A DNA stretch of 37,317 bases. It comes from Myxococcaceae bacterium. GTDB lineage: Bacteria > Myxococcota > Myxococcia > Myxococcales > Myxococcaceae. Position numbers and translations under genes: made by a program. Within the stretch, counting starts at the first letter, position 1. Each line of letters opens with the position of its first letter. The notes under the pieces were generated by a model. The model was given only the letters and a program-made list of their open reading frames with translations. It was not told the origin of the DNA and searched no databases. The DNA is taken from NCBI GenBank assembly GCA_003818285.1, contig RPRB01000025.1, positions 1 through 37,317 of the forward strand, in the 5' to 3' direction. Positions 1 through 37,317 of this stretch are shown in pieces.

Positions 1-2
1 TC

Positions 3-830
3 GAGGATCGGACGGCCGAGGCATACCTCGCGCTCGGCGAATACGAGTTCCAGGACAACGACCTCGCCGGCGCCGTCGACACCTGGGAGCGCGGGCTGCG
101 GCTCAACCCCGGCGACTTCGCGCTGACCCGGCGGCTGGAGCGTGGCCGTGCCGAGGCCGAGCGCCTGGGCGGGCTGGAGCGGGTGGCCTCGGAGCATTTC
201 GTAGCGGCCTTCGACGGGCGGGCGGACGTCCCCGCGGCCCGTGCCACCCTCGAGGTCCTCGAGACGGCGTACCGGAGGGTGGGCGCGCTGTTCGAGATCT
301 ACCCGGATGGGCCCATCCCGGTGGTCCTCTATCCCGAACGCTCCTTCGAGAAGGAGGGGCACGCCTCGTGGTCCGCCGCCGTGTATGACGGGAAGATCCG
401 GCTTCCGTCGGCCGGAGCGGACCTGCACTCGTCCTCCTTTCAGGCCACGCTCTTCCACGAGTACGCGCACGCGCTGTTTCACCGCGCCGCGGGTGGAGGC
501 AGAGCGCCCACCTGGCTCAACGAGGGATTCGCCGAGGTGGCCGAGGGGGTCCGGGGACCAGAGGTCCTCTGCGGCTCGGACGCCCACGCCTTCCCGCTCC
601 AGAGGCTGGAGGGCAGCTTCCAGGGGCTGAATCGGAAGGGCGCGTGGTTTGCCTATCTCGAATCACGCCACGCGGCGGAGCGGCTGATGAAGCTGCACGG
701 CGTTCACGGAGTGCGGTCGGTCCTGGCCGAGATGTCCAGGGGTTCACCCTTCCCGGTCGCCTTCCAGCGAGCGCTCGGAGAGGACTACGCCGGCTTCGCC
801 GCCGCGTTCGACGCCGAGGCGCGCCGCTGA
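3..830 (+). CDS. TPR protein with gluzincin-type metallopeptidase domain (5' partial)
   Basis: The reading frame is open from the window edge, so the start lies outside. The first 60 or so residues read as a tetratricopeptide helix pair (AYLALGEYEFQDNDLAGAV, then a WERGLRLNP stretch). The C-terminal domain carries HEYAH (codons 456-470) followed about 20 residues later by NEGFAE. This is the HExxH plus downstream Glu arrangement of zinc-dependent gluzincins, as in the peptidase MA-like family. The two His and the second Glu would bind zinc and the Glu of HExxH would be the catalytic base. TPRs usually mediate protein contacts, so this may be an envelope-associated peptidase, but signal peptide and localisation cannot be judged without the N-terminus. 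The stop is 12 bases before the next start, so it is probably co-transcribed with the downstream dehydrogenase. The domain call is fairly sure; the substrate is unknown. Confidence 0.8.
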   Translation, partial: EDRTAEAYLALGEYEFQDNDLAGAVDTWERGLRLNPGDFALTRRLERGRAEAERLGGLERVASEHFVAAFDGRADVPAARATLEVLETAYRRVGALFEIYPDGPIPVVLYPERSFEKEGHASWSAAVYDGKIRLPSAGADLHSSSFQATLFHEYAHALFHRAAGGGRAPTWLNEGFAEVAEGVRGPEVLCGSDAHAFPLQRLEGSFQGLNRKGAWFAYLESRHAAERLMKLHGVHGVRSVLAEMSRGSPFPVAFQRALGEDYAGFAAAFDAEARR

Positions 831-842
831 TAGGTCGGCGGC

Positions 843-1637
843 ATGAATCTCGAGCTCGATGGAAAGCGGGCGATGGTGAGCGGCTCCACGGCGGGCATCG
901 GCTGGGCCATCGCGGCCGGCCTGGCCGCGGAGGGCGCGGAGGTCGTGCTCAACGGGCGCACCGAGGCGCGCGTCCGGTCGGCGGTGGAGCAGGTCCGGGA
1001 ACGGCACCCTCGTGCGCGGGTGCGCGGCATCGCCGCCGATCTGGGCACCGCCGAGGGATGCGCCCGGCTGGTCCGCGAGTTTCCGGAGGTGGACGTCCTG
1101 GTGAACAACCTCGGCATCTTCGCCGCGGTCCCGTTCGAGGAGATTCCCGACGCCGAGTGGATGCGGTTCTTCGAGCTGAACGTGCTCAGCGGCGTGCGGC
1201 TCGCGCGCGCCTACCTCCCGGGCATGAAGGCCCGGAACTGGGGGCGCATCCTCTTCATCTCCAGCGAGAGCGCGCTGCAGATCCCGGTGGAGATGATCCA
1301 CTACGGCACGACCAAGACCGCCCAGCTCGCCGTCGCCCGCGGCCTGGCGGAAACCACCCGCGGCACCGGGGTCACGGTGAACGCCATCCTCGCCGGGCCC
1401 ACGCGGAGCGAGGGAGTGGCCACCTTCGTCGAGGGCCTCGCCGCCCAGCAGGGCGTCCCCCCGGCGCAGGTGGAGCGCGAGTTCTTCTCCACCGCCCGGC
1501 CCACCTCCCTGCTCCAGCGCTTCGCGACGCCGGAGGAGGTGGCGGCCTTCACCGTCTTCGTCGCCAGCGGTCCGGCCTCGGCGGTGAACGGCGCCGCGCT
1601 CCGGGTGGACGGCGGCGTGGTGCGCGCGATCGTCTAG
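843..1637 (+). CDS. SDR family NAD(P)-dependent oxidoreductase
   Basis: This is a 264-residue classical short-chain dehydrogenase/reductase. The Rossmann cofactor motif is SGSTAGIG (residues 13-20), the structural NN-G motif is NNLG (88-91), and the catalytic residues fit Ser141, Tyr154 and Lys158 in YGTTK. The tail DGGVVRAIV matches the usual SDR C-terminus. The length is normal. Asn and Gly in NGRT after the second strand leave the NAD versus NADP preference open, though the Arg there is more typical of NADP. It acts as a soluble enzyme that reduces or oxidises a carbonyl/alcohol; the substrate cannot be read from sequence. It lies 12 bases after the metallopeptidase gene and converges on the universal stress gene, with a perfect hairpin between them. 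Confidence 0.92.
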   Translation: MNLELDGKRAMVSGSTAGIGWAIAAGLAAEGAEVVLNGRTEARVRSAVEQVRERHPRARVRGIAADLGTAEGCARLVREFPEVDVLVNNLGIFAAVPFEEIPDAEWMRFFELNVLSGVRLARAYLPGMKARNWGRILFISSESALQIPVEMIHYGTTKTAQLAVARGLAETTRGTGVTVNAILAGPTRSEGVATFVEGLAAQQGVPPAQVEREFFSTARPTSLLQRFATPEEVAAFTVFVASGPASAVNGAALRVDGGVVRAIV

Positions 1638-1640
1638 TCG

Positions 1641-1664
1641 AGTGCTCCGCCCGGTCGGAGCACT
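1641..1664. terminator. Perfect hairpin between convergent genes
   Basis: AGTGCTCCG (1641-1649) and CGGAGCACT (1656-1664) form a perfect 9-bp stem with a 6-base loop. It lies exactly between the stops of the dehydrogenase (+) and the universal stress gene (-). It could stop transcription from both sides. There is no T-tract, so intrinsic termination is inferred from position and stem strength only. Confidence 0.55.
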
Positions 1665-1669
1665 GGCGC

Positions 1670-2107
1670 TCAGCGGTAGACCAGCACCGGCACCTTGCAG
1701 TGGGTGAGGACCCGCTGGGTCTCGCTGCCGAGGAGCATCCCCGCCACGCCGCGGCGCCCGTGCGACGCCATGAACACCAGGTCGCAACCCTGGCGCTGCG
1801 CGGTCTCGATGATCGCCTGCCAGGGCGCGTCGTTCACCATCGACACCACCTCGCAGGGCACGCCGGCGGCGGTGGCCTTCGCCCGCGCGTCCCCCAGCAC
1901 CTCCCGGGCGCGGCTCTCGTGCGCGCGCTCGTACTGGGTGGGGGTCACCGTCACCAGGAACGGGTCGTAGCCCGAGAGGTGGAAGGGCGGCGACACGGTG
2001 AGCGCGGTGATGCGGGCGCCGAGGGACCTGGCGAAGGCGATCGCCTCTCCCACCGCCCGGTCGGAGAGATCGGAGCCATCGGTCGGGATCAAGATGTGCT
2101 TGTACAT
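1670..2107 (-). CDS. Universal stress protein, UspA family
   Basis: This is a 145-residue single Usp domain. It begins with the usual MYKHILIPTDGSDLSDRA strand and ends with the ATP-binding signature G-x2-G-x9-G-(S/T), here in GRRGVAGMLLGSETQ, followed by PVLVYR. Presence of this motif places it in the ATP-binding MJ0577-like branch rather than the non-binding UspA branch. The family consists of small cytosolic proteins induced by starvation, hypoxia or redox stress. The start is well supported: GGAAGGAG lies six bases before ATG. It is downstream of the DksA-like gene on the same strand (109 bases apart) and near the oxygen-sensor operon, which fits a stress role, but co-regulation is an inference. 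Confidence 0.93.
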   Translation of the reverse strand: MYKHILIPTDGSDLSDRAVGEAIAFARSLGARITALTVSPPFHLSGYDPFLVTVTPTQYERAHESRAREVLGDARAKATAAGVPCEVVSMVNDAPWQAIIETAQRQGCDLVFMASHGRRGVAGMLLGSETQRVLTHCKVPVLVYR

Positions 2108-2216
2108 GGCGCGCTCCTTCCCGAAGGGAATCTTGCACGGGGCGCGCCCGACGGCACCCAGGCGAGCGAGGTGCGCGCTGCGTCATGACGCCGAGTCTTC
2201 GGCGATCGGCGGCGCG

Positions 2217-2495
2217 TCAGGCGGAGGTGTGGCGCTCCTTGGCCGCGCAGCCCGAGCAGACAGGGGAAGCCGGATTCGCCAGGAGAACCTGGGCTCCGAT
2301 CGGCTCGCCGCACTCGTCACACACCCCGTAGCGACCCTCGTCGATGCGCCGGAGGGCCGCCTCGATGCGGTTCAGCTCCGCTTCGGGGTCCTCGCTCCGG
2401 TCCCGCCCCGCGTGGGACAGCACCGCTCGCCTCATCAGGAGGCGCGCCCTCGCCCTCGTCTCCGCCGGTGTCAACCCCATCGCGATGAACTTCAT
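2217..2495 (-). CDS. DksA/TraR-type zinc-finger protein
   Basis: This small protein is about 92 residues if translation starts at ATG 2495. A longer frame opens at TTG 2591, but its extra N-terminus looks like out-of-frame sequence. A helical segment (residues 10-52, rich in Arg, Ala and Glu) leads into GVCDECGEPIG and PVCSGCAAKE. Cys59, Cys62, Cys80 and Cys83 form the C4 zinc finger that defines the DksA/TraR family. Family members bind the RNA polymerase secondary channel and modulate promoter response, sometimes with ppGpp. The coiled coil is shorter than in canonical DksA (about 150 residues), closer to TraR-like proteins. No convincing Shine-Dalgarno is seen before either start. It lies between the universal stress gene and the sensor-kinase operon. 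Confidence 0.82.
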   Translation of the reverse strand: MKFIAMGLTPAETRARARLLMRRAVLSHAGRDRSEDPEAELNRIEAALRRIDEGRYGVCDECGEPIGAQVLLANPASPVCSGCAAKERHTSA

Positions 2496-2623
2496 CAGCA
2501 ATGGTCGCGCCGACGGCGGCTTCACCCTGATCCGGCCGGCACCGGCCCCGTTCCCTGCAGGGTCTGCGGCAGCCCGTCCCGAGGGGCGCAAGGGTTGCGG
2601 CAGGGCGGGGTCCTCCGGCGCGA

Positions 2624-3709
2624 TCAGGCCCGGGGAAGGCGGATGTGGAAGGCCGCGCCGCCGGTTTCCCCCCGGTCAGCCCACACCCGGCCACCGTGCT
2701 GATCCACCAGGCTGTGCACGATGGCGAGCCCGAGCCCTGTCCCGTTGGGCTTGGTGGTGAAGAAGGGCTCGAACAGCCGGTCGCGCACCTCGGGTGGAAT
2801 CCCGGGTCCCTCGTCCGCGACCACCAGCTCCACCCCGTCCTCCACGGCTCGCCCCTGGAGCTGGACCTGCCCGCCTCGGGGGCTCACGTCCAGGGCATTG
2901 AGGATCAGGTTGAGAAGGACCTGCCGGAGAACGTCCTCGTCCGCGGCGGCAGCCGGAGTCCCGGGCACCACCTCCACCACCACCAGCTGCACCAGGCGAG
3001 CCTCGGCGTCCCCCGACAGCAGATCCGCCACCTTCCTGAGCAACGCCTCGAGTGGCACCGGCCTGCGCACCAGCTCGCGCGGCCGGGAGAAGAGGAGGAA
3101 GTCCTGGAGCGTCTGGTCGAGGCGGCGGATCTCGTCTCGCACCAGCACCAGCGGCTCGAGCAGCGCCGCCTGGCCGTCCTCGGGCAGCTTGCGGACGCGC
3201 CGCTCGAGCACCGAGAGCTGCAGCGCCGCCGCGTTCAGTGGGTTCCGGATCTCGTGCGACAGGCCCGCGGTCAGCCGACCCACCGCGGCCAGCTTCTCCG
3301 CCAGCTGGGCCCGGCGGGCCAGCTCCTCGCGCTCGGCCTGGAGCCTCACTTGCCGGAGCGCCTGACCCACGGTGAGCAGCAGCTCGGGCACGGCGCAGGG
3401 CTTCACCAGGTAGGCGCAGGCGCCCGCGCGGATGGCCGCCGCCGCCGACTCCACGCTGGCGAAGCCGGTGAGGAGCACCACCTCGGCGCCGGGAGATGCC
3501 TGGTGCAGCTCGGCAGCGAGCTCCGTGCCGTCGCCGTCCGGCAGCCGCAGGTCCACCAGCGCCACGTCGAATCCCTCGGCGGCGCGGGCCCGGGCGGTGG
3601 CGCAGCTGGTGGCGCGGAGGACCTTGTAGCCCTCGTCCTCGAGGATCTCGCCCAGGTTGTCGACCAGGTCGACGCTGTCGTCGACGAGGAGGATGCGTCC
3701 TTGGCTCAC
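2624..3709 (-). CDS. Receiver-histidine kinase (REC-HisKA-HATPase), last gene of oxygen-sensor operon
   Basis: The protein is 361 residues from a GTG start at 3709. An N-terminal receiver (residues about 5-115) has phospho-acceptor Asp53 in LVDLRLPDGDG, then LLTG and VKP. A short coiled coil leads to the dimerisation domain with His152 in GLSHEIRNPLN. The ATPase domain has an N box (NLILNALD), a G1 box (DEGPGIPP) and GTGLGLAIVHSL. There is no other sensor domain, so its input is likely phosphorylation of its own receiver by another kinase. The start is fixed by the GTGA overlap with the stop of the upstream regulator and by GGAGGGTG just before it. This four-base overlap implies coupled translation with the regulator and, through it, with the globin kinase. 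Confidence 0.92.
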   Translation of the reverse strand: MSQGRILLVDDSVDLVDNLGEILEDEGYKVLRATSCATARARAAEGFDVALVDLRLPDGDGTELAAELHQASPGAEVVLLTGFASVESAAAAIRAGACAYLVKPCAVPELLLTVGQALRQVRLQAEREELARRAQLAEKLAAVGRLTAGLSHEIRNPLNAAALQLSVLERRVRKLPEDGQAALLEPLVLVRDEIRRLDQTLQDFLLFSRPRELVRRPVPLEALLRKVADLLSGDAEARLVQLVVVEVVPGTPAAAADEDVLRQVLLNLILNALDVSPRGGQVQLQGRAVEDGVELVVADEGPGIPPEVRDRLFEPFFTTKPNGTGLGLAIVHSLVDQHGGRVWADRGETGGAAFHIRLPRA

Positions 3710-4356
3710 CCACCCTCCTCGAACTTCTCCAGCTCGGCGTCCAGCGCCGTGGCCAGCGCCTCCAGCGAGGCCAGAAGCCAGATCAGGTGCACGCCGGGGT
3801 GCGCCCGGGCCCAGGCTGCGGCCTCGTCCTCGGCGGTGTCGGCCAGCACGGCCAGGAGCGGTGTGGGCCCCGGAGGCGGGGCGTCGGCCGGGGTGAAGGG
3901 CAAGGGAGTGCAGCCGCGGTCCCGCACGAACTCCATCACCCGGTTCACCCGGCCGGAGGCGCCGCACACCACCCAGACCACCGCGCCGCGCCGGGCGTGC
4001 TCCAGCCGCTGCAGCAGGATCTCCACCGGGACCGGCTTGGGCAGCGTCGCCAGCACTCCCATCCGTTCCACCCGGGCGAGGTCCGCGTCACCGATGAAGG
4101 CGGTCACCACCAGCGCCGGAAGGGCGGGGTCGGCCTGGCGGGCCGCGGCCAGCAGCTCGGCGCCGCCGAGGCCGGGCATCCGCATGTCGGTGACCAGCGC
4201 GGTGTAGCGGCGCGCCTGGAGCCGGCGGAGCGCCGCCACCGCATCCAGCTCGACGTCCACCTCGGCCCCGCTGGTCTCGAGGATCTCCGCCAGGTTCTCG
4301 GCCAGCGGCTGGTTGTCGTCCACGACCAGGTAGCGTCGCAATCCCCGGCTCGTCAT
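3706..4356 (-). CDS. Response regulator with receiver and degenerate second receiver-like domain
   Basis: The protein is 216 residues. The first receiver (residues 8-120) has acidic Asp13-Asp14, phospho-Asp57 in LVTDMRMPG, VVTAF and LPKPVP. From residue 124 a second alpha/beta unit follows (VVWVVCGASGR, then PLLAVLADTAED with Asp173) that resembles a worn receiver lacking the acidic pair and the conserved Lys. There is no DNA-binding domain. ATGA overlap with the upstream kinase and GTGA overlap with the downstream kinase make it the middle gene of a translationally coupled trio. From memory of the literature, the partner of AfGcHK in Anaeromyxobacter also has two receiver domains, so this is probably the cognate regulator. 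Confidence 0.88.
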   Translation of the reverse strand: MTSRGLRRYLVVDDNQPLAENLAEILETSGAEVDVELDAVAALRRLQARRYTALVTDMRMPGLGGAELLAAARQADPALPALVVTAFIGDADLARVERMGVLATLPKPVPVEILLQRLEHARRGAVVWVVCGASGRVNRVMEFVRDRGCTPLPFTPADAPPPGPTPLLAVLADTAEDEAAAWARAHPGVHLIWLLASLEALATALDAELEKFEEGG

Positions 4357-5501
4357 GAAGGCGCCCCCGGGAGGGTGAGGATGAAGCGCGCCCCCTGCGT
4401 GGGCGGCGTGACATGACCGATGGTCCCCCCGTGGCGCTCGGCGATGCGTTTCACCAGCGCCAGGCCCAGCCCCACCCCCTTGGACTTCGTGGTGATGAGC
4501 GGCTCGAAGAGGCGGGCCTTGACCGAGGCGTCCAGGCCGTGCCCGGTGTCCTCCACCGAGATCTCCACCTTCCCGTCCACCATCCGGGCCTCGACGGTCA
4601 CCGATCCCGTCTCTCCGCAGGCCTCCACCGCGTTCTGCACCAGGTTGACGAACGCCTGCCGGAGCTGGGCAGCGTCGCCCAGCACTCGCAGGCCGGCGAG
4701 GGACCGGACGTCCACCTTGACGCCCTCCCGCCGCTGCACCAGATCGACCGCCCGGGCCACCACCTCCGAGAGCGCCAGCGGCAGGGGGTCCATCGGCCGG
4801 TCCCGGACCAGGTCGAGGAGGGAGGTGACGATGCCGTTGGCCACCGCGATCTGCTCGGCGATGCGCTGAAGGTGCTTCTTCGCGCCGGGGTCGGTCCCCA
4901 CACGCTTCTCCAGCAGGAACACCGACGACTCGGCGACCCCCAGCGGATTGCGTAGGTCGTGGCCGATGCTGGCCACGACCTGCCCGAAGGTGGCCATCCG
5001 CTCGGTGCGCGCCTTCTGCGCCTCCAGGTCCTCGCGGTAGGTCTGGAGCATGATCGCCAGCTCCAGATCCAGCATTCGCGACAGCGCGTTCTGGGCCACG
5101 AAGTGCTCGGGCGACTCCGGGGCCAGGAGTCTCGAGACGCGGGCCGAGAGCTCGCGGCGGAGCAGGTTCATCGCTCCGAACATGTAGTGCTGGGGCAGGC
5201 CGATCCGGACGTGCACCCGGCCAATCCGCGCCCGTCGCTCCACGTAGTTCTCGTCCCACGGGCCCTGGAACAGCCCCTCCATCCACGCCACCAGTGAATG
5301 CCTGAGATGGCCCACCGAGCTCTCGCCCCGCTCGAGGACCGCCCGCGCGGGGGGGTACTCGAGGATCCGGGCATAGAAGAGCTCCGAGACCTCGGGGAAA
5401 TCCGGGGCCAGTCCAGGGTGGAGCGCCCGGAGGATGGCCTGGTCCGCCGGGCCGAAGCCGACGTAGTCCTGCAGCTCGTGAAAGACGCCGAAGGGATTCA
5501 T
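4353..5501 (-). CDS. Globin-coupled sensor histidine kinase (AfGcHK-like heme oxygen sensor)
   Basis: The protein is 382 residues from ATG 5501; a GTG at 5546 would add 15 residues. Residues 1-150 form a globin-coupled-sensor domain. RARIGRVHVRIGL holds the expected proximal heme ligand His97, and ELFYARIL holds Tyr43, the distal-pocket tyrosine. The kinase core has His181 in ASIGHDLRNPLGV, an N box (NLVQNAVEA), a G1 box (EDTGHGLD) and GVGLGLALVKRI. In AfGcHK of Anaeromyxobacter sp. Fw109-5 the equivalent residues are, to my knowledge, His99, Tyr45 and His183. The constant offset of two argues for orthology. Oxygen or CO binding at the heme would switch autophosphorylation in the cytosol. It is the first gene of the trio and divergent from the NtrC-type activator. 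No strong Shine-Dalgarno is visible. Confidence 0.93.
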   Translation of the reverse strand: MNPFGVFHELQDYVGFGPADQAILRALHPGLAPDFPEVSELFYARILEYPPARAVLERGESSVGHLRHSLVAWMEGLFQGPWDENYVERRARIGRVHVRIGLPQHYMFGAMNLLRRELSARVSRLLAPESPEHFVAQNALSRMLDLELAIMLQTYREDLEAQKARTERMATFGQVVASIGHDLRNPLGVAESSVFLLEKRVGTDPGAKKHLQRIAEQIAVANGIVTSLLDLVRDRPMDPLPLALSEVVARAVDLVQRREGVKVDVRSLAGLRVLGDAAQLRQAFVNLVQNAVEACGETGSVTVEARMVDGKVEISVEDTGHGLDASVKARLFEPLITTKSKGVGLGLALVKRIAERHGGTIGHVTPPTQGARFILTLPGAPS

Positions 5502-5583
5502 CTTCAGCGGACAGATAGTCCGGATTCCGGGCGAAGTGGGAACCACCCGGCGGCCTGGCTCTTGCTAAGCTCCGCACCCACAC

Positions 5584-7005
5584 ATGGCGTCTGCGCGCAT
5601 CCTGGTGGTGGACGACGAGCCGAACGCCCGGGGCGCGCTCCGGACGATCCTTGCCGAGGAGGGGTACGGCGTCTCCGAGGCGGGGGACGGGGTCGATGCC
5701 CTGAGCGTGCTCAGGAATGCCGGGGCGGACCTGGTCCTGGCCGACGTGCGAATGCCCCGGATGGACGGGCTCACCCTCCTCCGCGAGGCTCGCGAGAGCG
5801 GCATCGACGCTGCGTTCGTGGTGATGACCGCCTTCGGCTCCATCGAGATGGCGGTGGAGGCGATGCGGGCCGGGGCGGAGAACTTCCTGGTGAAGCCGCT
5901 CGACGAACGCGCGGTGCTGGTGGTCATCGAGAAGGCGCTCGAGAAGCGGCGCCTGGCGCAGGAGGCGGCGAACCTGCGCGTCCGCGTGCGCGAGCGGGTC
6001 CGCTTCGACAACATCGTCGGGGACAGCCCGGCCCTGCGCGAGGTCTTCGAGGTGGTCCAGCGCGCGGCGCCCACGCGGGCCAACGTGCTCATCCTCGGCG
6101 AGTCCGGGACTGGCAAGGAGCTCATCGCCCAGGCGCTGCACGAACTCTCGCCGCGGAAGGACCATCCGTTCGTCCGCGTGAACTGCGGCGCCCTCACCGA
6201 GACGCTGCTCGAGTCGGAGCTCTTCGGCCACGAGCGGGGTGCCTTCACCGGAGCGGTGGCCCGGCGCGAGGGCCGCTTCGAGCGCGCCGATGGAGGCACG
6301 ATCTTCCTCGACGAGATCGGCGACGTCTCCCCCGCGGTGCAGGTGAAGCTCCTCCGGGTCCTCCAGACGCGGGAGTTCGAGCGGGTGGGAGGCACCGAGA
6401 CGCTCAAGGTCGACGTCCGCCTGCTCACCGCGACCAACAAGGACCTGGCCGCCGAGGTCAGCGCCAGCCGCTTCCGCGAGGACCTCTTCTATCGCCTCAA
6501 CGTCATCTCGGTGACCCTTCCTCCGCTCCGCGCCCGGAAGGGTGACATCCCGGCACTGGTGTCGCATTTCCTCCGGCGCTTCACCGACGTGCACGGCAAG
6601 AAGATCCAGGGACTCGCTCCGGGCACGCTCCAGGCCCTGCTCCGGCACGACTGGCCAGGCAACGTGCGCGAGCTCGAGAACTCGATCGAGCGAGCGGTGG
6701 TGCTCGCCCAGGGTCCCTACCTGACCACCGATGACCTGCCGCCGACCGTGCTCGGTGCGCGGCCGTCGGATCGGCCGATGTCCAGCCTCATCCCGGGCGG
6801 GACCTGGCAGGAGATCGAGAAGCAGGCCATCCTCCGGACGCTGGAGGTCGTCGGCGGCTCCACCTCGCGCGCCGCCGCGATGCTGGGTATCAGCACCCGG
6901 ACCATCCAGTACCGGCTCAAGGAGTACGCGCAGGAGCGCGAGGAGGGCGCGGCGCAGCAGCAGCAGCAGCCGGGCTCGACTCCGGGGAACGCACCGGAGA
7001 CTTAG
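5584..7005 (+). CDS. Sigma54-dependent response regulator, NtrC type
   Basis: The protein is 473 residues with the full three-domain layout. The receiver has Asp54 in VLADVRMPRMDG, MTAF and VKP. The AAA+ domain has Walker A GESGTGKE (172-179), an intact GAFTGA loop (219-224) and Walker B GGTIFLDEIGD. The C-terminal Fis-type helix-turn-helix is SRAAAMLGISTRTIQYRL. The GAFTGA motif shows it can contact sigma54 and open promoters. It is divergent from the globin kinase with about 82 bases between starts, so it is a candidate DNA-binding output for that pathway. The C-terminus has five Gln from a (CAG)5 tract at 6955-6969, which looks like a harmless microsatellite. No clear Shine-Dalgarno precedes ATG 5584. 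Confidence 0.95.
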   Translation: MASARILVVDDEPNARGALRTILAEEGYGVSEAGDGVDALSVLRNAGADLVLADVRMPRMDGLTLLREARESGIDAAFVVMTAFGSIEMAVEAMRAGAENFLVKPLDERAVLVVIEKALEKRRLAQEAANLRVRVRERVRFDNIVGDSPALREVFEVVQRAAPTRANVLILGESGTGKELIAQALHELSPRKDHPFVRVNCGALTETLLESELFGHERGAFTGAVARREGRFERADGGTIFLDEIGDVSPAVQVKLLRVLQTREFERVGGTETLKVDVRLLTATNKDLAAEVSASRFREDLFYRLNVISVTLPPLRARKGDIPALVSHFLRRFTDVHGKKIQGLAPGTLQALLRHDWPGNVRELENSIERAVVLAQGPYLTTDDLPPTVLGARPSDRPMSSLIPGGTWQEIEKQAILRTLEVVGGSTSRAAAMLGISTRTIQYRLKEYAQEREEGAAQQQQQPGSTPGNAPET

Positions 7006-7032
7006 AGCTCGGATCTCGGGAATTCGAAGGCG

Positions 7033-7112
7033 CTGCCGGGGTCGGCGGGTCGGGGAGGGTGCACCGCTTGCAGCGCACCGGCTCCGGAACGCAAGCGCTG
7101 CGGCCCCGGCAG
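7033..7112. terminator. Nested inverted repeats between convergent genes
   Basis: CTGCCGGGG (7033-7041) pairs with CCCCGGCAG (7104-7112). Inside it CGCTTGC (7065-7071) pairs with GCAAGCG (7091-7097). The element lies between the stops of the sigma54 activator and the Hsp20 gene, so a bidirectional terminator is the simplest reading. It has no T-tract, and the 23-base left internal loop is large for a terminator. Confidence 0.4.
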
Positions 7113-7143
7113 GTCGGTCAATGCGGACGACGTGTGTTGCGAG

Positions 7144-7632
7144 CTACACCTTGGCGACCTTCTCCACGGTCACGGGGATCTTCTTCGGCTGCACCGCGGG
7201 CACCTTGGGGAACACGATCGTCAGCACGCCGCTGGCCAGATGCGCCTGGACCGCGTTGAGGTCCGCGCCCTCCGGAAGCGTGAACGAACGGGTGAAGCGC
7301 CCGTAGAACCGCTCACGGGCGTAGTACTCGCCCTCCTCGCCCTTCTCCACCTTGTCGAGGCGGGTCCCGATGATCGTGAGCCTGTTGCCGGTGAGGAGGA
7401 TCTCGATGTCCTTCACCTCGACGCCGGGAAGGTCCGCCTGGAACACGAACCGGTCTTTCATCTCCCGCACCTCGAAGGGGGGAATCACCTTCTGGACGTC
7501 CACCGGAAGCATCGGGGCCATCTCCTGGAACGGATCCCAGGTGAGCAGCTCGCGAAGCGTGCGGAGCGGATGAAGCGCGGAGAGCGCCGGTAGCTCGGTG
7601 CTTGGGGTCCTGCGTACGATCAGGTCGTTCAT
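7144..7632 (-). CDS. Small heat shock protein, Hsp20/alpha-crystallin family
   Basis: The protein is 162 residues from ATG 7632, chosen because GGAGG lies seven bases upstream; the frame extends to 7728 without support. The N-terminal arm (WDPFQEMAPM) is typical. The alpha-crystallin domain runs from about residue 50 to 145, with FQADLPGVEVKDIEI, the strand pair around YYARERFYGRFTRSFTLP, and the signature A-x-(L)-x-x-G-V-L as AHLASGVLTIVFPK. The tail KKIPV carries an IxV-like oligomerisation motif. It acts as an ATP-independent holdase forming large oligomers in the cytosol. It is divergent from the STAS-like gene with a 231-base gap. No CIRCE element was seen there, so the heat regulation is unknown. 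Confidence 0.95.
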   Translation of the reverse strand: MNDLIVRRTPSTELPALSALHPLRTLRELLTWDPFQEMAPMLPVDVQKVIPPFEVREMKDRFVFQADLPGVEVKDIEILLTGNRLTIIGTRLDKVEKGEEGEYYARERFYGRFTRSFTLPEGADLNAVQAHLASGVLTIVFPKVPAVQPKKIPVTVEKVAKV

Positions 7633-7863
7633 GACTGCCTCCATTGGCCCGCTGAAGTCTCGGGCCGCCCGTGGTGGCAGCATTTCCCGGGCCACCGACG
7701 TCTCCTCGGGGTGCGGTTCGTTGCGCACGCACCTTCTTCGCGAGCAATGCGCGCCGCGTCGCTCTCGACAGAGGAACTGCTTCGATCGATCGGCTCCTGC
7801 TCATGGGGCGAGCGCGGGTACGCCGGGTGCAAGCCGGATCGACGTGACCTGACGGAGAGGGAC

Positions 7864-8172
7864 ATGAGTCGCGCCTTCGAGGTGGACTGGGTGGGCACGA
7901 AGGAAGAGGGACCGGTGTTCCGCGCCGGGCGCGAGTTCGGCGTGAGCGAGGCGGCCGAGCTGCGCGAGCGGCTGACCGAGCTGGGCGCGCACGTTCCGGT
8001 CCGCGTGGACCTCACCCGAACCGTGGACCTCTCCGATCACGCCCTGGCCGAGCTGCTCGAGTGGGTGGTGGATCGGCACCGGGGGCCGGTCGCCTTCGTG
8101 GGTCTCAACGCGCATCACGAGCGGATGCTGCGCTACCTCGTCCCCCGGGCGGCGCAGGCGCTTCCGCTGTAG
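7864..8172 (+). CDS. STAS-like small protein
   Basis: The protein is 102 residues from ATG 7864, preceded by GGAGAGGG at good spacing; a longer open frame back to 7711 has no ribosome site. After a short N-terminal strand region, the pattern VPVRVDLTRTVDLSDHALAELLEWV followed by GPVAFVGLNAHHERMLRYL fits the beta-alpha-beta core of STAS domains (anti-sigma-factor antagonists). Ser in DLSDHAL is at the usual phospho-serine place. The domain call is from pattern only and moderately sure. If correct it would bind a partner kinase or anti-sigma factor in the cytosol. No such partner gene is adjacent. Confidence 0.65.
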   Translation: MSRAFEVDWVGTKEEGPVFRAGREFGVSEAAELRERLTELGAHVPVRVDLTRTVDLSDHALAELLEWVVDRHRGPVAFVGLNAHHERMLRYLVPRAAQALPL

Positions 8173-8346
8173 AGGGTGAGGTGGCGGCGAGCGCCTGTGG
8201 TGCCCATCCGTTCCGGCGTGGGCTCGGCGCGCGATGGCGTTCGTCCTCGAAGTGGGCCGGCGATACCGCGGAGGAGCACGTCTCGGCGCCGTCCCGTTCG
8301 GCCGTGAAGCCGTCCGCACCTCGGGCGTTGCGCTCGCGCGACCCCC

Positions 8347-8991
8347 GTGGATAGCTCCTCCAGCGTGAGCACCCGCCCTCGCGAGGCCCTCCCCCGCTGC
8401 AGCCGCCCGCCGCCGCACCTCCTCCCGACGGCGATCGTGCTCCTCGCGCTCGCCGCCTGCGCACACGCCCCGCCACCCGCGCCCGAGCCATCGCCACCCC
8501 CCGGGACCGAGGGCACGGAGATCCCCGAGGACGTGCGGAGGACGCTGGCCGGGACGTGGGTCTACGCGGGCGGTGAGGCCGAGCTCGCCGCGGTCGACCA
8601 GGCCGTGGACCGCGCCACGGCGGACATGGGCTTTCTCGCCCGCGGCTTCGCCTTCGAGGCTCTGCGGGCTCGCGCCCGTCCTCGAGACCGGTACGCGCTC
8701 TCCTTCGACGGGCGGACGGTGACCATCGCCTCGCCGGATCATCCGACCGAGCGCGGCGAGGTGGGCGGGCCGCCGGTCAGCGTCACCGACCGGTTCGGCG
8801 ACGAGAACCAGACCACCTTCCGGCTCCGCGATGGCGCGCTGGTCGAGGCCGGAAAGAGCGCCGATGGTTCCGGCGAGACGGTGTTCACTCCGTCCGCCGA
8901 CTGCCAAACTCTCCGCGTCCGGCGCCTGATGGAGAGCGGCCGCATCTCGGCCCCGGTGGACGTGACCCTGAGCTACCGCCGTCAGGACTGA
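8347..8991 (+). CDS. Hypothetical lipoprotein
   Basis: The family is not recognised. The N-terminus has a hydrophobic stretch (LLPTAIVLLALAAC) ending in a lipobox, so the protein should be lipid-modified on that Cys and sit in the envelope. A Pro-rich linker follows, then about 160 residues with TLAGTWVYAGGEAEL and LSFDGRTVTI, like a small beta-rich lipocalin-like fold. That resemblance is only suggestive. GTG at 8347 gives 214 residues; GTG at 8365 gives 208 and a more usual signal peptide. Neither has a clear Shine-Dalgarno. It stands alone, 174 bases after the STAS-like gene; I see nothing in that gap. Confidence 0.72.
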   Translation: MDSSSSVSTRPREALPRCSRPPPHLLPTAIVLLALAACAHAPPPAPEPSPPPGTEGTEIPEDVRRTLAGTWVYAGGEAELAAVDQAVDRATADMGFLARGFAFEALRARARPRDRYALSFDGRTVTIASPDHPTERGEVGGPPVSVTDRFGDENQTTFRLRDGALVEAGKSADGSGETVFTPSADCQTLRVRRLMESGRISAPVDVTLSYRRQD

Positions 8992-9125
8992 CCCGGGCAC
9001 GCTTATCCCGCGCGTCCGTCCCGAGGGAGCCTCCCGCCCGGGCGCTTCACCAGGCGCTGATCCGGCTGCACCGGCGCCGGCCTGTGCTTGTCCCGGGGAG
9101 CGCAGTGCGCGAGCGTTCCTTCGAC

Positions 9126-10517
9126 ATGGACCCTTTCACCCCGCTGCTGGACCGCGCCCTGCTGCACACCCGCTCCTGGATCGCCTCCCTCGGAAAGCGG
9201 CCGGTGCGGCCCACGGCCTCGCTGGAAGCTCTGACGGAGGCCTTCGGTGGAGAGCTCTCGGAGACGGGGCAGGACCCGCTCGAGGTGGTGGACCTGCTCG
9301 GTCGTGCCGGCGAGCCGGGCCTCATGGCCACCGCCGGTCCGCGCTTCTTCGGCTTCGTCATCGGCGGGAGTCAGCCGGTGGCGCTGGCGGCGGACTGGCT
9401 CACCTCGGCCTGGGACCAGAACGCGGGCCTCTACGTCGTCTCGCCCACGGTGGCGGTGCTGGAGGACACCGCGGGGCGCTGGCTGAACACGCTGCTCGGT
9501 CTGCCGGTCGAGGCGGGAGTGGGCTTCGTCACCGGCGGGCAGATGGCGAACTTCACCGGTCTGGCGGCGGCCCGGTACGCGCTGCTCGCCCGGGCGGGCT
9601 GGGACGTCTCGGAGCAGGGGCTCTTCGGGGCCCCGGAGATTCACGTCGTGGTCGGCGAGGAGGTGCACGTCACCATCCTGAGGGGGCTGCGCTTCCTGGG
9701 GATGGGGCAGGCGCGCGTGAAGCGGGTGCGCGCCGACGGCCAGGGGAGGATGGATCCCGACGCGCTGCCCGGCGTGCTCGCCGCCTGCAGGGGGCCCACG
9801 CTGGTCTGCGTACAGGCGGGAAACGTCAACACCGGCGCGATCGACCCGATGGAGCCGCTGATCTCCGCCGCGCACGCCCAGGGGGCCTGGGTGCACGTGG
9901 ACGGGGCCTTCGGGCTCTGGGGAGCGGCGAGCCAGCGGACGAGGGGGCTGCTCCGCGGCGTCGGCGAGGCGGACAGCTGGGCGCTGGACGCGCACAAGTG
10001 GCTCAACGTGCCTTACGACTCCGGGGTGACCATCGTGCGCGACCCCGCCACGCTCGCCCGCGCGGTGGGCACCTCCGCCAGCTACCTGGTGCGCAGCACC
10101 GGTCTGCGCGACGGCGTGGACTTCGTCCCCGAGTTCAGCCGGCGCGGGCGGGGAACGCCGGTGTACGCGGCGCTCCGGGCGATGGGGCGGCGGGGCGTGG
10201 AGGCGGTGGTGGATCGGTGCTGTGCGCTGGCCGGCCGGTTCGCCCAGCAGCTGGGGCGCGCGCCCGGGGTGCACGTGCTGAACGAGATCGTGCTCAACCA
10301 GGTGCTGGTCCGGTTCGACCCGCCCGGTGGTGGCGACGCGGACGCGTTCACCCGGGAGGTGATCGCGCGGGTCCAGGCCGACGGGACCTGCTGGCTCGGC
10401 GGGAGCCGCTGGAAGGACCAGGACGTGATGCGGATCAGCGTCTCGGGATGGAACACCACCGAGGACGACGTGGACCGATCCGCGGCAGCCATCCTTCGCT
10501 GCGCGGGCCGGGCCTGA
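9126..10517 (+). CDS. PLP-dependent group II amino acid decarboxylase
   Basis: The protein is 463 residues from ATG 9126; an in-frame GTG at 9084 is less likely. It belongs to the pyridoxal-phosphate aspartate-aminotransferase fold, group II decarboxylase family (aromatic-amino-acid, histidine, glutamate and tyrosine decarboxylases). Lys291 in DSWALDAHKWLNVPYDSG is the Schiff-base lysine. WVHVDGAFGLW holds the Asp that contacts the PLP ring nitrogen, and TGGQMANFTGLAAAR binds the phosphate. The start of the mature enzyme (PRFFGFVIGG, WDQNAG) also matches the family. Bacterial relatives are often annotated as aspartate or aromatic decarboxylases, and the substrate cannot be fixed here. The gene is monocistronic as far as seen. 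Confidence 0.92.
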   Translation: MDPFTPLLDRALLHTRSWIASLGKRPVRPTASLEALTEAFGGELSETGQDPLEVVDLLGRAGEPGLMATAGPRFFGFVIGGSQPVALAADWLTSAWDQNAGLYVVSPTVAVLEDTAGRWLNTLLGLPVEAGVGFVTGGQMANFTGLAAARYALLARAGWDVSEQGLFGAPEIHVVVGEEVHVTILRGLRFLGMGQARVKRVRADGQGRMDPDALPGVLAACRGPTLVCVQAGNVNTGAIDPMEPLISAAHAQGAWVHVDGAFGLWGAASQRTRGLLRGVGEADSWALDAHKWLNVPYDSGVTIVRDPATLARAVGTSASYLVRSTGLRDGVDFVPEFSRRGRGTPVYAALRAMGRRGVEAVVDRCCALAGRFAQQLGRAPGVHVLNEIVLNQVLVRFDPPGGGDADAFTREVIARVQADGTCWLGGSRWKDQDVMRISVSGWNTTEDDVDRSAAAILRCAGRA

Positions 10518-10563
10518 GGGTCGCGCAATTGCGGGAGGGCGGGGCCGGGCTACGATCCGCTTG

Positions 10564-10632
10564 ATGCGATTGTACGAGGCGAGCGTCGGAGGGCAGAAGT
10601 TCGGGTACCAGCCGTTCGGTGCGAAGAAGTAG
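10564..10632 (+). pseudogene. Remnant of a SYLF-domain gene (3' end only)
   Basis: An ATG-to-stop stretch of 22 codons reads LYEASVGGQKFGYQPFGAKK. It is clearly related to the last residues of the SYLF protein 100 bases downstream (MYEAAVGGQKFTFHPFADKN). No similar sequence is seen upstream of it, so it looks like the surviving tail of a tandem duplicate whose body was deleted. It has no ribosome site and is unlikely to be translated on its own. Confidence 0.75.
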
Positions 10633-10732
10633 ACCCGTCGGCGGCGAATGTTTCTCCGCCACGCAACGCCGCCTTGTCGACGGACGGCGAACGACCGGTG
10701 GACTGGTGCGAGCGGCCCCATTACGTCCGGGC

Positions 10733-11275
10733 ATGCGCTCCTCCATGTCCATGACTCTCCTCGTGCTCCTCGGAGCGGCCCCGGCCCTCGGCGCCAGCGA
10801 CGACGCGCTGGTGTCGGACGCCAAGGCCACGATTCAGACCTTCAAGACGAAGGATCCGAAGATCGAGAAGCTCTTCTCCACCTCCTCCGGCTATGCGGTG
10901 TTCCCCACCATCGCCAAGGGCGGCTTCATCATCGGTGGCGCCGGGGGAGACGGAGTCCTCTTCGTCGGCGGGAAGCCGGTGGGCACGGCGAGCATGGGCC
11001 AGGGGAGCATCGGGTTCCAGCTGGGCGGGCAGACCTACTCGGAGGTCATCTTCTTCGAGAACCCGTCGACGCTCGCCGACTTCAAGAACGGCAACTTCCA
11101 GCTCGACGCGCAGGCCACGGCCGTGGCTCTCTCCGCCGGCGCCTCCGCGGACGCGAACTACACCAGGGGCGTGGCGGTGTTCACCATGACCAAGGCTGGG
11201 CTGATGTACGAGGCCGCGGTCGGCGGGCAGAAGTTCACCTTCCACCCGTTCGCCGACAAAAACGCCCAGCGTTGA
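10733..11275 (+). CDS. SYLF-domain (Ysc84/DUF500) lipid-binding protein, secreted
   Basis: The protein is 180 residues from ATG 10733, with further ATGs at codons 5 and 7. A signal peptide (MTLLVLLGAAPALGA) precedes the SYLF domain. The body has SGYAVFPTIAKGGFIIGGAGGDGVLF, the diagnostic glycine-rich stretch of this family, then GSIGFQLGGQTYSEVIFF and AVFTMTKAGLMYEAAVGGQKF. SYLF domains bind phosphoinositides in eukaryotes; bacterial secreted versions have no settled function but are common in the periplasm. A truncated relative lies just upstream. It converges on a small secreted protein gene with 61 bases between stops. Confidence 0.9.
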   Translation: MRSSMSMTLLVLLGAAPALGASDDALVSDAKATIQTFKTKDPKIEKLFSTSSGYAVFPTIAKGGFIIGGAGGDGVLFVGGKPVGTASMGQGSIGFQLGGQTYSEVIFFENPSTLADFKNGNFQLDAQATAVALSAGASADANYTRGVAVFTMTKAGLMYEAAVGGQKFTFHPFADKNAQR

Positions 11276-11336
11276 TCTCCGGAAGCGGCGGATGCTGCGC
11301 CACCGCTGGTGGCTCCTCGAGCGTCGAGAGCGCCGC

Positions 11337-11726
11337 CTACTTCTTCTTCCGCTCGGCCTCGGCAATCGGCTTGTAGTCGTAGGTCGGGTAGAAGTCGGTG
11401 CGGAACGCGCCCCAGGCGCTCTGCTCCAGGGCGAGGTTCACGTCCCGCAGCCGCTCCGCCGGGAAGCGGAGCGTGACCACCTGGCCGATGCCCATCATCA
11501 CGTACCAGGAGACGACCTCCGCCCCCGCGGGCGGGAACTTCTGGAAGAAGCCGTTCTTCTCCAGCTCGGAGCGGATCTCGGCGAGCGTCTTGGATTGGTC
11601 GTGCCGGAGGAAGACGGTGAGCATCACCTGCCCGGCCTGGGCGGGCGAGGCCGCGGGCTGACCGCCGGCGGGACCTTCAGCGAGGAGGAGGAAGAGGGCC
11701 GCGAGCGGGAGGAGTCGAGGGCGCAT
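11337..11726 (-). CDS. Small secreted protein of unknown function
   Basis: The protein is 129 residues with an N-terminal signal peptide (LLPLAALFLLLAEGPAGG). The mature part has TVFLRHDQSKTLAEIRSELEKNG, then WYVMMGIGQVVTLRFPAERLRDVN, and a Lys-rich end. The strand-helix-strand rhythm could be a ferredoxin-like fold as in dimeric alpha/beta barrels, but I do not recognise the family. No Shine-Dalgarno is visible upstream of ATG 11726. Codon use matches its neighbours, which supports a real gene. Confidence 0.7.
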   Translation of the reverse strand: MRPRLLPLAALFLLLAEGPAGGQPAASPAQAGQVMLTVFLRHDQSKTLAEIRSELEKNGFFQKFPPAGAEVVSWYVMMGIGQVVTLRFPAERLRDVNLALEQSAWGAFRTDFYPTYDYKPIAEAERKKK

Positions 11727-12147
11727 GGACAGGAGGGTAGCGGGGGTCCTGCGACCTCGCCGCCGACTCCCCGACGGGGATTGCCCGGAGTGGACACGGG
11801 CCCGGACGGTTCTGCACCGTGCCGGGGCGCCGCTCGCCCTCGTCCGGCTCCAACCGGGGTCGGGGTGTCCGCCGGGGGTGCGTGGCTGGCGGCGCTTGAC
11901 GCGCGCGAGCTGGAACCGCGTCGCGAGGTCGAGCGCCGGAGGAGAGGGAGGTGCGGGGCTTGGCCCACCCGAGCGCTTCGCGCGCGGGCCCGGGCGTTGG
12001 CCAGCAACGCTGCTCGGAGTCGTTCGGGCACGAGCCGGCGGTCATGCTCCGCAACGAGAGGATGGCGCGCGACCGTCGGCCACGCGCCGTCCGCTCCTAT
12101 CCTGCGCTGAACGTTCCCTGAGCTGTTTCGGGAGGAGTGCCCCCGAT
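11727..12147. other. 421 bases without a convincing gene
   Basis: Open frames here have poor codon bias and Arg/Pro-rich products with no recognisable domain. No strong hairpin, direct repeat or promoter was found by eye. It may be decayed coding sequence or simply the upstream region of the small secreted protein gene. Confidence 0.4.
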
Positions 12148-12567
12148 TCAGCTCTGGGTCGCGCCGCACTGGGCGCGGAAGTCGTACAGCTTGCCCTCGG
12201 CCGGCTGGAGCTTCAGCGGGCCCTGGCTGTCCGAGACGAAGGCCATCTGCGACCCGTCCTGGCACTTGAGGTCGGCAGCGGGCTGCACCTTCAGGGTGAC
12301 GTCCTTGTCCGAGGGCAGGTTGTCGATCTGGTACGAGCAGCGGCCCTTGCTCGGGCGGATGGCGGAGCGGCCCACCTGGGTGTCTCCCACGGTGGCCACG
12401 ACCGCGAGGTTCTTGCAGACGTCGGGGTTGGCGGCGGCCTCGGGAACGGCGATCACGCCGTTCACGGAGCTGTTGTAGGTGTACTCCAGGCGCGGGTCGA
12501 CTCCGGACGCGGAGGTGGCGCAGGCGACGGCGCCGAGGAACACGAGTGCTGCGATGACTGGCTTCAC
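12148..12567 (-). CDS. Hypothetical small lipoprotein
   Basis: The protein is 139 residues from GTG 12567, preceded by GGGAG at suitable spacing; the frame upstream to 12744 is unsupported. The N-terminus KPVIAALVFLGAVAC is a signal peptide ending in a lipobox with Cys16. The mature domain has VDPRLEYTYNSSVNGVIAV, a central CSYQIDNLPSDKDVTLKV and three Cys beyond the lipidated one (in PDVCKNL, KGRCSYQ and LKCQDGS), plus one near the C-terminus (RAQCGATQS), so two disulfides are possible. The family is not recognised. It is divergent from the glycosyltransferase gene with a 224-base gap in which no clear promoter was read. Confidence 0.75.
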   Translation of the reverse strand: MKPVIAALVFLGAVACATSASGVDPRLEYTYNSSVNGVIAVPEAAANPDVCKNLAVVATVGDTQVGRSAIRPSKGRCSYQIDNLPSDKDVTLKVQPAADLKCQDGSQMAFVSDSQGPLKLQPAEGKLYDFRAQCGATQS

Positions 12568-12791
12568 GGTATCTCCCAAGAGAAAGTGATCGCGGACGAG
12601 TCCACAGACGTGGTCCCTTCCGGCTGCCGGTACGAGCCCGGCGAGCAATCGATTGCGTCCCAGGATCGGACGGGGCAACCACAGTGTCGCGTGCGGAGCA
12701 GCGGCACAGTACTTACTGCGCGACCGACACCGCTCGCTGCACAAGTTGCTGCCGCCTGCAGTGAACAGACTGATGGAAGCAAGGAGCGCAC

Positions 12792-14225
12792 GTGAGCCAC
12801 ACCTGGCGGTGGGTGCGAGTGCTCCTGGTGCTGCAACTGGTTCGCCTCACGGTGGGCTCGCTCTTCGAGCTCGTGCCTCAGGAGGCGTACTACGTCTTCT
12901 ACGCGCGTCACCCGGCGCTGTCGTACTTCGATCATCCCGGGATGCTCGCCTGGGCCCTGGCGTTGCCGGCGACGCTCCGGCCTCCGCCCCCGGTCGTGGT
13001 CCGCCTGGTCCCGTTCCTGTTCGCGGCGCTCACGCTCCTGGGACTGGCGCGCCTGGCGCGTCGCCTGGTTCCGGAGGCGCCCGGCCGGGCAGTCCTCCTC
13101 TTTGCCACGACCGCGGCGTTCAGCATCCTGAGCGTCATCGCGCTCCCCGACGGGCCGCTCGTCGCCGCCTGGACGTGGACCCTCTGCTTCCTGTCGGATG
13201 CGTTGCTGGATGATCGGCGTGCGGCATGGCTTCCCGCCGGCCTCTGCGCGGGGCTCGCGTTCGACTCCAAGTACAGCGCGGTGTTTCTCCTGCTGGGGGT
13301 GGGTCTGCTGCTGATCCTGCTTCCGCGGGGTCGCCGGCAGCTCGCCTCGCCCTGGCCGTGGCTCGGTCTGCTCGTCGCGGGGCTGGTCACGGCGCCGGTG
13401 TGGATCTGGAACGCGCAGCACGGCTGGGCGTCCTTCCTCTTCCAGACCGCGGGCCGGGTGGAGCACGCCCGCGGGCTCTCACCCTGGAACCTGCTCGGGC
13501 TGGTGGGCTCGCAGCTGGTGCTGGTGCTTCCCCCGCTGCTCTGGGTGTGGGGCCGGGAGGCGGTGCGCGCGGCGCCCCGGATGCTGCGCGGCGAGCTCCC
13601 GCCCGAGGAGCTGTTCCTCGCTGCCTTCTCGCTGGTCCCCGCCGTGGTGCTGCTGGTGGTCAGCCTGGGCGCGGTGGTGAAGCCCAACTGGCCCTTCCCC
13701 CTGTGGGTCGCCGGTGCGCTCTGGGCGGCGCGGCGCTCGGGCCCCTCGCTGCTGCGCTGGAACGCGCTCGGCTCCGCCGCCCTGCACGTCGTGGTGCTGG
13801 TGGAGCTGTTCGCCTACCCGGTCCGGCTCGGCGACGACACCTGGGTGGGCTGGAGCTCGCTCCGGGAGCAGACCAGGGCCAGGCTCGCGCCGGGGGAGTT
13901 CGCCTTCTCCGCGGACGACTACAAGACCACCGCCGAGCTGCTGCTCGACGGGACGGTGGAGGCCTACGGCCGGAATCTCCTCGGACAGCCGGCGCTCCAG
14001 CTCGACTTCGTCGGGCTCGACGTCCGCGCGCTCGCCGGGCGCACCGGGCTGTTCCTCGACTCGGCGCCGGGGCGATTCGACGACGCACCCTCGGGCCCTC
14101 CGCCCGCGGCGCTCCTCCCGCGCTGCGCCCGGGTGGTGGAGGAGCCGCCGCTGCTGGTGCGCCGGGGGCAGCGCATCGTCCGCCGCTTCGGCGCCTGGCG
14201 CTGCGTGGAGTACCGGCCGCCGTGA
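12792..14225 (+). CDS. GT39-family membrane glycosyltransferase (PMT/ArnT type)
   Basis: The protein is 477 residues and strongly hydrophobic, with about ten membrane segments followed by a soluble C-terminal part (from residue about 350). The first extracytoplasmic loop reads VPQEAYYVFYARHPALSYFDHPGML, the hallmark of family 39 enzymes that use lipid-linked sugars. The usual DE pair is QE here (Gln30-Glu31), as in a common uncharacterised subgroup, while the later Asp47 of YFDHP is kept. A second loop has DSKYSAVFLLLG. It probably transfers a sugar from polyprenyl phosphate to lipid A, protein or another envelope acceptor. GTG 12792 is supported by AGGAG at good spacing. It converges on the flavoprotein gene. 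Confidence 0.88.
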   Translation: MSHTWRWVRVLLVLQLVRLTVGSLFELVPQEAYYVFYARHPALSYFDHPGMLAWALALPATLRPPPPVVVRLVPFLFAALTLLGLARLARRLVPEAPGRAVLLFATTAAFSILSVIALPDGPLVAAWTWTLCFLSDALLDDRRAAWLPAGLCAGLAFDSKYSAVFLLLGVGLLLILLPRGRRQLASPWPWLGLLVAGLVTAPVWIWNAQHGWASFLFQTAGRVEHARGLSPWNLLGLVGSQLVLVLPPLLWVWGREAVRAAPRMLRGELPPEELFLAAFSLVPAVVLLVVSLGAVVKPNWPFPLWVAGALWAARRSGPSLLRWNALGSAALHVVVLVELFAYPVRLGDDTWVGWSSLREQTRARLAPGEFAFSADDYKTTAELLLDGTVEAYGRNLLGQPALQLDFVGLDVRALAGRTGLFLDSAPGRFDDAPSGPPPAALLPRCARVVEEPPLLVRRGQRIVRRFGAWRCVEYRPP

Positions 14226-14257
14226 GCGGCCGGGGCACAGACCGCCGGTCGTAGCGC

Positions 14258-15625
14258 TCAAACCCAGGAGTCGAACAGGTTGTTGAGCGACTCGGCCAGC
14301 CCGGGGTGGGGGAAGATGAAATCTCGGAGGACCGTCCACGGCAGGTCGCCGAGCATCGCGGTGTGCACCACCGACGCCAGCTCTCCGCCCTCGAATCCCA
14401 GGGCAGCGAACCCGAGGATGCGCTCCGTCTGGGCGTGGACCACGGCCCGGAGCACACCCCGCGTCTCGCCGGACTCGATGGCCCGCGCCACGTAGCTCAT
14501 GGGCATCCGGGCCACGCGGATCGGCAAGCCGCTCGCGCGGGCCTCGGCCTCGGTCATTCCCACCCGCCCGAGCTGGGGATCGGTGAACAGGGTGTAGGGC
14601 ACGAGCCGCCCCACCGGTGAGCGCGGGGGCCCGTCCAGCAGCACGGCGCGGAGCACGCGGTAATCGTCGTACGAGACGTGCGTGAACTGCGGAGCCCCGG
14701 TGACATCGCCGGTGGCATACACACCCTCGGCCGAGGTCCGCAGTCGCTCGTCGACCCGGATGAACCCGTGCGCATCGAGGGCCACGCCGCCGGCCGGACA
14801 GTCCAGCGCGTCGGTGTTCGGCGTCCTCCCCACGGCGATCAGGAGGTGGGTTCCCTCGAGCGCCGTCCCGTCGGCGAGCTCGAGCCGCACCCCGCCGCTC
14901 GCCGGGCTCACCCGCGCCGCACGAGCGCCGAGGTGCACGCGGATGCCCTCGGCGCGCAGGATGTCCGCGAGCTGGTCGGAGACTTCCTCGTCCTCCCGGG
15001 CGGCCAGCCTCGGCGCGGACTCGACGATGGTCACCTCCGCGCCCAGCCGCCGGAAGACCTGCCCCAGCTCGAGCGCGATGTACCCTCCGCCGAGGACCAG
15101 GAGCCGGTCGGGGAAGGGGCCCAGGGTGAGGATGGACGACGAGTCGAGCGCGGGCACCGAGTCCAGGCCCGGCAGGTCCGGCCGGCGCGGGCGGCCTCCG
15201 GCGTCGAGCACCACCACCGGCGCCTCGTGCTCCTCGGCGGTGCCGTCCGGGCCGGTGACTCGCAGCCGGCGCGGGGCCACGAACCGCGCCTGGCCCCGGA
15301 GAAGCGTGACGCCGGCCTCCCGCAACCGGCGCTCGCCCCCCGCCCGGAACTGCCGCACCACGCCCTGCTCGCGGTCACGCACCGCGACCCAGCGCGTTTG
15401 CGGCGGGGCGACCTCGATGCCGTACTCCGCGGCACGCGCGGCGAGCGCCGCCACCCTGGCGCTGGCCACCAGCGTCTTGGTCGGGGTGCAGCCGACGTTG
15501 ATGCAGGTGCCGCCCACGTCGGCGCGCTCGATCATCGCCGTCCGGCGCCCGGCTCGCGCCAGCGCCACTGCGATCGGGACGCCAGCCTGACCGGCGCCCA
15601 CCACCAGCGCATCCCAGGTCCCCAT
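14258..15625 (-). CDS. FAD/NAD(P)-dependent disulfide oxidoreductase, mercuric-reductase-like
   Basis: The protein is 455 residues from ATG 15625, with TGGGG just upstream. It is a class I pyridine-nucleotide disulfide oxidoreductase. The FAD-binding motif is VVGAGQAGVPIA, the redox-active disulfide is Cys41/Cys46 in GGTCINVGCTPTK, and the NAD(P) motif is LVLGGGYIALELG. The second FAD motif ends GVYATGDVTG, and the C-terminal dimer domain has FPHPGLAE with the catalytic His. It lacks the N-terminal metal-binding domain and C-terminal Cys pair of true mercuric reductases, so Hg(II) reduction is unlikely. It also differs from dihydrolipoamide dehydrogenase in context, since no dehydrogenase-complex genes are near. 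It may be a thiol/quinone reductase. It is divergent from the hybrid kinase gene. Confidence 0.92.
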   Translation of the reverse strand: MGTWDALVVGAGQAGVPIAVALARAGRRTAMIERADVGGTCINVGCTPTKTLVASARVAALAARAAEYGIEVAPPQTRWVAVRDREQGVVRQFRAGGERRLREAGVTLLRGQARFVAPRRLRVTGPDGTAEEHEAPVVVLDAGGRPRRPDLPGLDSVPALDSSSILTLGPFPDRLLVLGGGYIALELGQVFRRLGAEVTIVESAPRLAAREDEEVSDQLADILRAEGIRVHLGARAARVSPASGGVRLELADGTALEGTHLLIAVGRTPNTDALDCPAGGVALDAHGFIRVDERLRTSAEGVYATGDVTGAPQFTHVSYDDYRVLRAVLLDGPPRSPVGRLVPYTLFTDPQLGRVGMTEAEARASGLPIRVARMPMSYVARAIESGETRGVLRAVVHAQTERILGFAALGFEGGELASVVHTAMLGDLPWTVLRDFIFPHPGLAESLNNLFDSWV

Positions 15626-15735
15626 CGACCCCAGGTACCACGTTGCGGTCGTCGAGCACACAGCGGCGCCGTGACTGCGCACCGAAGCCACCTTGCCGGT
15701 GTCCGCCGCGTGGCGCTCAGATCTCGCCCGGCCTC

Positions 15736-17640
15736 GTGAGACCCCTCCCGGCTTCTATCCGCAGCGCGCTCCGCGTCCTCGTGGTCGAGGACTCCGAGGC
15801 CGACGCGACGCTGATCGTGCACGCGCTCCAGGCCGAAGGACGGCTGGTGCGGTTCCACCGGGTGGACACCGCCGAGGGCTTCCAGGAGGCACTGCTCTCC
15901 GCGCCCTGGGACGTCATCGTCTCCGACCACCGGCTCCCCCAGTTCGACGCGCTGGAGGCGCTCGCCCGCCTTCAAGAGAGCGGGCTGGACGTGCCCTTCA
16001 TCCTGGTCTCGGGGACGGTGGACGAGACGAACGCCATCGCCGCGATGAAGGCCGGCGCGCACGACTACCTCATGAAAGACAACCTCGCCCGGCTCGCCCC
16101 GGCGGTGGAGCGCGAGTGCGCCGAGGCCGCCCAGCGCGCGGCTCGCCGCCGGGCCGACGCGGCGCTCCGCCGGAGCGAGATGGACCTCCGGGCGGTGATG
16201 GAGCACGTGCCCGACGGCCTCCTCACCGTGAGCGCCGGAGGTCTGCTGGTCTCGATGAACCCCGCCGCCGAGCGCATCTTCGGCGTGGAGGCCTCGGAGG
16301 TGGTGGGGCGCCCGGCGGACGAGATCCTCCCGCCCGGGTTCCAGGGCTACGTCGGGCAGGGCAGCCGCTCCAGCGAGGCCCGCCGTCGCGACGGCAGCAT
16401 GGTGCACCTCGAGATGGCGGTGGCCGAGGTCCCCGGCGGCGACCAGCGGCTGGTGGTGAGCGTGCGCGACGTCACCGAGCGCAAGCGCCTCGAGGCCGAG
16501 GTGCAGCGCACCCAGAAGATGGACACCGTGGGCATGCTCGCCGGCGGCGTGGCCCACGACTTCAACAACGTCCTCACCGGCATCCAGAGCGCCGCCGCCC
16601 TCGCCCGGCTGGACCTGCCGGTGGACCACGCCGCCCAGACCGACCTCGCGGAGATCGAGCGGCAGTGCCAGCGGGCGGCCGCGCTGGTTCGCCAGCTGCT
16701 CGCCTTCGCCAAGCGTCAGCCGCTCGCCCAGCGCTCGCTGAGCCTCAACCAGGTGGTGCTCGACGTGGACAGCCTGCTCCGCCGGGTCATCGGCGAGCCG
16801 GTGAAGCTGGAGACGCAGCTGGCCGAGGAGCCGTGGACCGTCTCCGGGGACCCGGCGCAGCTCGAGCAGGTCCTGATGAACCTCTGCGTGAACGCCCGGG
16901 ACGCCATGCCCGAGGGCGGCACGCTGACCGTGCGGACGCGGAACGTCGAGGTGGACGCCGAGTTCGCGGCCCGGCACTCGACCGTTCCGGGCAAGCGGAT
17001 GGTGGAGCTGTCGGTCCGGGACACCGGCGTGGGCATCCCCGCGGGGACGCTGGAGCGCATCTTCGAGCCGTTCTTCACCACCAAGGCACCGGGCCGCGGC
17101 ACGGGGCTCGGCCTGGCGGTGGTGCACGGCATCGTCCGGCAGCACCAGGGCGTGGTGGAGGTGTCGAGCACGCCGAGCAAGGGCTCCACCTTCCAGATCT
17201 TCCTTCCCGCCATCGAGGGAATGCCCCTGGAGATCGAGCGGAAGAGCCGCACCCCCGCCCCGCGCGCCGGAGGCACGGTGCTGGTCGTGGAGGACGACGC
17301 CGCGGTTCGCCAGGGGCTCGCGCGGCTGCTCGAGCGCAGCGGGTTCCGGGCGTTGACCGCGGACGACGCCGAATCGGCCCTGGCGCTGCTCGGGGGCGTG
17401 GCGGTGGACCTGGTCATCCTCGACGCGGTCCTGCCGGGGCTGAGCGGCATCGCCGCCTACCGCACCATCCACCAGCGCCACCCCTCGGCGCGGGTCCTGG
17501 TGGTGAGCGGGTACGGCGAGGGCCAGATGGATCCCGAGCTGCGCCGCGACCCGGGGACGAGCTTCCTCCAGAAGCCCTTCACCCACCTCGAGCTGCTCGA
17601 GGCGGTGCAGCGGGTGCTCGGCGGCCGCGCGGCGAGGTAG
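15736..17640 (+). CDS. Hybrid histidine kinase REC-PAS-HisKA-HATPase-REC
   Basis: The protein is 634 residues from GTG 15736; an upstream frame to 15643 looks non-coding. Domains in order: receiver with Asp64 in VSDHRLPQ and an altered switch region ([13 protein letters not shown]); PAS (residues about 150-260) ending [12 protein letters not shown]; dimerisation domain with His274 in [14 protein letters not shown]; ATPase with [22 protein letters not shown] and [13 protein letters not shown]; and a C-terminal receiver with Asp563 in [20 protein letters not shown] and LQKPF. All catalytic residues are present. No membrane segment is seen, so it senses an internal signal or a phosphate from another kinase. 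No cognate output regulator is adjacent. It converges on the TPR lipoprotein gene. Confidence 0.94.
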
Positions 17641-17661
17641 CGGCGCTCGTCGGCCCCTGCG

Positions 17662-18834
17662 TCAGTGGGTGAGGTCGGCGACCGGAGGCGTGACGGGCGC
17701 CGGCGCGTCGATCTGGGGAAAGGCGCTGCGCAGGTCCTGGAGCAGCTGCGTCCGCGTCTCGGAGGGAGGGCCGGAGCGGATGCGCTCCACCTGCTCCAGG
17801 CCGCGCCGGAGGTTCCCCGCCGCCAGATGGGCGCGCGCGCTCCAGGCGAGCAGTCGCACGTTGTTCGGGTCCGCCGCGAGCGCCTTCTCGAAGCGCAGGG
17901 CCGCGGTGGGGTAGGAGCGGGCGTGATAGGAGCGCATGCCCTCGTTGAAGTTCCACGCCGGCTCGTCCTCGAGCAGCTCCCGCCCCCGCGCCTCGAGCGT
18001 CTTCGCCAGCTCCTCGTCACCGATGTGCCGCGCGGCATGTACCGCGTTGGCGAACAGCGGGCGGAAGCGCGGGAACTGCTCCACCGAGGCCTCGAGCAGA
18101 TCCAGCGCCTCGCGGTCCTTGCCGTTGTGGAGCAGCACCAGCGAGAGATTGTTCGGTACCTCCGGGGTGCGCGGCGAGTGGTGGTGGAGGAACCGGAACA
18201 TCCGCTCGGCGGTGACCATGTCGCCGGCGAGCATCCGCTGCACCGCGACGTTGTTCTGGAAGAGAACGAACGCCTGCTCGTCCGGCACGTCGTCGTAGAG
18301 CGCGAACCGCCACGGCGAGGTGTGGATGTTGCCGAAGTCCACCACCACCGACTGGTCCCACGCGTTGTAGTGTCCCATGGCCACCGCCATGTGTGACGAT
18401 TCGAAGAAGCGACCTCCCGCCTCCCAGGTCACCGGGAGCTCGGTGATGCGAACAAAGCGCACCGGCACGTCGAGCGTGCGCGCCAGTGCCACCAGGAGGT
18501 TGGCGTAGCTCATGCAATCGCCGCGGCGCGCCTGAAAGGCCTTCTCGGCGGTGAGGGAGCTCTGGGTCTGGTACTGGAAGGCGAGCCCGTCCATCTCGGC
18601 GAGGAACCGGACCAGCTTCAACAGGCGCGCCTTCTCGGTTCCGGCGTAGCCGACCTTCTCGCGGACCAGCGAGATGATCTGCGGTGAAAGGCGAAGCGGC
18701 GGCTCGAGGAAGACGCCCTCGGTCCCGGCCTGCTCGATCCAGTCCTCGGTCTGGGTACGGTGGTGCGCGCCCGTCGTTGCACAGCCCGACGCGAGCACCA
18801 GGACGACAGCGACGGCCAGCGACTTGGCCACCAC
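17662..18834 (-). CDS. Transglutaminase-like/TPR lipoprotein
   Basis: The protein is 390 residues from GTG 18834 with GGAGG seven bases upstream. The signal peptide ends in a lipobox (LASGC, Cys18). A transglutaminase-like cysteine-peptidase fold follows with a complete candidate triad: Cys107 in RRGDCMSYANLLVALAR, His148 in SSHMAVAM and Asp166 in VVVDF. From about residue 205 there are TPR helices (RTPEVPNNLSLVLLHNGKDREALDLLEA and ALRFEKALAADPNNVRLLAWS). The family would hydrolyse or ligate peptides in the periplasm; the substrate is unknown. It is divergent from tRNA-Lys, with 156 bases between. Confidence 0.88.
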   Translation of the reverse strand: MVAKSLAVAVVLVLASGCATTGAHHRTQTEDWIEQAGTEGVFLEPPLRLSPQIISLVREKVGYAGTEKARLLKLVRFLAEMDGLAFQYQTQSSLTAEKAFQARRGDCMSYANLLVALARTLDVPVRFVRITELPVTWEAGGRFFESSHMAVAMGHYNAWDQSVVVDFGNIHTSPWRFALYDDVPDEQAFVLFQNNVAVQRMLAGDMVTAERMFRFLHHHSPRTPEVPNNLSLVLLHNGKDREALDLLEASVEQFPRFRPLFANAVHAARHIGDEELAKTLEARGRELLEDEPAWNFNEGMRSYHARSYPTAALRFEKALAADPNNVRLLAWSARAHLAAGNLRRGLEQVERIRSGPPSETRTQLLQDLRSAFPQIDAPAPVTPPVADLTH

Positions 18835-18933
18835 GGAACTCCTCCGGCCACTCCCCTCCGGCTGCCGAGGAGTCTAGGTCCCAGGGGAGGCAGGAGGCCA
18901 ATCACGCAGCCGGAAGGTGCCCGGAAGCAGGCG

Positions 18934-18962
18934 TTGACTCGTGGCGGCACGGGCGGTTATAC
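18934..18962 (+). promoter_or_regulatory. Sigma70-type promoter of tRNA-Lys
   Basis: TTGACT (18934-18939) and TTATAC (18957-18962) are separated by exactly 17 bases. This is a near-consensus housekeeping promoter, rare in this GC-rich window. The -10 box ends 28 bases before the tRNA, followed by a GC-rich discriminator (GCGCGG). Confidence 0.8.
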
Positions 18963-18990
18963 GCGCGGACCCTCGCGCAGCCAGGCGAGC

Positions 18991-19063
18991 GGGAGCGTAG
19001 CTCAATTGGCAGAGCAATGGACTCTTAATCCATAGGTTGTGGGTTCGATTCCCTCCGCTCTCA
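18991..19063 (+). tRNA. tRNA-Lys (anticodon CUU)
   Basis: A 73-base cloverleaf. The acceptor stem GGGAGCG pairs with CGCTCTC (one G-T pair) and the discriminator base is A. The anticodon stem ATGGA/TCCAT holds the loop CTCTTAA, so the anticodon is CTT at 19024-19026. The T loop is TTCGATT with one mismatch in its stem. CCA is not encoded. It has its own promoter and terminator. No repeat of its 3' end was noticed in the window, so there is no sign of an integrated element here. Confidence 0.96.
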
Positions 19064-19066
19064 ACT

Positions 19067-19116
19067 GACGGCGGCGCGTGGCTTCCCCCCGGAACCACGT
19101 GCCGCCGTCGCCGTTT
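19067..19116 (+). terminator. Intrinsic terminator of tRNA-Lys
   Basis: GACGGCGGC-G-CGTGG (19067-19081) pairs with CCACG-T-GCCGCCGTC (19095-19109). This gives a 15-bp stem with one G-T pair, and the loop can itself close TTCC/GGAA. It is followed by GCCGTTT. It starts three bases after the tRNA. Confidence 0.8.
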
Positions 19117-19220
19117 CGGGGCGCCGCGGCGCGTGACGGGAGGGTGACCTCGCAGTCGCTGGCGGGTGTCTAATCCCGTGGAATTCCCGGACGTTCCAGG
19201 CTGAGTGAACCGAGCGCGCC

Positions 19221-19246
19221 GTTACCGTTGGTAACGCTCCGTTACC
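19221..19246 (+). promoter_or_regulatory. Three-part operator upstream of porin gene
   Basis: A perfect palindrome GTTACC-GTT-GGTAAC (19221-19235) is followed after five bases by a third half-site GTTACC (19241-19246), 20 bases from the first, which is two helical turns. The same arrangement occurs upstream of the MFS transporter (24182-24208). It is 165 bases before the porin start. The regulator is unknown and no regulator gene is adjacent. Apart from the tRNA terminator, the rest of 19064-19411 shows only minor inverted repeats. Confidence 0.7.
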
Positions 19247-19411
19247 CATCCACACGCCCGGAGCGGTTCCCCGGCCCGCAAGTGCTTGAGGGGCGCAGGG
19301 AAGTCCCCTGGAACGTGGATTGCCTACAGCGGGGCCAAAAAGTTGTTCGCGCCGTCTGGCCACACGAGTATCGGTGTGCCCTGGGGCAGCATTCACGTGG
19401 AGAGGGGACGA

Positions 19412-20656
19412 ATGAGGTCACAATCCTGGAAGACGTGTCTCGGAGTGCTCTGCCTGATGGCGGCGGGCACGGCGAACGCCGCGAAGATCTCCTTCAGCGA
19501 GAAGGGCTTCATCGACGTCGGCGGTGTGGTTCAGGCGCAGTACCGGATCGAGCAGGATGCGGCGGGTTCCGGGAAGGACCCCTCGAACGACTTCCTGCTC
19601 CGCCGGGCGCGCCTCGTCATCGGTGGCCAGTTCAACGAGAACATCGGGTTCTTCGTCGACACCGAGGTGTCCTATGGGACCGGCCCCGGAACTACCACCA
19701 ACGTCCCGGCCAACACCACTGCCACCAGCATCTACAACGCCATCTATGTCCTCGACGCGTTTGCCACCTACAAGTTCGGCAAGGAGCTCCTGCTCGACGC
19801 GGGGCTCATGCTGCTCCCGATGATGCACAACGGGCTGACCTCAGGCACGAGGTACGCCACGGTCAACAACTTCACCCAGTACTTCTCGCCGAACAGCCAG
19901 CGCGGGACCCGTGACGTGGGTATTGGAATCCGCGGCCTCCTCCTCGACGACCGGATCTACTACCGCATGGGCGTGTTCAACGGAGTCCAGACCCGCCCCA
20001 CCGTGACCGCGGCGCCGGTGCCACCGGCGACGGTGGGAGTGACCACCCAGGGCATCAATCCTGGTGACGCGCCGCGAGTCGCGGGCACGCTCCGCTTCAA
20101 CATCGCGGGCAAGGATGATGGGTACGCCTTCTGTCAGGTGTGCTTCGCCAAGAACGCCCAAGTGAGCATCGGGGTGGGCGCGGACTACCAGACGAACGCC
20201 TTCCGCGGCACCGCGCCGACCGGCCCAGGGACCTCCCAGACCACCGGGATGGGCAGCTGGACCACCGGCTTTGCGGACGTCTTCGCCGACATCCCCTTCT
20301 CCGAGAGCACCGAGCTTTCCTTCGACCTCGGCGTCACCAAGGTCTGGGCAGGCGAGAACACGCCCCAGTCCGGTCTTGCGGTCCAGGGCCTCCTCTCGTT
20401 CCGCTTCGGCATCATCGGGCCCTACTTCCAGATGGAGTGGTTCAACTCCGACGCCCAGTACGTCGGGCGGGGCAACACCACCGGTGACGTCACGACCTAC
20501 CGCGGGGGCCTGAGCCTGTACGTTCTCCAGCACACCTACAAGATCTCCGCGGAGATCGCCTTCCAGGACAAGGAGAAGGCAGGCGAGACCGTCGACGGGA
20601 CGCTCGTTCCGGCGAACCACTGGGTGCGCACGCTGCAGTTCCAGGCTGCCTTCTAG
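19412..20656 (+). CDS. Outer-membrane porin, phosphate-selective-porin-like (OprO/OprP family)
   Basis: The protein is 414 residues from ATG 19412, supported by GGAGAGGGGACGA just upstream. A signal peptide (CLGVLCLMAAGTANA) precedes a beta-barrel rich in alternating strands and ends in Phe, the usual outer-membrane insertion signal (LQFQAAF). Early strands FIDVGGVVQAQYRI and DFLLRRARLVIGGQFNENIGFFVDTE match the family of phosphate-selective porins O and P, which also includes many general or organic-anion porins. The arginine ladder of true phosphate porins cannot be confirmed. A Cys pair lies in AFCQVCFAK, probably in a loop. It is preceded by the GTTACC operator and followed by a terminator and the hydrolase gene, so it may take up the hydrolase products. 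Confidence 0.87.
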   Translation: MRSQSWKTCLGVLCLMAAGTANAAKISFSEKGFIDVGGVVQAQYRIEQDAAGSGKDPSNDFLLRRARLVIGGQFNENIGFFVDTEVSYGTGPGTTTNVPANTTATSIYNAIYVLDAFATYKFGKELLLDAGLMLLPMMHNGLTSGTRYATVNNFTQYFSPNSQRGTRDVGIGIRGLLLDDRIYYRMGVFNGVQTRPTVTAAPVPPATVGVTTQGINPGDAPRVAGTLRFNIAGKDDGYAFCQVCFAKNAQVSIGVGADYQTNAFRGTAPTGPGTSQTTGMGSWTTGFADVFADIPFSESTELSFDLGVTKVWAGENTPQSGLAVQGLLSFRFGIIGPYFQMEWFNSDAQYVGRGNTTGDVTTYRGGLSLYVLQHTYKISAEIAFQDKEKAGETVDGTLVPANHWVRTLQFQAAF

Positions 20657-20682
20657 GCAGATCTCGCCAGGACGGTTTCTGC

Positions 20683-20723
20683 GGGCGGCACGGGCTCACC
20701 GGCCCTGCCGCCCGTCGTCTTTT
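20683..20723 (+). terminator. Intrinsic terminator after porin gene
   Basis: GGGCGGCA (20683-20690) pairs with TGCCGCCC (20706-20713), with an inner GGGC/GCCC pairing. It is followed by GTCGTCTTTT. It lies 27 bases after the porin stop and separates that transcript from the hydrolase gene. Confidence 0.8.
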
Positions 20724-20740
20724 CACGGTCAGGTCGCTGA

Positions 20741-20770
20741 CCCGACCCGCGGCGTGCCCCGCGGGTCGGG
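20741..20770. promoter_or_regulatory. Perfect 12-bp hairpin upstream of hydrolase gene
   Basis: CCCGACCCGCGG (20741-20752) pairs perfectly with CCGCGGGTCGGG (20759-20770) around a six-base loop. It comes 18 bases after the porin terminator and 134 bases before the hydrolase start, with no T-tract. It may be a second termination barrier, an mRNA-stabilising 5' structure or an operator. Confidence 0.5.
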
Positions 20771-20904
20771 GCCGACGTCCGCCGGGCGTCATCCTCGAAT
20801 TCTTTGCTTTTCTGCTGTTGGGCCTCTCGCCGAAACTCCGCGGTTCCGCGAGGGGGGCTCCGGAGATGAGCTCCCCCTGCGCCCACACCGGAGGGACACT
20901 CGTC

Positions 20905-22416
20905 ATGCTACGCCGCTGCGTCCGCCGCACCGCCCTGGTCACGATGCTCGTGCCACTTGCCGCCTCGGCCCACGGAGACCGCTGTGAGCAGGTGCTCCGG
21001 CGGCTCGGAGACCGCCTGGTCGACGTCACCTGCACTCCGAGCGCTGACCTGACGACCAACAACCCGGCGACCACCCCGGCCAACAACTCGATCCCCGGGC
21101 TTCCGGCAGGGGCGTTCACCCCGGAGACCGACCGGACCGTCATCGCGCCGGACCCGCCGAACAAGACCCCGATCACGAAGGCGGTGCCGGGGATCCAGAT
21201 CAACGGGCGGATCGCCGGTGATCCGGAGGGGCAGGCGCGGTTCCTCCTCCGGCTCCCGGACGACTGGAACGGGCGGCTGGTGGTCGCCGGCGCCTCGGGG
21301 ACCCGGAGCGAGTTCAACGGCGACTGGGCCTGGAGCGACTACGTCATCCAGAAAGGCTACGCCTACGCCTCGCAGAACAAGGGCGTGCTCAACCTCCGTA
21401 TCGCCAACCCTTCCAGCCCCACCCCGCCGAACGAGCTCGCCTGCCGGCTGAACCCCGGTCCCGGCTCGCAGTTCTGGGTGAACTTCTACGACAACGATCC
21501 GGGTCAGCCCTTCGTCCGCTGGGCGCTGTTCATGGGGGAGGCGGCGCGGCTCGCGAAGCGCGGGGTCGAGGCTCGCTACGGCCGCGGCCCCAAGTTCACG
21601 TACGCGGTGGGGGCCTCGAACGGCGGCTATCAGGTGCGCCGGGCGGTGGAGCTCTTCCCCGAGCTCTTCGACGGCGGCGTGGACTGGGAAGGCACCGAGG
21701 TCGACCCGCGTGGGCCCAACCTCCTGACCGACCTTCCGCCGGCCGTCCTCAACTTCCCGGACTACGTCGCCTCGGCGTTGAACCCGGACAGCACCGCGGC
21801 AAGGAACATCCGCGGGGCGGGGTATCCGCCGGACATCGTGAACAGCCCGACCGTCTCGCTCTGGACCAGCTACTGGGCGCAGTTCTGGGAGGTCACCCAG
21901 TGCCAGTGGCAGAAGCGGCTCGACCCGACCTACGACACCTACGGCCAGGGGACCGGGACGTACAACTACTACGCCCGGCTCTCGGCCTCGGACGTGGGGG
22001 ATCAGGTGGCGAGCTTCGCGACCACCGGCCGTATCCAGCGCCCGCTGATCACGGTCGCCGGCACGATGGACGCGCTGCTTCCCATCGACCGGCACGCCCG
22101 CGCCTATGCCCGGAAGGTGGAGGCGGCGCTCGAGGACGACGACGGGCACGGCCTCGGCTGGTGGTGGCGCAAGCGTGACCGCCGGCCGGACTACCGCCTC
22201 TACGAGGTCCAGAACGGGAACCACATCGAGACCTTCAAGGTGACCTTCCCGCAGCTGGAGTACATCGAGCCGCACGCGCAGCGTGCCTTCGACCTGCTGG
22301 TGCAGCACGTGGAGCAGGGTCAGACGCTTCCGGCGAGCCAGTGCATCCCCCGGGGTGGCGCCATCTCGGGCTCGCCGGCGCAGGCGGGACACTGCCCGGA
22401 CCTGTTCGTGCCCTGA
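20905..22416 (+). CDS. Secreted alpha/beta-hydrolase, esterase/depolymerase-like
   Basis: The protein is 503 residues from ATG 20905, with GGAGGG nine bases upstream; the longer frame to 20818 is not supported. The signal peptide is TALVTMLVPLAASAHG. The nucleophile elbow GASNGGYQ holds the likely catalytic Ser. A late His in NGNHIE and an Asp in AGTMDALLPIDRHAR would complete the triad. The layout with a long insertion after the nucleophile resembles tannase/feruloyl-esterase and hydroxyalkanoate-oligomer hydrolase families, but the Cys-Ser motif of tannases is absent. It should cleave an ester or oligomer outside the inner membrane. It lies between a porin and a symporter that share an operator, and converges on the symporter with nine bases between stops. 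Confidence 0.82.
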   Translation: MLRRCVRRTALVTMLVPLAASAHGDRCEQVLRRLGDRLVDVTCTPSADLTTNNPATTPANNSIPGLPAGAFTPETDRTVIAPDPPNKTPITKAVPGIQINGRIAGDPEGQARFLLRLPDDWNGRLVVAGASGTRSEFNGDWAWSDYVIQKGYAYASQNKGVLNLRIANPSSPTPPNELACRLNPGPGSQFWVNFYDNDPGQPFVRWALFMGEAARLAKRGVEARYGRGPKFTYAVGASNGGYQVRRAVELFPELFDGGVDWEGTEVDPRGPNLLTDLPPAVLNFPDYVASALNPDSTAARNIRGAGYPPDIVNSPTVSLWTSYWAQFWEVTQCQWQKRLDPTYDTYGQGTGTYNYYARLSASDVGDQVASFATTGRIQRPLITVAGTMDALLPIDRHARAYARKVEAALEDDDGHGLGWWWRKRDRRPDYRLYEVQNGNHIETFKVTFPQLEYIEPHAQRAFDLLVQHVEQGQTLPASQCIPRGGAISGSPAQAGHCPDLFVP

Positions 22417-22425
22417 GAAACCCTT

Positions 22426-24060
22426 CTAGATCACGCCGATCTTGTGGTCCTTCGTCTCGCGCACGAAGAGCGAGCCGAGGACGAAGGTCATCGCGGCCAC
22501 GATGATCGGGTACCAGAGCCCGTAGTAGATGTCCCCCGTCGCGGCGACCAGCGCCGTGGCGGTGAGAGGGAGCATCCCTCCGAACCAGCCGTTGCCGATG
22601 TGGTACGGCAGCGACATGGACGTGTAGCGGATGCGCGTCGGGAACAGCTCCACCAGGAAGGCCGCGATGGGGCCGTACACCATGGTGACGTAGATCACCA
22701 TGATGACCAGGATCAGGAGCACCATCGGCCAGTTGAGACCTGCTGGATCGAACTTGGCCGGGTAGCCGTGCTGGGCGAGCGCGGCGGCGACCTTGGCCTC
22801 GTAGGCCTTGAGCGCGGCGGCGTCCATGTTGGCCGTCGCCGGGATCTCGATGTCGTTGATCTTCAAGTGCGGGGCCGCGCCGGGCGGGGCGTCGACGTTG
22901 GTGTAGCTCACGCTGCGCGAGGTCAGGATGTTCCGCACCCGGTCACAGTCGCTGTACCTGGTGGTGGGCAAGGCGAAGAGGTGCACCTGGCAGTCGCCTG
23001 CGGTCAGCGTCACCGTGTTGGAGGCGTTGAACTTCTCGAGAGACGGGTTGGAGAAGTGGGTGAGTGCCTTGAAGAGCGGGAAGTAGGTGAGCACGCCGAG
23101 GAGGCAGCCCAGCATCATGATCCACTTGCGGCCGATCCGGTCGGAGAGCCGGCCGAAGACGATGAAGAACGGGGTGCCGATCACCAGCGAGGCGGCGATC
23201 AGCAGATAGACCGTCTCGAAGGGGACCTTCAGCGTCGTCTGGAGGAAGAACAGCGCGTAGAACTGCCCCGTGTACCAGACCACGCCCTGCCCGGCGGTGG
23301 CGCCGAGGAGCGCGAGGATCACGATCTTGAGGTTGCTCCACTGGCCAAAGCTCTCGGACAGCGGGGCCTTGCTCCCCTTGCCCTCCTCCTTCATCCGGCG
23401 GAACATCGGCGATTCGTTCAGCTTGAGCCGGATGTAGATCGAGACGACCAGGAGGATGACCGAGAGGATGAAGGGGATGCGCCAGCCCCAGGTCCGGAAG
23501 GCCTCCACCGTCATCGTGTTCCGGCACATCCAGATGACCACCAGCGCGAGGAACAGACCCAGGGTGGCGGTGGTCTGGATCCAGGCCGTGTGGCCGCCGC
23601 GCTTGTCCTCCGGAGCGTGCTCGGCGACGTAGGTGGCTGCGCCGCCGTACTCGCCGCCGAGCGCCAGACCCTGCGCCAGGCGGAGCAGGAGCAGGAGCAG
23701 CGGGGCCAGCATCCCGATCGTGGAGAAGGTGGGCAGGAAGCCGACCAGCGCGGTCGACAGACCCATCACCGTGATGGTGACCAGGAAGGTGTATTTCCGG
23801 CCGACAAGGTCGCCGATGCGTCCGAAGAACAGCGCGCCGAAGGGCCGGACCAGGAACCCCGCCGCGTAGTTCACGAAGGCATTGAGCAGGGCCGTCGTCT
23901 GGTTCCCCGGAGGGAAGAACACCGCGGCAAAGAACGGTGCCAGCACGGCGTAGATGTAGAAGTCGTACCACTCGAAGACGGTTCCCAGGGACGACGCGAA
24001 GATGACGCGACGCTCTTCGCTCTTGTCGACCAAGGGCAGGGTGGACGCGGCGACGGCCAT
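22426..24060 (-). CDS. MFS transporter, metabolite:H+ symporter (MHS) family, with periplasmic insertion
   Basis: The protein is 544 residues from ATG 24060, with GGAGGCAGCTCG upstream. The start FASSLGTVFEWYDFYIYAVLAPFF, the loop motif GRIGDLVGRK, LRLAQGLALGGEYGGAATYVAEH and the second GRLSDRIGRK are typical of the MHS family (relatives carry citrate, ketoglutarate, shikimate or betaine). It is longer than the usual 430 or so because of a soluble insertion at about residues 342-450, between predicted TM9 and TM10 on the periplasmic side. The insertion has Cys357 and Cys372. Upstream are the GTTACC operator and an AT-rich TGCAA-repeat region. It probably imports a carboxylate released by the neighbouring hydrolase; this role is inferred. 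Confidence 0.92.
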   Translation of the reverse strand: MAVAASTLPLVDKSEERRVIFASSLGTVFEWYDFYIYAVLAPFFAAVFFPPGNQTTALLNAFVNYAAGFLVRPFGALFFGRIGDLVGRKYTFLVTITVMGLSTALVGFLPTFSTIGMLAPLLLLLLRLAQGLALGGEYGGAATYVAEHAPEDKRGGHTAWIQTTATLGLFLALVVIWMCRNTMTVEAFRTWGWRIPFILSVILLVVSIYIRLKLNESPMFRRMKEEGKGSKAPLSESFGQWSNLKIVILALLGATAGQGVVWYTGQFYALFFLQTTLKVPFETVYLLIAASLVIGTPFFIVFGRLSDRIGRKWIMMLGCLLGVLTYFPLFKALTHFSNPSLEKFNASNTVTLTAGDCQVHLFALPTTRYSDCDRVRNILTSRSVSYTNVDAPPGAAPHLKINDIEIPATANMDAAALKAYEAKVAAALAQHGYPAKFDPAGLNWPMVLLILVIMVIYVTMVYGPIAAFLVELFPTRIRYTSMSLPYHIGNGWFGGMLPLTATALVAATGDIYYGLWYPIIVAAMTFVLGSLFVRETKDHKIGVI

Positions 24061-24181
24061 CGAGCTGCCTCCTTCAGTGTCACGGGTAGGCAACCTCCGC
24101 ACCGCAACTTTTACGCCAAGGTGCATCGCCTCTGAATGGATGGAGGACCGTCAGGTCATTGACTCTGGGACCGCCGCGATT

Positions 24182-24208
24182 GGTAACACCTGCGTTACCG
24201 TCGGTAAC
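24182..24208 (-). promoter_or_regulatory. Three-part operator upstream of MFS transporter gene
   Basis: Read on the minus strand, GTTACC-GAC-GGTAAC is followed after six bases by GTTACC. It has the same order and orientation relative to its gene as the element before the porin (19221-19246). It lies about 120 bases upstream of the transporter start. Likely bound by the same, unidentified regulator. Confidence 0.7.
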
Positions 24209-24224
24209 ACGGTGGAGCAGTGCT

Positions 24225-24294
24225 GATGCAACTACGATGCAAAAGAGTAAAAGTGCAATGAAGCTGCAGAGACGAAAAAGTGCAATCAATTGCA
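24225..24294. promoter_or_regulatory. AT-rich TGCAA repeat cluster upstream of MFS transporter
   Basis: GATGCAA occurs twice (24225-24231, 24236-24242) and AAAAGTGCAAT twice (24249-24259, 24276-24286). A palindrome TGCAAT-CA-ATTGCA lies at 24281-24294. The base composition is much more AT-rich than the surroundings. This is likely the promoter and a second regulator's binding region for the transporter gene. Confidence 0.5.
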
Positions 24295-24330
24295 GGGATG
24301 GAAAGGAGGGTTCGGCCTCCTTCCTGCCTC

Positions 24331-25659
24331 TCAGCCCAGCAGGGTGCGGCTCACCACGTAGAAGAGCGGCAGGAGCGTCACCGCGCTGTAGCCCAGGTAG
24401 CGGAAGAACCCCGGCATCCGCACGCCGGCATGCTCGGCGATGGCCTTCACCATGAAGTTGGGGCCGTTGCCGATGTACGTGTTCGCGCCCATCAACACCG
24501 AGCCCAGCGAGATGGCGGTGAGGAGCCTCTCGCCGCGCTCGTGCGTCACCAGAGCTCCCAGGTCGGCCGCGTCGGTCCCCACCTGACCGCTCGCCGCCGA
24601 GGCGAAGGCAAGGTACGTGGGGGCGTTGTCGAGGAACGAAGAGAGCGCGCCGCTGGCCCAGAAGTAGTGCTGCGGCTCGTGAAGCGCGAGCTCGCCTCCA
24701 TACGCGTTGAGGATCGCCAGCGGGGGGATCATCGTGGCGAAGATTCCGGCGAAGAGGACCGCCACCTCGGCGATCGGGTGCCACCTGAAGTCGTTCTCTG
24801 CGCGGAGCTTCCGCGGCGTGGTCTGCCAGCACAGCGCCGCCACCAGCAGCATCGCCCCGGTCTGGGCGAGGACCGGTAGCCGCAAGGTCCCCGAGACCAG
24901 AAGCACCGCGATGAGCGCCAGCAGGTAGCCCAGGCTCCCCCATCCGGCGATGTGGATCGGCACCTGGTGCGCGACGGCGATCTCGTCGAGGTCGCCCGGC
25001 CGTTCCAGATCCTCGCGGCGGAAGACGGTGGAATCCACGATGAAGAAGATGATCAGCAGCGCCGCGTTCACGGCCAGCCAGGCCTTCCAGAGGGTCAGGG
25101 GCCAGCTGAACGGCACGCCCCGGAGGTAGCCCAAGAAGAGGGGCGGATCGCCCAGCGGGGTGAGGAGGCCTCCGGCGTTGGCCACCACGAAGATGAAGAA
25201 GACCACCACGTGGGCCTTGCGGCGGCGGACGGAGTTGGCCCGGAGGAGGGGACGGATCAGCACCATCGAGGCGCCGGTGGTCCCGATGAACGAGGCCAGC
25301 ACCGCGCCGCTCCCGAGCAGGACCGCGTTCACTCCCGGGGTCCCCGCTAGCGTGCCGCGGATGACGACGCCACCGGCGATGACGAACAGCGCCCCCAGGA
25401 GGACGATGAAGGCCAGGTACTCGCTGGCCGTGTGGAGCAATGCTCCGGTGTCGAGCAGTGCGGTCCAGAGCGCCACCGGTGCTCCGAGCACCACGCTGAG
25501 GAGAGCCTTGTTGCGGTTCCTCTCCCAGAACCCGCCCGCGACCAGCGGCAGCACGGCGATGGCCAGGAGCATCAGGGCAAAGGGGACGACGCTCCAGGCG
25601 GGGAAGCGGCGGCCGAGCTCCGAGGTCGAGGTGACTGCCACGACAAGCGGACCGTGCAT
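24331..25659 (-). CDS. Ion transporter, CitMHS/NhaD-like (putative Na+/H+ antiporter or citrate carrier)
   Basis: The protein is 442 residues with about 12 membrane segments. The motifs SFIGTTGASMVLIRPLLRAN, NAGGLLTPLGDPPLFLGYL and FLDNAPTYLAF are the paired-repeat signatures of the ion-transporter superfamily members NhaD and CitMHS. The first includes the GTTGAS loop and the last the D-N-A-P re-entrant loop. ANTYIGNGPNFMVKAIAE is near the end. Such proteins exchange Na+ for H+ or carry metal-citrate; the substrate cannot be decided by eye. ATG 25659 has only a weak ribosome site. It lies 270 bases upstream of the MFS gene on the same strand, and diverges from the DUF294 pair with a 93-base gap. 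Confidence 0.88.
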   Translation of the reverse strand: MHGPLVVAVTSTSELGRRFPAWSVVPFALMLLAIAVLPLVAGGFWERNRNKALLSVVLGAPVALWTALLDTGALLHTASEYLAFIVLLGALFVIAGGVVIRGTLAGTPGVNAVLLGSGAVLASFIGTTGASMVLIRPLLRANSVRRRKAHVVVFFIFVVANAGGLLTPLGDPPLFLGYLRGVPFSWPLTLWKAWLAVNAALLIIFFIVDSTVFRREDLERPGDLDEIAVAHQVPIHIAGWGSLGYLLALIAVLLVSGTLRLPVLAQTGAMLLVAALCWQTTPRKLRAENDFRWHPIAEVAVLFAGIFATMIPPLAILNAYGGELALHEPQHYFWASGALSSFLDNAPTYLAFASAASGQVGTDAADLGALVTHERGERLLTAISLGSVLMGANTYIGNGPNFMVKAIAEHAGVRMPGFFRYLGYSAVTLLPLFYVVSRTLLG

Positions 25660-25752
25660 CCGCCGGACGTTAGCCGGGGCGTGGCTCTTGCTCCATCGGG
25701 ATGGCGCGGGGGGCGGGAACCTGGGAACCTCCCAGACCTGGCGCTCTCAACG

Positions 25753-27219
25753 ATGCCGGACGCTCGCCTCGAAACCGGGCTTCACCGCCTGCGGGCCAGG
25801 GAGCTGGTGACCCGGCCCCCGTTCCTCACCGTCCCCACCGACGCGGTCGCCGCGGTGGCCCGCGCGATGACGGAGCGCCGCATCGGCTCGGCGGTGGTCG
25901 CCTCCGGCCGAACGCCGTTGGGCATCGTGACCGATCGCGACCTCCGCTCCAAGGTCGTCGCCGGCGGCTACCCGACCTCGGGGCCGGTGTCGGGCATCAT
26001 GTCCGCACCGCTGAAGACCGTCCGCGCCGAGGACTGGGCCTTCACCGCGCTCCTGGAGATGACCCGGTCCGCCATCCACCATCTGGGGGTGACCGACGGC
26101 GAAGGTCAGCTCCTCGGGATCATCTCCAGCAATGACTTCCTGGCCCTGGAGAGAGGGCATCCGGCCTCGCTGGTCAAGGAGCTGGACTCCGCGACCTCCC
26201 TCGAGGGAGTTCGTGCCGCGGGAGCGCGCCTCCCCGCCCTGGTGCGCGGGCTCCTCCGCGCGGGTCTGCCGGCCATCGAGGTGACGCAGCTGGTCGCCGA
26301 GGTCCACGACCGCACCTTGCAGCGGGTGGTGCAGCTCGCCGAGGAGGGCCTGGCCAGCGACGGGCTCGGTCGCCCGCCGGGGCCGTTTGCCCTGGTGGTC
26401 GGAGGAAGCGAGGGTCGGCGGGAGCAGACCATGGTCACCGATCAGGACAACGGGCTGGTCCACGCCTCCGTCGCGGAGGAGGTCGCAGGGTCGGCAGGTG
26501 ACTACTTCACTCGTCTGTCCGAGGGGATTGCCTCCCGGCTCGCCGCGCTCGGTGTTCCGCCCTGTCCGGGCGGCTTCATGGCGGTGAACCCCCGGTGGCG
26601 TCTCGACATCGGGCGGTGGAAGGAGCGCTTTCTCCAGTGGATGGACCAGCCGGAGGGCCACGCCCTGGTCGAGGCGAGCGTGTTCTTCGACTGGCGGTTC
26701 GTCGCCGGTGACCAGGCGGCTGCGAGCGACGTCTGGAGCTGGGCGTGCACCGAGGCTCCCCGGCACGCGCCCTTCCACCAGGCCCTGGCGCGCGAGGCCC
26801 TGCGCCGGGATCCGCCGCTCGGTCTCTTCGGCCGTTTCCGGGTGGCCCATCGCGGCCCGCATCGGGGGTGCTTCGACGTCAAGGCGCTGGGGCTCTTCCC
26901 CCTGGTGCACGGGATGAGGACCTACGCGGTCCAGCTCGGGCTGAAGGACACCGGGACGTCAGCCCGCATCGCCGGCGCGGTGGAGGCGGGGGCCCTGGGC
27001 TCGGGGGAGGGCCGCAACCTGAGTCACGCTCTGGAAACGCTGCTCCGCACGCGCCTCGATGCAGAGCTGGGCGCGACGATGGAAGGACATCCTCCCTCGA
27101 GCCAGGTCGACCCCTCCCGTCTCGACGCCATCGATCGGGCCGCCCTCCACGAGGCATTCCGGACCATTCGCCTGTTCCAGCAGGGACTGGCCGACCGGTT
27201 CCGCACCCAGCTCTCCTGA
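25753..27219 (+). CDS. CBS-pair/DUF294 nucleotidyltransferase, paralogue 1
   Basis: The protein is 488 residues from ATG 25753. Two CBS domains (residues about 18-135) include GIVTDRDLRSKVVAGG and would bind an adenosyl ligand. A nucleotidyltransferase domain of the GlnD-related DUF294 type follows, with GGSEGRREQTMVTDQDN (217-233): the GS pair and the D-x-D metal ligands are intact. The C-terminal substrate-associated domain has FDVKALGLFPLVHGMRTYAV, typical of the family. Relatives usually begin with a cyclic-nucleotide-binding domain; that is missing here. In other bacteria such genes neighbour a DnaQ-type exonuclease and a VC_2705 symporter, as here. The next gene is a near copy starting two bases after this stop. 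The transferred nucleotide and target are unknown. Confidence 0.92.
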   Translation: MPDARLETGLHRLRARELVTRPPFLTVPTDAVAAVARAMTERRIGSAVVASGRTPLGIVTDRDLRSKVVAGGYPTSGPVSGIMSAPLKTVRAEDWAFTALLEMTRSAIHHLGVTDGEGQLLGIISSNDFLALERGHPASLVKELDSATSLEGVRAAGARLPALVRGLLRAGLPAIEVTQLVAEVHDRTLQRVVQLAEEGLASDGLGRPPGPFALVVGGSEGRREQTMVTDQDNGLVHASVAEEVAGSAGDYFTRLSEGIASRLAALGVPPCPGGFMAVNPRWRLDIGRWKERFLQWMDQPEGHALVEASVFFDWRFVAGDQAAASDVWSWACTEAPRHAPFHQALAREALRRDPPLGLFGRFRVAHRGPHRGCFDVKALGLFPLVHGMRTYAVQLGLKDTGTSARIAGAVEAGALGSGEGRNLSHALETLLRTRLDAELGATMEGHPPSSQVDPSRLDAIDRAALHEAFRTIRLFQQGLADRFRTQLS

Positions 27220-27220
27220 T

Positions 27221-28684
27221 ATGCCCGAAGCTCGCCTCCAGACTTGGCTGCACCGCCTCCGGACCCGCGAGCTGCTGAGTCGCCCGCTGGTGACCGCAGC
27301 CCCGACCGAGGCCGTGGCGGCCGTGGCCAGGGCGATGACCGAGCGACACACCGGCGCGGCGGTGGTCGCGAACAAAGGAACCCCGATCGGGATCGTCACC
27401 GACCGGGACCTTCGCTCCAAGGTCGTCGCCGGCGGGTATCCACCCTCGGGGCCGGTTTCGGGGATCATGTCCGCCCCGGTGAAAACGGTGCGCGGCGAGG
27501 ACTGGGCCTTCACCGCACTCCGGGAGATGACCCGCACGGCGCTCCACCACCTGGCGGTGGTCGACGGGGACGGTCAGCTGATCGGCGTGCTCTTCACCGA
27601 CGACTTCGTTCCGCTCGAAGCGGGGCATCCGGCCTCGCTCACCCAGGCGGTGGACGCCGCGGCCTCCCTGGACGGGATTCGCGCCGCCGAGTCGCGGCTC
27701 CCTCCGCTGGTTCGGGGCCTGGTCCGCGCCGGCCTCCCGGCCATCGAGGTGACCGAGCTCGTTGCCGAGGTCCACAGCCGGACCCTGCGCCGGGTGACGC
27801 AGCTTGCCGAGCAAGCGCTGGCTGCTGACGGGCACGGTCGACCGCCGGTGCCGTATGCCCTGGTGGTGGGAGGAAGCGAAGGCCGCCGCGAGCAAACCAT
27901 GGTCACCGACCAGGACAACGGGCTGGTGTACGCCCTCGGCGCGGACGACGGAGCGGCCAGGGAGTACTTCACTCGACTGGCCGAGGGCATCGCCCAGAGA
28001 CTCGCGGCACTGGCCGTTCCCCACTGTCCTGGGAGTTTCATGGCGGCCAACCCCCGGTGGCGCCTCGACGTCGGGCGGTGGAAGGAGCGGTTTCTCGGGT
28101 GGATGGAACGGCCGGAGGGCGAGGCTCTGGTCGAGGCGAGCGTGTTCTTCGACTGGCGGTTCGTCGCCGGCGAGGAGGCGGTGGCGAGCGAAGTGTGGAC
28201 CTGGGCGTGCACGCAGGCTCCCCGGTACGCGCCCTTCCATCAGGGTCTGGCGCGCGAAGCCCTGCGCCGGGATCCCCCTCTCGGGCCCTTCGGCCGTTTT
28301 CGGGTGGCCCGCCATGGCCCCCATCGGGGGCGCTTCGACGTCAAGGCGCTGGGGCTCTTCCCTCTGGTGCACGGGATGCGGGCCTACGCGGTGCAGCTTG
28401 GCCTGAAGGACACCGGCACCTCCGCCCGTGTCGCCGGCGCGGTGGACGCCGGGGCCCTGGGCGCGGAGGAGGGCCGCGACCTGCGTCACGCCCTGGAGAC
28501 GCTGCTCCGGGCGCGCCTCGATACCGAGCTGGGCGCGGCAATGGAAGGCCGGCCTCCCTCCACCCAGGTCGATCCTTCCCGCCTCGACGCCATCGACCGC
28601 GCCGCCCTCCGCCAGGCCTTCCGGACCATTCGCTTGTTCCAGCGGGGACTGGCCGACCGGTTCCGCACCCAGCTCTCCTGGTGA
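27221..28684 (+). CDS. CBS-pair/DUF294 nucleotidyltransferase, paralogue 2
   Basis: The protein is 487 residues, nearly colinear with paralogue 1: by eye only a two-residue gap after the active site (ALGADDGAAREYF against the longer loop) and one extra Trp at the end. The CBS pair and the active-site motif GGSEGRREQTMVTDQDN are fully kept, so both copies should be catalytically competent. Differences concentrate in the CBS region (for example VLFTDDFVPLEAG against IISSNDFLALERG) and around the loop after the active site. That pattern suggests different ligands with a shared reaction. ATG follows the upstream stop by one base, so translation is coupled. It converges on the exonuclease-sensor gene, 20 bases between stops. 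Confidence 0.92.
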   Translation: MPEARLQTWLHRLRTRELLSRPLVTAAPTEAVAAVARAMTERHTGAAVVANKGTPIGIVTDRDLRSKVVAGGYPPSGPVSGIMSAPVKTVRGEDWAFTALREMTRTALHHLAVVDGDGQLIGVLFTDDFVPLEAGHPASLTQAVDAAASLDGIRAAESRLPPLVRGLVRAGLPAIEVTELVAEVHSRTLRRVTQLAEQALAADGHGRPPVPYALVVGGSEGRREQTMVTDQDNGLVYALGADDGAAREYFTRLAEGIAQRLAALAVPHCPGSFMAANPRWRLDVGRWKERFLGWMERPEGEALVEASVFFDWRFVAGEEAVASEVWTWACTQAPRYAPFHQGLAREALRRDPPLGPFGRFRVARHGPHRGRFDVKALGLFPLVHGMRAYAVQLGLKDTGTSARVAGAVDAGALGAEEGRDLRHALETLLRARLDTELGAAMEGRPPSTQVDPSRLDAIDRAALRQAFRTIRLFQRGLADRFRTQLSW

Positions 28685-28704
28685 GCTGCCGTCGCTCGAG
28701 AGAC

Positions 28705-30897
28705 TCAGTACTCCAGGCGCGCGGCCCAGGTCCGCTGCGACGCCTCCCGGGCCTCGCGGAGCGTCTCGATGCCCCGCGCCCTCAGCAGGGGGACCATCCT
28801 GAGGAAGATCTCGCCGGTCATGATCGCGTCGCCGAGCGCGGTGTGCCGCCCGAGCACGGGAACGCCGAACCGTTCGGCGATGCCCTCGAGCCCGGTGGGG
28901 GGGAGGTCCGGCTGGATCAGCTCGGCGAGGAGCAGCGTGTCGAGCACCGGGTGCGCGAAGCGGACCCCGGCCACGGCCTCCTTGAGCTGGAGGAAGCGCA
29001 GGTCGAAGGCGCCGTTGTGCGCGACGAGCACGGTGCCCTCGCAGAAGCGATGGAACCGGGGGAGGACCTCCTCGATCGGCGGCTTGTCCCGGAGGAGCGC
29101 AGGATCGATGCCGGTGATCCGGACCGTCTCCTGCGACACCGGCCTCCCGGGGTCCACGAACTGCTCGAAGGCCTCCTGGTGGAGCAGCCGCCCGTTCACG
29201 ATACGCACCGCGCCGATGGCGATGATCTCATCGCCGTCGGAGGGGTTGAGCCCGGTGGTCTCGGTGTCGAAGGCGGTGAACTCGAGCGCTGTGAGCTTCC
29301 GCTCGTCCAGCTCCGGGGTCTGCCCCGGCTGGTGGAACAGGTCGAAATCGTAGAACTCGGGCCGGCCGCGCGTGACGGGGGAGGCGAGCGGGGCCTGCTC
29401 CGCCTCCGCCACCGGGAGGACCAGCCGGATGAATCCGGGCCCGGAGGGACGATCCCCCTGGGACCAGACCGCTCCGTCGTGGCGCTCGACCACCGCCCTC
29501 AGCGTGGGCGCCATGGGCTCCCCGTCGACGTCGGGGGGGTCGTCCTCCCAGCGAGCGATGATCTCGGTCGGCACGTCGGCGCCGGACCAGGTGACGTCGA
29601 GGTGCGCCCGCCGGCCGGCCGGCCGGAGCGCCAGCCGCAGCTCCCGGACGCCCCGGCGCTGGAGCCGGCTCCCGATCGAGACGACGGCCCGCACCAGGGA
29701 GTAGCTCTCCACCTTGAGCCAGAGCCCGGGATCGATCTCGTCGAGGGTCGTGGACAGACCGAGGGTGCCCTCGATCCGCGAGCGCGCCGCCGAGAGGAGG
29801 TCGGCTCCCTGCATGTTCTCGAGGAGCCACTCGGCCCGCAGCGAGGTGAGCTCGGGCGCGGCGCGATCGAGGGTGGCCGAGAGGGCCGACGCCTCGTCGT
29901 GGATGACCCCGACGAAGGCGGCCCGCCGCTCGGCCTCCAGGCCCGGGTGGGCTAGGAGCGTCTCCACCGCCGCCCGGATGTTGGCCAGCGCGCGCCGGCT
30001 CGCGTCGGTGAGCGCCTGGAGGGCGGCCTCGGTGCGGCTCCCCGCCTGCAGCGGCCGCGTGACGTCGTCGATGCGGAGCACGAACCCGGTGATGGCGCTC
30101 GTCCCGGCGCCGCGCGGAGCGGGGTCGCTCGCCTCCTGCGTCGCGCGCCCGCCGCGCAGGACGGGCGAGACGTGGACCCGCAGGAGCCGACCGCCCCCGG
30201 CGGTGACGAAGCTCGCCACGGGACGTTGCGCCCCCTTCTCCAGGCGCGCCTGGATCGTCTCCAGGGCGTGGGCGACCAGGGCCCGCTCGAGGATCACGAA
30301 CACCGACCGTGCCAGCCCCACCAGACCGGCTCCGCCGTCCGGCGACGTCCCGTCGGTCGCCCTGCCGTGGAGCTCCCGCGCCTTCAGGTTGTAGAGGAGG
30401 ATACGACCCTCGAGGTTGCAGACGAGGACCGCCTGCGACGCCTCGGCGACGATCGCGGCGAGCCGATCGCGCTCCTCCCCCAGCCGCTGCTGCGCCTCCG
30501 CCACCCTCGCCTCGAGCTCGCCGCCGAGCGTCTCGTGCTCGGCGGCGAGCGCGTTGATCGCGTCCGCCAGCTCCCGGAGCTCCGCTCCGCCGAGCGGCTC
30601 GAGCCGGTGGGAGGCGTTCCCGTGGGTGATGAGGCGGGTCCCCTGCGCGAGCGCGAGGGGGGCGGCCAGGTGCTGCTGGACGAGGACCCACACCAGGAGC
30701 CCGTACCCGGCGAGCAGGCCGATCCCGAGACCGACGAGCAGCGGGCCCCGCTCCATCACGCCGGCGGCGAGGGCGGAGCGCTCCTCGGGCCCGAGCGCGG
30801 CCCACACCCCGGCGCCGACCAGCGCGGCCGCGACGATCGCCAGGGCCTGGGAACCCACGAGGACGAGCGCGAACCTGGCCTTGGCGAACCTCGCCAT
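28705..30897 (-). CDS. Membrane sensor pseudo-kinase fused to DnaQ-type 3'-5' exonuclease
   Basis: The protein is 730 residues from ATG 30897 (GTG one codon earlier is possible). Two membrane segments (about 10-33 and 52-75) are followed by a HAMP-like linker, a coiled coil and a PAS-like domain (AIVAEASQAVLVCNLEGRILLYN). Next is a kinase-like part in which the phospho-His box has eroded to DASRRALANIRAAVETLL and the N box lacks its Asn, so it should not be an active kinase. The C-terminal 190 residues are a DEDDh exonuclease: DTETTGL (Asp544), HNGAFDLRFL and HTALGDA are all present. It would degrade a nucleic acid or nucleotide signal at the cytosolic membrane face. Its ATG overlaps the TGA of the receiver gene by one base (TGATG). 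Confidence 0.93.
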   Translation of the reverse strand: MARFAKARFALVLVGSQALAIVAAALVGAGVWAALGPEERSALAAGVMERGPLLVGLGIGLLAGYGLLVWVLVQQHLAAPLALAQGTRLITHGNASHRLEPLGGAELRELADAINALAAEHETLGGELEARVAEAQQRLGEERDRLAAIVAEASQAVLVCNLEGRILLYNLKARELHGRATDGTSPDGGAGLVGLARSVFVILERALVAHALETIQARLEKGAQRPVASFVTAGGGRLLRVHVSPVLRGGRATQEASDPAPRGAGTSAITGFVLRIDDVTRPLQAGSRTEAALQALTDASRRALANIRAAVETLLAHPGLEAERRAAFVGVIHDEASALSATLDRAAPELTSLRAEWLLENMQGADLLSAARSRIEGTLGLSTTLDEIDPGLWLKVESYSLVRAVVSIGSRLQRRGVRELRLALRPAGRRAHLDVTWSGADVPTEIIARWEDDPPDVDGEPMAPTLRAVVERHDGAVWSQGDRPSGPGFIRLVLPVAEAEQAPLASPVTRGRPEFYDFDLFHQPGQTPELDERKLTALEFTAFDTETTGLNPSDGDEIIAIGAVRIVNGRLLHQEAFEQFVDPGRPVSQETVRITGIDPALLRDKPPIEEVLPRFHRFCEGTVLVAHNGAFDLRFLQLKEAVAGVRFAHPVLDTLLLAELIQPDLPPTGLEGIAERFGVPVLGRHTALGDAIMTGEIFLRMVPLLRARGIETLREAREASQRTWAARLEY

Positions 30898-31268
30898 CAC
30901 GCGTCGCCGAGCAACGCCTTCACCGTGGCCACCAGCTCCTTCGTGGCGAACGGCTTCGTGACGTAGGAATCGGCGCCGAGGGCGAGCCCCTTCTCGGCGT
31001 CGATGTCACGCCCCTTCGCGGTCAGCATCACCACCTTGATCCCCGCCAGGGCGGGCGTCTCGCGGACGACCTGGCAGATCTCGTAGCCGTTCCGCTTCGG
31101 CATCATCACGTCGAGCAGGACCAGGTCGGGACGGAAGTCGCCGAGGATCTGGAGGGCCGTCTCACCGTCGGCCGCGGTCCGCACCTCGTACCCCTCGAAC
31201 TCCATGAGGAACTGGAGTGACATGACGATGTTCGGCTCGTCGTCGGCGATCAGGATTCTCTTCTTCAT
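30897..31268 (-). CDS. Single-domain response regulator (CheY-like)
   Basis: The protein is 123 residues, a lone receiver. It has acidic Asp9-Asp10-Glu11, phospho-Asp53 in VLLDVMMPKRNGYE, Thr in VVMLTAKG and Lys in YVTKPF. All residues needed for phosphorylation are kept. There is no output domain, unlike CrbR/ErdR partners of symporter-kinases, which have a LuxR-type helix-turn-helix. ATGA overlap with the upstream symporter-kinase and TGATG overlap with the downstream exonuclease-sensor place it in one coupled operon. It may act by binding the exonuclease-sensor or by relaying phosphate. Confidence 0.95.
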   Translation of the reverse strand: MKKRILIADDEPNIVMSLQFLMEFEGYEVRTAADGETALQILGDFRPDLVLLDVMMPKRNGYEICQVVRETPALAGIKVVMLTAKGRDIDAEKGLALGADSYVTKPFATKELVATVKALLGDA

Positions 31269-34102
31269 CGTGGCTCCGTTCCGGTGGCACCGGCCTCCGT
31301 CCCGGGCGCGCCGAGCGCAGCGGCGCGATCGTCCGGCACGTCGCCACCGCCCACCTCCGCCTGACGGCGGAGCGGGATGACGAACGAGAAGGTGGCTCCT
31401 CTCCCGGGCTCGCTCTCAACCCACAGGCGCCCCCCGAAGTGCTGGATGATCTCGCGGCTGATCGGGAGCCCCAGGCCGGTTCCCCTCGGCTTGGTGGTGA
31501 GGGTGTCGCCCCCCTGGCGAAACTTCTCGAAGATGAGCTCCTGGTCCTTCGCCGCGATCCCCATCCCGTTGTCGCGCACGTCGACGCGGACCACCCCCGG
31601 CTCCGCGCGCAGCGAGATGGAGACCCGGCCGCCCGGGTCGGCGCAGAACTTGGCAGCGTTCGAGAGGAGGTTGATCACCACCTGCACGAGGCGGTCCCGA
31701 TCGGCGAGGATCGGTGGGACCTCCTCCGGCACGTCGACCTCCAGCGTGGCCGCCTTCTCGGCGAAGAGCTGGCTCGTCGCCGCCACGGCGTGCTCGACCA
31801 CCTCGCGCGGGCTCACCACCGCGATCCGCCAATCGACCCGGCCGGCCTCGATCTTCGAGAGGTCGAGTACCTGGTTGATCAGGCGGGTGAGCCGCTCCGC
31901 CTCCTGGATGACGACGGACAGGTACTTGGTGCGGGTGGCGGCATCGAGCTGGGGATGGTCGTGGAGAATCTCGGAGAACGAGCGGATGGAGGTGAGCGGG
32001 GTGCGGAGCTCGTGCGAGACGTGGGAGACGAAGTCGTCCTTCATCCGGTCCAGCTCCTTCAGCTGCTCGTTCGCGCTGCTGAGATCCGCGTACGCGCTCG
32101 TGAGCTCCCGCGACGTCTTCTCCAGCTCCCGGCTGTACTTCATGATCTGCGAGGCCTCGTCGAGGATGGACATCACCTCGTCCATGGTGAGCGGGGCCTC
32201 CTTCACGACCGACGCCACCATCGCGTGGGCCGACGCTCCGCCGATGGCGCCGGCCAGCTTCGTCTCGGCGAACTGGATGAGGTTCGCGTCGGCCTCGACC
32301 TCCCACGCCGACCGCAGGCGACGATCGCGCGCGTAGCCCTCCAGCACGTCGTCGGCCTTGTCTGCCCCGAGGAAGCGCGAGAGAAGCGCGCGCAGCTCCT
32401 GGACCGACACGCCACCCCGCCAGAAGAGCGATCCGGTGCCGGCGGCGGAGTGCTTGAACACGTCCACGAAAAGCGTCGCCTGGCTGTGCTCGACCGCGCT
32501 CTGGGTGGTCGAGAGCGAGAACGCGACGTAGGCGCCCACGTTGGCGAGCATGGACCAGATCATCCCGTGGGTGATCTGGTCGAGGCCGGTGAGCCCGAAG
32601 AGCTGCAGGGGCCTCAGGGCCTCGATCCCGAACGGCCCCGCCTCGACGATGGACATGGGCACCCAGCCCGACTTCGCGAACGCCGGGACGAGGAGGGTGT
32701 AGAGCCAGACCAGGAATCCGGCGGAGAGGCCGGCGAGGGCGCCGGCGCGCGTACCGCCCTTCCAGAAGAGCCCACCCAGGCAGGCGGGGGCGAACTGCGC
32801 CACCGCGGCGAAGGAGATGAGGCCGATCGACACCAGCGCGTAGGCCTCCCCCGCGATCCGGAAGTAGAGGTAGCCGAGGAGCAGCATCACCAGGATCGCT
32901 CCGCGCCGGATGCCCAGCAGGAGTCCGGTGAGATTCTTCCGCTCGTTCAGCCGCAGCGCGGGCCAGCGGAGCAGCAGGGGCATGGCGAGGTCGTTGCAGA
33001 CCATGGTGGAGAGCGCGATCGTCTCGACGATCACCATTCCGGTCGCCGCGGAGAGCCCTCCGATGAAGACCAGCAGCCCGAGCCCGTTCTGGCCCCTGGA
33101 AAGCGGCAGGGTGAGCACGTACGTGTCCGGATCGACCGGGGTGCCGGCGAAGTGGACCATCCCGCCGAAGGCAATCGCCGGCACGAAGAGGTTGATGACC
33201 AGCATGTAGAGCGGGAACAGCCAGATCGCGGTCTTCACGTGGTTGACGTCGACGTTCTCGACCACCGCGACCTGGCACTGACGGGGCAGGAACATGATCG
33301 CCAGCATGGCGAAGAAGGTCGCGGAGTAGAGCGAGGCCAGGACGCCCGTTTGCCCATCGCCCGTTCCCCCGATGACGAAGAGGGCCTGGACCCCGGGCAG
33401 CTCGCGGGCGCGGGTGAAGACGTCCCGGAACCCGTCGAACATCCCCCAGGTCACGAACCCGCCCACCGCCAGGAAGGCGACGAGCTTCACCAGCGACTCG
33501 AAGGCGATCGCCGCGACCATCCCCTCGTGCCGCTCCGAGGCGTCGAGGTGGCGGGTCCCGAACATGATGGTGAAGGCGGCGAGGATGAGCGCCGCGTACA
33601 GCGCGGTGTCGCTGAGGAACGGCCCGCCGTGGCCCGCGCCGACGACCTCCACGTCGTGCGAGTGGACGATGGTGAAGGCGGTGGAGATCGCCTTCAGCTG
33701 CAGCGAGATGTAGGGCAGGATCCCGATCACCGCGATGACGGTGACGAGCCCCGCGACGAGGGCGCTCTTGCCGTACCGGGAGGCGATGAAGTCTGCCAGC
33801 GACGTGATCCGGTGGACCTTGCTGATGAGGATGATCTTCCGCAGCAGGATCCACCACAGGAGGCACATGATCGTCGGGCCGATGTAGATGGGCAGGAACC
33901 CGATGCCGGTGGAGACGGCGCGCCCGACCGAGCCGTAGAAAGTCCACGCGGTCGCGTAGACCGCGAGCGACAGTGAGTAGATGTACGGGTTCGCGATGAG
34001 ACTCCGCCCGCGGTCGGCGCGCCGGTCGGCGTAGTAGGCGATCGCGAAGAGGAGCCCCAGGTAGGCGCAGGCGACGGAGATGACGACCCAGTCCCGGAGC
34101 AC
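31265..34102 (-). CDS. Sodium:solute symporter-histidine kinase (CrbS/MxtR/CbrA type)
   Basis: The protein is 945 residues from GTG 34102, with GAGG overlapping the stop of the small gene before it. Residues 1 to about 530 are an SLC5-type transporter domain (ISVACAYLGLLFAIAYYADRRA, TAWTFYGSVGRA, SLADFIASRYGKS). A STAC-like linker (about 555-640) follows, then a coiled coil and a kinase core. His697 lies in HVSHELRTPLTSI, the N box is NLLSNAAKF, then DNGMGIAAKD and GTGLGLPISREII. There is no receiver at the C-terminus. Related CrbS and MxtR control acetate use, and CbrA controls histidine uptake; the substrate here is probably a small carboxylate, by context. The last 35 residues are a disordered Ala/Gly/Glu tail. 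Confidence 0.94.
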   Translation of the reverse strand: MLRDWVVISVACAYLGLLFAIAYYADRRADRGRSLIANPYIYSLSLAVYATAWTFYGSVGRAVSTGIGFLPIYIGPTIMCLLWWILLRKIILISKVHRITSLADFIASRYGKSALVAGLVTVIAVIGILPYISLQLKAISTAFTIVHSHDVEVVGAGHGGPFLSDTALYAALILAAFTIMFGTRHLDASERHEGMVAAIAFESLVKLVAFLAVGGFVTWGMFDGFRDVFTRARELPGVQALFVIGGTGDGQTGVLASLYSATFFAMLAIMFLPRQCQVAVVENVDVNHVKTAIWLFPLYMLVINLFVPAIAFGGMVHFAGTPVDPDTYVLTLPLSRGQNGLGLLVFIGGLSAATGMVIVETIALSTMVCNDLAMPLLLRWPALRLNERKNLTGLLLGIRRGAILVMLLLGYLYFRIAGEAYALVSIGLISFAAVAQFAPACLGGLFWKGGTRAGALAGLSAGFLVWLYTLLVPAFAKSGWVPMSIVEAGPFGIEALRPLQLFGLTGLDQITHGMIWSMLANVGAYVAFSLSTTQSAVEHSQATLFVDVFKHSAAGTGSLFWRGGVSVQELRALLSRFLGADKADDVLEGYARDRRLRSAWEVEADANLIQFAETKLAGAIGGASAHAMVASVVKEAPLTMDEVMSILDEASQIMKYSRELEKTSRELTSAYADLSSANEQLKELDRMKDDFVSHVSHELRTPLTSIRSFSEILHDHPQLDAATRTKYLSVVIQEAERLTRLINQVLDLSKIEAGRVDWRIAVVSPREVVEHAVAATSQLFAEKAATLEVDVPEEVPPILADRDRLVQVVINLLSNAAKFCADPGGRVSISLRAEPGVVRVDVRDNGMGIAAKDQELIFEKFRQGGDTLTTKPRGTGLGLPISREIIQHFGGRLWVESEPGRGATFSFVIPLRRQAEVGGGDVPDDRAAALGAPGTEAGATGTEPR

Positions 34103-34111
34103 GTGTGCGCC

Positions 34112-34369
34112 TCAGCGTGGCGGCGGCGGCCGTCGCGCCCCTCCTTGCCCGCCGCGGAGGGTTCCGTCGTCGGCTCCGCTCACCTGGAGGATCAGGGCGG
34201 CTCCCGAGATCACCACCGCCCAGGCGACGAAGAGGTACAGGTAGAGCTTCGGAATCCCCAGGACCAGCGTGGGGGCGTTGAACATCTGGAGGAGCGGGTA
34301 GTTGAAGAGGAGCAGACCGAACAAGGCCAGGGCGACCAGGCGTTCGTTCCTGACATGGGTCCGCTTCAA
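34112..34369 (-). CDS. Small two-helix membrane protein upstream of symporter-kinase
   Basis: The protein is 85 residues if translation starts at TTG 34369, which has GGGAG at suitable spacing. Two hydrophobic helices (LVALALFGLLLF and LYLYLFVAWAVVISGAALILQV) are joined by NYPLLQMFNAPTLVLGIPK, followed by a cytosolic tail of Gly, Arg and Pro. The family is not firmly recognised. The stop is nine bases before the kinase start, so it is a likely accessory subunit of the symporter-kinase. An in-frame GTG further upstream is an alternative start. A tiny leader ORF ends on its TTG. Confidence 0.75.
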   Translation of the reverse strand: MKRTHVRNERLVALALFGLLLFNYPLLQMFNAPTLVLGIPKLYLYLFVAWAVVISGAALILQVSGADDGTLRGGQGGARRPPPPR

Positions 34370-34398
34370 GTGGCCGCTCCCGCCATCGCGTGGCGCAT
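34366..34398 (-). other. Possible 10-codon leader ORF coupled to the small membrane gene
   Basis: ATG 34398 is preceded by a very strong Shine-Dalgarno (GGGAGGGG, six bases upstream) and encodes MRHAMAGAAT. Its TGA (34368-34366) overlaps the TTG start of the membrane protein (34369-34367). The arrangement suggests translational coupling. No further gene is seen between 34399 and 34596. Confidence 0.4.
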
Positions 34399-34596
34399 CG
34401 TAATCCCCTCCCACATCCTCGCGTCCACTCGCCCGAAAGACCGCGGGCGGAGGGTTCCATCGCCCGGCGCGGCGGGTGCAGGCGCATCTCCTCGGAGTGC
34501 ACCTGCTCGAAGACGACCTCGGCGACGAGGACCGAGCCGAAGCGCTGGACGAAGGCGACGGCGCCGGTGAGCGGCCGGGCAACCCCCAGCCGCCGT

Positions 34597-34884
34597 TCAG
34601 CGCGGAGCCGGCGCCCCAAACTTGACGTCGAGCACCACCGTCACCACCCACACTCCCACCGCCAGGGCAAACGCCACCCACCGCACCTTCCGCTCCGACG
34701 CGCCGGAGCCGGCGAGTGCTCGGGCGGGCCGGAGAAGCGGCGAGGCGACCAGGGCGAAGAAGCCCAGCAGCTTGTTCTCGGGGTTCTTGGTCAGCCCCGT
34801 CGCCGCGATGTAGAGGCCCACGTAGCAGACGGCGATGAAGGTCACCGTGCGGAGGATCAACAGCACGCCGGGCAGCAGTTCCAT
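34597..34884 (-). CDS. Small membrane protein of unknown function
   Basis: The protein is 95 residues from ATG 34884, with GGAGGG about nine bases upstream. Three hydrophobic segments are seen: LLPGVLLILRTVTFIAVCYVG, LLGFFALVASPLLRPARAL and WVAFALAVGVWVVTVVLDV. A faint resemblance to YggT-type proteins (the SPLLRP element) is noted but not relied on. It sits between the symporter and the kinase genes on the same strand, 110 bases after the symporter stop. Confidence 0.75.
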   Translation of the reverse strand: MELLPGVLLILRTVTFIAVCYVGLYIAATGLTKNPENKLLGFFALVASPLLRPARALAGSGASERKVRWVAFALAVGVWVVTVVLDVKFGAPAPR

Positions 34885-34994
34885 CGGCGAATCCCTCCGG
34901 CAGACGGCCGAGGCCCCGGGGCGGGCCGGGGGCCTCCGGACGTCGACCAGGGTGCCACCGGGGAGTGCCCGGAGGCACCTCTGGCCTTTGCCGG

Positions 34995-36917
34995 TTAGTG
35001 GGCGAATTCCGCCGAGGAGACGGTCGCCTTCGGGTAGCGGACGCTGCTGACGAGCTCCTGGACCCGCTCGGGAGGCGGAGCGGTCAGGAGTGAGACGACG
35101 TAGATGGTGACGAAGCCGAGCGGGATCCCGAAGACCCCCGAGGCCACGGTGGCCGTGCCCCACCAGGTCATTCCGTAGAAGCGCGAGCCGACCATGTACA
35201 GGAGCGTGGTTGCCAGGCCGATGACCATGCCGGCCACGGCCCCTGGGCGATTCGCCCGCTTCCACCAGATGCCCATCACCAGCGCCGGGAAGAAGCTCGC
35301 CGCGGCGAGACTGAAGGCCCAGGCCACCAGCTCGACGATGATCGCCAGCCGGAAGGTGGCGACGCTCGCCGCGATCAGCGCGGTGACGATGAGGAAGATT
35401 TTGGTGATGGTGAGCCGACGGATCAGCGGCGCCTTCGGGTCGATGATCTTGTAGTAGAGGTCGTGGGAGATGGCGTTGGCGATGGTCAGGAGCAGCCCGT
35501 CGGCGGTGGAGAGCGCCGCGGCGAGGCCGCCGGCCATCACCAGCCCGGTGATCACGAAGGGCAGGCCGGCGATCTCCGGCATCGCCAGCACCACGAAATC
35601 GGAGCTCTTGATCACGAAGTCCGCGAGCTGCACCACCCCGTCCCCGAGCTTGTCCACCACGTCGAAGAGGCCGGCGGGTTTCCACAGCGTCACCCACCGC
35701 GGAAGGTCGGCGATGTGCGTTCCGACCAGCCGGGTGTAGACCACGAACCGGGCGAAGGCGGCGTAGGCCGGGGCCGTGAAGTACAGGAGGAAGATGAAGA
35801 ACAGGCCCCAGGCGACGGATCTTCGCGCTTCCTTGACCGAGGGGGTCGTGTAGTAGCGGGTCAGGATGTGGGGCAATCCGGCCGTGCCCACCATCAAGCA
35901 GAAGGTGAGCGCGAGGAAGTTCCACATCCCGATCCCCTTGGGCACCAGCAGGTAGTTGGCGACCGTCGCCCCGGGCGCTGCGGGGGGCTTGGCCTGCGCT
36001 GCCGCCGTCTTCTGCTGGGCGCTCAGCTTCTCCCGCTCGGCGTCCGACAGCGCCGGGTCTTTCAGCTTCGCCGCGGCCGCGTCGGCCTCCTGTTTCCACA
36101 GTGCTCGCGTGGCCGCCTCCTTCGGATCGTTGGTCACCTGGATCGCCGCCGCGCTGTTACGCTGCAGCAGCTGGCCGTAGACGAACTGGGGGAAGGGGAA
36201 GGTGAACAGCTGCCAGCTCAGCACCACCACCGGGACCAGGTAGCTGATGATCAGGATGATGTACTGCGCCACCTGGGTCCAGGTGACGGAGCGCATGCCC
36301 CCGAGGACCGAGCAGAAGAGCACGCCCACCAGTCCCACGAAGACCCCGACGTTGAAGTTCAGGCCCAGGAAGCGGCTGACGATCAGACCCACGCCGGTCA
36401 CCTGGGCGATGAGATAGGTGAAGGAGCAGAGAACGGCGGCGAGCACACCCACCAGCCGCGGCGCGGTCCCGCCGTAGCGGCCCCCCAGGAAGTCAGGGAT
36501 GGTGTAGGCCCCGAACTGCCTGAGGTAAGGACCAAGGAACACCGCCAGGAGCACGTACCCGCCGGTCCAGCCCATCACGTACGCCAGCCCGCTGAACCCC
36601 TGGACCGACAGCGCCCCGGCCATCGAGATGAAGGACGCCGCCGACATCCAGTCGGACCCGGTGGCCATGCCGTTGTAGAGCGCAGGCACACCCCGGCCGG
36701 CCACGTAGTACTGGTCCGAGTCCGAGGTACGGGTGATGACCCCGATGACGATGTAGATGCCGAGGCTCAGGGCCATGAACAGCCAGCCGATCCATCGGTT
36801 GGGAAGGCCGAGGAACTGCTCGGCGAGCCCGATGAGGACCGTGACGCCGAGGAAGGCGACGGTGTAGAGGCCGAAGATCTTGCCCAGGCTCCACCGGAAC
36901 GGTTGCTGGGTAGCCAT
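34995..36917 (-). CDS. Sodium:solute symporter, VC_2705 subfamily (acetate/carboxylate type)
   Basis: The protein is 640 residues from ATG 36917, which overlaps the stop of the DUF4212 gene (TGATG). It is an SLC5-family carrier with about 13 helices: DQYYVAGRGVPALYNGMATG, SDWMSAASFISMAGAL, GAYTIPDFLGGRYGG, GTAGLPHILTRYYT and AALSTADGLLLTIANAISHD are hallmarks. A Lys/Ala-rich hydrophilic insertion at about residues 230-300 (KEAATRALWKQEADAAAAKL and following) separates central helices and is typical of the VC_2705 subgroup, which always pairs with a DUF4212 subunit. The relatives near CrbS are linked to acetate uptake. The substrate here is inferred only. Confidence 0.93.
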   Translation of the reverse strand: MATQQPFRWSLGKIFGLYTVAFLGVTVLIGLAEQFLGLPNRWIGWLFMALSLGIYIVIGVITRTSDSDQYYVAGRGVPALYNGMATGSDWMSAASFISMAGALSVQGFSGLAYVMGWTGGYVLLAVFLGPYLRQFGAYTIPDFLGGRYGGTAPRLVGVLAAVLCSFTYLIAQVTGVGLIVSRFLGLNFNVGVFVGLVGVLFCSVLGGMRSVTWTQVAQYIILIISYLVPVVVLSWQLFTFPFPQFVYGQLLQRNSAAAIQVTNDPKEAATRALWKQEADAAAAKLKDPALSDAEREKLSAQQKTAAAQAKPPAAPGATVANYLLVPKGIGMWNFLALTFCLMVGTAGLPHILTRYYTTPSVKEARRSVAWGLFFIFLLYFTAPAYAAFARFVVYTRLVGTHIADLPRWVTLWKPAGLFDVVDKLGDGVVQLADFVIKSSDFVVLAMPEIAGLPFVITGLVMAGGLAAALSTADGLLLTIANAISHDLYYKIIDPKAPLIRRLTITKIFLIVTALIAASVATFRLAIIVELVAWAFSLAAASFFPALVMGIWWKRANRPGAVAGMVIGLATTLLYMVGSRFYGMTWWGTATVASGVFGIPLGFVTIYVVSLLTAPPPERVQELVSSVRYPKATVSSAEFAH

Positions 36918-37189
36918 CACGCAGCCCCTTCATCGAGCCCGAACTCGTGGTCCTTCTTGTTCATCAGTCGCGCGTACACCGCGATCTCGATGACGAAGAC
37001 CGCCAGGGAGCCCTGGGCCGCCACGTAGTAGCCGAGCGGGAACCCGAGGACGGTGACCCTGTTGAGCTCGCCTGCGAGCAGCCCACCCAGGACGTACCCG
37101 AAGAGGGCCCAGATCACGAGCAGGATGACCGTGAGGCGGATGTTGTATCGCCAGTATTCGTTCTTCTGTGTTTCGGTGAGCTCGGCCAT
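36917..37189 (-). CDS. DUF4212 symporter small subunit
   Basis: The protein is 90 residues from ATG 37189; the frame to 37237 has no better start. It has two membrane helices (LTVILLVIWALFGYVLGGLLAG and YYVAAQGSLAVFVIEIAVYAR) with EYWRYNIRLT before the first and MNKKDHEFGLDE at the end. This matches the DUF4212 family, the small subunit of VC_2705-type symporters (analogous to the DUF485 partner of ActP). The stop overlaps the symporter ATG, so the two are coupled. It is the first gene of the operon. Its promoter should lie in 37190-37317, where nothing definite was read. Confidence 0.92.
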   Translation of the reverse strand: MAELTETQKNEYWRYNIRLTVILLVIWALFGYVLGGLLAGELNRVTVLGFPLGYYVAAQGSLAVFVIEIAVYARLMNKKDHEFGLDEGAA

Positions 37190-37317
37190 GGGGTCCGGTC
37201 TCCGGGGGCGAAACGGGGGTTGGCTCCGCGCACCCACACGGCAAGACGCGTACCCATCGACTGCACCGGCGAACTCATGGACGCGACTGGGATTGCGTAT
37301 GCCGGGGTGCTACGAAA

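Follow-up and report, generated by a model that had tools for sequence, protein, structure and literature searches.

An apparent lineage-specific tandem duplication of a CBS-DUF294 gene, a candidate GlnE-like regulator, beside an SLC5-type kinase cluster in a Myxococcaceae bacterium

Results

The window, meaning the whole 37,317-nt stretch of Myxococcaceae contig RPRB01000025.1 that was analysed, carries two adjoining DUF294 genes (copies A and B) next to genes for a membrane exonuclease, a receiver, a histidine kinase and symporter subunits (Table 1). As an earlier sequence-only reading of the locus had described, the copies are colinear and exactly one base apart, with the copy A stop followed by a T at 27220 and then by the copy B start. 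The same reading had called the duplication in-frame. However, the start-to-start distance of 1468 nt equals 3 x 489 + 1, so that copy B is read in a different frame, and a separate start and stop delimit each copy. No Shine-Dalgarno-like sequence was seen by eye 5' of either copy, and this absence ahead of copy B together with the TGA-T-ATG junction makes translational coupling of copy B to copy A likely. The pair had also been placed inside an operon-like unit, but it stands alone as a two-gene unit: the transporter gene on one side (24331-25659) is divergent from it, and the exonuclease gene on the other side is convergent. A promoter and terminator scan returned 0 promoter-like sites and 1 terminator-like site, compared to 0.8 in shuffled sequences.

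Table 1. Features of the DUF294 pair and the neighbouring genes, with positions in the window
Feature	Position	Strand	Description	Basis
Copy A	25753..27219	+	CBS-CBS-DUF294-DUF294_C protein, 488 aa	ORF, Pfam
Copy A CBS2 ligand motif	26116..26136	+	GIISSND, Ser at residue 125	
Copy A catalytic motif	26404..26451	+	residues 218-233 (GSEGRREQTMVTDQDN)	sequence, alignment columns
Copy A 3' part	26575..27219	+	from about residue 275; putative gene-conversion tract in which both silent and replacement differences are fewer	
Stop/start junction of A and B	27217..27223	+	TGA-T-ATG	sequence
Copy B	27221..28684	+	CBS-CBS-DUF294-DUF294_C protein, 487 aa	ORF, Pfam
Copy B CBS2 motif	27584..27604	+	GVLFTDD, Phe at residue 125	
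Copy B catalytic motif	27872..27919	+	same as in copy A	sequence, alignment columns
Copy B 3' part	28037..28684	+	partner of the putative conversion tract	
Membrane exonuclease	28705..30900	-	HAMP-like membrane protein, 731 aa, whose C-terminal domain is a DEDD 3'-5' exonuclease (RNase_T)	
Receiver	30897..31268	-	stand-alone CheY-like receiver, 123 aa	
Histidine kinase	31265..34102	-	SLC5/sodium-symporter-like N-terminal part	Pfam; profile match with negative controls
Small ORF	34112..34354	-	80-aa membrane protein directly before the kinase	same place in several relatives
Symporter, large subunit	34995..36920	-	VC_2705-family sodium/solute symporter	TIGR03648, 719.7 bits (cut-off 320.75)
Symporter, small subunit	36917..37237	-	DUF4212	PF13937 / TIGR03647, 93 bits (cut-off 26.05)

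The two proteins are identical at 381 of 488 aligned positions (78%). Copies A and B score 140.7 and 139.3 bits for DUF294 (PF03445, curated cut-off 21) and 142.3 and 140.8 bits for DUF294_C (PF10335, curated cut-off 22.5), and Pfam at E<=0.001 detected only CBS, DUF294 and DUF294_C, with no N-terminal cyclic-nucleotide-binding domain. The GGSEGRREQTMVTDQDN stretch is identical between the copies and both contain the motif GS-x-x-R-x-E-Q...TDQD, in agreement with the earlier description of a shared intact active site. The columns G218, S219, R222, E224, Q225, T/S229, D230, Q231 and D232 are kept in 95-96 of 96 relatives, column 229 being T or S among them. We take this GS...DxD motif to be of the transferase class. 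None of 83 CBS-bearing relatives has the Phe that stands at position 125 in CBS2 of copy B; judged from the alignment, this Phe favours functional asymmetry of the pair.

For copy A, a structure model with a mean pLDDT of 88.0 points in the same direction as the motif. In E. coli glutamine synthetase adenylyltransferase, the N-terminal and the C-terminal domain were each matched by model residues 132-484 (1v4a, Z 23.9, rmsd 3.0, 311 residues; 3k7d, Z 23.6, rmsd 3.1, 308 residues). The CBS part of the model matched 2rif, a CBS pair with AMP bound (Z 18.3, rmsd 1.8, 122 residues). The model thus contains a transferase and a helical C-terminal domain with the GlnE type of fold, though fold alone shows no function. 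On the basis of the model, we lean slightly towards the DUF294 copies transferring a nucleotide to protein.

The neighbouring genes run on the strand opposite to the pair. The exonuclease gene is the only RNase_T match in the genome, and its HAMP match of 21.8 bits lies under the cut-off of 25. The receiver protein consists of the receiver domain only and has no LuxR-type DNA-binding part. Kinase residues 314-555 matched a symporter profile with a probability of 94.9 (E 4.8e-8), covering only part of the domain, and the probability was 91.9 against the single window symporter, whereas the window MFS, citrate-type transporter and exonuclease proteins used as negative controls gave 0.1-0.4. Pfam SSF was not found in the kinase at E<=1. 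Going by the profile matches, the protein combines a histidine kinase with an SLC5 symporter-like domain. The small ORF before it has no Pfam family at E<=1. The ActP cation/acetate symporter was considered for the adjoining symporter and rejected, since the TIGR02711 equivalog score was 140.5 bits against a cut-off of 1099.25.

A tree of 78 rows (20 of 98 rows left out as near-identical, short or long-branch) makes copies A and B sisters at 100/100; the stem of the pair measures 1.09 and the end branches 0.086 and 0.19, and a 70-row tree groups them likewise. They are the only two PF03445 matches in the genome, and the best other match among those listed (E<=1e-60, 195 genomes of the phylum) is 39% identical. 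These three results indicate that a lineage-specific tandem duplication almost certainly made both copies, so the claim of a tandem duplication stands, and the copies do not fall into distant clades as they would without one. In the family alignment, which retained 96 of 111 profile matches (those dropped had a low score, a short span or were contained in another), the pair is at most 37% identical to any of the 96 relatives; at one step the DUF294 set was also cleared of L053, a short fragment, and of sequences lying within other ones. No DUF294 match at E<=1e-30 was found in the genus mate (82% complete), and such matches occur in 2 of 96 genomes of the family (f1), the genome of the window included. 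A contig scan with only two peptides gave 29 loci with at most 38% identity, which is a weak negative, and the 61 plasmid records that matched were all below 60% identity, the best-ranked of 10 listed being at 35.8%. The pair is not part of the main clade of cluster DUF294 proteins, which has 29 rows and 100/100 support. Its own branch is long and groups with two further long branches (98/84), a placement flagged as long branches meeting. A contaminant contig was also considered and rejected: GC fits, and the window has a tetranucleotide correlation of 0.852 with seven pieces of its own genome compared to 0.80 with seven pieces of family f5, although the test is weak, with one own piece (L116) correlating better with f5 and five own pieces below 2 kb left out.

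The duplication had been described as recent, but silent divergence between the copies (dS 0.49 by NG86, 0.96 by YN00) is comparable with that of DUF294 pairs between species of a genus (g36) in the same order, such as G059/G146 with 74% identity and 4-fold differences of 0.41 and 0.33. The differences had also been said to concentrate in the CBS part. However, the CBS pair differs at 37 of 140 residues and the transferase domain at 40 of 160 (26% vs 25%, Fisher p 0.79), omega is 0.27 and 0.26 respectively, so that there is no CBS excess, and DUF294_C differs at 20 of 148. The lowest identity among 50-residue blocks (58%) is in residues 101-150, mostly CBS2. Uniform divergence over all domains, which the sequence-only reading had named as evidence against itself, was found between the CBS and transferase parts but not along the whole gene. 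Silent as well as replacement differences drop by half past residue ~275, a position within the transferase domain, while dN/dS hardly moves (0.26 in the 5' part, 0.24 in the 3' part). This suggests that the last ~40% of the copies was probably homogenised by gene conversion. The silent step gave permutation p values of 0.0002 for all same-residue codons and 0.0012 for 4-fold sites, and among 190 DUF294 pairs (window pair included) none has a higher 5'/3' silent ratio than the 2.07 of this pair. In the control pair L004/L006 the change-point statistic reached 20.4, compared to 20.95 in the window pair, at a different breakpoint, so the silent step could reflect something other than gene conversion. 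With omega at about 0.26, both copies are by this estimate under purifying selection. Faster evolution of copy B, which the branch lengths suggest, was rejected, as informative sites were 37 vs 34, with 34 uninformative. Since the CBS and transferase parts diverge alike, the two ligand specificities proposed earlier are not readable from the divergence pattern.

Loci with a homologous membrane exonuclease were compared in the order of a Ramlibacter genome, where 27 of 29 matches were examined (the G367 and G320 loci were left out). DUF294 was present at 22 of these 27 loci. Two DUF294 genes, one of each two without CBS, were present at seven (L163, L164, L172, L173, L174, L176 and Ramlibacter L057), which favours functional asymmetry. 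Locus L165 has DUF294 and the exonuclease in a convergent layout like that of the window, and kinase, receiver and DUF294 genes directly adjoin one another in L089, L091 and L099. A single clade of the seven CBS-less cluster copies was rejected (p-AU 0.0085, for a group named after seeing the tree), and by this phylogeny CBS was lost at least twice among them. CBS loss is not peculiar to pairs: at L054, L056, L058, L059 and L181 a CBS-less DUF294 gene is the only DUF294 match of the stretch examined. In genome G057 three DUF294 copies adjoin at L085 and two at L086; their relationships were not settled in the careful tree, and two of the three L085 copies grouped at SH-aLRT 95 in a quick tree.

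Discussion

The data presented here are best explained by a duplicated GlnE-like regulator of carboxylate uptake that is diverging in its sensor input, a reading to which we give a probability of roughly 0.55. One regulator gene would have been duplicated in tandem in its own lineage, each copy being a CBS-pair sensor fused to a putative GlnE-like protein nucleotidyltransferase (DUF294 plus DUF294_C). The copies would be made together through translational coupling and would transfer AMP or UMP to a protein target, with an adenylate-type ligand on the CBS pair as the trigger. They may act in the output branch of the SLC5-type kinase, CheY and membrane exonuclease system and so tune carboxylate uptake by the adjoining symporters. 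The altered CBS2 of copy B would provide two sensor settings, as two homo-oligomers or one mixed oligomer. That the ligand response differs between the copies, as the CBS2 residues hint, is a tentative proposal, and a mixed oligomer is doubtful.

It is possible, but less probable, that the copies do not divide the work between them: they would be interchangeable, serve redundancy or dosage, and stay alike through gene conversion. Intact motifs in both, purifying selection, the homogenised 3' part and the near-equal site counts would all fit such copies. However, 105 of 486 aligned residues differ, the CBS2 ligand position among them, and in the seven related clusters the two DUF294 genes that are retained differ in structure.

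A role of the pair in the neighbouring kinase cluster is marginally favoured. It is unlikely that the pair is merely convergent with that cluster and otherwise unrelated to it, as its opposite strand and its long-branch lineage outside the main cluster clade might suggest, given how regularly DUF294 accompanies the homologous exonuclease, once in the same convergent layout, and the fact that the only RNase_T match and the only DUF294 matches of the genome stand here together.

The model of the sequence-only reading, in which the CBS sensors were driven apart adaptively while the transferase was conserved, is improbable. The near-equal residue differences and omega values of the two parts do not support it, and a step that includes silent sites contradicts it; the low identity of the mostly CBS2 block and the Phe absent from relatives are what it has in its favour. 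Uneven divergence of tandem copies should not be taken for domain-specific selection unless silent sites are examined. Two anciently separate DUF294 genes placed side by side can be almost entirely discounted, since the window copies are sisters, far closer to each other than to any of the 96 relatives, although G057 shows that distant DUF294 genes can stand in tandem.

Paralogues differing at a ligand-site residue are a natural experiment on CBS control of the transferase and on its target, and so are the pairs that arose separately in similar neighbourhoods and in which a sensor was lost. A wider and rather speculative proposal is that SLC5-type kinase/CheY/membrane-exonuclease clusters repeatedly evolve a two-gene DUF294 module, in which one CBS sensor is kept and that of the partner is changed (copy B) or lost (seven loci). 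The two proteins would work together in a single mixed enzyme, or would be a writer/eraser pair like the fused halves of GlnE. If this is true, the system would signal by protein nucleotidylation instead of transcription.

Several known systems resemble parts of the locus. In GlnE two transferase units are joined in a single chain, which is not known to carry a CBS pair. The window copies share its fold over residues 132-484 and its GS...DxD-type transferase motif, but each copy is a protein of its own that carries a CBS pair. In the literature examined, which is short of most subscription papers, no report on such a cluster or on DUF294 duplication in it was found, and the accessible portions of that literature name DUF294 only as a putative nucleotidyltransferase, with no activity reported. 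One table note on Bacilli refers to an operon in which a DUF294 gene occurs together with dnaQ (PMC3412718). According to the available text, P. putida pp_0354 (a CBS protein) and pp_0353 (RNase_T) form one operon under MxtR/ErdR, and deletion of pp_0354 gave no growth phenotype (PMC9927547); P. fluorescens Pflu5625 is described with cAMP-binding, CBS and nucleotidyltransferase domains, and its mutant likewise had no growth phenotype (PMC5715377). MxtR/ErdR corresponds to CrbS/CrbR, an SLC5-type kinase system to which the CBS-bearing signalling protein is tied, and in P. aeruginosa this protein is encoded beside actP (PMC9927547, PMC5715377). These systems share with the window a CBS-bearing signalling protein, in the case of pp_0354 an RNase_T partner, and the tie to an SLC5-type kinase. 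However, the cyclic-nucleotide-binding domain described for Pflu5625 was not found in the window copies, and unlike the pp_0354/pp_0353 system the window has two DUF294 copies, a 731-aa membrane exonuclease and a stand-alone receiver that is not LuxR-type. The SLC5/STAC histidine kinase family of CrbS, CbrA and RpuS, as described in the part of the source available (PMC9100948), resembles the window kinase in joining a symporter-like membrane part to a histidine kinase, whereas CrbR and RpuR are LuxR-family regulators and the 123-aa window receiver stands alone. Closest in arrangement are the seven pairs of a CBS-less and a full copy, which like the window place two DUF294 genes in one kinase/CheY/membrane-exonuclease cluster, but which differ in having one copy without CBS where both window copies have it, and in their separate origins.

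Origin and divergence of the DUF294 pair

Each copy carries two CBS domains, DUF294 and DUF294_C (Pfam), and only a single base separates the two ORFs. The proteins are identical at 381/488 aligned positions and nucleotide identity is 81.6%. The GGSEGRREQTMVTDQDN stretch is the same in both. The shared active site and the one-base gap of the sequence-only reading are thus borne out. With 1468 bases from start to start, the copies lie in different frames, and the duplication was not in-frame as that reading had it.

The tandem duplication itself held up. Trees of 70 and of 78 sequences placed copies A and B as fully supported sisters, with a stem length near 1.1 changes per site, and they are the only two PF03445 matches in the window genome (5.77 Mb, 502 contigs). 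Among 96 genomes of its family, relatives at E<=1e-30 were found only in the window genome and G004. The best other match among those listed (E<=1e-60; 195 genomes of the phylum) had 39% identity, the top identity to either copy across 96 aligned relatives was 37%, and the top-ranked match in plasmid records was 35.8%. No close relative of the window genome was found, and in the trees the branch leading to the pair is long. A lineage-specific tandem duplication is well established. Contrary to its description as recent, it is not very young: dS between the copies (0.49 by NG86, 0.96 by YN00) resembles that of between-species DUF294 pairs in genus g36 of the same order. The resemblance of GCGCTCTCAACGATGCC, 5' of copy A, to AGCTCTCCTGATATGCC, which spans the end of copy A and the start of copy B, is no more than suggestive of a short GCTCTC homology at the junction.

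The sequence-only reading also had the differences concentrated in the CBS part. Instead, residue differences in CBS1 (20/80) and CBS2 (17/60) occur at a rate like that in the transferase (40/160; p 0.79), with 8/38 in the linker and 20/148 in DUF294_C. Fourfold-degenerate differences were 0.46 in CBS1, 0.46 in CBS2, 0.44 in the transferase, 0.21 in the linker and 0.24 in DUF294_C, and a change-point scan placed a step in silent divergence at residue 275-277, with p = 0.0002 when all same-residue codons were counted and 0.0012 with fourfold sites. From residues 1-300 (dN/dS 0.163/0.622) to residues 301-488 (0.075/0.319), both dN and dS are halved and omega stays constant at ~0.25. With the breakpoint derived from the A/B pair, its 5'/3' silent ratio of 2.07 was the highest of 190 DUF294 pairs of 62-93% identity, A/B included (next 1.47). 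With a free breakpoint A/B again gave the highest statistic (20.95), followed by L004/L006 at a different breakpoint (20.4). The 26 disjoint control pairs, among which L004/L006 did not figure, reached no more than 9.3. Gene conversion of the 3' part is the simplest reading of these patterns and is well supported. Informative sites (37 against 34) showed neither copy to be faster overall. The strong step in L004/L006, DUF294 genes of two species, lies at residue ~93 and is possibly a separate recombination event.

Gene neighbourhood and related clusters

The pair is convergent with an operon-like row of genes on the minus strand.

Features of the window around the DUF294 pair
Feature	Coordinates	Strand	Remarks
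CitMHS_2 transporter gene			divergent from the pair
Copy A ORF	25753-27219	+	488 aa
Copy B ORF	27221-28684	+	487 aa
HAMP-like membrane protein	28705-30900	-	C-terminal DEDD exonuclease
CheY-like receiver	30897-31268	-	123 aa
Histidine kinase	31265-34102	-	N-terminal part matches symporter profile
Membrane ORF	34112-34354	-	80 aa; directly before SLC5-type kinase
Symporter small and large subunits		-	TIGR03647, TIGR03648

The symporter-profile match of the kinase had a probability of 94.9 (controls 0.1-0.4), and the kinase, receiver and exonuclease genes are joined by four-base overlaps. In a genome given as 100% complete, the RNase_T model (PF00929) matched nothing but this exonuclease and found no separate DnaQ-type protein. 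The 80-aa ORF resembles CbrX in position, and matches to it also precede kinase homologues in L155, L157, L177, L179, L057, L089 and L091. Upstream (19286-25659) lie porin-like, 3HB-oligomer-hydrolase-like, MFS metabolite symporter and citrate-type transporter genes; the hydrolase-like gene and MFS symporter are compatible with a carboxylate-use region. At L167 a homologue of the window MFS protein (708 bits) adjoins the exonuclease gene.

Among the rows compared, the kinase (67%) and exonuclease (49%) were both most similar to those of G329 (locus L154), a genome of the Ramlibacter order. Across 193 genomes of the window's phylum, G004 alone had another match to the exonuclease at E<=1e-60. 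This suggests transfer between phyla, and kinase relatives are present in family f5 too (L089, L091, L099). The DUF294 pair did not group with the G329 DUF294, and its history may therefore differ from that of the cluster.

Full-length exonuclease homologues were found in 28/399 genomes sampled from the order of Ramlibacter genome G195 (Burkholderiales). From 29 listed matches (3 partial), 27 loci were examined (26 plus the Ramlibacter locus L057). In the stretches examined, 22/27 had DUF294, 22/27 had the kinase and 15/27 had a symporter match >=350 bits; two of the five loci lacking DUF294 (L160, L161) are on contigs <10 kb. Two DUF294 genes occur in 7/27 (L163, L164, L172, L173, L174, L176, L057), and in each, one copy begins where the CBS pair would end. 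The short match lies 11-76 bases from the exonuclease match (~12-base overlap in L163), which leaves no space for an intervening CBS pair, and the short copies keep the transferase motif. Six of the seven form one clade (100/99), and the seventh, that of Ramlibacter, has the full copy of its own locus as sister (100/99); a single clade of all seven was rejected (p-AU 0.0085). The trees point to at least two independent CBS losses and, counting the window pair, at least three origins of the two-gene state, with gain of a distinct paralogue as an alternative to duplication in place for the six-row clade. CBS-less DUF294 genes with no second DUF294 match in the stretch examined (L054, L056, L058, L059, L181) indicate that CBS loss is not confined to pairs.

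In G057, from the window genome's order, three adjacent DUF294 genes (L085:5533-10320), the third CBS-less, stand in a row with an exonuclease match; the 16 kb there gave no match to the kinase at E<=1e-10. A second locus of this genome, L086, contains a further two adjacent DUF294 genes, with a close homologue of the window symporter (1084 bits) nearby. L165 has the convergent layout of the window (DUF294 against exonuclease-receiver-kinase), with one DUF294 of another clade.

Predicted function

AlphaFold models had mean pLDDT of 88.0 (copy A) and 87.2 (copy B). Residues 132-484 of copy A match both the N-terminal and C-terminal domains of E. coli GlnE (Z about 24 each), and its CBS part matches AMP-bound and SAM-bound CBS pairs. 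From this fold and the motif, nucleotidyl transfer to protein under CBS control is most likely for both copies, though the function of the pair is only plausibly assigned. The CBS2 motif is GIISSND in copy A and GVLFTDD in copy B. Residue 125, presumably a contact to the ribose of a bound nucleotide, is not F in any of 83 CBS-bearing relatives, where 35 have S, 27 T and 14 E, and its column is S in solved CBS pairs, including 2rif (AMP complex).

Beyond gene presence, we infer a mechanism in which the kinase would sense an external carboxylate and phosphorylate the receiver. The receiver lacks a DNA-binding part and would have a protein as its target. The DUF294 transferase is the most likely one, a partnership made plausible by L089, L091 and L099, where kinase, receiver and DUF294 are immediate neighbours. 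The transferase would read cell energy through CBS-bound adenylates and nucleotidylate a target, which may be the symporter, the kinase or the exonuclease, and two copies that differ at CBS2 would broaden or divide the response.

GlnD/GlnE C-terminal domains have been grouped with DUF294_C (PMC3710099), an expanded chlamydial protein family includes DUF294 (PMC4209131), and a table note records an operon of a DUF294 gene and dnaQ in Bacilli (PMC3412718). LuxR-type regulators are described for SLC5/STAC kinases (PMC9100948). Pflu5625, a Pseudomonas protein with cAMP-binding, CBS and nucleotidyltransferase parts, is discussed with CrbS/R, its mutant having no phenotype (PMC5715377). An operon of P. 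putida regulated by MxtR/ErdR (CrbS/CrbR) encodes a CBS protein, pp_0354, together with an RNase_T protein, pp_0353; loss of pp_0354 gave no phenotype in growth tests, and pp_0353 is important when the cells grow on pyruvate (PMC9927547).
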